Shown in pieces: positions 1 through 64,000 of a stretch of 64,000 nt of DNA; the first letter of the stretch is position 1, and every line of letters starts with the position of its first letter. The notes beneath the pieces are model-generated. The model ran no database searches, was not told the origin of the DNA, and worked only from the letters and a program-made list of their open reading frames with translations. Source of the stretch: Flavobacteriales bacterium BRH_c54 (lineage in GTDB: Bacteria > Bacteroidota > Bacteroidia > Flavobacteriales_E > Vicingaceae); contig LADZ01000042.1 in the NCBI GenBank assembly GCA_000961845.1, positions 1-64,000 on the forward strand. Reading direction: 5' to 3'. Both the position numbers and the translations under genes were made by a program.

Positions 1-626
1 AAAATTGCTGGGAGATTTTCTTCCTTATTAGCAAAAGTTGTCAGTCTAACAAACTGTACTACTTTGGGCTTATATTTTTCATTAATCTCTTCAACAACTA
101 TAATGATATTTTTTTCTATCAACGATTTTATAATTTGATGAATATTTTTTACCGATAAAATTTCAGAAACATCGCTAAGTGTAAGTACTTCTCTGACTGT
201 TAATGCTTCATAAACTTGGTATTCATCATCACTTAAATCGTTGGAATTAAATTCAGTGTTTCTATTAATTACAAATTTTGTCTCGCTAGATAACTTTAGA
301 GCTCCAGGAATAGCTGCATTAAATATATCACCCGGGTAAGCAAGGTAATAATCGGCAATCCAATCCCAATGTTTTAATTGTTTTTCGTTTACAATGGGAT
401 GGTTATCTAATATAGCATATAAATATTTTGCTTGATACTCTTTTGGTGGAGTATGGTGTTTATCTTTAACTAAAGCCGTATATAATTTTCCGCCTCTACC
501 AAAAGGCACTATAACTCTTTGACCAATGATGATATCATCATTCAATTCATTTGGTACCCTATACGTAAAAAAGTTGGGGACAGGCAAAGGCAATATTACA
601 TCAATAAAGAGAGTATCTAACATCAT
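1..626 (-). CDS. priA: Primosomal protein N' (PriA helicase), N-terminal part, cut by window edge
   Basis: PriA is the superfamily 2 DNA helicase that reloads the replisome at stalled forks. Reading leftward from tandem ATG codons (626 or 623), the frame stays open to base 1, giving about 208 residues. The N-terminus (FIDVILPLPVPNFFTYRVP, then GQRVIVPFGRGGKLYTALV, PPKEYQAKYLYAILDNHPIV and WIADYYLAYPGD) is the 3'-DNA-end-binding and winged-helix region of PriA. The helicase motifs would lie beyond the window. It is divergent from the TonB-dependent receptor gene across 167 bp. The family call is seen in sequence; which of the two ATGs is used is not resolved. Confidence 0.9.
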   Translation of the reverse strand, partial: MMLDTLFIDVILPLPVPNFFTYRVPNELNDDIIIGQRVIVPFGRGGKLYTALVKDKHHTPPKEYQAKYLYAILDNHPIVNEKQLKHWDWIADYYLAYPGDIFNAAIPGALKLSSETKFVINRNTEFNSNDLSDDEYQVYEALTVREVLTLSDVSEILSVKNIHQIIKSLIEKNIIIVVEEINEKYKPKVVQFVRLTTFANKEENLPAI

Positions 627-765
627 AAAAAGAAAGTTGTAAAAGTAAACATATTACCCACTTTGTTAAAAAAAATATTTTCAAGATTTTACTTTGAATT
701 CAAATAATACAAATGAATTTATCACATAAAAAATTACATATCTTCAATATTTAATGGAATATAGC

Positions 766-773
766 TATTTTTG
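766..773 (+). promoter_or_regulatory. Bacteroidota -7 box (TATTTTTG)
   Basis: This matches the Bacteroidota -7 consensus TAnnTTTG and lies 20 bp before the receptor start codon. No clear -33 TTG is seen at the usual 18-20 bp upstream, so support comes from the -7 box and position only. Confidence 0.45.
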
Positions 774-793
774 TCGCTTATTAAATTTTTACT

Positions 794-3148
794 ATGAATT
801 TCAAGCGACTTACTTTATCCATTATATTGATGTTTGCCTTTTTGGTTTCCATCAATGCTCAGAACGGAACTATTAGAGGTTTTATTTATAACGAAAAAAC
901 TGGAGAATCTGAAATTGGTGCTACAGCCTATTTAAAAGGTACTACCATGGGAGCAGCATCAGATGTTAATGGGTTTTACTCTATATCTAAAATTCCAGCA
1001 GGTAATTATACTTTATTGGTAACCTCTTTAGGTTTTGATACTGTTAAAATTGCCATCTCTCTAAAAGCAAATGAAATTATCAATCAAAAAGTATATCTAA
1101 AAGAAGGCTCTTTAATGTTAAATACTTTTGAACTTTCGGCTGAAAAACAAGAAGCAAGAACTGAAGTAAAAATGTCTGTTTCTAAGGTAACTCCAAAAGA
1201 AATAAAATCCATGGTTTCAATTGGTGGAGAACCTGATATTGCACAGTACTTACAAGTTTTACCTGGTGTAACTTTTACAGGAGATCAGGGTGGACAACTT
1301 TATATTCGTGGTGGCTCTCCTATTCAAAACAAAGTTTTGTTAGACGGAATGATTATCTATAACCCTTTCCACTCTATTGGTTTATTCTCTGTTTTTGATA
1401 CCGACATTCTTAAAAGTGCTGATGTTTATACAGGTGGGTTTAATGCTGAATATGGAGGTAGAATCTCTTCTATAATGGACATAACTACTAAAGATGGTGA
1501 TAAAAACAGATTGAGAGGAAAAGTTTCTGCTAATACATTTAGTTCAAAACTTACTCTTGAAGGTCCTATGTATAAAAGCAAAAAAGATAACGGAGGTGCT
1601 ACTACCTTTGTTTTATCTGCAAAACATTCTTACCTAAACGAATCATCTGAATTATATAAACCCTACTTTGAATCACTTGGCTCTGACAATACAAGAGGTA
1701 TAGATACTGCTGGTCTTCCTTACAATTTTACTGATTTATATGGTAAAATAACTTTTGGAGCTAGTAACGGTAGCAAGTTCAGCTTATTTGGTTTTAATTT
1801 CCGAGATGGTGTTGATTTTCCAGGTGTTTCTAATTTAAGATGGAACTCTAGTGGTGGTGGTGGAAACTTTGTATTTATTCCAGCTTCTTCAAGAACACTT
1901 ATTGACGGGGTTGTGGCTATTTCTAATTATGAAATAACACTAAGTGAAGCCGATGAAAACCCAAGAAGAAGTGAAATTAATGGATTTAATATTGGAATGA
2001 ACTTTACCAGCTTTTCTGGCGATAATCAATTTAAATACGGTTTTGAAGTACTCGGTTTTGGAACAGATTTTCAATTTACCAATTCCGTTGGTAGATTAAT
2101 CCAACAAAAAGAAAGTACCACAGAGCTCGCTGGTTTCTTTACTTATAGAATTAATAAAGGTAAATCTGTTATAGAGCCAGGGTTAAGAGTTCAACACTAT
2201 GCTTCTTTAGGAAATACTTCAATAGAACCAAGATTTGGCTATAAATACAACTTATCTAACAAAATTAGGTTAAAATTAGCCGCTGGGATGTATTCTCAAA
2301 ACCTTATTAGTGCTAATTCCGATAGAGATATTGTAAATCTATTTTATGGTTTCTTATCTGGACCAGATAACTTACCCGAAAATTTTACTGATAAAAATGG
2401 AGAAACAAAGGAAATTGGACATAAATTACAAAAAGCAAATCACTTAATTACTGGTTTTGAATTGGATGTTGCCAAAAACATTACTTTAAATGTTGAAGGA
2501 TATATAAAATGGTTTACTCAGTTAACCAATACCAACAGAAACCAAATCTTTAATGAAAACGACCCTTCTGCAGCAGATAAAGCAGATATCTTCAAAAAAG
2601 AATTTATTATTGAAACAGGTGAAGCTTATGGAATTGATTTTAGCTTAAACTATCAAACTGCTAGAGTTAACTTAAATGCCATTTACTCCCTTAGTAAAGT
2701 AGATAGATGGGATGGTATAAACGAATATAATCCTGTTTTTGATAGAAGACATAATGTAAACTTAGTTGGAACATATACTTTTGGTAAAGGGTTAAACTGG
2801 GAATTTAGCGCTCGTTGGAACTTAGGTTCTGGCTTCCCGTTCACTCAAACACAAGGTTATTATGAAGGAATGGGGTTCTCTTCAGCAGACCAAGATTATA
2901 CAAGTTCTAATGGAGATTTAACACTTCAATTAGCCGATCTTAACCAAGGTAGATTACCTTACTACCATAGGTTAGATATGAGCTTAAAAAGAAAATTTGT
3001 GTTAAGCAAAAACTCTATCTTAGAAGCTAATGTAGGTGTTACCAATGTTTATAACAGAAACAATATCTTTTATGTAAACAGAGTAACAGCAGAAGAAGTT
3101 TATCAGTTACCATTACTACCTAGTTTTGGTTTAAGTTTAACTTTTTAA
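794..3148 (+). CDS. TonB-dependent receptor with carboxypeptidase-regulatory-like domain
   Basis: An outer-membrane beta-barrel that imports a ligand using TonB energy; the substrate cannot be told from sequence. Order over 784 residues: signal peptide (1-22, ending INAQ), CarboxypepD_reg-like domain (about 24-110, with AYLKGTTMGAASDVNGFYSI), plug domain (about 120-240, with LPGVTFTGDQGGQLYIRGGSP and a VLLDGMIIYNP segment), then the barrel to a terminal Phe (SFGLSLTF), as in the OmpA/TonB receptor C-terminal signature. There is no SusD partner next to it, so it is not a classical SusCD pair. It stands alone between priA and rplU. The length is normal for compact members of the family. Confidence 0.9.
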   Translation: MNFKRLTLSIILMFAFLVSINAQNGTIRGFIYNEKTGESEIGATAYLKGTTMGAASDVNGFYSISKIPAGNYTLLVTSLGFDTVKIAISLKANEIINQKVYLKEGSLMLNTFELSAEKQEARTEVKMSVSKVTPKEIKSMVSIGGEPDIAQYLQVLPGVTFTGDQGGQLYIRGGSPIQNKVLLDGMIIYNPFHSIGLFSVFDTDILKSADVYTGGFNAEYGGRISSIMDITTKDGDKNRLRGKVSANTFSSKLTLEGPMYKSKKDNGGATTFVLSAKHSYLNESSELYKPYFESLGSDNTRGIDTAGLPYNFTDLYGKITFGASNGSKFSLFGFNFRDGVDFPGVSNLRWNSSGGGGNFVFIPASSRTLIDGVVAISNYEITLSEADENPRRSEINGFNIGMNFTSFSGDNQFKYGFEVLGFGTDFQFTNSVGRLIQQKESTTELAGFFTYRINKGKSVIEPGLRVQHYASLGNTSIEPRFGYKYNLSNKIRLKLAAGMYSQNLISANSDRDIVNLFYGFLSGPDNLPENFTDKNGETKEIGHKLQKANHLITGFELDVAKNITLNVEGYIKWFTQLTNTNRNQIFNENDPSAADKADIFKKEFIIETGEAYGIDFSLNYQTARVNLNAIYSLSKVDRWDGINEYNPVFDRRHNVNLVGTYTFGKGLNWEFSARWNLGSGFPFTQTQGYYEGMGFSSADQDYTSSNGDLTLQLADLNQGRLPYYHRLDMSLKRKFVLSKNSILEANVGVTNVYNRNNIFYVNRVTAEEVYQLPLLPSFGLSLTF

Positions 3149-3167
3149 ACCTAAAAAGAAAACAAAT

Positions 3168-3191
3168 CAATTCTTTTTCAATAAAGAATTG
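3168..3191. repeat. 9-bp inverted repeat between receptor gene and rplU
   Basis: CAATTCTTT (3168-3176) and AAAGAATTG (3183-3191) are perfect arms with a 6-nt loop. There is no U-tract after it, so it is not a standard terminator for the receptor gene. The right arm includes the TTG that serves as the likely -33 box of the rplU promoter, so it could instead be an operator or a weak transcript end. Confidence 0.5.
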
Positions 3192-3218
3192 CATGAATAA
3201 AAAAAAATGGTAAATTTG
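3189..3218 (+). promoter_or_regulatory. Promoter of rplU-rpmA (TTG - 19 - TAAATTTG)
   Basis: -33 TTG at 3189-3191, 19-bp spacer, -7 TAAATTTG at 3211-3218: a near-ideal Bacteroidota housekeeping promoter. The start codon of rplU follows 28 bp downstream. Confidence 0.75.
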
Positions 3219-3246
3219 CGACCGTTTAAATTAAAAATTATAGAAA

Positions 3247-3726
3247 ATGTATGCAATTGTAGAAATAGCAGGGCAACAATTTAAAGTTGAAAAAGACCAA
3301 CAAGTTTTTGTGCATCGTTTAGAAGGAAAAGAAGGAAGTAAAGTTACTTTCGACAATGTTCTTTTAATTGATAACAACGGAAAAATAAATGTTGGCGCCC
3401 CAGCTATAGCAGGTGCTAGTGTAGCTGCTAAAGTGCTTGAGCACTTAAAAGGAGACAAAGTAATTGTCTTCAAAAAGAAAAGAAGAAAAGGATATAAAGT
3501 TAAAAACGGACATCGTCAGTATTTAACTAAAATCCAAATTGAAGCTATCTCTGAGAGTGGTGCTGCTAAAAAAACAGCTGCTGCCAAAGAAGAAAAAACT
3601 GAGAAAGTTGAAAAGGTAGTAGCTAAAAAAGAGGTTTCAAAAGAAGCAAAGCCGAAGGCTGCTCCTAAAGCAACAGCTAAAAAAGCTGCTCCTAAAAAAG
3701 AGACCAAAAAAGAAGATAAAAAATAA
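3247..3726 (+). CDS. rplU: 50S ribosomal protein bL21 with long basic tail
   Basis: Binds 23S rRNA in the large ribosomal subunit. The core (1-103) begins MYAIVEIAGQQFKVEKDQ and carries the family region KKRRKGYKVKNGHRQ. Residues 104-159 are a Lys/Ala/Glu-rich low-complexity extension, so the protein is 159 residues where typical bL21 has about 103; such tails are common in Bacteroidota ribosomal proteins. It is followed after 50 bp by rpmA, the usual bL21-bL27 pair, and shares the promoter at 3189-3218. Confidence 0.97.
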   Translation: MYAIVEIAGQQFKVEKDQQVFVHRLEGKEGSKVTFDNVLLIDNNGKINVGAPAIAGASVAAKVLEHLKGDKVIVFKKKRRKGYKVKNGHRQYLTKIQIEAISESGAAKKTAAAKEEKTEKVEKVVAKKEVSKEAKPKAAPKATAKKAAPKKETKKEDKK

Positions 3727-3776
3727 TTAGTAACTGTTTTTTAAAGAGTTAATCTTTAAAATAAAACCTAAGAACC

Positions 3777-4037
3777 ATGGCACATAAAAAAGGAGCTGGT
3801 AGCTCGAAAAACGGTAGAGAATCACACAGTAAACGTTTAGGAGTTAAAATTTTTGGTGGACAAGCTGCTATCGCAGGTAACATTATTGTTCGTCAAAGAG
3901 GTACAAAACATAATCCTGGTGAGAATGTAGGTGTTGGTAAAGATCATACTTTATACGCTCTTACTGATGGAATCGTTTCTTTCAGAAAAAAGAAAGATAA
4001 TAAATCTTTTGTATCTGTTGAGCCTATTAATGCTTAA
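3777..4037 (+). CDS. rpmA: 50S ribosomal protein bL27
   Basis: Large-subunit protein whose N-terminus reaches the peptidyl-transferase centre. The 86 residues begin [20 protein letters not shown] and contain [23 protein letters not shown] in order, the bL27 signature. Unlike the Firmicutes form, there is no N-terminal pre-sequence to be cleaved: AHKKG follows the initiator Met directly. It is cotranscribed with rplU and followed by a hairpin terminator. Confidence 0.98.
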
Positions 4038-4058
4038 CTAAAAGATAAAAACTTATTT

Positions 4059-4100
4059 AACTCCTGTATTTATTTTTAGAATAGATATGGGAGTTTTTTT
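4059..4100 (+). terminator. Intrinsic terminator after rpmA
   Basis: AACTCC (4059-4064) pairs with GGAGTT (4090-4095) and is followed by a run of T. The loop is long (25 nt) with some possible extra pairing. It lies 22 bp after the rpmA stop. Confidence 0.65.
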
Positions 4101-4131
4101 TTATATTAATTCATAATCAATAGCATTTCAA

Positions 4132-5406
4132 ATGTTACAAACTAATTTCATTAAAGAAAATAAAGCATTAGTAATCGAAAGGTTAACCAAAAGAAATCTT
4201 GATGCTACTCCTATTGTTGAAAACATCATAAAATTAGATGATGATAGAAAAAAAACGCAACAAGAATTAGATAACCTATTAGCTGAAAGTAACCGCTTAG
4301 CAAAACAAATTGGTGATTTATTTAAAGACGGAAAAGCAGCAGAGGCTAACACACTTAAACTACAAACTGCTGAGCTAAAAGAAAAGTCAACTACTTTAAA
4401 AGAACAACAAAATAGTATTAACGAAGAGCTTACTCAACTACTCTACCAACTACCAAACATCCCCAACAAACTTGTTCCTAACGGAAAAACTGATGCGGAT
4501 AATGAATTGATTTTTGAAAACAAGAAACAAGTTTCCTTAGCCGAAAACAGTAAACTTCCACATTGGGAATTGGCTAAAAATTATGATTTAATTGATTTTG
4601 AATTAGGTGTAAAAATTACCGGAGCAGGTTTTCCTGTTTACAAAGGTAAAGGTGCCAAATTACAACGAGCATTAATTAACTTCTTCCTTAATGAAGCTGA
4701 AAAAAATGGCTATCAAGAAATTATACCACCTTTAATGGTAAACGAAGCTTCAGGTTATGGAACAGGACAACTGCCCGATAAAGAAGGTCAGATGTATTAT
4801 GTTACTGAAGATGATTTATACCTTATTCCTACTGCCGAAGTTCCAATAACCAACATCTACAGAGATGTAATTCTTAAAGAAGAAGATTTTCCTATTAAAA
4901 ATGTAGGTTACACACCTTGTTTTAGAAGAGAAGCTGGTTCTTACGGTAAAGATGTTAGAGGATTAAATCGTTTGCACCAGTTCGATAAAGTTGAAATCGT
5001 GCAAATTCAACATCCTGAAAAATCTTACGAAACATTAGAAGCTATGGTGGAGCAAATTAAACAATTGCTTAATCAGTTAGATTTGCCTTACCGAATTGTT
5101 AGACTTTGTGGTGGCGATTTAGGTTTTACTTCAGCTATGACTTATGATTTTGAAGTTTATTCTGCTGCTCAAGAAAAATGGCTGGAAGTAAGTTCTGTGT
5201 CTAACTTTGAAGCTTTCCAAGCTAACAGATTAAAATGTAGATACAAAGGCAAAGATGGCAAAACCAACTTAGTACATACCTTAAATGGAAGTGCCTTAGC
5301 TTTACCAAGAATTATGGCTGCTGTTTTAGAAAATAACCAAACAGAAAATGGAATCAACGTTCCAGAAGTGTTGGTACCTTTTACTGGATTTAACCTTATA
5401 AACTAA
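4132..5406 (+). CDS. serS: Serine--tRNA ligase
   Basis: Charges tRNA-Ser (and tRNA-Sec where present) with serine in the cytoplasm. The 424 residues show the expected order: N-terminal antiparallel coiled-coil tRNA-binding arm (about 25-105), then the class II catalytic core with motif 2 (GYTPCFRREAGSYGKDVRG, about 263-281, giving the ATP-binding Arg) and motif 3 (LNGSALALPRIMAAVLENNQ, near 385-404). TAEVP (about 235) matches the serine pocket. The start MLQTNFIKENK fits family N-termini. Only 3 bp separate it from the following lipoprotein gene. Confidence 0.98.
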   Translation: MLQTNFIKENKALVIERLTKRNLDATPIVENIIKLDDDRKKTQQELDNLLAESNRLAKQIGDLFKDGKAAEANTLKLQTAELKEKSTTLKEQQNSINEELTQLLYQLPNIPNKLVPNGKTDADNELIFENKKQVSLAENSKLPHWELAKNYDLIDFELGVKITGAGFPVYKGKGAKLQRALINFFLNEAEKNGYQEIIPPLMVNEASGYGTGQLPDKEGQMYYVTEDDLYLIPTAEVPITNIYRDVILKEEDFPIKNVGYTPCFRREAGSYGKDVRGLNRLHQFDKVEIVQIQHPEKSYETLEAMVEQIKQLLNQLDLPYRIVRLCGGDLGFTSAMTYDFEVYSAAQEKWLEVSSVSNFEAFQANRLKCRYKGKDGKTNLVHTLNGSALALPRIMAAVLENNQTENGINVPEVLVPFTGFNLIN

Positions 5407-5409
5407 TTT

Positions 5410-5970
5410 ATGATGCTTAAAAATATTGCTTTAATAACACTTATTACTATTTCTTCTATAGGTTTATTTTCTTGCGGAGAAGATTATACCAATGAAATTG
5501 GACATGTAGATGGGTTGATTAAAATCCTAGACTCTTCGGAAAAAGCGTTGCATGATGTGGATACCGCTACGCTATTTGAAATGACTATATTTGTTAAGCA
5601 ATCTATTGAAAAAATTCAATCTAAAAACGATACCTTAACTAAAGAAGCTGCTTTAGAAGCCGATCAGTTTGTGGGCAGACTAAAATCGCTTTATAATTTA
5701 TCTCAAAACTATAAAAAGTATCAACAAGAAATAGATTTAATAAGAGTGCAATTAAACAACTTAAAGCAAGATTTAAACAATGGCATAATTCCTAAAGAAC
5801 AGTTTCCTGCTTATTACGAAAACGAACAAGGTGGTGTGATTTCTATTAATGATAAAATTAACCATGCTACCAACGGGATGAGCAACAGGCTTAAAAAAAT
5901 GAAAGAAAATAAAGCTACTTTTGAAACATTAATTGACGACCCAACATCTTACATGAGTTATTATAAATAA
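5410..5970 (+). CDS. Predicted lipoprotein, helical, function unknown
   Basis: The start region has a signal peptide ending in the lipobox LFSC (lipidated Cys near residue 22), so the product should be membrane anchored. After the Cys it is almost all helical, rich in Lys, Glu and Leu, with a likely coiled coil at about 90-125. No enzymatic motif is seen. Two adjacent ATGs (5410, 5413) are possible starts. It sits 3 bp after serS and is probably cotranscribed with it. I do not recognise a named family. Confidence 0.75.
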   Translation: MMLKNIALITLITISSIGLFSCGEDYTNEIGHVDGLIKILDSSEKALHDVDTATLFEMTIFVKQSIEKIQSKNDTLTKEAALEADQFVGRLKSLYNLSQNYKKYQQEIDLIRVQLNNLKQDLNNGIIPKEQFPAYYENEQGGVISINDKINHATNGMSNRLKKMKENKATFETLIDDPTSYMSYYK

Positions 5971-6041
5971 GGAAAGATTTTGATGTGAAAAAATAACTAA
6001 ATTATTAGTAATTTTAAGCATTATCTATCGTTAAAAGCACT

Positions 6042-7916
6042 ATGAAAACTTTTCAAGTAAAATATATACTTTCTTTTGCGATAGCCTCATTCGTTTTTTT
6101 AACACCAGTATTTTCTCAAACTTCTACAGACGAAAAGCTGGCTGCTCAGTATTTTAGTAACGAAGAATACGATAAAGCAGCAGTATATTTTGAAAAACTA
6201 TACAACAAGACTCACGAAACCTCATTTTACGAAAGGCTTTTACAGTGCTACCTTTACATGGAGGAATATAAAGATGCTGAAAAACTAGTAAAAAAACACC
6301 AAAAAAAACATCCCTATCAATTGGCTTACATGGTAGATTTAGGGATTGTTTATGAGGTTGAAGGAGATGAATCTAAAGCCAACAAAATCTTTAATGACGC
6401 TATAAAATCGCTTACGGCAAATAACCAACAAATAATTGATCTTGCCAATAGTTTTATTAAAAATAAAGAATATGACTTTGCTGTAGAAACCTATCTAAAA
6501 GGCAGGAAACTACTAAAAGGAACTTATGAATTCAATTTTGAATTGGCTCAAGTATATAACCAACAAGGAAAAACAGAGCTGATGTTTAAAGAATACATCA
6601 ACATTTTAAACATTCAGCCTGCTTATGTACAAAGTGTTCAGAATGCCATACAAACCAATATAGGTGAGGATGAAGATGGAAGTAAAAAAGATATTTTAAA
6701 AACGCTTTTAATTAAAGAAACCCAAAAAAGTTACGACCAAATTGTGTTCTCAGAAATGTTGATTTGGCTCTACATTCAAGAACTCAACTTTAAAGGAGCT
6801 TTTATTCAAACCAAAGCCCTCGACAAAAGATTTAGAGAAGAAGGTAAGCGCGTTTTTTCTTTAGCTGATTTGTGTCTTTCTAATAAAGATTACGAAACGG
6901 CTATTGAATGTTACCAATACATCATAGATTTAGGAAAAAACAACCGACTGTATAATTACAGCAGAATTCAACTGCTACAAGTTTATTACACTAAAATTAC
7001 TACCACCGCTTCTTATACTAATGAAGAAGTTATCGCCTTAGAAGCCAAGTATGAGTCCGCTTTAAAAGAATTAGGAAACTCTAATGAGTCCTACCTTATG
7101 ATCAAAAACTTAGCTCACTTAAAAGCTTTCTATCTTAATAAACCAGAAGAAGCTCAAGAATTGTTAAACAGTTTTATCAATACACCTCGCCTAACTTCTC
7201 AAGAACAAGCTGAACTCAAAGTAGAATTAGCTGATATAAACCTATTTTTAGGAGATATTTGGGAAGCTTCTCTTTTGTATTCTCAAGTTGAAAAAAGCTT
7301 TAAACATAGTCAGTTGGGAGAAACTGCTAAATTTAAAAATGCTAAAATTTCTTTTTATACCGGAGATTTCGATTGGGCAAAAGCTCAACTAGATGTCCTC
7401 AAAGCATCAACATCAAAACTAATTGCGAATGATGCCATGAAATTATCAATCACCATTACCGATAACATTGGAATAGATACTACCAAAGCTCCTCTCCTAC
7501 TTTTTGCTAAGGCAGATTTGTTATTTTATCAAAACCAACACAACCAAGCATTAGAAATGTTAGATTCTCTAAAAACAACTTTCCCTATACATGTAATTGG
7601 TGATGATGTGCTTTATAAACAACACGAAATCTATTTTAGTAAAAAAAATCTGCCAAAAGCTATTGAAAAATTGGAGCAAATTATAAAAGAATATGCTTAC
7701 GATTTATTAGTTGATGATGCACTTTATAAATTAGCAACCATTTACGATTATGAGCTAAATGACAAAGCTAAAGCCCAGGAATATTACAAAAAAATAATTT
7801 TTGAACACCAAGGAAGTATCTATGTGGTTGATTCCCGAAAAAGATTTAGAGAATTACAACAAACACCTTCTAGCATGGATTTAGAACAAAAATTAATGGA
7901 AGCTGAAACCAACTAA
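6042..7916 (+). CDS. Secreted tetratricopeptide-repeat protein
   Basis: The signal peptide (1-26, ending PVFSQ) predicts export to the periplasm. The remaining roughly 600 residues are successive helix pairs of TPR type, for example AAQYFSNEEYDKAAVYFEKL near 31-50 and repeats near 530-600 with ALEMLDSLKTTFP and AIEKLEQIIKEYAYDLLVDDAL, resembling the outer-membrane assembly/TPR scaffold class. No catalytic motif is visible. It is followed after 5 bp by the DUF2752 gene, suggesting an operon through nnr. The function is a scaffold by inference only. Confidence 0.85.
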   Translation: MKTFQVKYILSFAIASFVFLTPVFSQTSTDEKLAAQYFSNEEYDKAAVYFEKLYNKTHETSFYERLLQCYLYMEEYKDAEKLVKKHQKKHPYQLAYMVDLGIVYEVEGDESKANKIFNDAIKSLTANNQQIIDLANSFIKNKEYDFAVETYLKGRKLLKGTYEFNFELAQVYNQQGKTELMFKEYINILNIQPAYVQSVQNAIQTNIGEDEDGSKKDILKTLLIKETQKSYDQIVFSEMLIWLYIQELNFKGAFIQTKALDKRFREEGKRVFSLADLCLSNKDYETAIECYQYIIDLGKNNRLYNYSRIQLLQVYYTKITTTASYTNEEVIALEAKYESALKELGNSNESYLMIKNLAHLKAFYLNKPEEAQELLNSFINTPRLTSQEQAELKVELADINLFLGDIWEASLLYSQVEKSFKHSQLGETAKFKNAKISFYTGDFDWAKAQLDVLKASTSKLIANDAMKLSITITDNIGIDTTKAPLLLFAKADLLFYQNQHNQALEMLDSLKTTFPIHVIGDDVLYKQHEIYFSKKNLPKAIEKLEQIIKEYAYDLLVDDALYKLATIYDYELNDKAKAQEYYKKIIFEHQGSIYVVDSRKRFRELQQTPSSMDLEQKLMEAETN

Positions 7917-7921
7917 GTAAA

Positions 7922-8218
7922 ATGAGTTTAATAAATTGGCTGGAAAATAACCTTTTGGCTTGTCCGTACAAAAAATATTTCGATATAGATTGTATGGGAT
8001 GCGGAATGCAACGTGCCTTTATCGCGTTGCTTAAGGGAGATTTTGTAGAAAGTTTTCTGTTTTACCCTCCTCTATTTTCTATGATTATTATGTTGTTACT
8101 TTTACCACTACATCTAATTTTTAAATTTAAACATGGTGCTGCATGGTTAAAATACCTGTTTATTTTTAACATTGCCGTTGTCATTATTAACTTTATCGTT
8201 AAAATTATACTTTCATGA
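7922..8218 (+). CDS. DUF2752 membrane protein
   Basis: A 98-residue protein with two hydrophobic segments (about 40-65 and 75-97). The N-terminal part holds the DUF2752 signature: CP (C14-P15), then CMGCGMQRAF with C24, C27, Q30 and R31, followed by LLKGDF. DUF2752 proteins have no established function. Its stop overlaps the nnr start by 4 bp (ATGA), indicating translational coupling. Confidence 0.88.
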   Translation: MSLINWLENNLLACPYKKYFDIDCMGCGMQRAFIALLKGDFVESFLFYPPLFSMIIMLLLLPLHLIFKFKHGAAWLKYLFIFNIAVVIINFIVKIILS

Positions 8219-9708
8219 AAATTTTAACCGCAGAACAAACTAAAGCAGCTGACGATTTTACCATTAAAAACGAACCCATTTCTTCGTTAAACTTAATGGA
8301 AAGAGCCGGCACCAACTGCACTTCGTGGATAATTAATAATTATACTATTGATATTCCTGTTATTATTTTTTGTGGAATTGGCAATAATGGTGGTGATGGA
8401 TTAGTAATTGCTCGTTTGCTAAAGAAAAAAGGATTTGATGTTTCGATTTATATAGTTGAATTTTCTAAAAAATATTCTCCGGATTTCTCCAAAAACCTAA
8501 AAAGATTAGAAAAAGAAAAAGCTAACATCCATTTTTTAACTGAAAACAACTTTTCTTTTCAACTTCCTGAAAATGTATTAATTATTGACGCTATTTTCGG
8601 AAACGGACTATCAAAACCAATAAGTGGTTTTATTGCTGAAATTATTACTACAATAAACACTTCAAACACTACTGTTATTGCCATAGATATTCCTTCCGGA
8701 TTATTTGCCGATAGTAATATCAACAATAATTCAGCAGCCATTATTGAAGCGGATTACACCTTAACTATACAACAACCCAAACAAAGTTTTTTTGCCATAG
8801 AAACCCAAAAATATGTTGGAGAGTTCATCATCATCAATATTGGTATTTTACCGGCATTTTTAAACGAAGTGGTTACCGATACTTACTTTGTTACGCACGA
8901 ATCTGTTTTACCTTTACTGAAAAAGCGTACAAAGTTTAGTCATAAAGGAACCTACGGACATTCACTTATTATTGCAGGAAGTAAAGGGAAAATGGGAGCT
9001 GCTGTTTTAGCATCTCGTGCTTGCTTAAAAATAGGAGCTGGTTTAGTTACTGCTTTAGTTCCTGAAATTGGTCTAAATGTAGTGCAAATTGCCAATCCTG
9101 AAGTAATGTGTATTCCTACTTCAGAAAAAAATTTCATCAACGAACTTCCTGATTTATCTAATTACAACAGCATTGCTGTTGGTCCGGGAATAGGCACAGA
9201 AAAACAAACTCAAAATAGCATTAAGCTATTGATACAAAATTGTACACAAGCACTTGTTTTAGATGCCGATGCTATTAATATTTTAGCAGAAAATAAAACA
9301 TGGTTGGCTTTTTTACCACCACACACCATCCTTACTCCTCATCCAAAAGAATTTGAACGCTTAGTAGGAAAAACATCTAATAGCGAAGAAAAATGGCAGT
9401 TACAAAAAGAATTTGCTATTAAACATCAAGTAATTGTAGTACTTAAAGGTGCCTATACCAGCATTGCTTGTCCTACCGGAGAACTATATTTTAACTCCAC
9501 TGGAAACCCCGGAATGGCTACAGCAGGAAGCGGTGATGTTCTTACTGGAATAATTACAGGTTTAGTAGCTCAGGGTTATACACCTTCTCAAGCTGCTATT
9601 TTAGGGGTTTATGTTCATGGTTTTGCAGGAGATAAAGCCAAAGAAGCCTTAAGTGAAGATACCTTAATAGCTTCAGATATCATCAATAACTTGTATCAAT
9701 TTTTTTAG
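8215..9708 (+). CDS. nnr: Bifunctional NAD(P)H-hydrate epimerase / ADP-dependent dehydratase
   Basis: Repairs hydrated NADH/NADPH: the N-terminal YjeF-N domain (about 1-210) epimerises R/S-NAD(P)HX, and the C-terminal ribokinase-like YjeF-C domain (about 225-497) dehydrates the S form using ADP. Visible signatures are GIGNNGGDGLVIARLL (near 58-73) in the epimerase, KGTYGHSLIIAGSKGKMGAA (near 244-263), and GNPGMATAGSGDVLTGI (near 428-444) in the dehydratase. Both domains are complete, with length typical of the fused enzyme (about 500). Metabolite repair does not depend on the neighbours, though it is coupled to DUF2752. Confidence 0.96.
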   Translation: MKILTAEQTKAADDFTIKNEPISSLNLMERAGTNCTSWIINNYTIDIPVIIFCGIGNNGGDGLVIARLLKKKGFDVSIYIVEFSKKYSPDFSKNLKRLEKEKANIHFLTENNFSFQLPENVLIIDAIFGNGLSKPISGFIAEIITTINTSNTTVIAIDIPSGLFADSNINNNSAAIIEADYTLTIQQPKQSFFAIETQKYVGEFIIINIGILPAFLNEVVTDTYFVTHESVLPLLKKRTKFSHKGTYGHSLIIAGSKGKMGAAVLASRACLKIGAGLVTALVPEIGLNVVQIANPEVMCIPTSEKNFINELPDLSNYNSIAVGPGIGTEKQTQNSIKLLIQNCTQALVLDADAINILAENKTWLAFLPPHTILTPHPKEFERLVGKTSNSEEKWQLQKEFAIKHQVIVVLKGAYTSIACPTGELYFNSTGNPGMATAGSGDVLTGIITGLVAQGYTPSQAAILGVYVHGFAGDKAKEALSEDTLIASDIINNLYQFF

Positions 9709-9803
9709 TAATAAAATTCAATCAAAAAATCATTTTTTTATAAAATACACAACAATCAAACAGATTGTTAATTAATAAATTTATCTATAAAACATTATTT
9801 TAC

Positions 9804-9811
9804 TACATTTG
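9804..9811 (+). promoter_or_regulatory. -7 box (TACATTTG) of the DUF5606 gene
   Basis: Exact TAnnTTTG match 24 bp before the start codon. No TTG at the expected 18-20 bp distance upstream. Confidence 0.5.
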
Positions 9812-9835
9812 TCTTTATAAATTTTAAAATTCAAT

Positions 9836-10384
9836 ATGAACATTACATCAATCATTTCAATTACGGGAAAACCCGGTTTACACAAAATCGTTTCACAAAC
9901 AAAAAACGGATTAATTGCAGAATCTATAGAAGACGGCAAGCGTTTTCCTGTTTATGCTTCCGAAAAAGTTAGTGCCATAGAAGACATCAGCATTTATACT
10001 AAAACAGACGATATGCCTCTAGTTGAAGTATATCAAAAACTATATAAAAAAACTGCAGGAAAAGCAGCTATAGACCATAAAGCTAAACCGGAAGAACTTC
10101 AATCTTTTTTGAAAGAAGTAGTTGATTTTGATGAAGAAAGAGTGTATAACTCAGATTTAAAAAAACTTTTTCAGTGGTTCAACATTCTTATTAAAGCCGA
10201 TTTATTAAAAGAGGAGGAAAAAGAAGAAAAATCAACTAAAAAAGCTACTGCAGATAAAAAAGATGCTAAAGCACCGAAAAAAGTTGCTCCCGCTAAAAAA
10301 GTAACTGCCAAGAAAACAACTACGCCTAAAACTTCTAAAGCTAAGGCTACAACAAAAACGGCTACTCCTTCTAAAAAAGGGTAA
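9836..10384 (+). CDS. DUF5606 protein with lysine-rich tail
   Basis: The first ~125 residues (INITSIISITGKPG-like start, GLIAESIEDGKRFPVYASEKVSAIEDISIYT in sequence blocks) match the DUF5606 family, which is nearly confined to Bacteroidota and has no established role. Residues 126-182 are a Lys/Ala/Thr-rich histone-H1-like tail, similar in composition to the tail of bL21 in this window, so nucleic-acid contact is conceivable but unproven. A single-gene unit: own -7 box and a strong terminator. Confidence 0.85.
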   Translation: MNITSIISITGKPGLHKIVSQTKNGLIAESIEDGKRFPVYASEKVSAIEDISIYTKTDDMPLVEVYQKLYKKTAGKAAIDHKAKPEELQSFLKEVVDFDEERVYNSDLKKLFQWFNILIKADLLKEEEKEEKSTKKATADKKDAKAPKKVAPAKKVTAKKTTTPKTSKAKATTKTATPSKKG

Positions 10385-10409
10385 TGCCAATCATTTAATT
10401 GCATATTAT

Positions 10410-10441
10410 AAAAATCCTATTGCTTTGTCGATAGGATTTTT
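10410..10441. terminator. Strong hairpin terminator after the DUF5606 gene
   Basis: Perfect 11-bp inverted repeat AAAAATCCTAT / ATAGGATTTTT around a 10-nt loop, with A/T tracts on both sides, so it could work in either direction. Confidence 0.85.
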
Positions 10442-10464
10442 CATTTAATCATTCTAATACCATT

Positions 10465-12180
10465 ATGGACGCTCATCAACAAGCCAACAACAATAGAAAT
10501 TTTATTCCTACCTCTTTTACATTAAGCAACTGGGAGTCCGTTGCTCCTTTTTACGAAGATTTAATAAGCAGAAACATCACTACAGTAGCAGAACTGGAGA
10601 AATGGCTTATCGATAGAAGTGAATTAGATGCTTTTGTTAGTGAAAACGTTGGTTGGAAATATATTAAAATGAATATTGATACTACTAATGAAGAGCTAAG
10701 CAAAGATTTTCATTATTTTATTAATGAAATTGAACCTAAAATTGCTCCCATAAATAACGAACTTAATAAAAAATTTGTAGCCTCTCCTCTACTTTCTCAA
10801 ATAGATGAAAATACTTATAAAATATACCTAAGAGCCATCAAAAAAGAAATGGAAATTTTTCGTGAAGAAAATGTTCCTATTCAGACCAAATTAATGGAAA
10901 ACTCTCAGAAATATGGAGCTATTGTTGGCAGTATGACCATCAATTTCAATAATAAATCACTTACCCTTCAGCAAGCCAGTAACTTTTTGAAAGAAAACGA
11001 TAGGGCATTACGCCAAGAAGTTTATTTAACTATTTCCAAAAGAAAAATTAGCGATAAAGACAAACTAAACGATTTGTTTAGTGAAATGATAACCCTCCGT
11101 CATAAAATAGCTCAAAATGCGGGTTTTGAAAACTACAGAGACTATATGTTTGCTGAGCTAGGCAGGTTTGATTATACGGCAAAAGATTGTTTTGAATTTC
11201 ACGAGTCTATCGCCAAAGAAGTAGTTCCTGTTATTAATGAATTTGATAGCGAAAGAAAAAACTTATTAGGTGTAGAAACCTTAAAACCGTGGGACAAAAT
11301 GGTTGATCCTAACGGAGAACAACCTTTAAAACCTATAGCTTCGGAAGAAGAATTAATTGATAAAACCATTGCTTGTTTCAATAAAATTCATCCTTATTTT
11401 GGCGAGTGCATGAAAACCATGAAAGAAATTAAGCACCTCGACTTAAGTTCTAAAGTGGGTAAAGCTCCGGGAGGTTTTAATTATCCGCTTTACGAAACAG
11501 GTGTACCTTTTATTTTTATGAATTCTGTTGGCTCTCAAAGAGATGTGGTAACCATGATTCATGAAGGCGGACATGCCGTGCATTCTTTTTTAACAAATGA
11601 CTTATCACTTACTGCTTTTAAAGAATTTCCATCAGAAGTAGCAGAGTTGGCTTCTATGAGTATGGAACTTATTTCTATGGATTATTGGGATGTTTTTTAC
11701 GACAATGAAACAGAATTAAAACGGGCTAAAAAAGAGCAACTTCAAGGAATTTTAAATACCCTACCTTGGGTAGCTACCATAGATAAATTTCAGCATTTAG
11801 TTTACGAAAGACCTGATCATTCTCACAAAGAAAGAGAACAACTATGGAATATTTTAATGGATAATTTTAGTAGTAATGTGGTTGATTGGTCGGATTATGA
11901 AGAAGAAAGAAGTTATTATTGGCAAAAACAATTGCATTTATTTGAAGTGCCTTTTTATTATATTGAATACGGTATAGCTCAATTAGGAGCAATTGCTGTA
12001 TGGAGAAATTACAAACAACATCCTGAAAAAGCCTTGAGTCAATACATAGAAGCCCTTAAACTAGGTTATACCAAACCTATTTCGGAAATATACGCTACTG
12101 CAGGAATTGCTTTTGATTTTTCTCAAGACTACATTAAGGAATTAGTCGATTTTGTTCAATTAGAGATGAATAAATTGTAG
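10465..12180 (+). CDS. M3 family oligoendopeptidase (PepF-like)
   Basis: A zinc metallopeptidase that cuts short peptides, probably in the cytoplasm since no signal peptide is present. The catalytic motif HEGGH is at 366-370, and the third zinc ligand region (FPSEVAELASMSMELIS) lies about 25 residues later, as in thermolysin-like M3 enzymes. The 571 residues fit the family. The start MDAHQQANNNRNFIP is the first ATG after the preceding terminator. It is monocistronic by layout. Confidence 0.93.
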   Translation: MDAHQQANNNRNFIPTSFTLSNWESVAPFYEDLISRNITTVAELEKWLIDRSELDAFVSENVGWKYIKMNIDTTNEELSKDFHYFINEIEPKIAPINNELNKKFVASPLLSQIDENTYKIYLRAIKKEMEIFREENVPIQTKLMENSQKYGAIVGSMTINFNNKSLTLQQASNFLKENDRALRQEVYLTISKRKISDKDKLNDLFSEMITLRHKIAQNAGFENYRDYMFAELGRFDYTAKDCFEFHESIAKEVVPVINEFDSERKNLLGVETLKPWDKMVDPNGEQPLKPIASEEELIDKTIACFNKIHPYFGECMKTMKEIKHLDLSSKVGKAPGGFNYPLYETGVPFIFMNSVGSQRDVVTMIHEGGHAVHSFLTNDLSLTAFKEFPSEVAELASMSMELISMDYWDVFYDNETELKRAKKEQLQGILNTLPWVATIDKFQHLVYERPDHSHKEREQLWNILMDNFSSNVVDWSDYEEERSYYWQKQLHLFEVPFYYIEYGIAQLGAIAVWRNYKQHPEKALSQYIEALKLGYTKPISEIYATAGIAFDFSQDYIKELVDFVQLEMNKL

Positions 12181-12498
12181 AGGTAGCTTATCTTCATATC
12201 AATCGAAATTTTACAAGCTAAGGAACGGAGCTTAATAAAATAAAGCCAGAAAAACCTAAGTTCAGCAAAGCTAGATCTTGTAAGTTGGGGAATAACATCT
12301 TAAGTGGGATGTGTTCTAAGAACAAGAAAACCTAAATTTTTAGTAATTTTTACTTCTCCAACTATTTTAGTATCTTTAACTTATTAATTTAAACTTTATA
12401 TTATGAAATAGTCACTAACAACTTGTTTGTTGCAAACAAACACCAATGAAGATAAGACTATTCCATATTACAAATAAAAAAACAATAAATATCTACAT
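12181..12498. other. 318-bp intergenic region with short inverted repeats
   Basis: No convincing gene. It contains several short inverted pairs: TTACAAG (12211) with CTTGTAA (12277), AAGCT (12215) with AGCTT (12229), and a 7-bp hairpin TTGTTTG/CAAACAA (12423-12439) with a 3-nt loop. No U-tract follows these. It may hold a decayed small repeat element; I see no known RNA family. Confidence 0.4.
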
Positions 12499-12699
12499 AT
12501 GAAAGCAGCAGGAATTATATTATTGGTTATTGGTCTTATTGGAATCATTGTATTCGGCTATCAAGCTATTCAAGATTCAGAAAGTTTTAATTTATTGGGT
12601 GTTGATGTAGCAGTTAGTAAAGCCGATTGGACTCCCCTAATTATTAGTGGAGCTATGCTTATGTTAGGTTTAATAATTACTTTTCTTAAAAGGAAATAA
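12499..12699 (+). CDS. Small two-helix membrane protein
   Basis: A 66-residue protein with transmembrane segments at about 4-23 (AAGIILLVIGLIGIIVFGY) and 46-63, a short loop (QDSESFNLLGVDVAVSKADW) and a basic C-terminus (KRK). Similar small membrane proteins are common in Bacteroidota but I know no function for them. Seven bp separate it from the DUF1801 gene. Confidence 0.7.
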   Translation: MKAAGIILLVIGLIGIIVFGYQAIQDSESFNLLGVDVAVSKADWTPLIISGAMLMLGLIITFLKRK

Positions 12700-12705
12700 A
12701 CAGCA

Positions 12706-13146
12706 ATGGCTACAAAAAATAAGACTACCGAATCAGCAGCTAATGTAATTGATTTTATTAACTCATTTGTAGAAAATGACCAAAAGAAAGCCGATAGCTT
12801 TCAGCTAATTGAGTTGATGACCAAATGGTCAGGGTTTGAACCTAAAATGTGGGGGCCAAGCATTATTGGTTTTGGCAGTTACCATTATAAATACACTAGC
12901 GGACATGAAGGTGATGCCCCTCTTATTGCTTTCTCTCCCCGTAAAGCCGCATTCTCTCTTTACGTCTTCTCGCCCACCGAAGAAAACAAACATTTATTAG
13001 AAGTTTTAGGAAAATATAAAATAAGCAAAGCCTGTGTTTATATCAAAAAACTATCCGACATCAATACCGATATCTTAGAAAAACTTTGCAAAACCTCCAT
13101 TGACTATATTAATGAACACCATGAATGTGCTTGTAGAGAAAAATAG
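12706..13146 (+). CDS. DUF1801 domain protein
   Basis: A 146-residue protein of the YdhG/DUF1801 fold: VIDFINSFVENDQKKADSF, MTKWSGFEPKMWGPSIIGFG, then YKYTSGHEGDAPLIAFSPRK and a C-terminal KLSDINTDILEKL region. Members of this fold include putative iron-transport/frataxin-like proteins, but this subgroup has no known function. The C-terminus is Cys-containing (HECACREK). Likely cotranscribed with the small membrane protein upstream and convergent with the SpoIID gene across 35 bp. Confidence 0.88.
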   Translation: MATKNKTTESAANVIDFINSFVENDQKKADSFQLIELMTKWSGFEPKMWGPSIIGFGSYHYKYTSGHEGDAPLIAFSPRKAAFSLYVFSPTEENKHLLEVLGKYKISKACVYIKKLSDINTDILEKLCKTSIDYINEHHECACREK

Positions 13147-13181
13147 AAACAGCTTTTTAGTTCTATAAACATTTTCTTATA

Positions 13182-14348
13182 CTAAAACTCCGCCTTAAAA
13201 AAATCGAGCGATTCTAAATCTACCATGTGCACATCTTCATAGTAAAAATGTAAGATTTCTGCGTAGGTATATCCCATTTTCGCCATACGCATAGCTCCTT
13301 CTTGGCAAAGTCCTACGCCATGTCCGAAACCTTTGCCTTGCAATACCACAAAATTACCTTCTGTTTTTACATCAAATTGTGCCGATTTTAATTTCCAATC
13401 TGTTCTTACCTTTACAAAAGGGATTTGCACATTTTGCTTTTCAAAAAAACGCTCCCTCCCTATCTGAAAATATTCATAATCGCAACTGTCTTTCAAAATT
13501 TCTTTAGAATAACCATTTGTTATCAAATAATTTGCCCACTCATTTTTAGCTATTTTTTTCTGCCAAACAGCATTATTTTCACTCAAACAAAAGCTATCTT
13601 TTACCGAACGTAAATAATACAATTCCTGATGCCAAACTTCTTCAGAATTAGCAGATTGACCACCGCAATTAGAATAAAAAGTTGCCGTAATTAAATTAAT
13701 GTCGCTATCTACAATTACCGTGTTGGAAGTGAGTAATGCCGATTGTTTTATTTGCTCCGATTTGGGTTTTCCATGATACGCTTGACAATGTACCTTATCG
13801 CACAAACTAAAGCCTTCAGTTTGATGCTTGTTAATGTTTTTCAATGCATAAGTGCGACAAATGATGGCTTGCAATTTAAAATATTCCTCCGGTGGACTTT
13901 TACCCACTTCGGCTTCCACTACTCCGGCTACATAATTATCGATGTTAATGTTGTTTATCAGTTGTAAATAACCATGAAAAGGATGTGCTTTAATAAACAA
14001 GTTATCTTCATACTGAATAATTTTCCCAACAGGTTTATTAGTCTTGAGTTTAAAAGCATTTTGATGGCTTACTCCAATAATTCTAATTTTGTTAAAATGT
14101 CCGTAATCCTTATCTAGCGTTTTTAAAAATACTTTTTGGTTTCTGTAGGAGATTTCAATAATTTCAGTATTGTCAATATCGAGCAATTTACCACTTTCTG
14201 TATAAACAACATATTTGCCGACTTGAGGATAAAAAACAAATGAAGTAACCGCTTGTTTATCTAAAATGCCAATGTTTATCAACTCTGCTTTAACAGTAAT
14301 GGCAACAAAGAATAGGAGAAATAATATGGATATTTTTCTTTTTAACAC
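13182..14348 (-). CDS. SpoIID/LytB domain protein, exported
   Basis: SpoIID-type proteins act on peptidoglycan, either as lytic transglycosylases that need denuded glycan or as amidase activators. The N-terminal signal peptide (1-21) predicts export. The SpoIID core is clear: YVAGVVEAEVGKSPPEEYFKLQ (about 139-160), ICRTYALKN, FYSNCGGQSANSEEVW (about 224-239) and the C-terminal GKGFGHGVGLCQEGAMRMA block (about 337-355). It lies downstream of, and in the same direction as, the BadF-type kinase gene, with a 77-bp gap. Together they suggest wall turnover, an inference from context. Confidence 0.9.
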   Translation of the reverse strand: MLKRKISILFLLFFVAITVKAELINIGILDKQAVTSFVFYPQVGKYVVYTESGKLLDIDNTEIIEISYRNQKVFLKTLDKDYGHFNKIRIIGVSHQNAFKLKTNKPVGKIIQYEDNLFIKAHPFHGYLQLINNINIDNYVAGVVEAEVGKSPPEEYFKLQAIICRTYALKNINKHQTEGFSLCDKVHCQAYHGKPKSEQIKQSALLTSNTVIVDSDINLITATFYSNCGGQSANSEEVWHQELYYLRSVKDSFCLSENNAVWQKKIAKNEWANYLITNGYSKEILKDSCDYEYFQIGRERFFEKQNVQIPFVKVRTDWKLKSAQFDVKTEGNFVVLQGKGFGHGVGLCQEGAMRMAKMGYTYAEILHFYYEDVHMVDLESLDFFKAEF

Positions 14349-14425
14349 GAAGTCAAAAATAAGTTAAAGGCAAAGTTTAATACCATAAAAGCCTAGAAGT
14401 TATACACACTAATCTTTTAATAGCA

Positions 14426-15268
14426 TTAATACTTCAAATGAAAATCAACCAATTCGCTTATAGGTTGTTGAATTATCTTTCCTATAATAACCCCATAATC
14501 TTTTGCTATTAAAGCGATATATCGCTGAAAATAAAACCCTATAGAACCTACAATGTGTAAAGGATATTGTTGATAATTGGGATACAAAACAATATATTGC
14601 TTAAAAAACTCATGAAAACTTTGATAAATAATAGCATTAATCTCAGTTTCGTTTTCATGTTTTAAAATGAATTGAGCAAAACTTGCTAAAAACCTATTGG
14701 GTAAAGCTTGTTTATATACCTTATCCAAAATAGTATTTAAGTTAAGTTCGGGAAAAGTGTATTTAAAGTCTGTGCTCACCTTGTCGGGTAACTGCCCATG
14801 AAGCAACTTTTTAATAAACAGTTTACCTAAATGCACTCCACCACCTTCATCGCCCAATATATATCCCAAAGCAGGAATGTTGTGGGTAATGTCTGTTCCG
14901 TTATACAAACAGGTGTTCGCTCCTGTACCTAAAATAGCTACCAAACCAGACTCTTTTTTACAAGCAGCCCTTGCAGCAGCCAATAAATCATGAGCCACCG
15001 TTATGTCAGCATTCGTAAAAAATTGAGCAAAAATAGCTGCTAAAAAGGTTTGTTTTTCAGCAGAAGAACAGCCTGCCCCATAAAAAAACACTTGTTCCAC
15101 TTCCTCTTTTTTTGCTGATAATATTGAAGCTGACAATTCCTTTAAAACAACAGTTGCATCAACAAAATAAGGATTAAACCCCATAGTTGAACAAACTAAC
15201 ACTTCGGTTTTATCGTTAATTAATCTCCAATCTGTTTTGGTGGAGCCGCTATCTGCAACTAAAATCAT
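14426..15268 (-). CDS. BadF/BadG/BcrA-type ATPase, probable N-acetylglucosamine kinase
   Basis: ASKHA-fold sugar kinase family. The phosphate-1 motif VADSGSTKTDWRL is at the very N-terminus, followed by ILGTGANTCLYNG (phosphate 2 region) and GYILGDEGGGVHLGKL. Family members in Bacteroidota start MILVADSGSTKTDW, so I place the start at the internal ATG (15268) and not at the in-frame ATG ten codons upstream (15298); this gives 280 residues. Paired with SpoIID downstream, it may phosphorylate amino sugars released from peptidoglycan, which is inference. Confidence 0.87.
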   Translation of the reverse strand: MILVADSGSTKTDWRLINDKTEVLVCSTMGFNPYFVDATVVLKELSASILSAKKEEVEQVFFYGAGCSSAEKQTFLAAIFAQFFTNADITVAHDLLAAARAACKKESGLVAILGTGANTCLYNGTDITHNIPALGYILGDEGGGVHLGKLFIKKLLHGQLPDKVSTDFKYTFPELNLNTILDKVYKQALPNRFLASFAQFILKHENETEINAIIYQSFHEFFKQYIVLYPNYQQYPLHIVGSIGFYFQRYIALIAKDYGVIIGKIIQQPISELVDFHLKY

Positions 15269-15339
15269 GGTGCTAAAATTTTTCACTAAACTAATCAATA
15301 AAAAATTGAAAATAAACCATTTTGTGTTACTTTTAATTG

Positions 15340-15347
15340 CAAATTTG
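15340..15347 (+). promoter_or_regulatory. Possible -7 box (CAAATTTG)
   Basis: Differs from TAnnTTTG at the first position only; 8 bp before the ATG at 15356, implying a very short leader. A TTG at 15322-15324 is only 15 bp upstream, shorter than usual. Confidence 0.35.
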
Positions 15348-15355
15348 TGGGTAGA

Positions 15356-15784
15356 ATGAAAAGTTTATTGATTTTTATAAGTTTAGGATGTGTACTTCAG
15401 GTTGGTTTTGCTCAAAACGATACCACAGATATTCCTGCCAGAAAACTGTCTTTCAATGATTTTATGGCATATTACTCTACCAACGACACTTCTGCTGCGG
15501 TTATAGAATTTTTCTTTGAGAGAAAAGAAACCAACGCTGTAACAGAAATGATGTTTTTACCACTTTCTGCCGGAGTATTTTTGCTTTCACCCCCTTTAGG
15601 TTTTGGTATGGGAGTAATCAGTATCCCATTTTTTATTCACGGCACTTACACACTTATTCGGTTTAATAAAAAGAAGCTCAAACGCATATTAATTGAGTAT
15701 AATGAAACGGGGTACTTACCCAAAAACATCAGAAAAAAAGCCAATAAAATTATCTACTACTACTCTCTTCCTGATGATTTTTGA
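15356..15784 (+). CDS. Exported small membrane-associated protein, unknown function
   Basis: From ATG 15356 the product is 142 residues: signal peptide (1-20, ending VGFAQ), a polar part (SFNDFMAYYSTNDTSAAVIEFFFERKE), a hydrophobic stretch at about 65-100 that could span the membrane twice, and a basic C-terminus (FNKKKLKRILIEYNETGYLPKNIRKKANKIIYYY). A GTG at 15347 could extend it by three codons but would overlap the -7 box. The stop codon touches the aroA-like repeat at 15784-15814. No family recognised. Confidence 0.7.
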   Translation: MKSLLIFISLGCVLQVGFAQNDTTDIPARKLSFNDFMAYYSTNDTSAAVIEFFFERKETNAVTEMMFLPLSAGVFLLSPPLGFGMGVISIPFFIHGTYTLIRFNKKKLKRILIEYNETGYLPKNIRKKANKIIYYYSLPDDF

Positions 15785-15814
15785 TTATAAAACCAACATC
15801 CTTTAAATCTTCCC
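15784..15814 (+). repeat. 31-bp direct repeat of the aroA 3' end
   Basis: 29 of 31 bases equal 16747-16777, which is inside the last codons of aroA. Read on the minus strand it still encodes EDLKDVGFII, matching the AroA C-terminus EDLKDVGFVI. The two copies are in the same orientation 963 bp apart and flank one small gene. Confidence 0.8.
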
Positions 15815-15966
15815 TCACTGTCCTTAGTCTGAAGCGAAACAAGAACAATCGTGACTGAGGACTTTAATAAAAAAGCTTATTTTTGTTCTATGAAAATTCA
15901 AGGCTTTATAAAGTCCGTAGTTGCCATTACACAAAAGCTTGGCTTCAAACTACGGACAGGTGAGGG
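15812..15966. repeat. 155-bp element with imperfect terminal and nested inverted repeats
   Basis: The outer arms (15812-15835 and 15942-15966) agree at 22 positions with one extra base and two mismatches. A second nested pair lies inside (15854-15871 with 15905-15920, ACT..GGACTTTA..TAAA type) and a third AGAACAA (15842-15848) with TTGTTCT (15883-15889). The motif ACTnnGGAC recurs four times in alternating orientation. This resembles a MITE or a structured RNA; no gene fits inside. Confidence 0.55.
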
Positions 15967-16017
15967 GTATATTTTGTATAGGACTATTTCCAAATTAGTT
16001 TCAATAAAATTTTAAAT

Positions 16018-16446
16018 ATGGTATTTAGACATTTTTTATTTTCTGTTTTTTTACTTGTTCATAGTATTGTTTTTTCTCAAGATGGAGAAAAAATAAAGGA
16101 TACGTCTAATATTGTCGAGAATTTAGAATTGGATGAGCTCCCCATTTTGGTTTTTAATGATAGTTGCTTAAAGAGTGTTAAACAGGAGTTTGAATGTCGA
16201 TTAGTGAAAGTTTATTTAATTACAATTATAGATACTAATGGAGAGTTATTAGAGCCTAGATTTACTTTTACCAAGAGTTCCTTTCATTGTGCTGATTGGA
16301 GGGTTGATACTGTTGAATTAGAGCGAAGATTTCAAAATCAGATATCATGTGTGCTGGATAATATTATTCAGTGTAAACCAGGAATAAAGGATGGAAAATA
16401 TGTTAAAACGAAAATATCTTTACCTATTACTATTAATTGGAAATAA
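16018..16446 (+). CDS. Exported protein of unknown function, TonB-C-like C-terminus
   Basis: 142 residues with signal peptide (1-21, ending IVFSQ). The C-terminal half (VKVYLITIIDTNGELLEPRF, then CKPGIKDGKYVKTKISLPITINW) resembles the beta-strand pattern of TonB C-terminal domains, where the final strands read CxPGxxxGKxVxxxxxxPIxxxx. It lacks a transmembrane anchor plus Pro-rich linker, so it would be a stand-alone periplasmic domain. It is the only gene between the two aroA-end repeats. The fold suggestion is weak inference. Confidence 0.6.
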   Translation: MVFRHFLFSVFLLVHSIVFSQDGEKIKDTSNIVENLELDELPILVFNDSCLKSVKQEFECRLVKVYLITIIDTNGELLEPRFTFTKSSFHCADWRVDTVELERRFQNQISCVLDNIIQCKPGIKDGKYVKTKISLPITINWK

Positions 16447-16526
16447 GGGTAGTGTTCCAAAGAAGTTGATAGATGAAAAATAAATTTTAACCAATTGAAA
16501 ATCAAAAGATAAAATTTTTAAAGCTA

Positions 16527-16566
16527 AAAAAAAGAGTAGTATATAATTATATGCTACTCTTTTTTT
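16527..16566 (+). terminator. Terminator after the TonB-C-like gene
   Basis: AAAGAGTAG (16531-16539) pairs with CTACTCTTT (16554-16562); the A-tract before and T-tract after make it potentially bidirectional. Confidence 0.8.
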
Positions 16567-16662
16567 GTCCTTTTACGGGCTTTAAAATCAGTAAAGTTAG
16601 TTTAGGTGTATCAAAATAGTTGGTGTGCAACCTACACGAGTAAATTACAATTTTTTAGTTCG

Positions 16663-16680
16663 TTCCAATAGCTATCGGAA
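16663..16680. repeat. 18-bp palindrome TTCCAATAGCTATCGGAA
   Basis: Palindromic but for one A/C mismatch pair. GATAGCTATC-centred palindromes of this kind are, to my recollection, frequent between genes in flavobacterial genomes. It lies about 60 bp beyond the aroA stop codon. Confidence 0.4.
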
Positions 16681-16736
16681 TCGAAATTAGCACTAAATCC
16701 CCCTCCTTCTCTTCCAACTTATCCTTCTTAATATTA

Positions 16737-17969
16737 TTAAGCTTTTATTACAAAACCAACATCTTTTAAATCTTCCCAAAAGTGAGGATAAGATTTCTCT
16801 ACAACCTCTTGACTTTCTATTGTAAGATTATCAGTAATTAATGCTAAAGGAGCAAAAGCCATTGCCATTCTGTGGTCGTTATACGTAGCGATTGGGTGTT
16901 GCTGTATGCTTATTTCTTTTTGTGGATGTATAATTAAATCGTTGTCTTCAATAGTTACTTGATATCCCAAGGCTGTTAGCTCATTTTGTAAAGCTACTAT
17001 CCTATCCGTTTCCTTTATTCTCAAAGTTGAAATTCCTGTAATACGAACAGGTAGATTTAACGCAGCACAAGTAACTGCATAGGTCTGAGCTAAATCAGGA
17101 AAAAGCGTAAAATCTACTGTTTTCATCTTCCAAGCATTAAAAATATTGGTTTTAGTCAACTCAACACCTCCGTCAATATAAGAAGTGCTTACTCCCAATT
17201 CAGCATATAAAGCTACTACCGCATTATCTCCTTGTAAGCTTGTTTTATTTAATCCTTTTAAAATTATTGTCGCTTTTTTTGATAATGCCACCATACTGTA
17301 CCAATAAGAAGCAGCACTCCAGTCGGCTTCTACACTACAATCTTTTGCTACATAATTTCCTTGCTTTACCACTAATTGATTTTCTGACAACCAAGTTACT
17401 TCAACTCCAAAATAACGCATCACACTTATGGTCATAAGAATATAGGGTTTAGAAACCGGAGGAGTGGTAAAAGTAATAATAAGCTCTGTTTTCAGCAATG
17501 GAGCTATCAATAACAAAGCAGAAATATACTGACTGCTTACACTTCCATCTAAATTAATAGCACCTCCATTAAGCTTTTTGCCTTTAATTTGAAGTGGCGG
17601 ATAACCTTCATTATTTAAATACTGAATATCTGCTCCAAGGGTTTTAAGTGCCTCGACCAAAATTTTTATCGGACGTTGGTGCATGCGTTCAGAACCTGAA
17701 AGAACAACATTTTTTCCTTCGGTAGCAGCAAAATAAGCCGTAAGAAAACGCATAGTTGTTCCGGCATGCCCTACCTCTATTGAATTGCTATTTTGTTCGA
17801 AAACCTGTTTTAAAATTTGTGTATCCGCAGCAGTTGATAAACCGCTGATAGTAAACTGCTGATTAAGAATTTGATGTATTATTAATACCCTATTACTAAT
17901 ACTCTTAGAAGTAGGTAAGGTAATGCTCGAAGATAATATTGCTGAAGGATGTTGTAGGCAAATGGACAT
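16737..17969 (-). CDS. aroA: 3-phosphoshikimate 1-carboxyvinyltransferase (EPSP synthase)
   Basis: Joins shikimate 3-phosphate and phosphoenolpyruvate in the sixth step of the shikimate pathway. Visible: LPTSKSISNRVLIIHQIL (near 18-35, catalytic Lys and Arg), EVGHAGTTMRFLTAYFA (near 67-83, family signature), IKETDRIVALQNEL (near 324-337), and NDHRMAMAFAPLAL (near 367-380). The 410 residues are in the short range for the family. Its ATG overlaps the aroB stop by one base (TAATG), so the two are translationally coupled. The last codons are duplicated at 15784-15814. Confidence 0.96.
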   Translation of the reverse strand: MSICLQHPSAILSSSITLPTSKSISNRVLIIHQILNQQFTISGLSTAADTQILKQVFEQNSNSIEVGHAGTTMRFLTAYFAATEGKNVVLSGSERMHQRPIKILVEALKTLGADIQYLNNEGYPPLQIKGKKLNGGAINLDGSVSSQYISALLLIAPLLKTELIITFTTPPVSKPYILMTISVMRYFGVEVTWLSENQLVVKQGNYVAKDCSVEADWSAASYWYSMVALSKKATIILKGLNKTSLQGDNAVVALYAELGVSTSYIDGGVELTKTNIFNAWKMKTVDFTLFPDLAQTYAVTCAALNLPVRITGISTLRIKETDRIVALQNELTALGYQVTIEDNDLIIHPQKEISIQQHPIATYNDHRMAMAFAPLALITDNLTIESQEVVEKSYPHFWEDLKDVGFVIKA

Positions 17970-19048
17970 TAATCTATTTTTTTTAACGAGCAGTAATAAT
18001 TTAAAGCTTCTAAAATTAAATCTTCACCAATTTTATGATTGACTGTTGCTTCTCCTATCGTTTTAAGCAACGTGAAATTAATTGCCCTATTTTTATTTTT
18101 CTTATCGTTTTTCATTAACCCGATTAGCAGCTGAAAGCTATCTTCTTTTAAATCGTAATAACTAAAAAAGTTCGTAACACAACTTACAATATCTTTTAAT
18201 TCTTTGTGGTTCAAGCCATTTACTTTGTGCGATATGTAAGCTTCGCAAACTAAACCTACAGCAACGGCTTCACCATGCAATAAAGGCAATTCTTCGTTGC
18301 TCAACGAATAAGATTCTAAGGCATGCCCTATAGTATGTCCGAAGTTAAGTTTTTTGCGCTCTCCGCTTTCTTTTAAATCTCGTTTTACAATGTCGTTTTT
18401 AATTTCAACACTTCTAAGAATCAGTTGTTCCCATAATGAATCATTAGAAAGTAAATTGGTTTTAAGTTTTTTCCAGTAATCAATATCAGCAATCAATGCG
18501 TGTTTAAATGCTTCGCTATATCCGGCAAGCATTTCTCTTTTATTGAGTGTTCTTAAAAAATTAGGATAAATAAATACTGCTTCGGCTTCATTAAAAACCC
18601 CTATAATGTTCTTCAAATTATTCAGATCCACTCCTACTTTACCTCCCACAGAAGCATCAATTTGGGCCAACAAAGTAGTTGGAACATTAATAAAATTAAT
18701 ACCCCTTTTATAAACCGAAGCGACAAAACCACCTAAATCACAAATTACTCCCCCTCCCAAATTAATAACTAAAGCATCTCTGTCTACTTTTAACTCTACA
18801 AATGTTTGCCATATATACTGACAAATTTCTAAGGTTTTATTCTCCTCACCACTATCTAGCTCAATAATCTCAACATCATTAGCCAATTCAGTTTGAATTA
18901 AAAAATCGGTAGCACAATAGTTAAAACTATTTTCATCAACAATTAAGATTTTTTGATAGCCTTTATACTTTTCCAATGTTTTTTTGACTTCGTCTAAAAC
19001 ATCGTTACCAATAAAAATCTTACTTTCTTTAGTTTTTATTATATGCAT
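17969..19048 (-). CDS. aroB: 3-dehydroquinate synthase
   Basis: Converts DAHP to 3-dehydroquinate, the second shikimate step, using NAD+ and a divalent metal. The NAD-binding and active-site block GGGVICDLGGFVASVYKRG followed by FINVPTTLLAQIDASVGGKV is near 100-140; metal ligands are expected in LNFGHTIGHALESY (near 230-245) and LLHGEAVAVGL. At 359 residues it is full length. It is the first gene of a two-gene aroB-aroA unit and is divergent from recF. Confidence 0.97.
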   Translation of the reverse strand: MHIIKTKESKIFIGNDVLDEVKKTLEKYKGYQKILIVDENSFNYCATDFLIQTELANDVEIIELDSGEENKTLEICQYIWQTFVELKVDRDALVINLGGGVICDLGGFVASVYKRGINFINVPTTLLAQIDASVGGKVGVDLNNLKNIIGVFNEAEAVFIYPNFLRTLNKREMLAGYSEAFKHALIADIDYWKKLKTNLLSNDSLWEQLILRSVEIKNDIVKRDLKESGERKKLNFGHTIGHALESYSLSNEELPLLHGEAVAVGLVCEAYISHKVNGLNHKELKDIVSCVTNFFSYYDLKEDSFQLLIGLMKNDKKNKNRAINFTLLKTIGEATVNHKIGEDLILEALNYYCSLKKID

Positions 19049-19059
19049 ACAACTAATTT

Positions 19060-19090
19060 GAAATGTAAAAATAACTACTATTTAATACAA
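19060..19090 (-). promoter_or_regulatory. Promoter of aroB-aroA (TTG - 20 - TACATTTC)
   Basis: On the minus strand a TTG (19090-19088) is followed after 20 bp by TACATTTC (19067-19060), one base off TAnnTTTG. The aroB ATG begins 11 bp further. Confidence 0.5.
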
Positions 19091-19106
19091 AACGAAAAAA
19101 AAATAA

Positions 19107-19135
19107 TTGCTTGTCCTTTTGGTTGCTTAAATTTG
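19107..19135 (+). promoter_or_regulatory. Promoter of recF (TTG - 18 - TAAATTTG)
   Basis: TTG at 19107-19109 and TAAATTTG at 19128-19135 with an 18-bp spacer. Only 4 bp separate the -7 box from the recF ATG, so the transcript is probably leaderless or nearly so. Confidence 0.65.
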
Positions 19136-19139
19136 CTCT

Positions 19140-20243
19140 ATGATTTTATCTGAATTATCTATCATTAACTTTAAGAACTACGAAGAGGCAAATCTTAAAC
19201 TTTCTGACACTATTAACTGTTTTTTAGGAGATAATGGTGGTGGAAAAACCAATATTTTAGATGCTATTTATTACTTATCTTTTTGTAAAAGTCATTTTAA
19301 CCCAATAGATAGCCAGAATATAAATCACGATGCTCCTTTTTTTGTGGTAGAAGGATATTTTAATAATCAGACGGAAACAGACAGAGTTTATTGTGGCGTA
19401 AAAAGAGGTCAGAAAAAAATTTTTAAATACAACAAAAAAGAATACACTAAACTTGCCGACCATATCGGTAAAATCCCGTTGGTGATAATTACTCCGGCAG
19501 ATACTTCTTTAATTATTGATGGTAGTGATGTTAGAAGAAAATTTGTTGACGGTATTATTTGTCAATACGATAATAGTTACCTGAATAACCTGCTGAACTA
19601 CAACAAAGCACTTCAGCAACGAAACTTATTGTTAAAGTCATTTTGGAGCAACCGTAATTTTGATGCTGCTTCATTAGAAATTTGGGACGACCAACTTATT
19701 CAATTCGGAAAATATATTCACCAAGCCAGGCAAAAATTCGTGAAACAATTTGCTCCGTTTTTTCAAGAATACTATACCCTACTAAGCAACGAAAAAGAAA
19801 AAGTTTTTTTGTTGTACGATTCTAAATTAAACGATACTGATTTTGAAACTTTATTGCAGCAAAGCCTTGAAAAAGATAAAACCACAAGCTATACCAATGT
19901 TGGCGTTCATAAAGATGATTTGGTTTTTAATATAGGTGAGTTTCCTATTAAAAAATTTGGTTCGCAAGGACAACAAAAAACCTACTTATTAGCCTTGAAA
20001 TTGGCACAAGCAGCTCTTATTCAGAATATAAAAAACACAAAAGTTACGCTTTTGCTAGATGATATTTATGATAAGTTAGACAATAAAAGAATGAATCAAT
20101 TAATTAATATTGTAGGTAGCAAACAATTTGGACAAACGTTTATTACAGATACTTCTTTTAATAGAATTCCATCTATACTTGAAAATGAAAAACTATCATT
20201 TAAAGTATTTAATGTAGCTAACGGAAAAATTGAAAAGCAATGA
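19140..20243 (+). CDS. recF: DNA replication and repair protein RecF
   Basis: An SMC-like ATPase that helps load RecA at single-strand gaps together with RecO and RecR. Walker A GDNGGGKTNILDAIYYLS is near 30-47; the signature region (GEFPIKKFGSQGQQKTYLLALKLA in sequence blocks, near 262-285) and Walker B VTLLLDDIYDKLD (near 302-314) are present. The start MILSELSIINFKNY fits the family. It overlaps the DUF721 gene by 4 bp, a frequent RecF-DUF721 pairing. Confidence 0.97.
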   Translation: MILSELSIINFKNYEEANLKLSDTINCFLGDNGGGKTNILDAIYYLSFCKSHFNPIDSQNINHDAPFFVVEGYFNNQTETDRVYCGVKRGQKKIFKYNKKEYTKLADHIGKIPLVIITPADTSLIIDGSDVRRKFVDGIICQYDNSYLNNLLNYNKALQQRNLLLKSFWSNRNFDAASLEIWDDQLIQFGKYIHQARQKFVKQFAPFFQEYYTLLSNEKEKVFLLYDSKLNDTDFETLLQQSLEKDKTTSYTNVGVHKDDLVFNIGEFPIKKFGSQGQQKTYLLALKLAQAALIQNIKNTKVTLLLDDIYDKLDNKRMNQLINIVGSKQFGQTFITDTSFNRIPSILENEKLSFKVFNVANGKIEKQ

Positions 20244-20521
20244 GCGAAAAACCAATAAAAGAATTAGTTGATAAAATACTTAGAGCTTATGGCTATAAAG
20301 ATCAGTTAGATGAAATTGAACTGATTAAACAATACGAATTGGCTGTTGGAAATATGTTTGTGAAACATACTGAAAACGTTTATTTTCAAAATAAAAAATT
20401 GTTTGTAAAACTTAATTCCGCTGCATTAAAGCAAGAAATGAGTTATGCTAAAGAAGCCTTAAAAGAAAAGCTTAACAGCACCATGGGGCGACATATTATT
20501 AACGAAATTGTAATCATTTAA
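20240..20521 (+). CDS. DUF721 (DciA-related) protein
   Basis: A 93-residue protein with the DUF721 pattern: an N-terminal helix (IKELVDKILRAYGYKDQLDEIELI) followed by a KH-like region (VKHTENVYFQNKKLFVKLNSAALKQEMSYAKEAL). DUF721 proteins include DciA, the loader of the replicative helicase in bacteria without DnaC. The overlap with recF supports a replication or repair role. Whether this short form loads helicase is an inference. Confidence 0.85.
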   Translation: MSEKPIKELVDKILRAYGYKDQLDEIELIKQYELAVGNMFVKHTENVYFQNKKLFVKLNSAALKQEMSYAKEALKEKLNSTMGRHIINEIVII

Positions 20522-20531
20522 CTATCTTAAA

Positions 20532-21344
20532 ATGAAATTTTTTAATGACATTGGAAATGGATTAGCCGCTTACCCAAAAGCAATTGGTTTAATTTTTTCA
20601 AACGGATTATGGTGGTATTTTTTATTCCCCATTTTACTTAATATTTTGTTTTTTGTAGGAGGATTTTATGGAATTGGCGTATTATCCGATGCCGTTCAAG
20701 ATTGGCTAACATCAATGCTAGAAAGTGACAGTGAGACATTTTTAGGCTTTGCTTTCTTAAAAGATGTAGGACTTTATATTCAAAAAATTGCCAGTGGCTT
20801 TTTATGGATATTCTTAAAAATTATCTTCTTCTTTATTTTTGCAACTTTCGGAGGCTACATTGTTATTATTTGTTTGTCACCAATCTTTGCCATTCTTTCT
20901 GAAAAAACGGAAGAAATTTTAACCGGAAAAAAATATCCTTTTAATGCTGACCAATTAATGCGAGACATTGTAAGAGGTGTTTTAATTGCGTTTAGAAATG
21001 TTTTTATAGAAACATTATTCATCATATTGTTCTTTATTCTAAGCTTCATCCCTATTATTGGACAGTTGGCTGCCATCATTATGTTTTTTATCTCTGCTTA
21101 TTTTTATGGTTTCTCTTTTATCGATTACTACCTTGAAAGACAAAAATATAATCTAAGCCAAAGCGTAAGATTTATGCGGCTTAATAAAGGTGTAGCTGTA
21201 GCCAACGGAAGTGTTTTTGCATTAATAATGTTCATTCCTTTTTGCGGAATAACACTAGCCGGTTTTATAGCAATAGTTTCTGTAGTGGCCGCTACCATTT
21301 CTACACATAAAGTTATTACTAATCAGAGTATTCAGAATATATAA
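20532..21344 (+). CDS. EI24 domain membrane protein (CysZ-like)
   Basis: A 270-residue integral membrane protein with about five hydrophobic segments (roughly 22-50, 75-110, 140-190, 225-260). The start FFNDIGNGLAAYPKAIGLIF and the FSFIDYYLERQKY region (near 195) are typical of EI24/CysZ family members; CysZ is a sulfate transporter, but the substrate of this one is unknown. It sits 10 bp after the DUF721 gene and 22 bp before mqnA, so the recF operon may run through here. Confidence 0.85.
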   Translation: MKFFNDIGNGLAAYPKAIGLIFSNGLWWYFLFPILLNILFFVGGFYGIGVLSDAVQDWLTSMLESDSETFLGFAFLKDVGLYIQKIASGFLWIFLKIIFFFIFATFGGYIVIICLSPIFAILSEKTEEILTGKKYPFNADQLMRDIVRGVLIAFRNVFIETLFIILFFILSFIPIIGQLAAIIMFFISAYFYGFSFIDYYLERQKYNLSQSVRFMRLNKGVAVANGSVFALIMFIPFCGITLAGFIAIVSVVAATISTHKVITNQSIQNI

Positions 21345-21366
21345 AAGAAAAAGAATAAACTAAAAA

Positions 21367-22125
21367 ATGAATTACAAAATATCGGCAGTCTCTTATGCCA
21401 ACACCTACCCTTTTTTATATGCGTTAAAAAATAGTGATTTGATTAAAGACATTTCACTTTCATTAGATTATCCCGCCTTATGTGCCGAAAAACTATTGAC
21501 TAACCAAGTAGATATTGGCTTAGTTCCTATAGCCATTTTACCAAAAATAAAAGAATACCACATTATTTCAGATTACTGTATTGGAGCTGTCGGTAAAGTA
21601 AAATCTGTGTTACTGCTTAGCGATGTTCCTCTAAATGAAATTAAAACCATTTGGCTCGACTATCAATCCAAAACATCTATCAACCTTACAAAAGTATTAG
21701 CTGCCAACTATTGGAAAATAAATCCTGAATGGCAAAATGCAACAGCAGGTTTTGAAACTCAAATTTCCGGAACTACTGCAGGAGTGATTATTGGCGATAG
21801 AACATTTACATTAGAAAAAAACTATCAATATAGCTATGACTTATCAGAAGAATGGCAAAAATTTACTGGTTTACCCTTTGTTTTTGCTTGTTGGGTTGCC
21901 AATAAAAAGATTGATGCTGAATTTATTAATCAATTTAATAAAGCATTGAGCGATAAAATGTTTAATACTGATGAAGTACTCAATTATTTTAATATTGACG
22001 AAGATAAAAAAGCTTTTTTGACCAATTATTTAAAAAACGACATTAGCTATCACCTTGATGAGGCTAAAAGAAATGCCATCGAAAAATTTTTAAATTTACT
22101 TTCTAAATCACTTCCTATCAGTTAG
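21367..22125 (+). CDS. mqnA: Chorismate dehydratase (menaquinone, futalosine route)
   Basis: MqnA removes water from chorismate to give 3-[(1-carboxyvinyl)oxy]benzoate, opening the futalosine pathway to menaquinone. The start (KISAVSYANTYPFLYAL), PALCAEKLLTNQVDIGLVPIA (near 37-57) and DYQSKTSINLTKVLA (near 98-112) are characteristic, as is the periplasmic-binding-protein-like fold. At 252 residues it is complete. It lies near aroB/aroA, which make its substrate, and suggests this organism uses the futalosine and not the classical Men route; the remaining mqn genes are not in this window. Confidence 0.93.
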   Translation: MNYKISAVSYANTYPFLYALKNSDLIKDISLSLDYPALCAEKLLTNQVDIGLVPIAILPKIKEYHIISDYCIGAVGKVKSVLLLSDVPLNEIKTIWLDYQSKTSINLTKVLAANYWKINPEWQNATAGFETQISGTTAGVIIGDRTFTLEKNYQYSYDLSEEWQKFTGLPFVFACWVANKKIDAEFINQFNKALSDKMFNTDEVLNYFNIDEDKKAFLTNYLKNDISYHLDEAKRNAIEKFLNLLSKSLPIS

Positions 22126-22274
22126 TTATTCTTTTCATCTGTAAAAAATAATTTGTTAATATTGCTGTTCACAAATTGAACTATGTTATTTCAGTCTGAA
22201 TTTGTACATTTACAATACTAAATTTATAATTGATTTAACAAACTTTTTTAATTATTAAAACCTATCTATTGTCT

Positions 22275-23894
22275 ATGAAACAATTATCGCTAATCATAAC
22301 GGTATTATTGATTTTTACTAGTGTTGCTTTTACTCAAAACGACAAAAAAAAGAGCAAGATAACCTATAAACTTAAAATGGCTGAAGCCAACCATGCTTTT
22401 GTTGGTGACAGAAACTATAGAGCTGCCCTAAATATCTACAGAGAACTTATGACAAGCTTTACCAATGATGCTATGATAAATTACAGAATTGGTGAATGTT
22501 ATTTGGCTATGAATGATGCCGAATTAGCTGTTGAATATTTTTTAAATGCAAAAAATCTTGATAAAGGAGTAGCTCATGAACTTTATTTTAAACTGGGAGA
22601 AGCTTACCATAAAAATGATCAGTTAGATGATGCTCTTGCTGCTTTTAATCATTTTAAGGTTAATGCAAAGAAAAAATATTTAAAGTTAAACGATGTGAAC
22701 AAAATGATTACTCAGGTAAATTATGCCATTAAAATGAAGCAGCATCCAGTTGATGTTAACATAGAAATTTTGTCTAGCAACATTAATTCTAGAGGTGGAG
22801 ATTATGCTCCTTCTATTACTGCCGATGGTAAAACCATGATTTTTACTTCGCGAAGACCTGATACCAAAGGTGGTGGAATCGATAAAGCAGGCGATTACAA
22901 ATTTTTTGAAGATATTTATATTGCACAATGGGACTCTGTTAATAGTGAATGGGGAAAAGCTTATCCTATTGAAGGAAACATTAATACCGAAGGGCATGAT
23001 GCCTGTTTAAGTATATCACCAAGTGGTGAAGAAATTTTTATTTACCGTAATGATGGAAATTTATATATAGGAGATATTTTCGTTTCAAAAAAGAGAAATT
23101 CAGGTAAGTGGAGCACTCCAAAAGCTTTAGAAAAACCTATAAATACCTCTTACTTTGAAAGCTCTGCCCAGCTAACTGCTGATGGAAACTACTTATTTTT
23201 TATTAGTGAAAGAACAGGGAAAAAAAATAATCCTGTTGGAAAAGGAGATATATACATCTCACAAAAAAAATCTAACACCGTATGGTTAGAACCTAAAAAC
23301 ATAGGTACAACCATTAATACTCCCGAAGACGAAATTTCAGTTTTTATTCATCCAGATGGAAGAACTTTATTTTTTAGCTCTAAAGGACATTTATCTATGG
23401 GAGGATATGATATTTTTATGACAAGACTTCAGGATGACAGTACTTGGACAACTCCACAAAACTTAGGTTACCCAATAAATACTGTAAATGATGATTTACA
23501 TTTTGTGTTAAGTACAGATGGAAAAACAGCTTACTATTCTAACCAAAAAAAAGACGGTATGGGAGACAGAGACATTTATAGAATTGACATGAGTAAGTAT
23601 CCTGTTTTAACAGAAGGTGTAGCTATTAATCTTTCTATTTTAAAAGGTGAAATTAAAAACCCTGAACAAGAACCTATTGTTGCTAAAGTTGATTTTAAAG
23701 ACGAAAGTGGAAAAGTAGTTGCTTCAACAACATCAACCGATGAAGGGCATTATTTCATAACCTTAGTAGGAAATAAAAAATATACCTTAGAAATTACTGC
23801 AGAAGGTTATCAAACACTTACCAAAACTGTTGGTTTAGGTATTGGAAAAGAAAGCATACTTACACAAACCGCTGATTTTGTTTTAGAAAGATAA
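22275..23894 (+). CDS. TPR / PD40 beta-propeller / carboxypeptidase-regulatory protein lacking an OmpA domain
   Basis: From ATG 22275, 539 residues: signal peptide (1-19, ending VAFTQ), TPR region (about 30-150), WD40-like PD40 propeller (about 165-440; repeated blocks such as APSITADGKTMIFTSRR, ACLSISPSGEEIFIYRN, SAQLTADGNYLFFISER, ISVFIHPDGRTLFFSSKG, HFVLSTDGKTAYYSNQK), and a carboxypeptidase-regulatory-like domain (about 450-530). This order is that of the type IX secretion protein PorE and related proteins, but the usual C-terminal OmpA peptidoglycan-binding domain is absent: the protein stops right after the regulatory domain. An in-frame TTG at 22269 is less likely as start. Confidence 0.88.
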   Translation: MKQLSLIITVLLIFTSVAFTQNDKKKSKITYKLKMAEANHAFVGDRNYRAALNIYRELMTSFTNDAMINYRIGECYLAMNDAELAVEYFLNAKNLDKGVAHELYFKLGEAYHKNDQLDDALAAFNHFKVNAKKKYLKLNDVNKMITQVNYAIKMKQHPVDVNIEILSSNINSRGGDYAPSITADGKTMIFTSRRPDTKGGGIDKAGDYKFFEDIYIAQWDSVNSEWGKAYPIEGNINTEGHDACLSISPSGEEIFIYRNDGNLYIGDIFVSKKRNSGKWSTPKALEKPINTSYFESSAQLTADGNYLFFISERTGKKNNPVGKGDIYISQKKSNTVWLEPKNIGTTINTPEDEISVFIHPDGRTLFFSSKGHLSMGGYDIFMTRLQDDSTWTTPQNLGYPINTVNDDLHFVLSTDGKTAYYSNQKKDGMGDRDIYRIDMSKYPVLTEGVAINLSILKGEIKNPEQEPIVAKVDFKDESGKVVASTTSTDEGHYFITLVGNKKYTLEITAEGYQTLTKTVGLGIGKESILTQTADFVLER

Positions 23895-24032
23895 TTTTTT
23901 TACTTTAACATTTTTTTTAACACTCCAACTGATTACCGATTGCTTTTCTACAAAGAATTAACAATCTTTCTTAAATAATGTTAATTACTGAGCAACAACA
24001 ACTTAACTCTTAACATTTTTTAACATCGGATA

Positions 24033-24062
24033 TTGCTTCTTCATAAGAATAAACTAACTTAG
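24033..24062 (+). promoter_or_regulatory. Possible promoter of the MoxR/Bat operon
   Basis: TTG (24033-24035), 19-bp spacer, TAACTTAG (24055-24062), which matches TAnnTTTG at five of six fixed positions. It is 34 bp before the MoxR ATG, and the gap before this operon is 202 bp. Confidence 0.35.
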
Positions 24063-24096
24063 CTGCTTAATTTAGCGACATTAAAAACTAAAAATT

Positions 24097-25146
24097 ATGG
24101 AAGAAGCACATACACCTACTCCGCCTTTATCTTCTGCTCCGTCAGAAAGTTCATCAAATGTGGATATTAAAGCATTAAACGAAAAAATTCAAAAAGAAAG
24201 TTCCTTTGTTACGCTACTTACTATGGAGATGGACAAAGTAATTATCGGTCAGAAACATATGACAGAGAGATTACTTATTGGATTATTGTCTAACGGACAT
24301 ATATTGCTTGAAGGTGTTCCTGGTTTAGCAAAAACGCTTGCTATAAATACCTTAGCAAAAGCCATAGATGCAAAATTTAGTCGTGTTCAGTTTACTCCGG
24401 ATTTACTTCCTGCTGATATTATAGGTACAATGATTTATAACCAAAAGCAAGAAGCTTTTTCGGTAAAAAAAGGACCTATCTTCGCAAATTTTGTTCTTGC
24501 CGATGAGATAAACCGTGCTCCGGCAAAAGTGCAAAGTGCTTTATTGGAAGCCATGCAAGAACGCCAAATAACCATTGGTGAAGAAACTTTCCATTTACCT
24601 GAACCATTCTTAGTACTAGCAACTCAAAACCCTATAGAGCAAGAAGGAACCTATCCTTTACCGGAAGCACAGGTAGATAGATTTATGCTTAAAGTAGTGC
24701 TAGATTACCCTAAAAAAGAAGATGAAAAAATAATTATCCGAAATAACATCTCAAAAACAGGTTTTCCCCAACCCAACCGCGTGTTAAAACCTGAAGATAT
24801 TCTTAAAGCTCGTAATGTAGTTAGAGAAGTGTATATGGATGAAAAAATTGAACAGTATATTGTAAATATTGTTGATGCTACCAGACATCCTGAAGATTAT
24901 AACCTTGCTGAATATAAAAACCTAATCACTTTTGGAGGTTCTCCAAGAGCAAGTATTAACCTAGCACTAGCTTCCAAAGCTTACGCTTTTATTAAACAAA
25001 GAGGTTATGTTATCCCAGAAGATGTAAGGGCTATTTGCCATGATGTATTAAGACACAGAATTGGATTAAGTTATGAGGCTGAAGCCGAAAACATAACCAG
25101 TACAGACATTATTAATGGTATTTTAAACAACGTTGAAATTCCGTAA
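24097..25146 (+). CDS. MoxR family AAA+ ATPase (Bat cluster)
   Basis: A chaperone-like AAA+ ATPase that works with von Willebrand factor A (VWA) proteins. Walker A GVPGLAKT is at 73-80, Walker B VLADEINRAPAKVQSALLEA near 132-151, sensor 1 LATQNPIEQEGTYPLPEAQ near 170-188. The first 25 residues are a Pro/Ser-rich extension. It heads a same-strand run of seven genes (24097-31580) that matches the Bacteroidota Bat aerotolerance cluster. Confidence 0.96.
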   Translation: MEEAHTPTPPLSSAPSESSSNVDIKALNEKIQKESSFVTLLTMEMDKVIIGQKHMTERLLIGLLSNGHILLEGVPGLAKTLAINTLAKAIDAKFSRVQFTPDLLPADIIGTMIYNQKQEAFSVKKGPIFANFVLADEINRAPAKVQSALLEAMQERQITIGEETFHLPEPFLVLATQNPIEQEGTYPLPEAQVDRFMLKVVLDYPKKEDEKIIIRNNISKTGFPQPNRVLKPEDILKARNVVREVYMDEKIEQYIVNIVDATRHPEDYNLAEYKNLITFGGSPRASINLALASKAYAFIKQRGYVIPEDVRAICHDVLRHRIGLSYEAEAENITSTDIINGILNNVEIP

Positions 25147-25217
25147 AAAGAAATAAGACTACCGACAATTGAACTAAATTATCCTTTGTCAGAAAAATCT
25201 TAAAATCTTAACTTCTT

Positions 25218-26096
25218 ATGTCTAGTTACACCACATCTGAACTTCTAAAAAAAGTTAGAAAAATAGAAATTAAAACTCGTGGATTAAGCAGCCAACTTTT
25301 TTCAGGAGAATATCATTCTGCTTTTAAAGGAAGAGGTATGGCTTTTAGCGAAGTTAGAGAATACCAACATGGAGATGAAATAAGAACAATAGATTGGAAT
25401 GTTACCGCTCGTTTTAATCATCCTTATGTAAAAGTTTTTGAAGAAGAACGAGAAATGACCGTTATGATTTTAATTGATGTGAGCGGTTCGGGATATTTTG
25501 GTACACAACAAAAAAGCAAACAAGAATTGGCTACAGAACTTTGTGCTGTACTTTCTTTTTCGGCTATTCAAAATAATGATAAAGTTGGGGTGATTTTCTT
25601 TTCGGATAAAATTGAAAAGTTCATTCCTCCTAAAAAAGGGAAAAGCCATATTTTAATGATTATAAGACATTTAATAGACTTTGAACCTGAAAGCAAAGGA
25701 ACTGATATTGAATTGGCAATCAAATATTTAAATAATGTTATTAAAAGAAGAGCTACAACTTTTATTATTTCCGATTTTGTTGCCAAGTACAACTATGAAG
25801 ATGCTTTAAAAATTGCCAATAAAAAGCACGATGTAATTGTTTTACAACTTTATGATAAAGCCGAAGAAAATTTACCTGACCTTGGGTTAGTACCTTTTTT
25901 AGATGCCGAAACCAATCAACTAAATTGGATAAATTCTTCCGATAAACAGGTTAGAAAAAATTATGAATTAGCATTCTTAAAAAGAAAAGATAAACTAAAA
26001 ACAATATTTAAAAAAGCTGGTGTGGATACTGCTTCTATCGGAACACATCAAGATTATGTAAGACCATTAATGACTTTATTTAAGAAAAGAGGGTGA
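25218..26096 (+). CDS. DUF58 protein (VWA-like)
   Basis: A 292-residue DUF58 protein: KTRGLSSQLFSGEYHSAFKG, GMAFSEVREYQHGDEIRTID, WNVTARFNHPYVKVFEEERE in order, then a VWA-like fold with a MIDAS-type DVSGS (near 88-92). DUF58 proteins are regular partners of MoxR ATPases. No membrane segment, so it is cytoplasmic. Its stop overlaps the next start by 4 bp (GTGA). Confidence 0.95.
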   Translation: MSSYTTSELLKKVRKIEIKTRGLSSQLFSGEYHSAFKGRGMAFSEVREYQHGDEIRTIDWNVTARFNHPYVKVFEEEREMTVMILIDVSGSGYFGTQQKSKQELATELCAVLSFSAIQNNDKVGVIFFSDKIEKFIPPKKGKSHILMIIRHLIDFEPESKGTDIELAIKYLNNVIKRRATTFIISDFVAKYNYEDALKIANKKHDVIVLQLYDKAEENLPDLGLVPFLDAETNQLNWINSSDKQVRKNYELAFLKRKDKLKTIFKKAGVDTASIGTHQDYVRPLMTLFKKRG

Positions 26097-27037
26097 AAAA
26101 ATTCATTTACATATTTATTGCATTATTGCTACCGAGTTTTGCTCTTTTTGGTCAAAATGTAGCAGTAAAAGCTGTTTTAGATACCAATTTTTTAATGATT
26201 GGTGAACAAACACAACTTCACTTTATTGCTACCTATCAAAATAAAAATACACAAATTAGTTTTCCGCAACTAAACGATACTATTATCAAAGAGATTGAAG
26301 TACTTTCTCAATCTGCTATAGATACTTCTGTTGCTGATACTAACGGACTTTTTGCTCAATCTCAATCATTGCTTATTACCAGTTTCGATTCAGGATATTA
26401 TGTAATTCCTCCTTTCCAATTTATTATTAATGGCGATACCGTTGAATCCGACCCACTTTTATTAGAAGTACAAAGCATGGAAGTTGATACTGCCAATGCT
26501 ATTTTCGATATTAAACAACCACTTTCCGAACCGTTTTCTATTAAAGATTGGTTAAAAGATAATTGGATGTGGTTAGCAGCTATTTTAGCCGCTCTTATTG
26601 GTGTTTTCTTTTTAGTAAGATATTTAAAAAGAGAAAAACCTGTAATTGTTGAAGAAAAGGTTGTCCCAAAAATACCTATACATGAAATTGCTTTAGAGAA
26701 ATTAAGGCAGCTAAACGAGCAACAGTTATGGCAGAATGGAAAAATAAAAGCCTATCATTCAGAAATTTCTGAAATATTGAGAGAATATATTGAAGAAAGA
26801 TACCAAGTAAATGCACTAGAAGAAACCACTTCTGAAATTATGCACGGATTAAGGTTGCATCAAATTCCTGAAGATTTAAAATTAAAGCTTTCGCAAACGC
26901 TTATCCTAGCCGATTTAGTGAAATTCGCTAAGGAACAGCCTTTGGCAAATGAAAACGAAAATAGTCTCAATTATGCCATTGCATTTATTGAAGCTACAAA
27001 AGTGATTGAACCTGAAAACAACAATACACATGCTTGA
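26093..27037 (+). CDS. Single-span Bat-cluster protein, function unknown
   Basis: Starts with GTG overlapping the DUF58 stop. It has a signal peptide (1-20, ending ALFGQ), a periplasmic beta-rich domain (about 22-150), a transmembrane helix at about 158-178 (WMWLAAILAALIGVFFLVRY) and a cytoplasmic helical domain with IAEKLRQLNEQQLW-like and EISEILREYIEERY segments. The same layout (beta domain, TM, helical tail) occurs in BatD, to which it may be distantly related. A gene in this slot is common in Bacteroidota Bat operons. Confidence 0.8.
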   Translation: MKKFIYIFIALLLPSFALFGQNVAVKAVLDTNFLMIGEQTQLHFIATYQNKNTQISFPQLNDTIIKEIEVLSQSAIDTSVADTNGLFAQSQSLLITSFDSGYYVIPPFQFIINGDTVESDPLLLEVQSMEVDTANAIFDIKQPLSEPFSIKDWLKDNWMWLAAILAALIGVFFLVRYLKREKPVIVEEKVVPKIPIHEIALEKLRQLNEQQLWQNGKIKAYHSEISEILREYIEERYQVNALEETTSEIMHGLRLHQIPEDLKLKLSQTLILADLVKFAKEQPLANENENSLNYAIAFIEATKVIEPENNNTHA

Positions 27038-28028
27038 TTTTTGGTACAACATATCATTTGCTAATCCAACCTTTTTCTGGTTGCTGCTCATTATACCCTT
27101 GTTGATTATTTGGTATATTTTAAGACTGAAAAAACACCAAGGAAGTGTTAAACTCAGCACCAACGAGAACCTAACTTCTACTTTTTTAGCCAAATCTAGA
27201 CATAGTATATTTTTATTGAGAATTATTGGCATTGCTGCTTTAATTACAGCTATTGCCCGACCACAAACTTCATCAAGCTGGCAAGACGTTTCTACCGAAG
27301 GTATTGATATTGTATTGAGTATTGATGTTTCGGGAAGTATGTTAGCAGAAGATTTTAAACCTAATCGTTTGGAAGCATGTAAAAACATTGCCATGGAATT
27401 TATTTCCAACAGACCAAACGATAGAATGGGCTTAGTAGTTTTTGCAGGAGAAAGCTTTACTCAATGTCCACTAACTACCGACCATGATGTGCTTATTAAT
27501 CTTTTTACCAGCATACAAAATGGTATGATTGAAGATGGGACAGCCATAGGAATGGGTTTAGCGACTTCCGTAAGCAGATTAAAAGATAGTGAAGCCAAAA
27601 GTAAAGTAGTTATTTTACTTACCGATGGAATTAATAACTCAGGCTCTATTCCTCCAGTTACAGCAGCAGAAATTGCCAGAGAATTTGGTGTAAGAGTTTA
27701 TACTATTGGTGTAGGCACAACAGGAACTGCTCCTACTCCTTATGTTGATCAATTTGGCAGAAAACAATACCAAGATGTTCCGGTAAGAATTGATGAAGAA
27801 ACAATGACTCAAATAGCTGAAATGGCTGACGGAAAATATTTTAGAGCAAAAAGCAATAAAGAATTGGAAGAAATTTACAAAGAAATTGATCAAATGGAAA
27901 AATCTAAGATTAACGTTACTGATTACAGAAAAAAATCAGAAAAGTTTTTGCCATTTGCCATTTTAGCTGCTTGTGCTTTATTAATTGAATTTTTATTAAC
28001 CAAAACACTCTACAAAAGCATTGTTTAG
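27030..28028 (+). CDS. batA: VWA domain membrane protein BatA
   Basis: From ATG 27030 the product is 332 residues: TM helices at about 10-28 and 50-70, a VWA domain with MIDAS DVSGS in VLSIDVSGSMLAEDFKPNRLEA split over about 90-110, TDHDV and TDGINN motif regions, and a C-terminal TM (about 305-325). I chose ATG 27030 because an upstream in-frame TTG (27006) would put eight extra codons inside the previous gene. It overlaps the previous stop by 8 bp and the next start by 8 bp. Confidence 0.93.
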   Translation: MLDFWYNISFANPTFFWLLLIIPLLIIWYILRLKKHQGSVKLSTNENLTSTFLAKSRHSIFLLRIIGIAALITAIARPQTSSSWQDVSTEGIDIVLSIDVSGSMLAEDFKPNRLEACKNIAMEFISNRPNDRMGLVVFAGESFTQCPLTTDHDVLINLFTSIQNGMIEDGTAIGMGLATSVSRLKDSEAKSKVVILLTDGINNSGSIPPVTAAEIAREFGVRVYTIGVGTTGTAPTPYVDQFGRKQYQDVPVRIDEETMTQIAEMADGKYFRAKSNKELEEIYKEIDQMEKSKINVTDYRKKSEKFLPFAILAACALLIEFLLTKTLYKSIV

Positions 28029-29055
28029 ATTTGAAAACATATTATTTCTGTATGCTTTAGCTGTGGTGATTCCATTGCTTATTGTTGCTTTTTTATTGTT
28101 TCAACAATGGAGAAAGAAAAAATTGAAACATTTTGGCACACACCACCTTGTAAAAAGATTAACTCCTGAAGTTGCAAAACACCAACCTGTAGTTAAATTT
28201 GTATTTTACTTACTTGCCATCATTTCTTTGTTTATCGGTTTAGCAAACTTACAATATGGCACAAAAGCAGAAGAGATTAAACGTGAAGGTGTTGATTTAA
28301 TGATAGCTTTAGATGTTTCTAACAGCATGCTGGCAGAAGACCTCTCTCCTAACCGATTGGAAAGAGCTAAAAGAGCAATCTATCAACTTATAGAAAAACT
28401 GGAAAACGACAGGTTAGGAATTATCATCTTCGCAGGAGAAGCTTACGTTCAGCTTCCTATCACTTCCGATTATTCTTCAGCAAAATTATTTTTAGAAAGT
28501 ATCGGTACAGACATTGTTCCTGTTCAGGGTACAGCCATAGGTAAAGCTATTGATTTAGCCCTTCGTTCTTTTAACCCCGAAGCAGAAACTAGCAAAGCCA
28601 TCATTATCATTACCGATGGAGAAAACCATGAAGATGATGCGTTGGGTGCTGCTGCAAATGCTTTAGAGAATGGTGTTATTGTACACACTATTGGCATGGG
28701 ATCTGAAAATGGTGCTCCACTACCTACCTATCAAAATGGCAGACAAGTAGGATTTAGAACAGATAATAGTAATAATACCATAGTTTCTAAGTTAAATGAA
28801 AAAATGCTTCAGGAAATTGCAGCTGCCGGAGAAGGAACTTATGTAAGAGCAACCAATGCCAATGCAGGTTTATCTATTATTATGAATGAGATAAACAAAA
28901 TGGAGAAAAAAGAATTTGGCAGCAAAGTATTTAAAAACTACGATGATAGGTTTCAGTTATTTTTACTAATCAGTTTAGTATTACTAATTATAGAGTTTTT
29001 AATATCAAAAAGAAGAAGTAGTAAATTAGATAAGATTAACTTATTTCAATCATAA
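28021..29055 (+). CDS. batB: VWA domain membrane protein BatB (TTG start)
   Basis: 344 residues with an N-terminal TM (about 6-27), a second TM (about 60-78), VWA domain with MIDAS-type DVSNS (near 99-103), TSDYSSAKL and ITDGENHEDD motifs, and a C-terminal TM (about 315-333). The first codon is TTG; the resulting MFRFENILFLY agrees with the BatB N-terminus I expect, and there is no in-frame ATG until well inside the protein. It overlaps batA by 8 bp. Confidence 0.92.
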   Translation: MFRFENILFLYALAVVIPLLIVAFLLFQQWRKKKLKHFGTHHLVKRLTPEVAKHQPVVKFVFYLLAIISLFIGLANLQYGTKAEEIKREGVDLMIALDVSNSMLAEDLSPNRLERAKRAIYQLIEKLENDRLGIIIFAGEAYVQLPITSDYSSAKLFLESIGTDIVPVQGTAIGKAIDLALRSFNPEAETSKAIIIITDGENHEDDALGAAANALENGVIVHTIGMGSENGAPLPTYQNGRQVGFRTDNSNNTIVSKLNEKMLQEIAAAGEGTYVRATNANAGLSIIMNEINKMEKKEFGSKVFKNYDDRFQLFLLISLVLLIIEFLISKRRSSKLDKINLFQS

Positions 29056-29063
29056 ACAACCAG

Positions 29064-29759
29064 ATGAAATACATTTTACTCATATTATTTTTAAGTTTTG
29101 TTAAGTTTTCTTTTGCTCAAGAAGAGAAAAAATATATCCGTGAAGGAAATAAGCACTACGATAATGAAAAATATACTGAAGCTACCGAAAGCTACAAAAA
29201 AGCATTAGAAAAAAATCAAGCTTCAGAAAAAGCTACTTTTAATTTAGGAGATGCCCTTTATAAAGAACAAAAATTTGCTGAGGCTGCCGAAGAGTTTAAA
29301 AAAGTTGCGGAACAAAGTACCAATAAAGAACTTAGAGCAAGTGCTTTCCATAACTTAGGAAATTCTTTTTTAGAAGCTCAAAAATACCAAGAAAGTGTTG
29401 ATGCTTATAAAAATGCACTACGCCTTAATCCAAAAGATGATGAAACTAGGTATAACCTTGCTTATGCTCAAAAAAAGTTAAAAGAACAACAACAAAACGA
29501 AGACAAGGATAAGGATAAAGAAAAAGATAAGGAAGACGAAAACAAAGACGAGGAAAAACAAGAGAATAAGGACGAGCAAAAGAATGAAGAAAAAAAACAA
29601 GACCAGCAAAAAGAACAACAACAAAAACCTAGTCAGTTATCTAAAGAAGAAGCACAACGTATGTTAGATGCTCTTAATCAGAAAGAAAAAGAAGTTCAGG
29701 CTAAGATGAAGAAAGAGAAAGAAAAAGGTCAAAAAGTTAAAATTGAAAAAGATTGGTAA
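29064..29759 (+). CDS. batC: TPR protein BatC
   Basis: Signal peptide (1-18, ending FSFAQ), three TPR units (about 25-130; GNKHYDNEKYTEATESYKKAL, LGDALYKEQKFAEAAEEFKK, LGNSFLEAQKYQESVDAYKN in order), then a very charged Lys/Glu/Asp/Gln segment (about 135-205) and a short conserved end (AQRMLDALNQKEKEVQAKMK). This is the usual layout of BatC. The charged region is low complexity and may be disordered. The gene is 8 bp after batB and 36 bp before batD. Confidence 0.92.
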   Translation: MKYILLILFLSFVKFSFAQEEKKYIREGNKHYDNEKYTEATESYKKALEKNQASEKATFNLGDALYKEQKFAEAAEEFKKVAEQSTNKELRASAFHNLGNSFLEAQKYQESVDAYKNALRLNPKDDETRYNLAYAQKKLKEQQQNEDKDKDKEKDKEDENKDEEKQENKDEQKNEEKKQDQQKEQQQKPSQLSKEEAQRMLDALNQKEKEVQAKMKKEKEKGQKVKIEKDW

Positions 29760-29795
29760 TTTCAATATAGAAATAGAAATTTGCTTACGTAATAC

Positions 29796-31580
29796 ATGAA
29801 ACAATTTACAACATATCTACTTTTGCTGTTAGCTTTTACAAGCTCTGGGATAATAGCTGTTGCTCAGGATATTAAGGTAACTGCTGCAGCTAGTCATTAT
29901 GATGTGGCTACCGGAGATCGTTTTAAAATTGAATTTAGAGTAAATGCTAACATAGACAACTTTAAACCGCCCAAGATATCCGACTTTAGAGTACTTTCGG
30001 GTCCAAATCAATCCACCAGCATGAGTTGGGTAAATGGTAAAACAAGTGCCAATATTTCTTACAGTTATATTTTAATGGCAGTAAAAGAAGGAAGTTTTAT
30101 TATCCCTGCTGCTGAAGTAATCATTGATGGTAAAAAATACCAATCTAACACCATAGAAATTAATGTTAGCAAAGGAGCTAATGTGCAAAACAATCCTAAT
30201 AGCAACAACGCTACTGTTACTAAAAACTCAGGCGATTTATTCATTAAATCCAGTGTAAACAAAACTACTGTTTATCAGGGAGAACATTTAGTAGCCACTT
30301 ATCAGCTTTTTACTAAAATAAATATTGCTGCTAATGAAATGGTTAAAAATGCCGATTTAAACGGTTTTTGGAGTCAGGAAATTAACATAGGACAAGCTCA
30401 ATGGACACAAGAAATAATTAACGGAGAGCGTTGGAATATTGCTACCATCAGAAAGATTGTATTGTTTCCACAACGTTCAGGAGAATTAGAAATAGACCCG
30501 CTAGAAATGAGGTTCATTACTCAAAAAAGAGTGAGTGGAGGACAAAGTATTTTCGACCAATTTTTCGGACAAGTAGTTGAAGAAGAACACATCGTAAAAA
30601 GTAAACCTATTAAAATTAAAGTACTTCCTCATCCCACTCCTAAACCTTACGGTTTTATTAATGCTGTTGGTCAGTTAAAAATGACTACAGAAGTTTCTGC
30701 TAATGAAGTTAAAGCCAACGAAGCCATCAATATTAAAATAAATATAAGCGGAATTGGTAACTTGCCATTAATTGATAATCCCCAAATTAACTTCCCTAAA
30801 GAATTTGAAATTTACGATCCTAAAATAACAGATAATACCAAAACTAGCAATGTCGGAGTTTCTGGAAGTAAAGAATATAATTATTTAGTTATTCCTCGTT
30901 ATCAAGGAGACTTCACCATAGATCCTATCATTTTTTCCTATTTTAATCCTTCAACAAAAAAATACGAAACCATCAAATCCAACCCTATTGTTTTAAAAAT
31001 AAACAAAGGCGATGGTACAGAAAACAATGTAACCTATACGGCAGCAGGAAAAGAAGATATTAAAATTCTTGGTGAAGATATTAGATACATCCATACCGAT
31101 ACACCTCAATTTGTGTTAAATGCAAATAATTTATACAACACTTGGAAATTTTACAGCCTGCTCCTACTCGCTCCTTTGCTTTTTATAATAGCATTTATTA
31201 TTAGAAACAAAACCAGAGCAGCCAACAGTGATATTGCCAGAGTTAAAAGCAAAAAAGCTGGAAGACTGGCTGCCAAACTATTATCTTCTGCGAAAAAAAG
31301 CTTGGCAGCAAACGATAAAAATGCTTTTTATGAAGCCACTTCTAAAGCTTTATTTGGCTACGTGGGCGATAAATTAAACATTGCCGTTGCAGATTTAACT
31401 CAAGAAAACATAAAATCTTCGCTTGCCGCTAAAGATGTAGATGACAACATCATCAACTCATTAATAGAAACCATTGATTTGTGTGATATGGCTCGTTTTG
31501 CTCCTGTTCCCGTATCAGAACAAGAAGTTTACGATAAAGCTGAAAACATTATCCAACAAATAGAAAAAGCAGTTGCTTAA
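29796..31580 (+). CDS. batD: BatD oxygen-tolerance protein
   Basis: 594 residues: signal peptide (1-24, ending AVAQ), large periplasmic region of repeated beta-sandwich domains (about 25-440; e.g. KVTAAASHYDVATGDRFKIE, SVNKTTVYQGEHLVATYQLF), one TM helix (about 450-470) and a cytoplasmic helical tail (about 480-594; AFYEATSKALFGYVGDKLNI). This architecture identifies BatD. It ends the seven-gene cluster. Bat proteins were linked to oxygen tolerance in Bacteroides fragilis; the molecular function is not settled. Confidence 0.94.
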   Translation: MKQFTTYLLLLLAFTSSGIIAVAQDIKVTAAASHYDVATGDRFKIEFRVNANIDNFKPPKISDFRVLSGPNQSTSMSWVNGKTSANISYSYILMAVKEGSFIIPAAEVIIDGKKYQSNTIEINVSKGANVQNNPNSNNATVTKNSGDLFIKSSVNKTTVYQGEHLVATYQLFTKINIAANEMVKNADLNGFWSQEINIGQAQWTQEIINGERWNIATIRKIVLFPQRSGELEIDPLEMRFITQKRVSGGQSIFDQFFGQVVEEEHIVKSKPIKIKVLPHPTPKPYGFINAVGQLKMTTEVSANEVKANEAINIKINISGIGNLPLIDNPQINFPKEFEIYDPKITDNTKTSNVGVSGSKEYNYLVIPRYQGDFTIDPIIFSYFNPSTKKYETIKSNPIVLKINKGDGTENNVTYTAAGKEDIKILGEDIRYIHTDTPQFVLNANNLYNTWKFYSLLLLAPLLFIIAFIIRNKTRAANSDIARVKSKKAGRLAAKLLSSAKKSLAANDKNAFYEATSKALFGYVGDKLNIAVADLTQENIKSSLAAKDVDDNIINSLIETIDLCDMARFAPVPVSEQEVYDKAENIIQQIEKAVA

Positions 31581-31601
31581 TATTAATTCTAAAAAAAAGC
31601 C

Positions 31602-32477
31602 ATGAACTACACCGATAAAATGTTTAAAAATGATGAACTAAAAAGTAAAACCATTTTAATTACTGGTGGCGGTACAGGTTTAGGGAAAAGCATGGCAACT
31701 TATTTTTTAGAATTAGGTGCCAATATTATTATTGCTTCTCGTAAAGAGGATGTAATTAACAGTGCTGTGGAAGAGATAAAAACGCTAACTAAAAAAGACA
31801 ATATTGTTGGTTACGTTTGTGATGTGAGAGATTATGTACAAGTTGAAAAAGTAATTAACTTAGGTATTGCTCAATTTGGTGTTATAAACGGATTGGTAAA
31901 CAACGCTGCTGGGAACTTTATTAGTCCTACGGAAAGGTTATCTCATAAAGCATTTGATGTAATTACGGACATTGTTTTAAAAGGCAGTTACAATTGCAGT
32001 TTAGCTTTAGGGAAATATTGGATAACCAATCAAATTAAAGGAAATGTAGTAAATATTGTAACTACCTACAGTTGGACAGGCTCAGGGTATGTTGTTCCAT
32101 CGGCTTGTGCCAAAGCAGGAGTATTAGCACTTACTCGTTCTTTAGCTTCAGAATGGGCTAAATATGGCATTAAAAATAATGCCATTGCTCCAGGACCATT
32201 TCCTACACAAGGCGCCTTTAGTCGTTTATTCCCAGAGGCTATTGCAAAAAGTATAGATCCACTAAAAAGAATTCCACTAAAACGATTTGGCGAACACCAA
32301 GAACTAGCTAACTTAGCAGCTTATTTAATGTCAGATTTTTCTGCTTATATAAATGGAGAAGTAATAACCATAGATGGTGGCGAATGGATTTATAATGCTG
32401 GAGAATTCAATAGTTTTGATGCCATCCCTAACGAAATGTGGGATGAAGTAGAAAAACACGTTAGAGGAAAAAAATAA
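31602..32477 (+). CDS. SDR family oxidoreductase, 2,4-dienoyl-CoA reductase type
   Basis: A Rossmann-fold NAD(P)H enzyme. The cofactor loop TGGGTGLGKSM is at 21-31, NNAAGNF at 100-106. The usual SDR YxxxK is replaced by S167-x3-K171 (VPSACAKAG) with Tyr156 upstream, the arrangement known for 2,4-dienoyl-CoA reductases of the DECR class, so a role in unsaturated fatty-acid oxidation is likely. The start may be at Met1 or Met7. It is 21 bp after batD and could be read through from the Bat operon. Confidence 0.87.
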   Translation: MNYTDKMFKNDELKSKTILITGGGTGLGKSMATYFLELGANIIIASRKEDVINSAVEEIKTLTKKDNIVGYVCDVRDYVQVEKVINLGIAQFGVINGLVNNAAGNFISPTERLSHKAFDVITDIVLKGSYNCSLALGKYWITNQIKGNVVNIVTTYSWTGSGYVVPSACAKAGVLALTRSLASEWAKYGIKNNAIAPGPFPTQGAFSRLFPEAIAKSIDPLKRIPLKRFGEHQELANLAAYLMSDFSAYINGEVITIDGGEWIYNAGEFNSFDAIPNEMWDEVEKHVRGKK

Positions 32478-32493
32478 ATGCTGCTTTTTTGCA

Positions 32494-33036
32494 ATGCTAA
32501 AAAAAATTAAACTTAATATAGCTCAGTTCTTACTAAACAAAAAGAATAAAAACTTTATAAGAAAAGTTAGGGCTATTGGTTTGGACAGAGCCATAGAAAT
32601 AGGAATTATTTATGATGCTACCAACAGAATGGAATATGAAGCGGTAAAAAAATTAACCAACTACCTTATTGAAGAAAGAAAAAAAGTGGCTACACTTGGC
32701 TATATCAATTCTAAAAAAGGTTCAGAATTAATGTCTCCTCACCTACATTATCGTTATTTCGATAATAATAATCTATCAAAATTAATGATCCCTAAAGGAA
32801 ATGAAGTAGATAAGTTTATTGCTACTCCTTTTCAGATTTTAATAGACCTCACTATGTCCGATTGTTTCCCAAACAAGTATATTACCACACTTTCTAATGC
32901 TCGTTTTAAGGTCGGTTCTTGTGGCGACTACAGGGATGAAGCTTGTGACTTAACCATTGCCTTGAAGGAAAACAAATCAATCGACCAACTTATCTTGCAA
33001 ATAAAACATTATTTAAAGATGATTAATGCGAATTAA
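32494..33036 (+). CDS. DUF6913 family protein
   Basis: A 180-residue soluble protein matching, by my recollection, the Bacteroidota-restricted DUF6913 group: RKVRAIGLDRAIEIGIIYDA, then an ERKKVATLGYINSKK region and the late motif FKVGSCGDYRDEACDLTI. No catalytic motif or function known. It is 16 bp after the SDR gene and on the same strand. Confidence 0.75.
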   Translation: MLKKIKLNIAQFLLNKKNKNFIRKVRAIGLDRAIEIGIIYDATNRMEYEAVKKLTNYLIEERKKVATLGYINSKKGSELMSPHLHYRYFDNNNLSKLMIPKGNEVDKFIATPFQILIDLTMSDCFPNKYITTLSNARFKVGSCGDYRDEACDLTIALKENKSIDQLILQIKHYLKMINAN

Positions 33037-33069
33037 AAGCATTTAAAAGTCAAATTTGTTTTTTAACCT

Positions 33070-33077
33070 TATTTTTG
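33070..33077 (+). promoter_or_regulatory. Possible -7 box (TATTTTTG) of the D-lactate-type dehydrogenase gene
   Basis: Exact TAnnTTTG match, 26 bp before the start codon. No TTG at suitable distance (nearest is 11 bp upstream). Confidence 0.4.
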
Positions 33078-33103
33078 ATTTTCATAATTCTTACCCTTAA
33101 AAT

Positions 33104-34087
33104 ATGAAAGTATTAGCCTATAGCACGCATGGTTTTGACCAACCTTTTTTAGAAGAAGCCGCAAAAAATAAACATCAATTTAGTTTTACAGAAAAATCAC
33201 TAAATGAAGATACTGTTGAAATGGCGAAAGGTTATGATGCTGTTGCTTTATTTACTAATGATATTGCCTCTGTAAAAATTATTGAAAAACTCGCTGATTA
33301 CCAAGTTAAATACATTACCCTTCGCTCTGTTGGTTATGATCATGTTGACTTACAAAAAGCACAAGAACTAAAAATAAAAGTAGCCAACGTACCGGAATAT
33401 TCTCCCTATGCTATTGCAGAACATGGTGTAGCTTTACTTTTGGCACTCAATCGTAAACTACATAAAGCAGAAAGCCTTATCCAACTGCAAGATTTTAGAT
33501 TAGATACACTTGTTGGTTTTGATCTAAACAATAAAACCATTGGTATTATCGGTACAGGAAAAATTGGTTTTGCTTTTGCCAAAATAATGAATGGTTTTGG
33601 TTGTAAACTATTAGCTTATGACCCTGTAGAAAATCCTTTGGCAAAAGAAATAAACATGGAATATACTTCTTTAGATTTTCTATTAAAAAACAGCGATGTA
33701 GTTTCTTTAAATTGCCCGTTGAACGAGAAAACACATTACCTATTAGATAAAAAAGAATTTGCCAGCATGAAAAAAGGCTGCATATTGATTAATACTGCTA
33801 GAGGAGCTGTTGTTAATACTAATGCACTAATAGAAAGCATTGAAAATGAACATTTGGGTGGAGCATGTTTAGATGTATATGAAAAAGAAAAAGGATTATT
33901 TTTTAACGACCATAGAAACAGTATTTTAAAAGACCCTGTTTACAGCCGATTACGCGCTTTTCCAAATGTTATTATCACAGGACATCAGGCATTTTTGACC
34001 CGAGAAGCTCTTATTGGTATTGCTGAAACAACTATTTATAATTTAAGCAGTTGGGAGAATAACGGTACTTGCGAAAACGACCTTTAA
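33104..34087 (+). CDS. D-2-hydroxyacid dehydrogenase (D-lactate dehydrogenase-like)
   Basis: NAD-dependent reduction of 2-oxoacids to D-2-hydroxyacids; sequence best fits the fermentative D-lactate dehydrogenase branch. Visible: SPYAIAEHGVALLLALNRK (near 103-121), NAD loop GIIGTGKIGFAFAKI (near 147-161), INTARGAVVNT (near 228-238, catalytic Arg), and GHQAFLTREAL (near 295-305, catalytic His). 327 residues, typical. Only 3 bp separate it from the selO gene. Confidence 0.92.
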   Translation: MKVLAYSTHGFDQPFLEEAAKNKHQFSFTEKSLNEDTVEMAKGYDAVALFTNDIASVKIIEKLADYQVKYITLRSVGYDHVDLQKAQELKIKVANVPEYSPYAIAEHGVALLLALNRKLHKAESLIQLQDFRLDTLVGFDLNNKTIGIIGTGKIGFAFAKIMNGFGCKLLAYDPVENPLAKEINMEYTSLDFLLKNSDVVSLNCPLNEKTHYLLDKKEFASMKKGCILINTARGAVVNTNALIESIENEHLGGACLDVYEKEKGLFFNDHRNSILKDPVYSRLRAFPNVIITGHQAFLTREALIGIAETTIYNLSSWENNGTCENDL

Positions 34088-34090
34088 CAA

Positions 34091-35557
34091 ATGACTCTAC
34101 AAAACCATATCGGGTGGAATTTTAATAATTCCTATGCTCAGCTTTCAGAAAAATTGTTTGCTAAACAACTACCCGCTGCTGTTCCAAATCCTAAAATGGT
34201 TTATTTTAATGATGAACTTGCTAAAACACTTGGTTTAGATTTTTCTACTGTTAGCGAAAATGATAAAGCCCAATTGTTTTCAGGAAATCTTTTACCTATT
34301 GGAGCAGTACCTATTGCTCAAGCTTATGCCGGACATCAGTTTGGGCATTTTACCATGTTGGGTGATGGCAGAGCCATTCTTTTAGGGGAACACCTCTCTC
34401 CTAACAATAAACTATTCGATATTCAGCTAAAAGGTTCGGGACAAACACCATATTCTCGTAGAGGCGATGGTAAAGCTACACTTCGCTCTATGTTAAGAGA
34501 ATTTTTAATAAGTGAAGCCATGTATCATATGGGAGTTCCTACATCTAGAAGTTTAGCAATAGTTAGTACAGGAGAAAAAGTATATCGTGAGGAAGTCCAC
34601 GAAGGAGCTGTGCTTACTCGTGTAATGTCAAGCCATATTCGTGTGGGGACTTTTGAATACATCAGTAATTTTTTGGATGTTGCTACTTTGCAAGAGTTTA
34701 CCCATTATGTTATTCAACGCCATTATCCTGAATTAGCTGAAAATGCTAATTCACCTTTAGCATTGCTAAAAGCAGTAATGAACAAACAAATGGACTTAGT
34801 AATAAATTGGCTGAGAGTAGGATTTATACATGGAGTAATGAATACCGACAACATGTCTATTGCCGGAGAAACGTTTGATTATGGTCCGTGTGCTTTTATG
34901 AACAATTACCATCCTGATACTGTTTTTAGTTCTATAGATGTGCAAGGAAGGTATGCTTTTGGTAAACAACCGGGAATAGTACAATGGAACTTAGTTTGTT
35001 TGACTGAAACCTTAATCCCATTAATAGATAAAGATACTGATAAAGCAGTAAAAATGGCTCAAGAAGTTATTAATAGTTTCCCTGCTATTTACCAAGAAAA
35101 ATGGTGGCAGATGAATGGACTTAAATTAGGTTTAACAACTGTTTCCGACAATGAAAAACAACTAATAGAAGAATTATTAAGTTGGATGCAAAATAACCAA
35201 GCCGATTATACCAATACATATTTAACAATTGCTAATTACCCCCAACAAACAGATGAAAAATATACTGCTCCCGATTTTGCTCGATGGTACCAACGTTGGG
35301 AAGGTATATTAAAAGCAAACAACATTAGTCTAACTTCTGCTCTTAACACCATGCAGCAGCATAATCCTGAGTTGATACCTCGCAACCATTTAGTAGAAAA
35401 AGCGTTGGACGATGTTTGTCTGCAACAAGATAATATCTTATTTGATGAATTACTAAAAACAGGTAAAACTCCTTACCAAGCACAACCCAACTATAAACAC
35501 TTGCAAACACCTCCCCCAGATGGCGATAAAGGTTACAAAACTTTTTGCGGGACTTAA
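34091..35557 (+). CDS. selO: Protein adenylyltransferase SelO (YdiU/UPF0061)
   Basis: SelO is a pseudokinase that moves AMP from ATP to Ser/Thr/Tyr of proteins and is tied to redox stress. Landmarks: AYAGHQFGHFTMLGDGRAIL (near 77-96), LKGSGQTPYSRRGDGKATLR (near 116-135, ATP site), VLTRVMSSHIRVGTFEY (near 176-192) and VGFIHGVMNTDNMSIAGETFDYG in blocks near 244-268. The C-terminus DKGYKTFCGT ends in a Cys-Gly-Thr, matching the conserved C-terminal Cys position of the family. 488 residues, full length. Confidence 0.96.
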   Translation: MTLQNHIGWNFNNSYAQLSEKLFAKQLPAAVPNPKMVYFNDELAKTLGLDFSTVSENDKAQLFSGNLLPIGAVPIAQAYAGHQFGHFTMLGDGRAILLGEHLSPNNKLFDIQLKGSGQTPYSRRGDGKATLRSMLREFLISEAMYHMGVPTSRSLAIVSTGEKVYREEVHEGAVLTRVMSSHIRVGTFEYISNFLDVATLQEFTHYVIQRHYPELAENANSPLALLKAVMNKQMDLVINWLRVGFIHGVMNTDNMSIAGETFDYGPCAFMNNYHPDTVFSSIDVQGRYAFGKQPGIVQWNLVCLTETLIPLIDKDTDKAVKMAQEVINSFPAIYQEKWWQMNGLKLGLTTVSDNEKQLIEELLSWMQNNQADYTNTYLTIANYPQQTDEKYTAPDFARWYQRWEGILKANNISLTSALNTMQQHNPELIPRNHLVEKALDDVCLQQDNILFDELLKTGKTPYQAQPNYKHLQTPPPDGDKGYKTFCGT

Positions 35558-35711
35558 ATAAATATACTAAAGCAACTTACAAATTTTAGAACCTGAAAAT
35601 ATTAAGTACAACACACATAATAGCAACAAATAAATAATAAAATTAATTCTATAACTTCCAAAATTTAGCTTTCATTAAGAGTGTTTATTCTGTACAAGAA
35701 TTTTTAATCCT

Positions 35712-35719
35712 TAAATTTG
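35712..35719 (+). promoter_or_regulatory. -7 box (TAAATTTG) of cinA
   Basis: Exact TAnnTTTG match 23 bp before the cinA ATG. No TTG at the expected -33 position, where the sequence is TTCTG. Confidence 0.5.
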
Positions 35720-35742
35720 CTACCTCTAAAATAAGCTGCTTA

Positions 35743-36981
35743 ATGAAATTAGATATTCTTTCTATTGGCGATGAATTATTAATTGGTCAAACACTTAATA
35801 CCAATGCACATTGGCTTTCCAAACAACTTAACCTTATTGGTTTTCAAATTAGGCAACACACTACTGTAAGTGATGAAAAAACTGCCATAGTTACAGCCCT
35901 TAATGAGGCGTTAGCAAATAGTTATGTAGTAATTATTACAGGAGGATTGGGCCCCACCAAAGATGATTTAACCTTAGATATTCTTACTGAATATTTTGGT
36001 GGAAAACTCATTAGAAACAAGGATGTTTATCAAGACATTGAAAAAATGATGACTAGCAGAGGATACGAAATGAATGAGCTAAACAAACAACAAGCACTTG
36101 TTCCTGATAATGCAAAAGTACTTCGTAATAAAAATGGTACTGCTCCCGGAACTTGGTTTGAAAAAGATGGGAAAATTATAGTTTCTATGCCGGGTGTCCC
36201 CTACGAAATGAAAGCCATGACAACTAATACCGTAATTCCTTGGTTAAAAGAAAAATTTGAGCTACCTGTTATAGTCCATAAAATGGTTTATACACAAGGA
36301 ATTCCAGAGTCTCAGTTAGCAGAAAAATTGGAAGATTGGGAAAACAACTTGCCCAATACCATTAAGTTGGCTTATTTACCTTCTCCCGGAAGAGTAAAGT
36401 TAAGATTAAGTTCGATAGGTAACAATAAAGACCAATTAGAAACAACAATAAACTTACAAATAGAAAAAGTCAAAAAAATTATAGGCAAGCATATATTTTC
36501 CTTAACCGAAGATGAATTACAAGTGGTTATTGGAGAATTATTACGTAAAAAAAATGCTACACTTTCTACTGCCGAAAGTTGTACAGGTGGTTATATAGCC
36601 CATTTAATTACGCAAGTATCTGGTGCTTCCGATTATTTTAAAGGAGCAATAGTTTCCTATGCTAATGAAACCAAAGTTGAAAGTTTGGGTGTAAATGCTA
36701 ATGATATTAAACAATACGGAGCAGTTAGTCAGCAAGTAGTAGAGCAGATGGCTATTGGAGTTAGAACCAAATTAAAAACCGACTATAGCATTGCTACCTC
36801 AGGCATTGCCGGACCTTTAGGCGGAACGGAAGAAAAACCTGTTGGCACCGTTTGGATAGCGGTAGCTTCCAAAGATGAAATTGTAAGCCAAATCTTTCAA
36901 TTTGGAAAAGATAGAACTATAAATATAGAGCGTACTGCCATTGCTGCCTTAGGTATATTGAGGAATATGATTATTCAATAA
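35743..36981 (+). CDS. cinA: CinA family protein (NMN deamidase-related)
   Basis: Two domains: an N-terminal MoCF-like/ADP-ribose pyrophosphatase domain (about 1-170; ILSIGDELLIGQTLNTNAHW, ITGGLGPTKDDLTLD, SMPGVPYEMKAM) and a C-terminal CinA deamidase domain (about 255-412; TLSTAESCTGGYIAHLITQ, VSYANETKVESLGV, ATSGIAGPLGGTEEKPVGTV). Such proteins recycle pyridine nucleotides. 412 residues, complete. Stands alone with its own -7 box. Confidence 0.95.
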   Translation: MKLDILSIGDELLIGQTLNTNAHWLSKQLNLIGFQIRQHTTVSDEKTAIVTALNEALANSYVVIITGGLGPTKDDLTLDILTEYFGGKLIRNKDVYQDIEKMMTSRGYEMNELNKQQALVPDNAKVLRNKNGTAPGTWFEKDGKIIVSMPGVPYEMKAMTTNTVIPWLKEKFELPVIVHKMVYTQGIPESQLAEKLEDWENNLPNTIKLAYLPSPGRVKLRLSSIGNNKDQLETTINLQIEKVKKIIGKHIFSLTEDELQVVIGELLRKKNATLSTAESCTGGYIAHLITQVSGASDYFKGAIVSYANETKVESLGVNANDIKQYGAVSQQVVEQMAIGVRTKLKTDYSIATSGIAGPLGGTEEKPVGTVWIAVASKDEIVSQIFQFGKDRTINIERTAIAALGILRNMIIQ

Positions 36982-37008
36982 AAATGAAATTTGTTAATAA
37001 ATTGCACA

Positions 37009-37037
37009 TTGAAAACCGATAAAAAAAATTACTTTTG
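37009..37037 (+). promoter_or_regulatory. Promoter of sucC (TTG - 18 - TACTTTTG)
   Basis: TTG at 37009-37011, 18-bp spacer, TACTTTTG at 37030-37037; the ATG is 31 bp downstream. Confidence 0.65.
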
Positions 37038-37068
37038 AAACTCAAAAATTTGAAAAACATAATATATC

Positions 37069-38280
37069 ATGAACATACACGAATATCAAGGTAAATCATT
37101 ATTGAAAAAATATGGCGTAGCCATTCAAGAAGGTGTTGTTGCTGACAACCCTGAACAAGCTGTAGAAGCTGCTAAAGAAGTAAATCGTTTAACAGGCTCT
37201 GAGTGGTTTGTAGTAAAAGCTCAAATTCATGCCGGTGGTAGAGGAAAAGGTTTAGTAACCGAAACAGGTTCTCATGGTGTAGTATTAGCAAAAGGCTTAG
37301 ACAAAGTACATGATATTGCAAAAGGTATTTTAGGTGGACATTTGGTTACTAAACAAACCAAAGCCGAAGGAAAATTAGTAAACAAAGTACTAATTGCTCA
37401 AGATGTTTATTATCCGGGAGAAGCACAACCTGAAGAATTTTATATGTCTGTTTTAATGAACAGAGAAACAGGTAGAAACATTATTATGTATTCTCCCGAA
37501 GGAGGAATGGATATTGAAGCTGTTGCTGAAAAAACGCCTGAACTTATTTTCAAAGAAGAAATAGATCCTAAAATTGGTTTACAAGGGTTTCAAGCAAGAA
37601 GAATTGCTTTTAACTTAGGCTTATCAGGAGAAGCTTTTAAACAAATGGTAAAATTTGTTTTTGCTCTTTATGCTGCTTATGAAGGTACTGATGCTGCTAT
37701 GTTTGAAATTAACCCGGTATTAAAAACTTCTGACAATAAAATTATTGCTGTTGACTCTAAAGTAAGTATTGACGAAAGTGCTTTGTTTAGACATAAAGAC
37801 ATTGCAGAAATGAGAGACATCTCTGAAGAAGACCCTGTTGAAGTAGAAGCGAAAAAAGCAGGATTGAACTATGTAAACCTAGACGGAAACGTTGGTTGTA
37901 TGGTAAATGGAGCAGGATTAGCAATGGCAACTATGGATATTATTAAACTTTCTGGTGGTGAGCCTGCTAACTTCTTAGATGTTGGTGGTACTGCTGATGC
38001 TGAAAGAGTTGAAAAAGCTTTCAGAATGATTTTAAAAGATGACAAAGTAGAAGCTATTTTGGTAAATATTTTTGGTGGCATTGTAAGATGTGATAGAGTT
38101 GCTCAAGGTGTGGTTGATGCTTATAAAAACATTGGCGATATTAATGTTCCAATCATTGTACGTTTACAAGGAACTAATGCTGAAGAAGCCAAAAAATTAA
38201 TTGATGATTCAGGATTGAAAGTACACTCTGCAGTTTTATTGAAAGAAGCTGCTGATAAAGTAAAAGAAGTATTAGCTTAA
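37069..38280 (+). CDS. sucC: Succinate--CoA ligase, ADP-forming, beta subunit
   Basis: TCA-cycle enzyme subunit that binds nucleotide through an ATP-grasp domain (MNIHEYQGKSLLKKYGV, VKAQIHAGGRGKGL near 48-61) and carries the C-terminal flavodoxin-like ligase domain (NGAGLAMATMDIIKLSGGEPANFLDVGG near 282-309; FGGIVRCDRVAQGV near 337-350). 403 residues, about 15 longer than E. coli SucC. sucD is not adjacent; separate sucC and sucD loci are usual in Bacteroidota. It is the last core gene before the island. Confidence 0.97.
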   Translation: MNIHEYQGKSLLKKYGVAIQEGVVADNPEQAVEAAKEVNRLTGSEWFVVKAQIHAGGRGKGLVTETGSHGVVLAKGLDKVHDIAKGILGGHLVTKQTKAEGKLVNKVLIAQDVYYPGEAQPEEFYMSVLMNRETGRNIIMYSPEGGMDIEAVAEKTPELIFKEEIDPKIGLQGFQARRIAFNLGLSGEAFKQMVKFVFALYAAYEGTDAAMFEINPVLKTSDNKIIAVDSKVSIDESALFRHKDIAEMRDISEEDPVEVEAKKAGLNYVNLDGNVGCMVNGAGLAMATMDIIKLSGGEPANFLDVGGTADAERVEKAFRMILKDDKVEAILVNIFGGIVRCDRVAQGVVDAYKNIGDINVPIIVRLQGTNAEEAKKLIDDSGLKVHSAVLLKEAADKVKEVLA

Positions 38281-38304
38281 ACTTTATCAAAATTTATAAC
38301 AAAC

Positions 38305-38347
38305 AAAAAAACGCCTTGAATAATTCAACCTTAATTACGCAAGTTTC
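38305..38347 (+). repeat. Left 43-bp terminal inverted repeat of the island
   Basis: Begins with seven A then CGCCTTGAATAATTCAACC and ends AATTACGCAAGTTTC. It equals the reverse complement of 57844-57886 at 40 of 43 positions. It contains a 13-bp palindrome TTGAATAATTCAA (38316-38328). It starts 25 bp after the sucC stop. Confidence 0.85.
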
Positions 38348-38403
38348 AAATTTGGATAATTTTGGAAAAAAGATTAAGGATTCGTAGGGTTAAAAAAAGA
38401 TTT

Positions 38404-38437
38404 AAAAACCTCCAACACTTCTGTTGGAGGTTTTTTT
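38404..38437. terminator. Hairpin terminator at left island end
   Basis: Perfect 13-bp stem AAAAACCTCCAAC / GTTGGAGGTTTTT, 6-nt loop, T-tract after and A-tract before, so bidirectional; it serves sucC and the leftward 77-aa gene that ends 3 bp away. Confidence 0.85.
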
Positions 38438-38439
38438 AT

Positions 38440-38673
38440 TTATACTATTATTTTACCTGTATAAACTAAATGTCTAGATTCAACCTTTAACCCTATTGAC
38501 TCATCTATATAAACTTGTGGAATTCTTTTTTGAAAATTTGGAATCTTAAAAGCTTTTATTAAACGTATTCGAGGTTCAATCTCAAATTCTATATTCAACA
38601 AAATATTATTAATAGATGAGAAGTCTCCAATATGCTCATCATTTTTATATACTTTATACACAAATCTTGACAT
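38440..38673 (-). CDS. Small protein downstream of AbiV, unknown
   Basis: 77 residues, soluble, beta-rich look: FVYKVYKNDEHIGDFSSINN, then EIEPRIRLIKAFKIPNFQ and KVESRHLVYTGKIIV. It begins 2 bp after the AbiV-type gene and ends at the terminator, so it is the last gene of a leftward three-gene unit (DUF4145, AbiV, this). No family recognised; it could be a modulator of the HEPN protein. Confidence 0.6.
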   Translation of the reverse strand: MSRFVYKVYKNDEHIGDFSSINNILLNIEFEIEPRIRLIKAFKIPNFQKRIPQVYIDESIGLKVESRHLVYTGKIIV

Positions 38674-38675
38674 TT

Positions 38676-39359
38676 TTATTTTTTTTTAATTTTTCTTTTT
38701 ATTTCAAAGTACTTATTTTTTATCTCTTCATTATTGAACACCTTTTCAATATTCAACACTCGTTCTATAAATTTTTCGACAATATCTTTGCTTTGCAAAT
38801 AAGAAGATTCTTCTATTAAATGTGGACCTTCCCATTTCCCTGTTTTCTTTAATAAATTAATATAAAACCCTTTCTTCTTTTTTGAATCAGCCTGTTTCCA
38901 CCAATCTTCATTTATATCTATAGATTCTTTTCCTTCAGTCAAATTATTTAACCATTTTATTAAATTTTCCACTCCTTGATTATTTTTTTCTTCTAAACTC
39001 TTTCTTGATAAAGTACCAGGTTCAACATCTTTAAATGGTTCTATCCTAATTTGTGTACTCATATCCAGTAGAGTCATAAAAAATTCCATTTGTCTTATAG
39101 TTTCATGTTTGAATTTATGTTGTGAAAAATATTTTTGAAAATCTTCTGGATTTATATTGTTTAATGATTCTTTGTCAATGGTTTGTTGTAAAAATAGAAA
39201 GGCTTTAACTGCTTCTTCTGCTGCTAATATTAAATGAGCAGTAGCTATTCCATATGAAACAGATATACAGTTTTCTGCAACTTGAAGGTGTTTTAAAGAG
39301 TTCTCTATAGTTAATTTATAGCCTTCATTAAAATCAGTGTCTTTATGTATGGTTTTCAT
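38676..39359 (-). CDS. AbiV-type abortive infection protein (HEPN_AbiV)
   Basis: 227 residues, all helical. The HEPN_AbiV pattern is visible: YGIATAHLILAAEEAVKAFLF (E48, E49, K52) followed by FSQHKFKHE (78-86). AbiV of lactococci blocks phage late translation; many HEPN proteins are RNases. The C-terminal part is Lys-rich (IKNKYFEIKRKIKKK). It is placed between DUF4145 and a 77-aa gene with gaps of 10 and 2 bp. Family call is good; whether this copy gives phage resistance is inference. Confidence 0.75.
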   Translation of the reverse strand: MKTIHKDTDFNEGYKLTIENSLKHLQVAENCISVSYGIATAHLILAAEEAVKAFLFLQQTIDKESLNNINPEDFQKYFSQHKFKHETIRQMEFFMTLLDMSTQIRIEPFKDVEPGTLSRKSLEEKNNQGVENLIKWLNNLTEGKESIDINEDWWKQADSKKKKGFYINLLKKTGKWEGPHLIEESSYLQSKDIVEKFIERVLNIEKVFNNEEIKNKYFEIKRKIKKK

Positions 39360-39369
39360 TATTTAATTT

Positions 39370-40122
39370 TTAAGCAGGTCCTTTTTTCTTAATTATTTTT
39401 TTACTTAGCTGTCTTAGCCTTTTCTCTTTATTGATGTATAGTTTTTCCAATGCATGAATAAGCAGTTCATAAGCATCAAAAATATCTTCAATATCTAAAT
39501 CGCCATGACTTCCATGATTTCCAATCCATTTTATTGCTAATAATGAATCAGCCGCATCAGGATGTTTGATTCCTAATTCTTTAATTTTTTCGTCTAAACT
39601 TCTAAGTTTTCTTTTTCCTCTTACAGTTCTAGTTTTATTAATTCTCTTATCATCACATATACATTCAACTGATTTTCTAATAGCATTTCCACATGCGGAT
39701 TTATCAGCCCAAAACAATGCAAAAGAATTTTTTATTTCCTCTTCAACATCACAAGGTATTTCGTAAGGAATATTAAATAAATTAATAGGAGGGTTAAAAT
39801 ATTTAGGATAATAAAAATCTGTTAAATCGTCTCCAACATATTCATTGATATATTCCCAATCCATAGTATTATCACCAATTATAAAAATATTTTCCTTACA
39901 GTTTCTATTGTTACATACAGCTTTAGCGGTGAATTTTTCTTGAAGAGATTCGGGAGACCAATCTTTTTCCTCATCTCTCTGTTTTTTAGATTGATTTGTT
40001 TCTTTGGTTTCTATAGATTTCTCGTTTATAATCAAATTCCCTTTTTCACAAGTGGGACACATCCAGTCATTAGGGATACCAGATATAAAGTATTTGTAAT
40101 TTTTGTCTCTATCAAAGTTCAT
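39370..40122 (-). CDS. DUF4145 protein with N-terminal zinc ribbon
   Basis: 250 residues. C22/C25 (CPTC) and C70/C75 form a likely zinc ribbon. The second half is DUF4145: YYPKYFNPPINLFNIPYEIP (105-124), SFALFWADKSACGNAIRKSVE (133-153) and AIKWIGNHGSHG (196-207). DUF4145 is HEPN-like and is often found fused to, or beside, restriction and abortive-infection genes. It heads the leftward unit with the AbiV protein. The basic tail is KKIIKKKGPA. Confidence 0.8.
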   Translation of the reverse strand: MNFDRDKNYKYFISGIPNDWMCPTCEKGNLIINEKSIETKETNQSKKQRDEEKDWSPESLQEKFTAKAVCNNRNCKENIFIIGDNTMDWEYINEYVGDDLTDFYYPKYFNPPINLFNIPYEIPCDVEEEIKNSFALFWADKSACGNAIRKSVECICDDKRINKTRTVRGKRKLRSLDEKIKELGIKHPDAADSLLAIKWIGNHGSHGDLDIEDIFDAYELLIHALEKLYINKEKRLRQLSKKIIKKKGPA

Positions 40123-40295
40123 ATAACTATGTTTAGTTGGATAAATTTAAGATACAAATCGTCATATTTACTACATATTTTTAGTTATTGTTTTGTAACA
40201 AAAATAATTATATATTTGAAAATTCATGATATACAAGCAGTTATTTGCAACTGGTATGACCCTATTTATGAAGAATATCCAAAATACTAATTTAT

Positions 40296-41102
40296 ATGAG
40301 CATTTTTTCAGCACCAACAGATAGTTTTTATAAGTTTCTTGCAGTAGGAGGTCTAATAATTTTTATTGCTGGTTGTATATTGCTATACCAAGACCACGTA
40401 TATGAAAAGAAGTTATGGGAAAATTATTGGGAGGAGGAAGTTGTATTACAAAATGAGATTGATATATTTAGTTCCGAATTAGATTATAACCAAAAATATA
40501 AGTCACTTACAGATAGTCTTAACAATTATTATGGAGAATCAATAGAAAATCTACAACTTAATGATTCTATCGCAAAACTGATAATATACAATTTACCAGA
40601 TTCACTTCAAGACAAGTTCGGAAATTTGAGTTACAAAATGAGAAAATTAGAATTACATAAAAGTAATATTAATGAAAAAACATCGTGGAATATAGGTCGA
40701 ATTATGATAGTTATCCCTTTGTTCTTAGGAGAAATAGTTGGGCTAATAGGTTTGATGTTGTGGTATGTTAAAATTCAAAAACCTCTTGATAGAAAAGAAA
40801 CTTACGAAGAAAACAAAAAACTACTAAATGGAGAAATATGGTTTGGAAATTGTCAATCGTGTTGTAAAACATTTTTTTATAATTATGAATTTGGAATTGA
40901 AAAGGATGGTAGTATAAATAAATTGTTTTGTAAAGACTGCTACGCAAATGGTGCTTTTGTAGAACCAGAACTAACATATAAAGAAGCTCGAAGAAAATTA
41001 GAAATTAAGCTTAAAGAAAGAAAATACTGGTTTATACAAAGAATTGTGATGTATAGAAAATTTAAAAAGTTATATCGCTGGGATAGAGATAGAATATGGT
41101 AG
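40296..41102 (+). CDS. Two-span membrane protein with C-terminal zinc ribbon
   Basis: 268 residues: TM helix at about 14-32, a helical extracytoplasmic segment (33-130), TM helix at about 135-155, then a cytoplasmic zinc-ribbon of the PF12674 pattern (CQSCCKTFFYN, EKDGSINKLFCKDCYANGAF, VEPELTYKEARRKL, about 187-235), then a basic tail. The first gene of a rightward trio with DUF3800 (21 bp) and the HEPN-motif protein (62 bp). Membrane anchoring could let it act as a sensor or effector, by inference. Confidence 0.65.
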   Translation: MSIFSAPTDSFYKFLAVGGLIIFIAGCILLYQDHVYEKKLWENYWEEEVVLQNEIDIFSSELDYNQKYKSLTDSLNNYYGESIENLQLNDSIAKLIIYNLPDSLQDKFGNLSYKMRKLELHKSNINEKTSWNIGRIMIVIPLFLGEIVGLIGLMLWYVKIQKPLDRKETYEENKKLLNGEIWFGNCQSCCKTFFYNYEFGIEKDGSINKLFCKDCYANGAFVEPELTYKEARRKLEIKLKERKYWFIQRIVMYRKFKKLYRWDRDRIW

Positions 41103-41123
41103 AATCAAAAATAAATAACAAAA

Positions 41124-42143
41124 ATGCAAGATGAACCAATAATAGCTTTTGACGAATCAGGAAATACTGGACCTGACCTTTTAGATAAGGAACAACCAGT
41201 ATTTGTTCTTGCTTCCGTAAAGTTGACAACAAAACAAGCAAATGAATTAAAAAGCATTTTTAAAACTAATTCTTCTGAATTAAAGTTTAACAGGCTAAAA
41301 AAATACTTCAAATATCACGAACAAATAATTGAGTTTTTAAATCATGACATAATTTCTAAGGAAACAGTAGCCCTTGCTTTATTTCATAAAGAATATTGCA
41401 TTTGCGTTCATACTATTGATAGACTTGTTGAGACACTTGCTTATAGAGATGGGTTAGATTTGTATGAAAATGGGCAAAATCTTGCATTCACCAATTTACT
41501 TTATTATTGCACACCAGTTTTATGCGACAAGGCGATTTATGAAGAGTATAAAAAAGATTTTATAACACTTTTTCAAAAGAGAGACAATCAAAGCATCGAC
41601 AAATTTTATAGTACTGTAGAAGCTTTAATTAACTCAAGTAAAAATAAGCAGTATGCTTCGATACTTTATCCAATCCTTGCAAGTCGTGAAGTAATAGAAG
41701 ATATAATTGATGAATGGGATTCAAATAATTTTGATTCTACTTTATCAGGGTTCGTTAACTTAATAGATTATTGGGGACGAAAAACTGAAAATAAGTTTCA
41801 TGCATATGTTGATGACTCCAAACCATTAAAGCATTTTAAGCATTTAATTGATAAGGTAAAAGATAAATATATTAAGCAACAAGAATTAGGAACTGATAGA
41901 CGAACACTTCAACTTCCTCTCAAATTAATTGATGTTAATTTTGTTAATTCAAAGGATAATGTTGTAGTCCAAATTGCAGATTTAATTGCTGGTGCTGCAA
42001 ACTATTATTATAGAGCAATTGCTAATGAGAAATTTAAAGATGAACTTTCAGAAAAAATTGGCAAAACAAAGTTTATTAAGCTTTTGCATAGCCCTGTGTG
42101 GCCTCACCCAGAGATGACTCCAGAGGGATTGAATACAGTTTAG
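41124..42143 (+). CDS. DUF3800 domain protein
   Basis: 339 residues. DUF3800 has an RNase H-like core with early DESGN (10-14 here, FDESGNTG) and a late QIADLIAGAANYYYRA block (near 280-296) whose Asp completes the acidic site. It is frequent in defence islands and mobile elements; the reaction is unknown. The protein has no membrane segment. It follows the zinc-ribbon membrane protein by 21 bp. Confidence 0.85.
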   Translation: MQDEPIIAFDESGNTGPDLLDKEQPVFVLASVKLTTKQANELKSIFKTNSSELKFNRLKKYFKYHEQIIEFLNHDIISKETVALALFHKEYCICVHTIDRLVETLAYRDGLDLYENGQNLAFTNLLYYCTPVLCDKAIYEEYKKDFITLFQKRDNQSIDKFYSTVEALINSSKNKQYASILYPILASREVIEDIIDEWDSNNFDSTLSGFVNLIDYWGRKTENKFHAYVDDSKPLKHFKHLIDKVKDKYIKQQELGTDRRTLQLPLKLIDVNFVNSKDNVVVQIADLIAGAANYYYRAIANEKFKDELSEKIGKTKFIKLLHSPVWPHPEMTPEGLNTV

Positions 42144-42205
42144 AAAGGAGGAACAAACCTTCTTGATGGTTTAGGAAATTTATAAACCCAAAGATACATC
42201 AATTT

Positions 42206-43036
42206 ATGATTAGAAAACATACACGTGATTACTCTTATCTTCTGCATTCAAATTTAGTAGAAGATTTAATTAATTTATCAATCAAAAACCAAGCACATAA
42301 AAATGATATACTCTTGGTTTTGACTTGTGGTCAATATGATGAAAATGAGGCTAAAGTTTCTAAATTTCATGTGCCAGGCTATATTACAGGTTTTCAATTT
42401 GAAAGATATAGTACTATATCTACTACAAGGTTTATAAAGTGGTATTGTGAAGAATCGGGTTTTGTAATAAATGAAGATGATTTACCAAAAATGGATGTGC
42501 GAGGAGATATGTTAATCAGAGCTTCAATTGGAGTTGAATCAATGATTTATCTTTCATTTTGGGAAAATGATATTACATTAATGAAGTTATATCAATTATC
42601 TCGTTTGGCGACAGGTCAAAGGTATGATTGGCATTGGAGAGAAAAAATGTTAAACACAAAAAACAGGAATGAATTTTTTAGGAAAGATATTAAAAACATT
42701 ATAAAGGATGTTTCTCCGAATTTGTATGATTTTTATGATAAATATGTAGTGGGACAGGTTAGAAACGCTATTGCTCATTCTCAATTGGCTCCTTTAAATA
42801 ATGAGATAAAGCTATTGAACTATTCTGAAGACCCTAAAAAATATTCTCCAAAAATAAATATTCAATATTCAGAATGGGAAGAAATGATATGTGCTACTTT
42901 ATCTTTTAGAGCAAGATTAGTTTCTTCATTGAATGATTTAATAAAAATGAATAAAGATAATTTCCCCAATAATAAATTTAATACTGAAATAACTATAGAA
43001 AATAAAACTGTTAAGGCATCTTTTAAATTTCCTTGA
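42206..43036 (+). CDS. Putative HEPN-type protein (RNAIAH motif)
   Basis: 276 residues, not assigned to a named family. Near the C-terminal third is VRNAIAHSQ with R186 and H191, the Rx4H pattern of HEPN ribonucleases, inside a helical context (FYDKYVVGQ before it). The N-terminal region is mixed alpha/beta. It is the third gene of the rightward trio with DUF3800. HEPN assignment is from one motif only. Confidence 0.55.
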   Translation: MIRKHTRDYSYLLHSNLVEDLINLSIKNQAHKNDILLVLTCGQYDENEAKVSKFHVPGYITGFQFERYSTISTTRFIKWYCEESGFVINEDDLPKMDVRGDMLIRASIGVESMIYLSFWENDITLMKLYQLSRLATGQRYDWHWREKMLNTKNRNEFFRKDIKNIIKDVSPNLYDFYDKYVVGQVRNAIAHSQLAPLNNEIKLLNYSEDPKKYSPKINIQYSEWEEMICATLSFRARLVSSLNDLIKMNKDNFPNNKFNTEITIENKTVKASFKFP

Positions 43037-43161
43037 TTTAATTTTTCCTTTACCTCTCATTTGAAGTTGTGTCACTATAAGTTTACGGTCATGCTAAAAG
43101 GGTATTACATTTTTTTACTAATGCAAAGCATAAACTCCCTATTTGTGGTTAGTTACAGTTT

Positions 43162-43974
43162 TTATTTTTTGTTAAACGTAAATTTCACTTCAAAACTAAA
43201 TATTCGGTTATGGTGTACTATTATTTCTTTTGCTTGTTTTTTGTCCTCTTCAAACGCATTTAGGTTGTATTGTTTTTTGAGTTCTTTTGGAAAATCATAA
43301 TTATATACATCTTTCAGTATTGAATACTTTTCTATTCTTGATTTAAAACTTTTGAACTTATCGTGTGCGATTGCATTGTAAAAAATAAAAACCAATTCAT
43401 CTGGATGTAATTGTGCTCGTAATAATGATGAATAAGTCTCTTGTCTCCCTTCAATACAGTGTTTGTCAATTGCTTTTAGGCAATTATGTAGTACTTTCAT
43501 ATATGGCGATGAACTACCTTTAATGTCATCATGTACTGACCAAAAAGATTTCTTAAACAAATCAAGAGAATTGGCTTCAGGGTTCTTTTTCTTTTCTGAT
43601 TTATATACAGATTCAATATCTTTGTTGATACGAAAAAGAGCTTTTTTACCTGAAAGATTTGGTCTTCCTTTTCTTTCTATGATTTCTATTTTGTCACTTA
43701 TAGAGTCAAACAATATTTGAAAAATGTTTTTGAATTCAGCCTGCTTGCTTTCTCTTGACTGGTTGTTTATAATATCGTATGTTAAAATTATTGATATTAT
43801 GCCAATTAGTGGACTTAAAGAGCCTCCTAAAAAATCGCCAAAAGTCCCCCAATCATCATTTTTATCTGAATAGGTCGAGCTAAAATGAGAGAAATAGTTA
43901 TAAAGAAGAACTATATATACAACAATAACCAACAATAATGGCGAATATCTTTTAATCATTTTCATAATCTTCAT
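43162..43974 (-). CDS. putAbiC-type phage abortive infection protein
   Basis: 270 residues with two TM helices (about 11-28 and 50-67, linked by WGTFGDFLGG) and a cytoplasmic helical domain containing LLRAQLHPDELVFIFYN (184-200), the conserved block of the putAbiC family (PF16872). A paralogue with the same block lies at 44452-45507 on the other strand. A hydrophobic plus-strand reading frame overlaps its 3' end and is a shadow. Abortive-infection role is from family knowledge. Confidence 0.8.
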   Translation of the reverse strand: MKIMKMIKRYSPLLLVIVVYIVLLYNYFSHFSSTYSDKNDDWGTFGDFLGGSLSPLIGIISIILTYDIINNQSRESKQAEFKNIFQILFDSISDKIEIIERKGRPNLSGKKALFRINKDIESVYKSEKKKNPEANSLDLFKKSFWSVHDDIKGSSSPYMKVLHNCLKAIDKHCIEGRQETYSSLLRAQLHPDELVFIFYNAIAHDKFKSFKSRIEKYSILKDVYNYDFPKELKKQYNLNAFEEDKKQAKEIIVHHNRIFSFEVKFTFNKK

Positions 43975-44260
43975 TATTAATTTCTAACGAAGGCTCATTA
44001 ACAATTAAACAACCTTCTGAATTAAATTCTTGATAATTTAAAATGCCAACAGGATACTCATAGCCCTCAATTGTAATTTTTAGGTCATTATTGCATTTAT
44101 CACAATTAAATTCGTGTTCCCATATATATTGAGTTTCGTAGCCCATGCTTCTTTCGTCTGAAGTCATTTCTGGGTCACTAAAACCTTCAGGATTGATGTC
44201 ATGAAGTTTATTACATTTTTTACATTTTACGCTAATTTTTTGTGATATTTTCATTGTCAT
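43952..44260 (-). CDS. Small zinc-ribbon-like protein
   Basis: 102 residues with two CxxC pairs: CKKC near 13-16 and CDKC near 53-56, suggesting one zinc ribbon, then an acidic C-terminus (PSLEINNEDYEND). It overlaps the start of the downstream putAbiC gene by 23 bp, so the pair is probably translated together. Unknown function; it may act with the putAbiC protein. Confidence 0.65.
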   Translation of the reverse strand: MTMKISQKISVKCKKCNKLHDINPEGFSDPEMTSDERSMGYETQYIWEHEFNCDKCNNDLKITIEGYEYPVGILNYQEFNSEGCLIVNEPSLEINNEDYEND

Positions 44261-44451
44261 GTTGCTATCATAATATTGTATATATTTCCATTTATCTAAA
44301 AAATACTGTCCTTCATTAATGACTTCATAATTGGTTTTACTAATGCATTACATTTTGAGTATATACTTTTCATTATTCAAATATAATCAAGTTATTTTAA
44401 ATCAAATATTTTAACTTACATTTACTTTATTAAAATCTTAAATTATTTGAT

Positions 44452-45507
44452 ATGACAGTATTTAGCAAAGAATGGGTTGAGCAAGAAGATAATGGAATGG
44501 TTCATAAATTTTCTATTAAGTCTACTTTTAATAAACTTAAAACAGGAGAATCTACATCAATTATATGTGAAGGATTTGGAATAACTAAAATAATAAATAA
44601 TGATGATGTTTGTTTTGTTGAAGCAAATGGTAGAGTAATGTCATATGAAGAATTAACAGGAAATAAAATGGAAAAGGAAGATTCATACAGGCCTCTAATT
44701 TATCTTTTTATTGTAATTTTTATTGCATGGTTATTAGCTTGGTTTTTTATAGTTTCAGGGATACCTCCTGAAATGCAAGATGGCAAAGAACTACCAATGA
44801 CTAGAGGAGTCTTTGGAGATATGTTTGGAAGTATAAATGCTTTGTTTTCAGGATTAGCATTAGGTGGTATTATATTTACGATTTTATTACAGAAAAAAGA
44901 ACTAAAACTTCAAAGGAAAGAGTTAAGAGATACAAGGAAAGAATTTTCGGTTCAGAATGATACTTTAAGGAGACAACGATTTGAAAATACATTTTTTCAA
45001 TTAATTAATCTCCATCATGAGATAGTGGGAAAATTGGTTTATGGAAATTTTCAGGAGAAAACAAAAATTCAGGAAGCTGTAACCGAACTTAAGGGGCAAC
45101 TTAACAGGGCTGAACAACCACTTAATAGGCTTAACCCAACTCCAGAAAAGGTTAAAAATGAAATAATAGAAGCGTACAAATTTTTTTATTATGAATATGA
45201 ATCTATACTAAGCCATTATTTAAGAAACATTTACCACATATTTAAATATGTCTTTAAATCTAATTTAATATCGGAGAAAGATAAATATTTTTACGCTTCA
45301 ATAGTAAGAGCTCAGCTTTCCCACGATGAATTATTTCTTATTTTTTACAACTCATTCATTGAAGGTTTAGGAAATCCTAATTTTTTATTTTTAATGAAGG
45401 AATTTAATATTCTTGATAATTTTAATTTTGATTTAATTAAACTTAATCATCCGTTACATGTCAAAATATTTAAAGAAAATATTAAGGATGTAGAAAATCC
45501 GTTTTAA
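44452..45507 (+). CDS. putAbiC-type abortive infection protein with N-terminal extension
   Basis: 351 residues. Residues 1-76 form a soluble domain unlike the rest (VKHKF..TFNKL pattern, GFGITKIINNDDVCFVEANG). TM helices are at about 82-103 and 124-146. The helical part carries FFQLINLHHEI (181-191), YLRNIYHIFKYV (256-267) and VRAQLSHDELFLIFYN (285-300), the putAbiC hallmarks. It is divergent from the zinc-ribbon/putAbiC pair, giving two related membrane effectors back to back. Confidence 0.82.
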   Translation: MTVFSKEWVEQEDNGMVHKFSIKSTFNKLKTGESTSIICEGFGITKIINNDDVCFVEANGRVMSYEELTGNKMEKEDSYRPLIYLFIVIFIAWLLAWFFIVSGIPPEMQDGKELPMTRGVFGDMFGSINALFSGLALGGIIFTILLQKKELKLQRKELRDTRKEFSVQNDTLRRQRFENTFFQLINLHHEIVGKLVYGNFQEKTKIQEAVTELKGQLNRAEQPLNRLNPTPEKVKNEIIEAYKFFYYEYESILSHYLRNIYHIFKYVFKSNLISEKDKYFYASIVRAQLSHDELFLIFYNSFIEGLGNPNFLFLMKEFNILDNFNFDLIKLNHPLHVKIFKENIKDVENPF

Positions 45508-45621
45508 CAAGTATGAATATAAACTCTTTTACCTAGTGCACCAATAATATATTCATCGTTTAATTTAAAGATTTTTTTCGGCATAAATAACATTTCATAT
45601 TCTTCAAAATATAGATTAATT

Positions 45622-47361
45622 TTAATTAAAAATTTCAAACCCTTTATCTATAAGCATGTTAGGGCATTTTATTTTAGATTTTTCAGCAATATAATTTGTT
45701 AAAAACATAGAGAATGGAACCATACTCCTCTCAGAATGTAACCTGACATGTTCTTCATTCTTATATTTTTTCTTAGGGTTCATTGTTACATATTTATAAT
45801 AATCATCAATGGCATTTTCAAGTTGAATTTTCTTTTCAAAAAACTGGTCGTGATGAAAAATAAGGTCATCTATATTAATCAGTGTAATAGGTCTAATATT
45901 TTCGATATTGATACCTTCATCTTTAAGTTTTTCAAGTTCATCTTTAAACCAAAAATTGATAATGTTATTTAATCCTGCAACATCGTATTGATGATGGTGA
46001 GTTATTAATATTGGATATATAACTACATTGTCAGGTTTATAATGTGTATCAAAATCAAAATCTTTTTTTAAAACTCTTCTTATATTATTAATTAATTGAA
46101 GTATGGCTTTATTCACAATTTTACCTGAATCTTTCTGAACATAATAAAACTTTTCTTTAAAGGCTTCTTCTAATTTCTTATAATCACATGAAGATTTAAT
46201 TTCTGCATTAACCAATACATCTTTTGATTCAAACAAAAAAATCTTGTTCCCATTTCTAATGTAATAATCAGGTTCCGCAATTATTCCAAATTCTTTAATT
46301 TGTTGACCTGATAATTTTTTATACTTGCCACCATACATTTTTTTGATAGTAGAATAAAGTAAGAAATTCTCTGAAAATTCATCACAATAAAAGCTTCTGA
46401 AATCTTTTATTTTATATTCTTTTAGGTTATTATTTAATTGTGATAATTTAAAGTATAAACCTTTATGGAGCATTTCGAAAATAAATAATTCATATATAAT
46501 TCTATAGGTTGTATTATTTACTCGATATATTGGATTACTTCTAAGAGAAGTAAAATCGTAATCTACAAGAGCTTCATCATCAGAAATAGTTAGTTTATTT
46601 ATAAAATCTATTTCGGACTTGTAATTTTCACTCTGTTCTTCATACTTAATATCAACATGAGCCTCTTTTTTTTTATTTATGCAAGCAAATGAAAATGGTA
46701 GAACTTTAAGTAAATAATCTTTCCAAGTTTCACAATTAAAATAATCTAAAAAAGATTTTAATAAGGGTTGGGCTTTGTCATTTTTTTCAAGAAACTCAAA
46801 TAGAAAAATAGATTTAATAATTTGAGTTATCATTATTTCTTTGGGATTGTAATTAACCAAATCAGAATAGCTATAAGTCATGGACAATCCAATAGCTGAC
46901 AACTTTAAAGGATGGGATAAATCTTCTGTACTATTGAATGCCTTTTGTCCTTTTGCATTATTTATTTCATTTATTAACAGATATGCTTTAAATATATTTA
47001 TTTCACTTTCCTTTTCTGTCTGGTATTCAGTTTCATCTAAATTTTTAAATGCATATTCAAATAAACATAAACTTGTTAAATGGTTAGGAATTAATACATC
47101 TTTGCCTACCTTTTTCTCAAACTGTTTAATTTTTTTAAAAACTTCATTTGCGAAATCATGATTTTCATTCCGAAAAAACATTTCTATGAACTTTTGATTA
47201 TTGTTGAATTCTGATTTTATGGATGAAAAACCTAAAAAGAAAGAAGCAACATTCAAGAATAATTTTCTGCTTATTCCAGACATTAATGAATCTAAGTCTG
47301 GAGAATCTGTAAATATTTTAGAATACTCTAAGGTAATTTGTATGTTTAACCCAAGGCTCAT
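45622..47361 (-). CDS. Large protein with predicted PD-(D/E)XK nuclease motif
   Basis: 579 residues, no named family recognised. Residues 1-350 are mostly helical. Near the middle, AEPDYYIRNGNKIFLFESKD places P364-D365 and E378-x-K380 at the spacing of a PD-(D/E)XK nuclease core, with Glu328 and Glu331 upstream as possible motif I. The C-terminal region (YPILITHHHQYDVAGLNNII) continues an alpha/beta fold. Its ATG overlaps the RES gene stop by one base (TAATG), so the two proteins are made together. Nuclease activity is an inference from the motif. Confidence 0.6.
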   Translation of the reverse strand: MSLGLNIQITLEYSKIFTDSPDLDSLMSGISRKLFLNVASFFLGFSSIKSEFNNNQKFIEMFFRNENHDFANEVFKKIKQFEKKVGKDVLIPNHLTSLCLFEYAFKNLDETEYQTEKESEINIFKAYLLINEINNAKGQKAFNSTEDLSHPLKLSAIGLSMTYSYSDLVNYNPKEIMITQIIKSIFLFEFLEKNDKAQPLLKSFLDYFNCETWKDYLLKVLPFSFACINKKKEAHVDIKYEEQSENYKSEIDFINKLTISDDEALVDYDFTSLRSNPIYRVNNTTYRIIYELFIFEMLHKGLYFKLSQLNNNLKEYKIKDFRSFYCDEFSENFLLYSTIKKMYGGKYKKLSGQQIKEFGIIAEPDYYIRNGNKIFLFESKDVLVNAEIKSSCDYKKLEEAFKEKFYYVQKDSGKIVNKAILQLINNIRRVLKKDFDFDTHYKPDNVVIYPILITHHHQYDVAGLNNIINFWFKDELEKLKDEGINIENIRPITLINIDDLIFHHDQFFEKKIQLENAIDDYYKYVTMNPKKKYKNEEHVRLHSERSMVPFSMFLTNYIAEKSKIKCPNMLIDKGFEIFN

Positions 47362-48605
47362 TATCTGTATTCTAAATTACAATTAATGTTTAATCCAATA
47401 AAATAAATAGGATTCATTTTTTCTGTTGTTTTAATAAAAATATCCTGTTGGGTAGGTATTGCCATATGATATTTGAGTGTTGCCTTCTCATCAAAATCAG
47501 CAATGGGAATAGAGTGAGTAAGTTTATGAATTATTTGTTCTGTTGTCAATTTCAACATGTTTTCTACATAATGTTTAGCACTAAAAAAATGTTTATCGCA
47601 ACAACACAATAACTTTTCATTATCTTGAACATGTACAAATCTTTTTGGTTCTTCAGGTACTTCGGTATATAGAGAAACGCTTTTATAGTTAATGTCCTCA
47701 ATCTGAACATCCAATTTTAACCACACTATTTTTCCATCCTTAACAATAGCTCTTTTTAATCCTGTAAATGTTATTTCTTCATTTTTTATAGATGTAACCC
47801 TCACCTTATCAATTTGCTTTAAACGAAGATGAGAATCAACAAAGTCTTTTCGGATAGCAAAATTTATTGATTCCTTTTTCTTGGCTACAGATGGATAAGC
47901 AATAATTGGTACATTAACTTTTTGCTTCAGATACCTAACAAAAACATCGTGAACAATAGAGGAGGATATATGATAAAATTTTTTTCCAGTAGATGTAAAT
48001 AATTCTTGATATTTCTTTTGTGCATAATAAAAATTTGTTCTATGAGGTTCTGGCATATTTTGAAATGCTTTGTTAAAGTTATTTTCAACCATTCGCATAA
48101 AAACTGCAGCATAAGAATCTTTGTCCACCGAAAGACCAGAAAAAAGCACTTTCATATTAGTATGCTTCTCAACATCTTTAATTTCCCATGTCGAAATATA
48201 TACAATACTATCATTTTCAATAATATTATCACTTACTTCTATGATAGCAGTATGTTTATCAATAGTTCCATAAAAAACTTGTTGCCCAATTCTATTTGCT
48301 CTTCCCATTGCTAAGATTCTATCGCCTATTTTTTTGGGAGGATATGAAAAATGAGAAACCTTATTTTCATCAACCTGCTCACCTTTTTTCAATACCCTTG
48401 CTCTATAGACAAGAAGAGAGGTTAGTGTTTCCTTTTCTAAAGGATTAACAAGGAATATGTTAGAGGATAATTTTTTTCTAATAAATTCTGTTATTCTCGA
48501 TGGAAACCAGCTAATGGGTATCTTTCTAATTTCATCAAATGCCTTGTCATAATATTCTTTATTGAATACTCTAATTGTAAACGTATTTGAATCATTTCTT
48601 TGCAT
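47361..48605 (-). CDS. RES domain protein (long form)
   Basis: 414 residues. The RES fold is visible at about 60-200: YRAR (67-70), YPP (88-90), GRANRIG (101-107), FYG (111-113) and AIIEV (120-124). RES toxins such as MbcT and ParT degrade NAD+ or ADP-ribosylate targets and are 150-230 residues; this one has a 60-residue N-terminal part and about 200 extra C-terminal residues with a Cys pair (LLCCCDKHFF). It is coupled to the nuclease-like gene downstream and preceded by an interrupted GNAT-like frame. A partner antitoxin of the usual Xre type is not adjacent, but an XRE-S24 regulator heads the operon. Confidence 0.75.
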   Translation of the reverse strand: MQRNDSNTFTIRVFNKEYYDKAFDEIRKIPISWFPSRITEFIRKKLSSNIFLVNPLEKETLTSLLVYRARVLKKGEQVDENKVSHFSYPPKKIGDRILAMGRANRIGQQVFYGTIDKHTAIIEVSDNIIENDSIVYISTWEIKDVEKHTNMKVLFSGLSVDKDSYAAVFMRMVENNFNKAFQNMPEPHRTNFYYAQKKYQELFTSTGKKFYHISSSIVHDVFVRYLKQKVNVPIIAYPSVAKKKESINFAIRKDFVDSHLRLKQIDKVRVTSIKNEEITFTGLKRAIVKDGKIVWLKLDVQIEDINYKSVSLYTEVPEEPKRFVHVQDNEKLLCCCDKHFFSAKHYVENMLKLTTEQIIHKLTHSIPIADFDEKATLKYHMAIPTQQDIFIKTTEKMNPIYFIGLNINCNLEYR

Positions 48606-48795
48606 AAAATCTAATCATTTTAGTTCCATATCCTTTTCGTCTATAAGAATCATTAACTTCAGTTCCATTTAACCAAATTTCATAATTGTCTTTTTCATAA
48701 TCAAATTCACAGATTATTTTGTCACCTGATTTACTAACCTACTCGTACTCATAAATCCTTTCAATTAAACGACTATCTTCTTGATTATCTGTCAT
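48592..48795 (-). pseudogene. GNAT-like short frame interrupted by an in-frame amber codon
   Basis: A 67-codon frame runs from an ATG that overlaps the previous gene's stop by 11 bp to a TGA that overlaps the RES start by 14 bp. It has TAG at codon 19. After it comes CEFDYEKDNYEIWLNGTEVN and DSYRRKGYGTKMIRFYAKK, whose RRKGYGTKM matches the acetyl-CoA loop of GNAT proteins. Either a point nonsense mutation broke a coupled gene, or the amber is bypassed, or the part after it starts elsewhere. Confidence 0.6.
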
Positions 48796-48994
48796 GACAT
48801 TCATTGGCACAATAATAACAGCCATCTGCTGTTGAGTAAGTTTTTTTTGCTTCATCAACAGCATCTTTACAATTCGTAAAACTTCCTAAAAATTTTTGAC
48901 TCCATATATCAGGCATATGTGAACAGCCACTTTTATGAACTTCATGGTCACCATTGCTTTGAGCATTAGTATTAACGTAATAATTGTAATACAT
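48785..48994 (-). CDS. Small Cys/His-rich protein
   Basis: 69 residues: YYNYYVNTNAQSNGDHEVHK, then SGCSHMPD, LGSFTNCKDAVDEAKKTYST and CYYCANECH. The spaced Cys and His suggest metal binding. I recall similar small proteins as scattered accessory genes, without known function. Gap to the previous gene is 9 bp and it overlaps the next frame by 11 bp, within the XRE-S24-led operon. Confidence 0.65.
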   Translation of the reverse strand: MYYNYYVNTNAQSNGDHEVHKSGCSHMPDIWSQKFLGSFTNCKDAVDEAKKTYSTADGCYYCANECHDR

Positions 48995-49003
48995 AGTAAT
49001 AAT

Positions 49004-49213
49004 TTATTTGTTATTAATTAAGTCATTGAGTGACTCTATATTATTTTTTTTAAAATAAGTGTCCAAGTGCATATCACTACGAACACCTAAATCAATATTG
49101 TACTGTTTTTCAATAGTTCCCACATGAGTATCTCCTCTTTTTTGACGGAGTTGACCATCTTGGTTTCTACCTCTTTGCCCTTTCATTCCAGGCGCATCAT
49201 TTTTAATAGCCAT
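49004..49213 (-). CDS. Small basic protein
   Basis: 69 residues with a distinct block: KGQRGRNQDGQLRQKRGDTH, then VGTIEKQYNIDLGVRSDMHLDTY. The N-terminal part is basic and Gly/Gln-rich, the rest helical. I recognise the pattern as a recurring small accessory protein but know no function. It is 26 bp after the XRE-S24 gene and 9 bp before the Cys-rich small gene. Confidence 0.65.
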   Translation of the reverse strand: MAIKNDAPGMKGQRGRNQDGQLRQKRGDTHVGTIEKQYNIDLGVRSDMHLDTYFKKNNIESLNDLINNK

Positions 49214-49239
49214 GATTTTAAATTTATTTAGTTATTATT

Positions 49240-49920
49240 TTAAGTTTTATTTAAGTGACAATAATATTTCCACATTTCTTTAATTTTTTCCTTGTCAACT
49301 TCTTTTGCAGGATATTTTGGGTTTCTCGAAATCAGATTCAAACTGTTTTGATTTTCTACAACCATCTTATAAACTATATCACCGTCATCAGTTACAACTA
49401 TATAGTTTTTACCTGACTGTAATTCATTTTGGTCAATCTTAATACCAACGACATATGCTCCATCATTAACCTCTGGCTCCATCGAATCTCCATCAATTTG
49501 AAATGCTCTAGTAATCCCATAAGGTTTATATGGTATTTTGATTGTCTTGAGATTATCTATAAAATGGTCATCCTGAAATCCACTAACATATCCTGCTCTT
49601 GCTTTTATTGGAACCACAGGAACTTCAGGTTCATTAATAGTTTTAGCATTAGTTTTTTCTTTTTTCGATAAATCAAATCTAACTAGTTCATCTAATGAAA
49701 CATCATAAAATGATGCTAGTTTCATTAAAATATGAATACTAGGAAGAGCATCTCCATTTTCATAAGCTCGATATGATGATTTTCCACTAAGACCTAATAA
49801 TTCACTCATCTCATCTAGGGTCTTATTGTGTTCTCCTCTTAAAAAAGATAAGTTAGACTTAATGAAATTAGATTTCTTATTATCATCTTTTCCTGAATTC
49901 TGTTTCTTTATTGGTGACAT
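49240..49920 (-). CDS. XRE-S24 repressor (LexA/CI-like)
   Basis: From the ATG at 49920, 226 residues: XRE helix-turn-helix (about 20-80; LRGEHNKTLDEMSELLGLSG, YRAYENGDALPS), linker with a probable self-cleavage site A109-G110 (KARAG), and an S24 peptidase domain with Ser146 (DGDSMEPEV) and Lys185 (DIVYKMV). Such repressors are cleaved when RecA filaments form, so the operon below may respond to DNA damage or phage attack. An in-frame TTG 7 codons upstream is possible but would lie over the promoter. It heads the leftward operon. Confidence 0.88.
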   Translation of the reverse strand: MSPIKKQNSGKDDNKKSNFIKSNLSFLRGEHNKTLDEMSELLGLSGKSSYRAYENGDALPSIHILMKLASFYDVSLDELVRFDLSKKEKTNAKTINEPEVPVVPIKARAGYVSGFQDDHFIDNLKTIKIPYKPYGITRAFQIDGDSMEPEVNDGAYVVGIKIDQNELQSGKNYIVVTDDGDIVYKMVVENQNSLNLISRNPKYPAKEVDKEKIKEMWKYYCHLNKT

Positions 49921-49922
49921 AT

Positions 49923-49965
49923 CAAATTTATTACACTTCAAAAGTACAATTAAAATGTACTTGTG
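49923..49965 (-). promoter_or_regulatory. Promoter and operator of the XRE-S24 operon
   Basis: Minus-strand TAAATTTG (49930-49923) fits the -7 consensus and ends 2 bp from the ATG, so the mRNA may be leaderless. Just upstream is the palindrome AAGTACA - 7 bp - TGTACTT (49942-49962), extended at 9 of 10 positions per arm (49939-49965) and covering a TTG at 49949-49947. It is a likely operator for autorepression. Confidence 0.6.
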
Positions 49966-50072
49966 AAATTAATAATCACACAAAGTTATTAACAAATTGC
50001 TGACAATCAGAATTTTTTCATTTTCCTCTTTACTTTTCTTTGATAATTTCTTATGTTTAAAATGGATAAGTA

Positions 50073-50333
50073 TTGTATTACATGGAAGAACTTTTTGACT
50101 ATAGTGAAGTAACCAGGAGAATTGATAAAAATTCATTCATGGTCTATTATGACCAATCAAAGACATATTTAAATTTTGTAATTAAAGTTAGAGAACTTCT
50201 TGAAAATTGTGAGATTTCTAAAGAAACTTTTAGAGATAAAATAGAATTATTGAATGGTGAATTGAAAAGACAAGAGAAAGAATTGTTTATTAAACATTAT
50301 CATCTTCAATCTCCTCCTCCAAGCGATATATAA
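50073..50333 (+). CDS. Small helical protein, divergent from the XRE-S24 operon
   Basis: 86 residues, helical and charged: YSEVTRRIDKNSFMVYYDQS, VRELLENCEISKETFRDKIE, then LKRQEKELFIKHYHLQ. No known family. It reads away from the repressor and may share its operator region. Its 3' end overlaps the convergent 109-aa gene by 44 bp. Start could also be Met4. Confidence 0.5.
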   Translation: MYYMEELFDYSEVTRRIDKNSFMVYYDQSKTYLNFVIKVRELLENCEISKETFRDKIELLNGELKRQEKELFIKHYHLQSPPPSDI

Positions 50334-50619
50334 TCATCATATTAAGAGAATTATCTATCATAGATGAAGGGGTGTTATTTATCATCCCAGTAGAATCCAA
50401 TTCCTTTTGAATATTAAGTAAAATAGGGGCATCTAACTTAATTGCTAAGGAGGATGGGGTATTAATAATTAAGGGTCTAATCCCTTCGAATATATTTAAA
50501 GGCATTCTAACAGAAGCCCATTTTTTTGCATTTTTTCTTATATACCCAATATCAAATAATTTATTCCATATATCATCAGTGCTTAAATTGAGTCCTTCTT
50601 TTTGTATTATTTCTTCCAT
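50290..50619 (-). CDS. 109-residue protein, unknown
   Basis: Soluble: MEEIIQKEGLNLSTDDIWNK, YIRKNAKKWASVRMPLNIFE, IINTPSSLAIKLDAPILLNI, then an acidic end (LEEEIEDDNV). It lies 59 bp downstream of the XRE gene at 50679 on the same strand, so it could be a partner of that regulator. No family recognised. Confidence 0.5.
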   Translation of the reverse strand: MEEIIQKEGLNLSTDDIWNKLFDIGYIRKNAKKWASVRMPLNIFEGIRPLIINTPSSLAIKLDAPILLNIQKELDSTGMINNTPSSMIDNSLNMMIIYRLEEEIEDDNV

Positions 50620-50678
50620 AAGATTATAAAAAATAAATTATCCCCTTCAACTTCAAAAATGTCTGCATTTTTTTAGTA

Positions 50679-50960
50679 TCACCCTTTTGTCTTTTTATCA
50701 AACCCCTCAGAGAAAAAATCTTCAATTGTCATTCCAAATCCAAACTTGATTATTCGAACAAGATTTGCAAAGGAAATATTTCTTTCCTTTCTTTCATACC
50801 CACGCATTAGTGAACGAGCTATACCACTCTCATTTGCCAACTTTTCTTGACTCATTTTTTTGGATTTTCTTAATTGCAAAACCCTATCCATAAGTTTACT
50901 AAGGTATTCTTGCTCTATTTCTTTTGTGTCAGATTTCATAACACAAAAATCATTATTCAA
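50679..50960 (-). CDS. XRE-family small regulator
   Basis: 93 residues. Helix-turn-helix at about 22-78: LRKSKKMSQEKLANESGIAR, SLMRGYERKERNISFANLVR, then IIKFGFGMTIEDFFSEGF. Start could be Met1 or Met8. Divergent from the DnaJ-finger membrane protein gene, whose promoter it may control. Confidence 0.8.
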   Translation of the reverse strand: MNNDFCVMKSDTKEIEQEYLSKLMDRVLQLRKSKKMSQEKLANESGIARSLMRGYERKERNISFANLVRIIKFGFGMTIEDFFSEGFDKKTKG

Positions 50961-51012
50961 ACTAAAAATAGTAACTCTATTTATAAACCCTCTATATTTA
51001 GAATTTATTTTA

Positions 51013-51020
51013 TATATTTG
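51013..51020 (+). promoter_or_regulatory. -7 box (TATATTTG)
   Basis: Exact TAnnTTTG, 17 bp before the ATG at 51038. No clear -33 TTG. Confidence 0.5.
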
Positions 51021-51037
51021 CTAAAATTTTTTGACTT

Positions 51038-51514
51038 ATGAATTCAAACAAGTTAGTTAATTTCTTTAAAGAAGTTTATTCAAAAAATGCCTATCTATTT
51101 ATCGGCATTAATATCTTTTCTTTAATCATAATCTTCTTTGTACTAAGTAAAGAAGCAGGTGGAAGTTTTCTTATGCGAGTGTTTTCTTTCCTTTTTTGTG
51201 TTTTAGTTGGTGGTGGACTTATGGCTTTGTGGGCAAGAAAAAGCAACGAAAGTTTAGTAGTTCCATTCCGAAGGGGTGCAAGCATCCTATTAATATTTTT
51301 TGTTGGTATCGCTTGGATGAATGATGGGTATAAGTCTCCTTACTCAAGTAGAACCAATACAAATAAATCTGTTTCTTCTCAGAGTTATACATGTCCACAT
51401 TGTAATGGATTGGGAGGAAGAACAAATAATATCACGGGGCAGTTTGGTGAATGTTCAAGCTGCGGAGGTGATGGAAGAGTTACAGAAGAACAATATAACC
51501 GATTAACAAAGTAA
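51038..51514 (+). CDS. Membrane protein with C-terminal DnaJ-type zinc finger
   Basis: 158 residues, with TM helices at about 20-37, 45-65 and 80-95, then a short cytoplasmic tail carrying CPHCNGLGG (C119, C122) and CSSCGGDG (C139, C142), the CxxCxGxG pair of DnaJ central zinc fingers. Only one zinc site is formed. Seven bp before the lipoprotein gene, likely cotranscribed. Confidence 0.7.
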   Translation: MNSNKLVNFFKEVYSKNAYLFIGINIFSLIIIFFVLSKEAGGSFLMRVFSFLFCVLVGGGLMALWARKSNESLVVPFRRGASILLIFFVGIAWMNDGYKSPYSSRTNTNKSVSSQSYTCPHCNGLGGRTNNITGQFGECSSCGGDGRVTEEQYNRLTK

Positions 51515-51520
51515 TAAGAA

Positions 51521-52840
51521 ATGAAAAAAATATTTATTTTGGGTCTTTCTGCCCTGATTTTAGCAGGTTGTGGTCCGTCTGAAAAAGAGAAAACAAAACA
51601 ATGGTTGCTTGAAAATATTAATACAAATCACCTGGAAGCTTATTTGAAAAATAATGGACGTGAAGATTTATCCATTTTTAAAGGAATATATAAAGAAGAT
51701 ACCGTTTCTGTTGTAACTAATGATATGTTTATCATTAATGAATTAAATAAGCAAGGTAAATTTACAGGAGCTGAAAATGCATTTGATAAGCTAAATACAG
51801 TATTTAGCAGTGCGAATATATCTCCTGAAATGATTTTGTATGATGAAGAATGTAATGCTTTAATAAATATAATAACAGAAGCCTCTAAGATTGAATTTGT
51901 TTATTTCTTAGTTTACACTAGTAGAAATGAAAAAAATGGTCTATCGTTCATGCCTTTTCCTTTTGTAGATGAATACACAAGTAAAAATCTTTATTATGAT
52001 AAGCTAGCAGTAGACTTGATAAATACATTTGGTAAAAAAGTAAACGAAGGAAATATATCTCAGGCAGATACTTTAGCTCCTTCAATTTCTGAACAAGAGT
52101 TCTTAGGGGATGGAATTTCTGCAGAACTAATTGCTTCACTCACAATGAATCCAAATAAATCAATTACAAAAAAAGAAACAAAGAAAGGACGGGATAAAAC
52201 AACGGGAGAATATTATACTGCTGATGTAGATGTACAGTATTCTGGAAAAGAGAAATCATGGTCCAAAATAAGAGACTATTTTCTTGATGTAAATTCAAAT
52301 ATTTATGTTGTTGAAGATATCGAGTATATTAGGAATTATGATTTCTCTGACCGCTTTCCAAACGGAATACATAATATTAAAAGAATTCGAATAAGAAAAT
52401 TTGATGCTGAAGGTGTTCAAGAATGGAGTTATTGTGGATTGCCATGCTCAACTGATAGTATTTTTAGTAGTTATGGCGATTTAAGTTTTCTTTCCATGGG
52501 ACTTTTAAAAGATACATTAAACATCTTTGTTTATGAAGGCAATCATTCATTTAGCATATATAATTCTAAAGGTTTGAACGAATCGGAAGTTATAAAACAT
52601 GTTTTAAAAATTAATCCAAGTAATGGAGAGCTTCACTCATTTAACACAATTACTAATGAAGTATATCAAGAGTACAAAAACAAAGTTTCGGAAGAACCTA
52701 AAAACAAAGGAAAACTAAATATAATTGAACATAAAAATATACTTGATGAACCCTATCATACATTTAAAATAGGTGAATATGGAGAAGGATATTTTTATTC
52801 ACCTTTTGATTCGTCAGATTGTGATTGTGTAATTGATTAA
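51521..52840 (+). CDS. Large lipoprotein, unknown function
   Basis: 439 residues. Signal peptide and lipobox LILAGC place Cys17 as the lipidated residue. The mature part is mixed, with DKTTGEYYTADVDVQYSGKE, a beta-rich stretch (VEDIEYIRNYDFSDRFPNGI) and a C-terminal Asp/Cys-rich end (SSDCDCVID). No recognised domain. Cotranscribed with the DnaJ-finger protein upstream and the 146-aa protein 8 bp downstream. Confidence 0.7.
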   Translation: MKKIFILGLSALILAGCGPSEKEKTKQWLLENINTNHLEAYLKNNGREDLSIFKGIYKEDTVSVVTNDMFIINELNKQGKFTGAENAFDKLNTVFSSANISPEMILYDEECNALINIITEASKIEFVYFLVYTSRNEKNGLSFMPFPFVDEYTSKNLYYDKLAVDLINTFGKKVNEGNISQADTLAPSISEQEFLGDGISAELIASLTMNPNKSITKKETKKGRDKTTGEYYTADVDVQYSGKEKSWSKIRDYFLDVNSNIYVVEDIEYIRNYDFSDRFPNGIHNIKRIRIRKFDAEGVQEWSYCGLPCSTDSIFSSYGDLSFLSMGLLKDTLNIFVYEGNHSFSIYNSKGLNESEVIKHVLKINPSNGELHSFNTITNEVYQEYKNKVSEEPKNKGKLNIIEHKNILDEPYHTFKIGEYGEGYFYSPFDSSDCDCVID

Positions 52841-52848
52841 TCTAATTT

Positions 52849-53289
52849 ATGATGAATAGAATTTTTATAATAATTGTAATAATTATAATAGTTGGAGGTG
52901 GAATTCAACTTTTTGGATTAGATAAACTAGATGTATGCGACAATGATGATTTAATTGAAAATTTGTGTGAAAGCAATTGGAAGACAAAGGGTGGCTTAAA
53001 TTTATTGGAATTTAATGAGAATGGTACTTTCTCTTTAACAACCAATGGTGGAGAAAATCATGTTGAAGGTACATATCATTTAACAAATGATTGTAACCTC
53101 ATTTTTCCTAATGCTAAAGGTGGAAGTGAATTTTATGGAGTAAAGAATAGGCATATTGTTTTAACTGTTGAAAATGCTGGTAGTACTGAAATTAGCTTAT
53201 CAAGTACTCAGTATAATACATTTATTTTAAAAGATATTGGAACAATGCTAAAAGAGTCTGATTTTGCTCATTTAACTCAAAGAGATTAG
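52849..53289 (+). CDS. Membrane-anchored lipocalin-like protein
   Basis: 146 residues with an N-terminal TM or signal anchor (about 4-22) and a mature beta-rich domain: WKTKGGLNLLEFNENGTFSL, TNGGENHVEGTYHLTNDCNL. The W..xx..LxFxxNGTF..xxxx..GTY pattern resembles small lipocalin-like stress proteins. Third in a rightward run of three envelope genes. Function unknown. Confidence 0.6.
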   Translation: MMNRIFIIIVIIIIVGGGIQLFGLDKLDVCDNDDLIENLCESNWKTKGGLNLLEFNENGTFSLTTNGGENHVEGTYHLTNDCNLIFPNAKGGSEFYGVKNRHIVLTVENAGSTEISLSSTQYNTFILKDIGTMLKESDFAHLTQRD

Positions 53290-53299
53290 AAAAGAGTGC

Positions 53300-53527
53300 C
53301 TACTCATCTATGTTTAATAAGTCAATTAATTTAACATCTAAAGCAATACAGACATCTCGTAAAGTTCCAATACCAGTATTCTGTCCAGATTCAATTCGGA
53401 TTGCTTGAGTTCTGGATGTATTCATTTTTTTTGCAAATGCATATAAAGAAAGTCCTTTTTGAGTCCTTATTTCTTTAACTCTCTCGGAAATTTTCATCAA
53501 ATATTCTTTGTTGTCCAGTTTTTTCAT
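53300..53527 (-). CDS. XRE-family small regulator
   Basis: 75 residues, almost only a helix-turn-helix: ISERVKEIRTQKGLSLYAFA, KKMNTSRTQAIRIESGQNTG, then LRDVCIALDVKLIDLLNID. The start may be Met1 or Met11. Convergent with the lipocalin-like gene and divergent from the DUF2130 gene by 239 bp, so it may control that side. Confidence 0.8.
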   Translation of the reverse strand: MKKLDNKEYLMKISERVKEIRTQKGLSLYAFAKKMNTSRTQAIRIESGQNTGIGTLRDVCIALDVKLIDLLNIDE

Positions 53528-53674
53528 AAAATTACTATTGAAAATCAGTTAGTTAGTATTTTGTCACAAATTTAATCATTTTTTTTGAAACAAAAACCTA
53601 ATTAGGTCGTATAAAGACATTGAATACAAAAAATAATTGTGTTCACTCCCCAAAATCAACTCAAAGCCTGACAC

Positions 53675-53738
53675 TGGTATAATGAGTTAAGCAAACAACA
53701 TTTTATGTAATTAAATTCCTTCCTCAAAAGAGGAAGGA
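53675..53738 (+). promoter_or_regulatory. Extended -10-like box and 5' hairpin before the DUF2130 gene
   Basis: TGGTATAAT (53675-53683) looks like an E. coli-type extended -10 (TGnTATAAT), unusual in this genome. After it, TCCTTCCTC (53717-53725) pairs perfectly with GAGGAAGGA (53730-53738) around AAAA, with flanking AAACAA/TTGTTT partly extending the stem. It may be a regulatory leader; no T-tract follows. Confidence 0.4.
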
Positions 53739-53766
53739 TATTGTTTAACTAACACCATATATAGTC

Positions 53767-55008
53767 ATGAAAAATTTAAAAAACATTACGTGCCCGAACT
53801 GCCATAGTAGTTTTGAAATTAAATCAGCTATTTGGAATGATATAAAATCATCCATTGAGCTAGAATTAAATCAAGAAATTTTAAATCAAAAATCAGAACT
53901 TCAAAAAAAGAAAGATGAATATCAAAAGTTATCCTTCAGGTTAAGCAAAGAAAAAGCTGACTTTCATAATCTCGTTGAACAGCAAGTAGCAAAAGATATT
54001 CTTGTAAAGACAGATTCTCTTCGAAAGAAAATAGAGGAAGAAATTAGCTCAAAGAAAGAAAAAGAGCTTGATGAACTTCAATCAAAGCTTATTTCAAAGA
54101 CCCAAGAAATTTCTGGCTTAAATAAGCTAAAGAGGAAGATGGCTCTTGAAAATGAAGAAAAAGAGGCTAAGATTATCATAAAGTATGACTCCATGCTTGA
54201 GGAAAAACTTAAGGAAGCTAAATTAGCTGTTCAGAATGAATCCAGTGAGAAGCATAAGCTTGAAATTATGCAAAAGGAGAAATTGATTTCTGACCTTAAG
54301 ACTCAGTTGGATATTACTCAAAGGAAAATTGAACAGAATTCATCGCAGCTTATTGGAGAAGTCCAAGAAATAAGACTTGAATCTCTGCTTTATGAAATTC
54401 ATGGTGATACTGATAATATTGTTCCAATTCCCAAGGGAGTGAATGGGGCTGATTGCTACCAAGAAGTTAAGACTGATTCAGGAGTTATCTTAGGGAAAAT
54501 CCTTTATGAAAGCAAATTCACTAAATCATTCTCAAAAGGATGGCTTGACAAATTGCATGAAGATAATAAGTCAATTAATTCTCAGATTTTAGTCCTTGTC
54601 ACCAAGACAATGCCTAAGGAACTGGAAAACGAAAGTTTTGGAATTATTGATGGTATTTTCATTACAAGACTGAATTTCATAAAACCTCTTTCAATTTTAT
54701 TGAAGTACTCAATCCTTAAAGTTTCTCAAGTACAGTTGAAATATAAGGGGCATGAGAATAAGCAAAAAGTGCTATTTGATTATATCACAAGCCAAGAGTT
54801 TGAAAACATGTCAAAGAGTGTCTTAAAGCAGCTGGAGAGTCTTAAAATCTCTATGGATGTTGAGAAGAAGAAGCTTGTCAAAATTTATGCTGAAAGAGAG
54901 AAAATGATTGAGAATGCAATCATGTCAATGACCCAATATTTTGGGAACATCAATGGAATTGTTTCTTCAGATGCTCAAGTACTAAAAGCTCTTCCAAAGG
55001 CGAGTTAA
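53767..55008 (+). CDS. DUF2130 coiled-coil protein, predicted PD-(D/E)XK nuclease fold
   Basis: 413 residues. CPNC (9-12) begins a possible zinc knuckle; residues 25-195 form a long coiled coil; the DUF2130 core follows. GADCYQEVK and ILYESKFTKSFSKGW place D229 and E248-x-K250 at nuclease spacing, with E205 upstream as possible motif I. DUF2130 has no established role. Codons favour AAG and CTT more than neighbouring genes, like the IS1380 transposase nearby, suggesting a different donor. It is bracketed by a 5' hairpin and the structured region at 55063-55199. Confidence 0.75.
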   Translation: MKNLKNITCPNCHSSFEIKSAIWNDIKSSIELELNQEILNQKSELQKKKDEYQKLSFRLSKEKADFHNLVEQQVAKDILVKTDSLRKKIEEEISSKKEKELDELQSKLISKTQEISGLNKLKRKMALENEEKEAKIIIKYDSMLEEKLKEAKLAVQNESSEKHKLEIMQKEKLISDLKTQLDITQRKIEQNSSQLIGEVQEIRLESLLYEIHGDTDNIVPIPKGVNGADCYQEVKTDSGVILGKILYESKFTKSFSKGWLDKLHEDNKSINSQILVLVTKTMPKELENESFGIIDGIFITRLNFIKPLSILLKYSILKVSQVQLKYKGHENKQKVLFDYITSQEFENMSKSVLKQLESLKISMDVEKKKLVKIYAEREKMIENAIMSMTQYFGNINGIVSSDAQVLKALPKAS

Positions 55009-55062
55009 TTCTAAACGAAGCAATAAGCTTTAATCTATAAACTTTATTCAATCAAAGCATCG

Positions 55063-55199
55063 GAGCCATTTGGCTCTGGAGAGATTGCTTTGTCCAAAAG
55101 CAAAGTGTCTTAGAGCAGGAATCGAACAACTCCTTATCTAAATTGCAATTGGCTCAATGCATCTCTCGAACAATCGGAAGTGGGGACTTCTGGTTGTTC
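55063..55199 (+). ncRNA. Candidate structured RNA (four-way junction plus 14-bp hairpin)
   Basis: GAGCCA/TGGCTC hairpin (55063-55076), then a cloverleaf closed by GAGAGAT (55079-55085) with ATCTCTC (55161-55167). Inside are arms CTTTG/CAAAG (55088-55105), TTAGA-AGGA / TCCT-TCTAA (55110-55141) and GCA.TTG/CAATGC (55145-55160). It is followed by a 14-bp hairpin (55168-55199) with GGGG loop. Two of its pairs are G-U only when read on the plus strand, pointing to an RNA transcribed rightward. The tRNA-like size is without tRNA consensus, anticodon or CCA. It follows the DUF2130 stop by 54 bp. Confidence 0.55.
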
Positions 55200-55245
55200 A
55201 GCTTTGTATTGAACTCAAAAAATCAATTGTAACCCTCAAAACTTT

Positions 55246-55602
55246 ATGACCATGAAAAACACCAATTATACACTTGAAGATTTATTCGAATTCTGGAAAG
55301 GACAACAAAAATTGAATTTTCAAGCATTAAAAATATTATTAGAAATCTATGAAAATGGAAGGATTTTAAAACACAGAAAACGATGGATTATATTGGCTGG
55401 ATTGAGAGGATTGGGGTTATATGAAGTTGGATATCAAAAAACAACAATAGATGAAATTTTAAAAGAAGATACAGATAAAAAGATAGATGTGAAAAATGAT
55501 ATTCCTGGGGAAATTGAATGGGGCAATAAACATAAAGGAATGCAATTTTTTAAATGCAACTTAATTGATGGAACATATGAGTTTTGGAAAATTTTAAATT
55601 AA
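55246..55602 (+). CDS. Hypothetical 118-residue protein
   Basis: Soluble and Lys-rich: YTLEDLFEFWKGQQKLNFQA, LKHRKRWIILAGLRGLGLYE, then GNKHKGMQFFKCNLIDGTYE. AT-rich codon use, unlike the DUF2130 and transposase genes around it. It follows the structured region by 46 bp. Start may be Met1 or Met3. No family recognised. Confidence 0.5.
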   Translation: MTMKNTNYTLEDLFEFWKGQQKLNFQALKILLEIYENGRILKHRKRWIILAGLRGLGLYEVGYQKTTIDEILKEDTDKKIDVKNDIPGEIEWGNKHKGMQFFKCNLIDGTYEFWKILN

Positions 55603-55675
55603 ACCCAGATAAACTCATTTGTGAATTTTAATAATTAACTCGTTATTCAAATCAAAAAAAAGAAACAATGAAACA

Positions 55676-57043
55676 ATGAAAGCAAGAAGGTCAAATAGAA
55701 AAATAACACCTTTCGGAGGAGTGATTCCTGTCTTGAAGCAAATTAGAGACTTCAAGATACCTTCACTTATTCGAGAAAGTCTTGGCACCCGTGTCAAGCA
55801 AGCTAAATATGGCTATGAGGATGTTATTATTGCCTGGATGCTTACAAACCTCTGTGGAGGGATAAGACTTGACCACATAACCAAACTAAGAAAAAACCTC
55901 AACATTATTCCTGAGCTTAACTTACCGAGTCACGATACACTTGGAAGAGTTATGAAAAGCCTTGCAACAGATGTTCTCAGTGAGTCTGAAGTTCATAGAG
56001 GAAAAAGACCATACAAAGAAGTCAAAATAAAGGGGAGTAAAACCTATAAGAGAATTACAACAAGAGAGACAAACGATAACGAGCCAATGAATGACCTCCT
56101 TGCATTAATAACTTCAAAAATTGGACTACTCAAACAAAAAGAGAAATACGACCTTGACCTTGATGTAACTGCGATTTATACCGAGGTTAGAGAGGCGAAG
56201 AAAAGTTATAAGGAAAGAAGATGCTTCGCACCAATGGTTGCATGCATTGACAACCTTCCTGTATTTATTGAAATGAGAAATGGCAATGTTGCTCCTGGAG
56301 CTCGTATACTTGAGTCAACTCAAAAATGTATTGAGAACTTGGAGAAAAACAAAATTTCCATTGGACGAGTTCGAATGGATAGAGGAGCATACCACGGTCC
56401 AACCTTTGATTACCTAAACAAAAAGGATGTTCAATTCATTGTTGGAGCAAGAAAAAGTAAGAAGATGATGGAAGCTCTAAATACTGCTGAAGATGCAAAG
56501 TGGAAACCAGTCCACATTCAAACCTCTCTCTATGATTGGGATTGTGAGACAACTGATTTTGAGTGGCAACTCAGCGGCTCAAAAGAAACGTATAGACTTG
56601 TTGTCCTGAGAATGGATAGAAAGCGTGATACAGCAAAGAAGGGACGATATGGAACAACTCCAAAGACTTGGGTATATGGAGGACAATACGCCTATAAGAT
56701 GATTATTACTAATGATAAAGCAAGTTCAGCAAAAGAGCTTGTTGAGTTCTATAACCAACGTGGAACCAGTGAAAGAAACTTCGACACAATGAAGAATGAT
56801 TTCGGCTGGAAATTGCCTCCCTTTAGTAACATGAGCGAGAACACTGTGTTTTTAATTATTGCTGCAATTACCAATAATGTGTACCAAGCAGTTATTAGAA
56901 AATTAAAGAAAAAAGTAAAAGAAATAAGAATTAATGCAAGACTCCGTGACTTCATTTATATGTTCATGAGTGTTGCATGTGAATTAACAGATACAGAATA
57001 TGTGTTCTATGACACAAATATTGCTTACGAAAAAATTTGCTAA
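55676..57043 (+). CDS. IS1380-type DDE transposase
   Basis: 455 residues. The DDE_Tnp_1-like catalytic region shows LDLDVTAIYTEV (first Asp, near 160-165), GRVRMDRGAYHGP (second Asp, near 233-240) and YNQRGTSERNFDTMKNDFG (Glu, near 358-376), in the order of IS1380-family enzymes. The reading frame is intact, so the element may be active. I could not identify clear terminal inverted repeats or a target duplication. Codon use matches DUF2130 more than the rest of the window. Confidence 0.85.
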   Translation: MKARRSNRKITPFGGVIPVLKQIRDFKIPSLIRESLGTRVKQAKYGYEDVIIAWMLTNLCGGIRLDHITKLRKNLNIIPELNLPSHDTLGRVMKSLATDVLSESEVHRGKRPYKEVKIKGSKTYKRITTRETNDNEPMNDLLALITSKIGLLKQKEKYDLDLDVTAIYTEVREAKKSYKERRCFAPMVACIDNLPVFIEMRNGNVAPGARILESTQKCIENLEKNKISIGRVRMDRGAYHGPTFDYLNKKDVQFIVGARKSKKMMEALNTAEDAKWKPVHIQTSLYDWDCETTDFEWQLSGSKETYRLVVLRMDRKRDTAKKGRYGTTPKTWVYGGQYAYKMIITNDKASSAKELVEFYNQRGTSERNFDTMKNDFGWKLPPFSNMSENTVFLIIAAITNNVYQAVIRKLKKKVKEIRINARLRDFIYMFMSVACELTDTEYVFYDTNIAYEKIC

Positions 57044-57046
57044 GAA

Positions 57047-57090
57047 GGCATCTATGAGGGTCTCCTTTCCATTCGGACTGGAGCAATGCC
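57047..57090 (+). repeat. Hairpin just after the transposase
   Basis: GGCAT (57047-57051) with ATGCC (57086-57090), enclosing CTCC/GGAG and TCC/GGA around ATTC. It is GC-rich for this window and begins 3 bp after the transposase stop; it may belong to the right end of the insertion sequence. Confidence 0.45.
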
Positions 57091-57140
57091 TCCTACAATA
57101 AATTTTAGTAATTTTCCATTTATTTTAAATCAAATTAATT

Positions 57141-57539
57141 ATGGCAGCACAACTTAATTTTCCAGTTAGTGATAATCGTTTTATTACAATTACTTATCAA
57201 TCCAACGACTATTTGAATCAAGAGCTTGATAATAGAGTAAAACAAGAAATTGCAAAAACTTTAGTAGATAATTTTGATATTCAAAACATTCATAGTTATG
57301 TTCATGGACAAATAATTGTTGAGGTGTCAAACTATAATATTATTTCAGTATGTAAAGATATAGTAAAGGAACTTGCTGTGCCAATGGCATCAGAAGCACC
57401 TTCCCTTTTATATTCTGTTGAATTGGCTTCTTTTATAAGAAAAAAAACACCCCCACCATATGAAAACTTACTTTACGTAGAAGGTAGTGATGAAATGAAT
57501 AAAAACTTTTTAGAGTCAATTAAAGAATTTTATCCATAA
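57141..57539 (+). CDS. Hypothetical 132-residue protein
   Basis: Soluble alpha/beta look: QLNFPVSDNRFITITYQSND, LDNRVKQEIAKTLVDNFDIQ, VHGQIIVEVSNYNIISVCKD, then APSLLYSVELASFIRKKTPP. It has AT-rich codon use typical of the island. No family recognised. Last rightward gene of the island. Confidence 0.5.
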   Translation: MAAQLNFPVSDNRFITITYQSNDYLNQELDNRVKQEIAKTLVDNFDIQNIHSYVHGQIIVEVSNYNIISVCKDIVKELAVPMASEAPSLLYSVELASFIRKKTPPPYENLLYVEGSDEMNKNFLESIKEFYP

Positions 57540-57547
57540 CAATAAGA

Positions 57548-57724
57548 TTATTCTTCTTCGGGAGTACCAGTACAATAATCTTTTCCATATTTAATTCTAC
57601 CTATGATAGAATCTAAATTAATTGAAATTTTTATCTTGAATCTTTTCCACCTTAATTTAAGCTTTTTATAAGCTGATAGATTTTTGTAATATGATGAATT
57701 ATATAAATGATATTTATGTCTCAT
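57548..57724 (-). CDS. Possible small basic protein, 58 residues
   Basis: A minus-strand frame from ATG 57724 to TAA 57548: MRHKYHLYNSSYYKNLSAYK, KLKLRWKRFKIKISINLDSI, IGRIKYGKDYCTGTPEEE. Strongly basic, ending acidic. It lies in a 366-bp gap between the last island gene and the M42 gene. The regular residue pattern makes it plausible, but support is only the open frame. Confidence 0.3.
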   Translation of the reverse strand: MRHKYHLYNSSYYKNLSAYKKLKLRWKRFKIKISINLDSIIGRIKYGKDYCTGTPEEE

Positions 57725-57793
57725 TTATATAAATAGTCAAAAAAATAAAAAATTAAATCTTCAAGAAAGTTTTATAAATAAAATACCAAATAA

Positions 57794-57831
57794 AAAGGGG
57801 GTAGCAAAATTTTGCTACCCCCCTTTGTTTT
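57794..57831. terminator. Perfect-palindrome terminator at right island end
   Basis: GGGGGTAGCAAAA / TTTTGCTACCCCC (57797-57822) is a 26-bp perfect palindrome preceded by an A-tract and followed by T-rich sequence; likely to end transcription from both sides. Confidence 0.8.
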
Positions 57832-57843
57832 TCGCCCATCTCA

Positions 57844-57886
57844 GAAACCTGCGTAATTTAGGTTGAATAATTCAAGGCGTTTTTTT
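57844..57886 (-). repeat. Right 43-bp terminal inverted repeat of the island
   Basis: Reverse complement of 38305-38347 with three mismatches; core on the minus strand is CGCCTTGAATTATTCAACC. It is 19 bp beyond the M42 peptidase stop, the same relation as the left copy to sucC. Confidence 0.85.
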
Positions 57887-57905
57887 TTATCTAGTTTTTT
57901 AATTA

Positions 57906-58994
57906 TTATTTCAAATATCTAAAATCTTGATTGTTTTTTAGTTGTAATAAGGTTTCATAAATCAACTGAATTACATTTTCAACATCATCTCTATGTACCA
58001 TTTCCACTGTTGTGTGCATATATCTTAACGGCAAAGAAATTAATGCCGAAGCAACTCCACCTGTTGCATAAGCAAATGCATCAGTATCTGTTCCTGTTGC
58101 TCTTGATGCAGCAGCTAGCTGAAAAGGTATTTTCTTTTTGTTGGCTGTCGTTTTTATCAGTTTTAATAAATTATTCTGAACAGCCGGACCAACCGTTAAA
58201 ACTGGTCCTTTACCTGCATGATTATCTCCTTGCTCAATTTTATTAATCATTGGCGTTTGTGTATCATGACAAACATCTGTAACAATAGCCACATTTGGTT
58301 TAATGTTTTGAACCATCATTTCTGCTCCTCTTAACCCAACTTCTTCCTGAACAGAATTAGTAATGTATAAACCAAATGGTAACTTTTGTTTGTTTTCTTT
58401 CAATAAACGAGCAACTTCAGCTATCATAAAACCACCAATTCTATTATCTAAAGCACGACCAACAAAATAATTTTTGTTCAACACCATAAATTCATCTTCA
58501 TAAGTAATAACATCACCAATGCTAATTCCTAATTTTTCAACTTCTTCTTTAGTTGTACATCCACAATCCAAGAAAATATTATTTAACTGAGGAGCTTCCT
58601 CTTTACCATCTTTTCTGGTATGAATTGCAGGCCAACCAAAAATTGCTTTTACAATTCCTTTTTCAGTATGAATATTTACTCTTTTTGATGGAGCTATTTG
58701 GTGATCAGAACCACCATTTCTACGCAAATAAATAAAGCCTTTTTCATTAATATAATGTACAAACCAAGAAATTTCATCGGCATGCGCCTCAATTACAACT
58801 TTGTATTCTGCTTTAGGATTTACAATTGCAGCAACTGAGCCATAAGTATCTACAAAATAATCATCAACATAAGGCTTGATGTACTCCAACCACATTTTTT
58901 GTCCTGCAGATTCAAATCCTGTTGGAGCCGGATTATTAATATAGTTCTCTAAAAATTTTAATGATTTTGCTGTTAAAATAGATTTTTTTGCCAT
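57906..58994 (-). CDS. M42 family metallopeptidase
   Basis: A two-metal aminopeptidase of the glutamyl/endo-type M42 family, usually a large self-compartmentalised cytoplasmic complex. Landmarks: VIEAHADEISWFVHYI (near 68-83, first metal His), GRALDNRIGGFMIAEV (near 178-193, bridging Asp), NSVQEEVGLRGAEMM (near 211-225, catalytic Glu pair), TDVCHDTQ (near 239-246) and a late RYMHTTVEMVHRDD (near 328-341) with a metal His. 362 residues, complete. Divergent from ribD. Confidence 0.95.
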   Translation of the reverse strand: MAKKSILTAKSLKFLENYINNPAPTGFESAGQKMWLEYIKPYVDDYFVDTYGSVAAIVNPKAEYKVVIEAHADEISWFVHYINEKGFIYLRRNGGSDHQIAPSKRVNIHTEKGIVKAIFGWPAIHTRKDGKEEAPQLNNIFLDCGCTTKEEVEKLGISIGDVITYEDEFMVLNKNYFVGRALDNRIGGFMIAEVARLLKENKQKLPFGLYITNSVQEEVGLRGAEMMVQNIKPNVAIVTDVCHDTQTPMINKIEQGDNHAGKGPVLTVGPAVQNNLLKLIKTTANKKKIPFQLAAASRATGTDTDAFAYATGGVASALISLPLRYMHTTVEMVHRDDVENVIQLIYETLLQLKNNQDFRYLK

Positions 58995-59021
58995 AATGTT
59001 TTAGATTTTTTAAGAAAAAAA

Positions 59022-59058
59022 CAAAGCTAAACATTTTTAGTAAAAAACCTTACTTTTG
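59022..59058. promoter_or_regulatory. Divergent -7 boxes for the M42 gene and ribD
   Basis: Minus-strand TAGCTTTG (59029-59022) lies 27 bp before the M42 ATG; plus-strand TACTTTTG (59051-59058) lies 8 bp before the ribD ATG. Both match TAnnTTTG exactly within a 72-bp intergenic region. No good -33 TTG seen. Confidence 0.5.
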
Positions 59059-59066
59059 GTGCATCT

Positions 59067-60107
59067 ATGATAAGCCATGAAACATATATGCTTCGTTGTC
59101 TGCAACTTGCAAAAAAAGGCATAAGGAGTGCATATCCTAACCCTATGGTGGGCTGTGTCATCGTACATAAAAACACTATAGTTGGCGAAGGCTATCATAA
59201 AAACTATGGTGAGGCTCATGCAGAAGTTAATGCGATAAATAGTGTTTCCAATAAATTATTACTTGCAGAAAGTACAATGTATGTTAGTCTTGAACCTTGT
59301 GCTCATTTTGGAAAAACTCCTCCTTGTGCTGATTTAATTGTGCAACACAACATTCCTCATATAGTAATTGGTTGCATAGATACTTATGCTGAAGTTGCCG
59401 GAAAAGGTATTGAAAAACTAAAAAAAGCAGGCATAAAAGTAACATTAAATATATTGGAAAAAGAATGTATAGCCATTAACAAACGTTTTTTTACTTTTCA
59501 TCATAAAAAAAGACCTTATATTATTTTAAAATGGGCTCAAACGCAAGATGGTTTTATAGATATTGATATATCTCAAAATAAAGAAACAGATAATTGGATA
59601 ACCTGTGCTGCTTCAAAAACATTAGTGCATAAATGGAGGAGTGAAGAACATGCTATTATGGTTGGAACGAATACTGCACTTAACGATAATCCATCACTCA
59701 CCGTAAGAGAATGGAAAGGCAAAAATCCTATACGAGTAGTGTTAGATTTGAATTTAAGACTTCCAAACCATTTGAATATTTTTAATAAAGAAGCTCCAAC
59801 AATAGTGTTTAATAGTATAAAGAATGAAACTGTTGACAATATCACATATATTAAATTAGAACCAACCAAAAGTATGTTACAACAATGTATGGATAAGCTA
59901 TTTGAACAACAAATTTCTTCTATTATTATTGAAGGTGGTGTTCGGTTATTACAAGGTATTATTGATGAAGGCTTATGGGATGAAGCTAGGGTTTTTATCG
60001 GAAATAAAACTTTTGAAAAAGGCTTAAAAGCTCCAATAATTAACTCCTCTTCTATTTTTTCAGAAATGATTGATGAAGATGAGCTAACTTATTTTAAAAA
60101 TAACTGA
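59067..60107 (+). CDS. ribD: Bifunctional riboflavin biosynthesis protein RibD
   Basis: Deaminase and reductase of the early riboflavin pathway. The N-terminal cytidine-deaminase-like domain (about 1-145) has zinc ligands in HAEVNAI (near 50-56) and PCAHFGKTPPCADLI (near 75-89). The C-terminal RibD_C reductase domain (about 150-346) shows RPYIILKWAQTQDGFI and IIIEGGVRLLQGIIDEGLWDE. The start MISHETYMLRCLQLAKKG fits the family. Short leader; other rib genes are not in this window. Confidence 0.95.
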   Translation: MISHETYMLRCLQLAKKGIRSAYPNPMVGCVIVHKNTIVGEGYHKNYGEAHAEVNAINSVSNKLLLAESTMYVSLEPCAHFGKTPPCADLIVQHNIPHIVIGCIDTYAEVAGKGIEKLKKAGIKVTLNILEKECIAINKRFFTFHHKKRPYIILKWAQTQDGFIDIDISQNKETDNWITCAASKTLVHKWRSEEHAIMVGTNTALNDNPSLTVREWKGKNPIRVVLDLNLRLPNHLNIFNKEAPTIVFNSIKNETVDNITYIKLEPTKSMLQQCMDKLFEQQISSIIIEGGVRLLQGIIDEGLWDEARVFIGNKTFEKGLKAPIINSSSIFSEMIDEDELTYFKNN

Positions 60108-60166
60108 AGATTTTATTGTTAATAAATCTCTTGAAAACCCACATACAAAAAGCGTTGACAAAACGG

Positions 60167-60174
60167 TAAGTTTG
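60167..60174 (+). promoter_or_regulatory. -7 box (TAAGTTTG) of parE
   Basis: Exact TAnnTTTG match 33 bp before the parE ATG. Upstream TTG triplets (60155, 60131) are not at the standard spacing. Confidence 0.45.
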
Positions 60175-60207
60175 TTTAATTTCGAACTTTAAACCACAAA
60201 TAAACTC

Positions 60208-62076
60208 ATGGAAAACGAAGTAACTTATAGCGAAGACAATATCCGATCGCTTGATTGGAAAGAACATATCCGATTAAGACCGGGAATGTATATTGGTAAA
60301 CTTGGTGATGGTGCTGCTTACGATGATGGTATTTACATATTGATTAAAGAGGTTTTTGATAACTCTATTGATGAGTATGTAATGGGAAATGGTAAAACCA
60401 TAGAGGTAAAAATTAAAGATAAAACCGTTAAAGTTAGGGATTATGGTCGTGGTATTCCATTAGGAAAAGTTATTGACTGTGTTTCTAAAATGAACACCGG
60501 TGGAAAATACGATTCTAAAGCTTTTAAAAAATCTGTTGGGTTAAATGGTGTTGGAACAAAAGCAGTAAACGCTCTTTCCTCCTACTTTAAAGTAGAATCT
60601 GTTCGCGATGGAAAAATCAAAAAAGTAGAATTTGAAAAAGGTGAGTTGGTTAACGACTACGAAATTGAAGAATCGTCTTATAGAAAAGGAACAAAAATCA
60701 CTTTTATTCCTGATGAAACTATTTTTAAAAACTATACTTTCAGAAACCAGCACATAGAAAAACTGCTTTGGAATTATGCTTTTTTAAATACCGGATTAGC
60801 CATTTATTTTAATGGAGAAAAAATTCAATCGGAAAATGGTTTAAAAGATTTGTTGGAACAAAACCTTTCTAACAAACCACTTTATCCAATAATCCACTTG
60901 CATGGCGAAGATATTGAAGTTGCTATTACCCACACAGAATCTTATGGAGAGGAATATTATTCGTTTGTAAACGGACAATATACACCACAAGGAGGAACAC
61001 ACCAAACAGAATTTAGAACTGCTTTAGTAAAAACCATTAGAGAGTTTTATGGAAAAGATTATGACGCCTCTGATATTCGCTCTTCTATTGTATCGGCAAT
61101 AAGCGTTAAAGTAATGGAACCGGTTTTTGAATCTCAAACAAAAACTAAACTGGGTTCTACAGAAGTTGGTCCTGACGGCCCTTCTATGAGAGCTTTTATC
61201 ACTGATTTCTTAAAAAGAGAATTAGATAATTTTCTACATAAAAACCCTGAAACGGCTGAAGCGCTTCAACGAAAAATATTGCAATCGGAACGCGAGCGTA
61301 AAGATATGGCAGGGATTAAACAGTTGGCTAAAAAAAGAGCCAAAGATGCTTCTTTACACAACAAAAAACTAAGAGATTGCAGACTACATTATAACGATAC
61401 TAAAGACAATGAAAGAAAAGTGGAAACAACACTTTTTATTACTGAAGGAGACTCAGCTTCTGGTTCTATCACTAAATCGAGAGATGTAAATACGCAAGCT
61501 GTTTTTAGTTTAAAAGGAAAACCGCTAAACTCTCATGGGTTGACCAAGAAGATAGTGTATGAAAATGAAGAGTTTAACTTGCTTCAAGCAGCATTAAACA
61601 TTGAAGAAAGCATAGACGATTTAAGATACAACAACATTGTAATTGCTACTGATGCCGATGTTGATGGAATGCACATCCGCTTACTACTCATTACTTTTTT
61701 CCTATCTTTTTTTCCTGATATTATTAAAAACGGACATCTATATATTTTAGATACTCCTCTTTTTAGGGTTAGAGATAAATCTAAAACCATTTATTGCTAT
61801 TCTGAAGAAGAAAGACAAAATGCCATGAGAGAACTTAGAGGAAAACCTGAAATCACCCGATTTAAGGGATTGGGAGAAATTTCACCAAACGAGTTTAAGC
61901 ACTTTATCGGTAAAGATATTCGTTTAGATCCTGTAATTATTGGTAAAAACACACCCATTCAAGAAATGTTGGAATTTTACATGGGAAAAAACACACCTGA
62001 ACGTCAAGAATTTATTATTGACAACCTAAAAATTGAAAAAGATCTTGCTGAAGAGTTATTGGCAGCCGAAGGTTAA
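60208..62076 (+). CDS. parE: DNA topoisomerase IV subunit B
   Basis: Type IIA topoisomerase ATPase subunit. 622 residues with GHKL ATPase motifs ([15 protein letters not shown] near 49-63, DYGRGIPLG near 78-86, [14 protein letters not shown] near 111-124), transducer domain, and Toprim domain with EGDSASGS (near 416-423) and [15 protein letters not shown] (near 481-495). The start [20 protein letters not shown] and the length fit Bacteroidota ParE and not GyrB. The partner parC is not in the window. Confidence 0.93.
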
Positions 62077-62110
62077 TTCTACAAACTTCTAAACTTGATA
62101 AACTAAAAGA

Positions 62111-62953
62111 ATGAAACAAATGCTAAAATTCATATTCAGTAAACTTTTCTTAATCAACTTAGTTGCAGCAATTATTTTAATTATTATTGCCTTTTATAGC
62201 TTTTCTAGCTACTTAACAAGTTATACCTTACATGGAGAAAGTGTTACTGTTCCATCATTAGAAGGATTAAGTGAGGAAGAAGTAGCTACCTTACTTAATG
62301 AAAAAGAATTACGCTACGAAATTCTAGATTCTATTTATGTAGAAAAACAGCCTAAAGGAATTGTAATAGATCAAAATCCTAAAGCAGAATCTTTTGTAAA
62401 AAAGAATAGAAAAATATATATTACGGTTACTAAAAAATCTACACCAAAAATCAGTTTCCCTAGTGTTATAGATATGTCGCAACGATTAGCTGTAGCTAAA
62501 TTAGAAAGCTACGGATTAAAAGTGAATACAGAATATCGCCCTTCAGAACACCAAGGAATTGTAATTGATTGCAAACTTGGAGATAAATCTATAGCAACAG
62601 GCGATGAGGTTGGTCTAGGTTCAAAAATTACGGTTGTAATAGGAACAGGAAAAGGTGAAGGAAAAGTAATGGTACCTTATCTTACTAATCTTTCTAGAGG
62701 TGAAGCAGAACAGCAGCTTCAAGCTTCTTTTTTAGGTATAGGGTTAGAAATTTATGATGAATCTTGTAAAACAGCTGAAGATTCTGCCACTGCCAAAGTG
62801 TATAAACAACAACCTTCTTACGGAAGTGAAAGCACACTTTTTATTGGTAGTTCAGTAGATATTTACTTAACTTGCGACACTGCTAAAATAAATGTGCAAA
62901 ATTTAAGTTTAGATAGCCTAAACAATGAATCAGAAAATTCTGAAAACGAATAA
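62111..62953 (+). CDS. PASTA-domain membrane protein
   Basis: 280 residues: one TM helix (about 12-33) and three extracytoplasmic PASTA units (about 43-112, 113-185, 186-260), with blocks such as TVPSLEGLSEEEVATLLNEK, GIVIDQNPKAESFVKKNRKI, MVPYLTNLSRGEAEQQLQAS. PASTA domains bind peptidoglycan or peptides; here there is no kinase domain as in PknB. The tail is Asn/Ser/Glu-rich. 34 bp after parE and 1 bp before the next gene. Confidence 0.93.
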   Translation: MKQMLKFIFSKLFLINLVAAIILIIIAFYSFSSYLTSYTLHGESVTVPSLEGLSEEEVATLLNEKELRYEILDSIYVEKQPKGIVIDQNPKAESFVKKNRKIYITVTKKSTPKISFPSVIDMSQRLAVAKLESYGLKVNTEYRPSEHQGIVIDCKLGDKSIATGDEVGLGSKITVVIGTGKGEGKVMVPYLTNLSRGEAEQQLQASFLGIGLEIYDESCKTAEDSATAKVYKQQPSYGSESTLFIGSSVDIYLTCDTAKINVQNLSLDSLNNESENSENE

Positions 62954-62954
62954 C

Positions 62955-64000
62955 ATGTTAAAAAACGCTTTACTTATATTTCTTACTTTCTTCTTTTTTT
63001 CAGCTATAAATGCACAAGAAAAAATTTACGATTTAGGTGGTAATAAGCATCTGAGAGCTTTATACAATAAAAGTATAGCAGAAAAAAATCCTGAAATTTT
63101 CAGAAAACCTTCTAAGAAAAATAAAATCTTACTAAGCTTACCTTTTATGGATGATTTTTCTCAAAACTATCATTTTCCTGATGAAAACTTATGGCAAGAT
63201 ATCAATGTTTACATTAACTCTAATTTCCCTATAAGCCCTCCATCTTATGGTGTTGCTACTTTCGATGGATTAGATTCTACGGGTTACCCTTACGATTTCT
63301 CATCGCAAACAGCTCATGGAATTGCAGATTCTCTTACCTCACACCCTATTGACTTATCAGTTATTATTGATAGTGTATATTTGAGTTTTCAATATCAAGC
63401 ACAGGGTAACGGAAATGCTCCTGAACAAAATGATTCGTTGCGATTAGATTTTTTTAGAAAAGCCGACAGTTCTTGGGTAAGAGTTTGGAGTGTACCCGGA
63501 ACAGGAAATCATTCGTTTAAAAAAGTAATGGTTCCTGTTGGCACAGATTACCACAACGATGAGTTTATGTTCCGATTTTCCAACTTATCTACTCTTAGTG
63601 GTAATTTCGACCATTGGCATGTTGACTATGTATATTTAAATGACAACAGAACTTTTACAGACACTATTCTGGATGATGTAGCCCTCATTACCAATCATCA
63701 TAATTTATTAAACGAATTTACAGCAATGCCTTGGGATCATTACCTCACTGACACCATTGGCTTAATGGCGGAAACCATGCCTGTTGCTTATAAAAATAAT
63801 TTTAACAACTCTTACGATGTTTTCTATAAATATGAAGTAAGCGATAACAATGGTGCTGGTCCAGTTGTGGAAGTTTATCCAACAGGAATTGCTTCTAAAA
63901 CCGTAGCTGCTTATACTACCTTAATTGAACCACAAGCTGTTTACCAAACCACACCATTTTTTCTAAATGATTTTTCTTTTCCATCAGATAACTCAGTAAA
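62955..64000 (+). CDS. Large secreted protein, N-terminal part, cut by window edge
   Basis: Frame open from ATG 62955 to the window end (348 codons). Signal peptide (1-23, ending SAINAQ), then beta-rich secreted-type sequence with DDFSQNYHFPDENLWQDINV, GVATFDGLDSTGYPYDF and DSVYLSFQYQAQGNGNAPEQ. Such proteins in Bacteroidota often end in a type IX secretion sorting domain, which would lie outside the window. It starts right after the PASTA gene and is probably cotranscribed. Confidence 0.8.
   Translation, partial: MLKNALLIFLTFFFFSAINAQEKIYDLGGNKHLRALYNKSIAEKNPEIFRKPSKKNKILLSLPFMDDFSQNYHFPDENLWQDINVYINSNFPISPPSYGVATFDGLDSTGYPYDFSSQTAHGIADSLTSHPIDLSVIIDSVYLSFQYQAQGNGNAPEQNDSLRLDFFRKADSSWVRVWSVPGTGNHSFKKVMVPVGTDYHNDEFMFRFSNLSTLSGNFDHWHVDYVYLNDNRTFTDTILDDVALITNHHNLLNEFTAMPWDHYLTDTIGLMAETMPVAYKNNFNNSYDVFYKYEVSDNNGAGPVVEVYPTGIASKTVAAYTTLIEPQAVYQTTPFFLNDFSFPSDNSV

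Follow-up and report, generated by a model that had tools for sequence, protein, structure and literature searches.

The window analysed here, a 64,000-nt stretch of the Flavobacteriales bacterium BRH_c54 genome, carries a near-gapless run of genes on its minus strand: an XRE-S24 repressor (49240–49941), two 69-aa proteins, p69a (49004–49213) and the Cys-rich p69b (48785–48994), a GNAT remnant (48592–48795), a 414-aa RES protein (47361–48605) and a 579-aa PD-(D/E)XK protein (45622–47361), in the order that a first-pass annotation of this DNA had given. Along the operon the intergenic gaps are 26, 9 and 179 nt, after which the RES and nuclease genes share the TAATG previously reported for them (a 1-nt overlap); the GC content is 28%, versus 31% for the window. 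The 179-nt gap, between p69b and RES, is occupied by the GNAT remnant, the frame of which opens at ATG 48795, is interrupted by TAG at 48741–48739 and closes at TGA 48594–48592, thereby overlapping the start of RES. This amber-interrupted, GNAT-like frame had been noticed earlier and is real, as it matches Acetyltransf_CG with E=1.4e-5, at profile positions 5–48 of 80 only. We regard it as a relic, in view of the amber codon and the C-terminal truncation where RES begins; with the frame broken twice in this way, a functional GNAT is ruled out.

The operon lies within a 19.5-kb island (38329–57862) that has inverted ends of about 19 bp and a 13-bp flanking repeat, TTGAATAATTCAA, seen at both its left (38316–38328) and right (57863–57875) edges. 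The insertion site of the island has a sucC-like gene on one side and an M42 peptidase-like gene on the other, and the insertion splits a terminator hairpin. A close relative has the empty site: the island is absent and the two genes are 84 bp apart. In another genome in which these genes stand apart we considered a second island, that is, an insertion hotspot, and ruled it out; there the separation arose through rearrangement. The defence setting suggested for the operon is borne out by the other content of the island, namely AbiV, DUF4145, DUF3800 and two putAbiC genes; one IS is also present.

The repressor comprises HTH and S24 peptidase domains (Pfam Peptidase_S24, 5e-13; HTH_3, 5.4e-11), and its start is more likely ATG 49920, giving a protein of 226 aa. 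Residues A109-G110, S146 and K185 occupy the motif positions of LexA/CI-like proteins. Just upstream of the gene is an operator-like perfect palindrome of 21 bp, AAGTACA-N7-TGTACTT (49942–49962), which is the sole match without mismatches in the 64-kb window; when up to three mismatches are allowed, the count of the pattern in the window is at chance level. Bacteroidota promoters follow the consensus TTTG / TAnnTTTG, and a promoter-like site of this type, TTTG-N21-TACATTTT with one mismatch at the last base, was found by pattern on the minus strand (49952–49984), so placed that its second element, TACATTTT, falls within the palindrome. The earlier proposal of a damage-cleavable repressor thus stands as regards its parts (HTH, S24, the Ala-Gly site and a Ser/Lys dyad for self-cleavage are present), and the S24 domain, the cleavage-type residues and the palindrome covering a promoter-like site make both autoregulation and induction by damage plausible, as read from the sequence. 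S24 repressors also serve as regulators of prophage and other genes. In its HTH and S24 domains, its Ala-Gly site and its Ser and Lys residues, the operon repressor resembles LexA/CI-type XRE-S24 repressors (e.g., the CI-like repressors of Marinitoga and Pseudomonas phage), which likewise have a palindrome at their own promoters. It shares 26–31% identity with phage repressors, and it precedes putative defence genes, whereas LexA/CI-type phage repressors precede phage genes.

We characterized the two small proteins through their relatives and gene neighbourhoods. One p69a relative immediately precedes a TIR gene on a plasmid of Bradyrhizobium (BTAi1); another, on pGT2, is fused to a SLOG-like protein (SLOG being assigned by eye), forming its end, and has TIR genes as neighbours. 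A third, with 77% identity, is found within what by eye reads as a type I RM operon, and one further relative stands alone. As a lead only, p69a may be a defence accessory protein. Relatives of p69b are widespread (Vibrio, enterobacterial and Bacteroidota plasmids); as their neighbours vary among loci, p69b is ruled out as a partner.

By itself, the 414-aa protein matches Pfam RES with E=0.0044, which is below the cut-off. Its family, i.e., this protein plus relatives from the same phylum, makes the stronger case: 10 of its 11 members match Pfam RES (PF08808 / COG5654), the best with 2e-7, and family alignments contain a conserved residue set, so that the RES identity proposed at the outset is upheld. 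The window protein has the catalytic-type residues R68, R102, Y112, E123, S239 and N248; R68, R102, F111, Y112, E123, Y211 and Y237 are invariant in the alignment, and N104, P238, N248 and A250 nearly so. This conserved set agrees with the active-site residues of NatT (R23, R82, Y93, S184 and N193; PMC11535050). Profile comparison with ordinary RES toxins aligned the R-x-N...Y...E block, with weak scores (E=0.003, probability 10%). A single-sequence AlphaFold model reached a pLDDT of 32, and the fold assignment therefore rests on sequence. The window RES protein would probably destroy the cofactor NAD.

Family members occur in 24 genomes besides that of the window, from 295 genomes of the class that were scanned; none was seen in the viral contigs, phages or plasmids searched. 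The remark that the protein is unusually large for a RES toxin also holds: at the loci examined, lengths in the family range from 218 to 472 aa, versus 148–162 aa for ordinary RES toxins of the same class. Another distinguishing feature is the lack of the small Xre antitoxin with which RES toxins were noted to pair: an HMM of ordinary RES antitoxins recognised none at 31 RES-family loci, the window included, and had no match in the island, while as a positive control it recognised 16 of 20 loci from a Pfam RES search. The window RES shares its R, R, Y, E, S and N positions with the RES domains of RES-Xre modules (NatRT, MbcTA, ParST and RES-Xre Pp), and by analogy their NAD+ consumption would be expected of it too; it differs from their toxins in size, in being without an Xre/MbcA/ParS antitoxin and in having its promoter under an S24 repressor. 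The Legionella RES-Xre system GndRX is linked to the genotoxic stress response (PMC12457610), a tie that the window operon would share if our reading of its repressor is right; GndRX, unlike this operon, has an Xre partner and is without a nuclease or an S24 repressor. As to context, one RES relative is part of a type III RM operon, with GmrSD_N on one side of it and a type III Res/Mod pair on the other, and others adjoin a HEPN/MNT pair, Abi_C, DUF3800 plus a reverse transcriptase, or SLFN_AlbA_2/HNH; clear defence neighbours are a feature of only a minority of the family.

The 579-aa protein has a helical N-terminal half and a nuclease motif consisting of E331, 363-EPD-365, 378-ESK-380 and Q422, of which P364, D365, E378, K380 and also E331 are invariant in 20 relatives. 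An AF2 model built from 20 sequences (pLDDT 86.9, pTM 0.87) places strands 366–370 and 373–380, flanked by helices 321–342 and 394–405, at its core. Its PDB fold matches are Upx (9wuf; E 4.7e-5, prob 1.00), the R.BspD6I small subunit (prob 0.98), Holliday junction resolvases (Hjc) and Can2/Cdn1. The predicted core fold, these matches and the invariant PD...ExK together support the PD-(D/E)XK assignment. The name Upx stands for uncharacterised PD-(D/E)XK defence protein. Upx is the best solved structural match; the window protein is about half its length (579 vs 1212 aa), the global TM-score between them is low (0.26/0.16), and searches with sequence revealed neither a PADLOC match for any of 20 nuclease members nor a PDB match. 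Likewise, Pfam, NCBIfam and PADLOC contain no model for the nuclease family. Full-length relatives with about 31% identity are encoded on eight Hymenobacter plasmids, at 20 genome loci (mostly Hymenobacter), on one viral contig and in further genomes of the phylum. One weak match, to a TonB-receptor-like protein, was set aside as chance. The relatives adjoin AbiE, GmrSD, MmeI-type RM and Piwi genes; defence neighbours occur on the annotated plasmids and also in Xylanibacter, in which one relative follows AbiEi, two GmrSD genes and AbiEii. Considered by itself, the family qualifies as a candidate defence nuclease; Upx itself is listed among nuclease-type antiphage systems (PMC10855318).

Do the RES protein and the nuclease form one system? 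We searched 31 nuclease loci with the RES profile, and 30 RES-family loci with the nuclease profile, and obtained no match in either direction among relatives that were found via conserved peptides in genome contigs, a route that would miss diverged ones; several of these loci end at contig ends, so rare pairs elsewhere are possible. Even the best-scoring RES relative (417 aa) has no nuclease at its locus. Each family thus lives independently, and so far the two are paired in this genome only; a conserved RES-nuclease pair is rejected on these neighbourhoods, and with it the first-pass suggestion of a new combined system fails by the criterion proposed along with it. The operon looks, from its sequence, like a local assembly and not a new, fixed two-part system. 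It is quite unlikely that RES and the nuclease are one new two-component defence system under a damage-cleavable repressor, the former depleting NAD, the latter cutting DNA and the small proteins acting as restraint or sensor: TAATG translational coupling, a common promoter and the presence of p69a relatives next to TIR and SLOG, two other effectors of the NAD type, are in its favour, but the nuclease relatives in about 30 replicons are without RES. Another arrangement, in which p69a or p69b is a direct inhibitor of RES and the nuclease an unrelated rider, would account for the small genes directly before RES and has parallels in the p69a relatives of BTAi1 and pGT2; it is nevertheless very unlikely, given that p69a and p69b occur at 0 of 30 RES-family loci and that p69a also turns up within a type I RM operon and, elsewhere, by itself.

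That the cargo is decaying, with a leftover phage-type repressor and with RES and nuclease weakly expressed or not at all, is an unlikely reading: the doubly broken GNAT in mid-operon, the low GC and the IS of the island and the RES score below the Pfam cut-off are in its favour, yet the frames of RES and nuclease remain intact and retain every catalytic-type residue, and the spacing is tight, the repressor intact and an operator-like site in place. We consider it highly improbable that this is a variant RES-Xre toxin-antitoxin module with the XRE-S24 repressor as its antitoxin. An HTH regulator does share the operon with RES, and GndRX provides a precedent for a link to genotoxic stress (PMC12457610); against this, the antitoxin HMM that recognised most Pfam RES loci found nothing in the window island or at the 30 other RES-family loci, and the repressor carries S24 in place of an Xre/MbcA/ParS C-terminal domain. 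Being without an antitoxin-type domain, the repressor was ruled out as a RES-Xre antitoxin.

Our preferred explanation, to which we assign a probability of roughly 0.45, is that the island carries a mosaic operon: a pair of putative defence effectors, each mobile independently of the other, has been stacked under one promoter that a self-cleavable XRE-S24 repressor controls. We infer the following course, from repressor binding through autocleavage, NAD loss and DNA cleavage to defence. At rest, the repressor would occupy the palindrome that covers its promoter; its autocleavage between A109 and G110, induced by DNA damage or by phage attack, would allow the run repressor-p69a-p69b-RES-nuclease to be transcribed, on the assumption that the transcript extends through the broken GNAT stretch. 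The PD-(D/E)XK protein would then cut DNA, in an Upx-like role, and the RES protein would use up NAD+, so that the cell, whether infected or damaged, stops growing. Both effectors look like putative anti-phage cargo.

TIR and SIR2 proteins deplete NAD, and this is among the main themes of bacterial defence. As of 2024, none of the RES toxin-antitoxin systems had been implicated in immunity (PMC11535050). We tentatively propose, as an idea that is somewhat unlikely to be correct, that the long RES proteins (about 260–470 aa) form a class of immune effectors that consume NAD and come without an antitoxin, and that bacteria of this phylum may have plugged them into a variety of defence operons (type III RM, HEPN/MNT, Abi_C and the S24-controlled nuclease operon), the window operon being a damage-inducible example. 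The antitoxin-free RES family is a more interesting result than the pairing within the operon, and is the part most worth testing: with members beside restriction and abortive-infection genes, it makes the idea of RES proteins as immune effectors directly testable.

The 19.5-kb island in which the RES–nuclease operon resides spans, with its flanking repeats, window positions 38316–57875. Its insertion point is a terminator hairpin on the sucC side, a 13-bp palindromic repeat (TTGAATAATTCAA) lies on both flanks, and the ends are inverted over about 19 bp (CCTWAATTACGCARGTTTC); in G008, the genome of a close relative, the same site is empty. No recombinase of its own is obvious within the island. 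Additional abortive-infection-type genes occupy 38679–45507, encoding AbiV HEPN, DUF4145 and DUF3800 proteins and two putAbiC proteins in opposite orientation.

Relatives of the operon's two large proteins were found on other replicons. Close to each of two RES relatives from one genus (L044 and L045) are short frames that resemble one another (CIVVLG...) and may be repeats of an integron-cassette-like kind. A relative of the 579-aa nuclease is enclosed in a longer gene run (L160, 1–11765) whose other products, with functions judged by eye, include part of a HerA-like ATPase, a pair of HNH-like proteins and one protein of 1348 aa; the run may represent a defence operon not yet described.

Of the operon's two small proteins, p69b (48785–48994, minus strand) is Cys-rich and has relatives (35–62% identity) on plasmids of Vibrio, Proteus, E. 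coli, Gordonia, Flammeovirga and others. The basic, 69-aa p69a (49004–49213, minus strand) has family members at L061 (3968–4177), L066 (3338–4204) and L067 (4782–4997), in settings that include adjacency to TIR, fusion with a SLOG-like protein and a place within a type I RM operon (the latter two labels assigned by eye). The p69a family is a possible common defence accessory.
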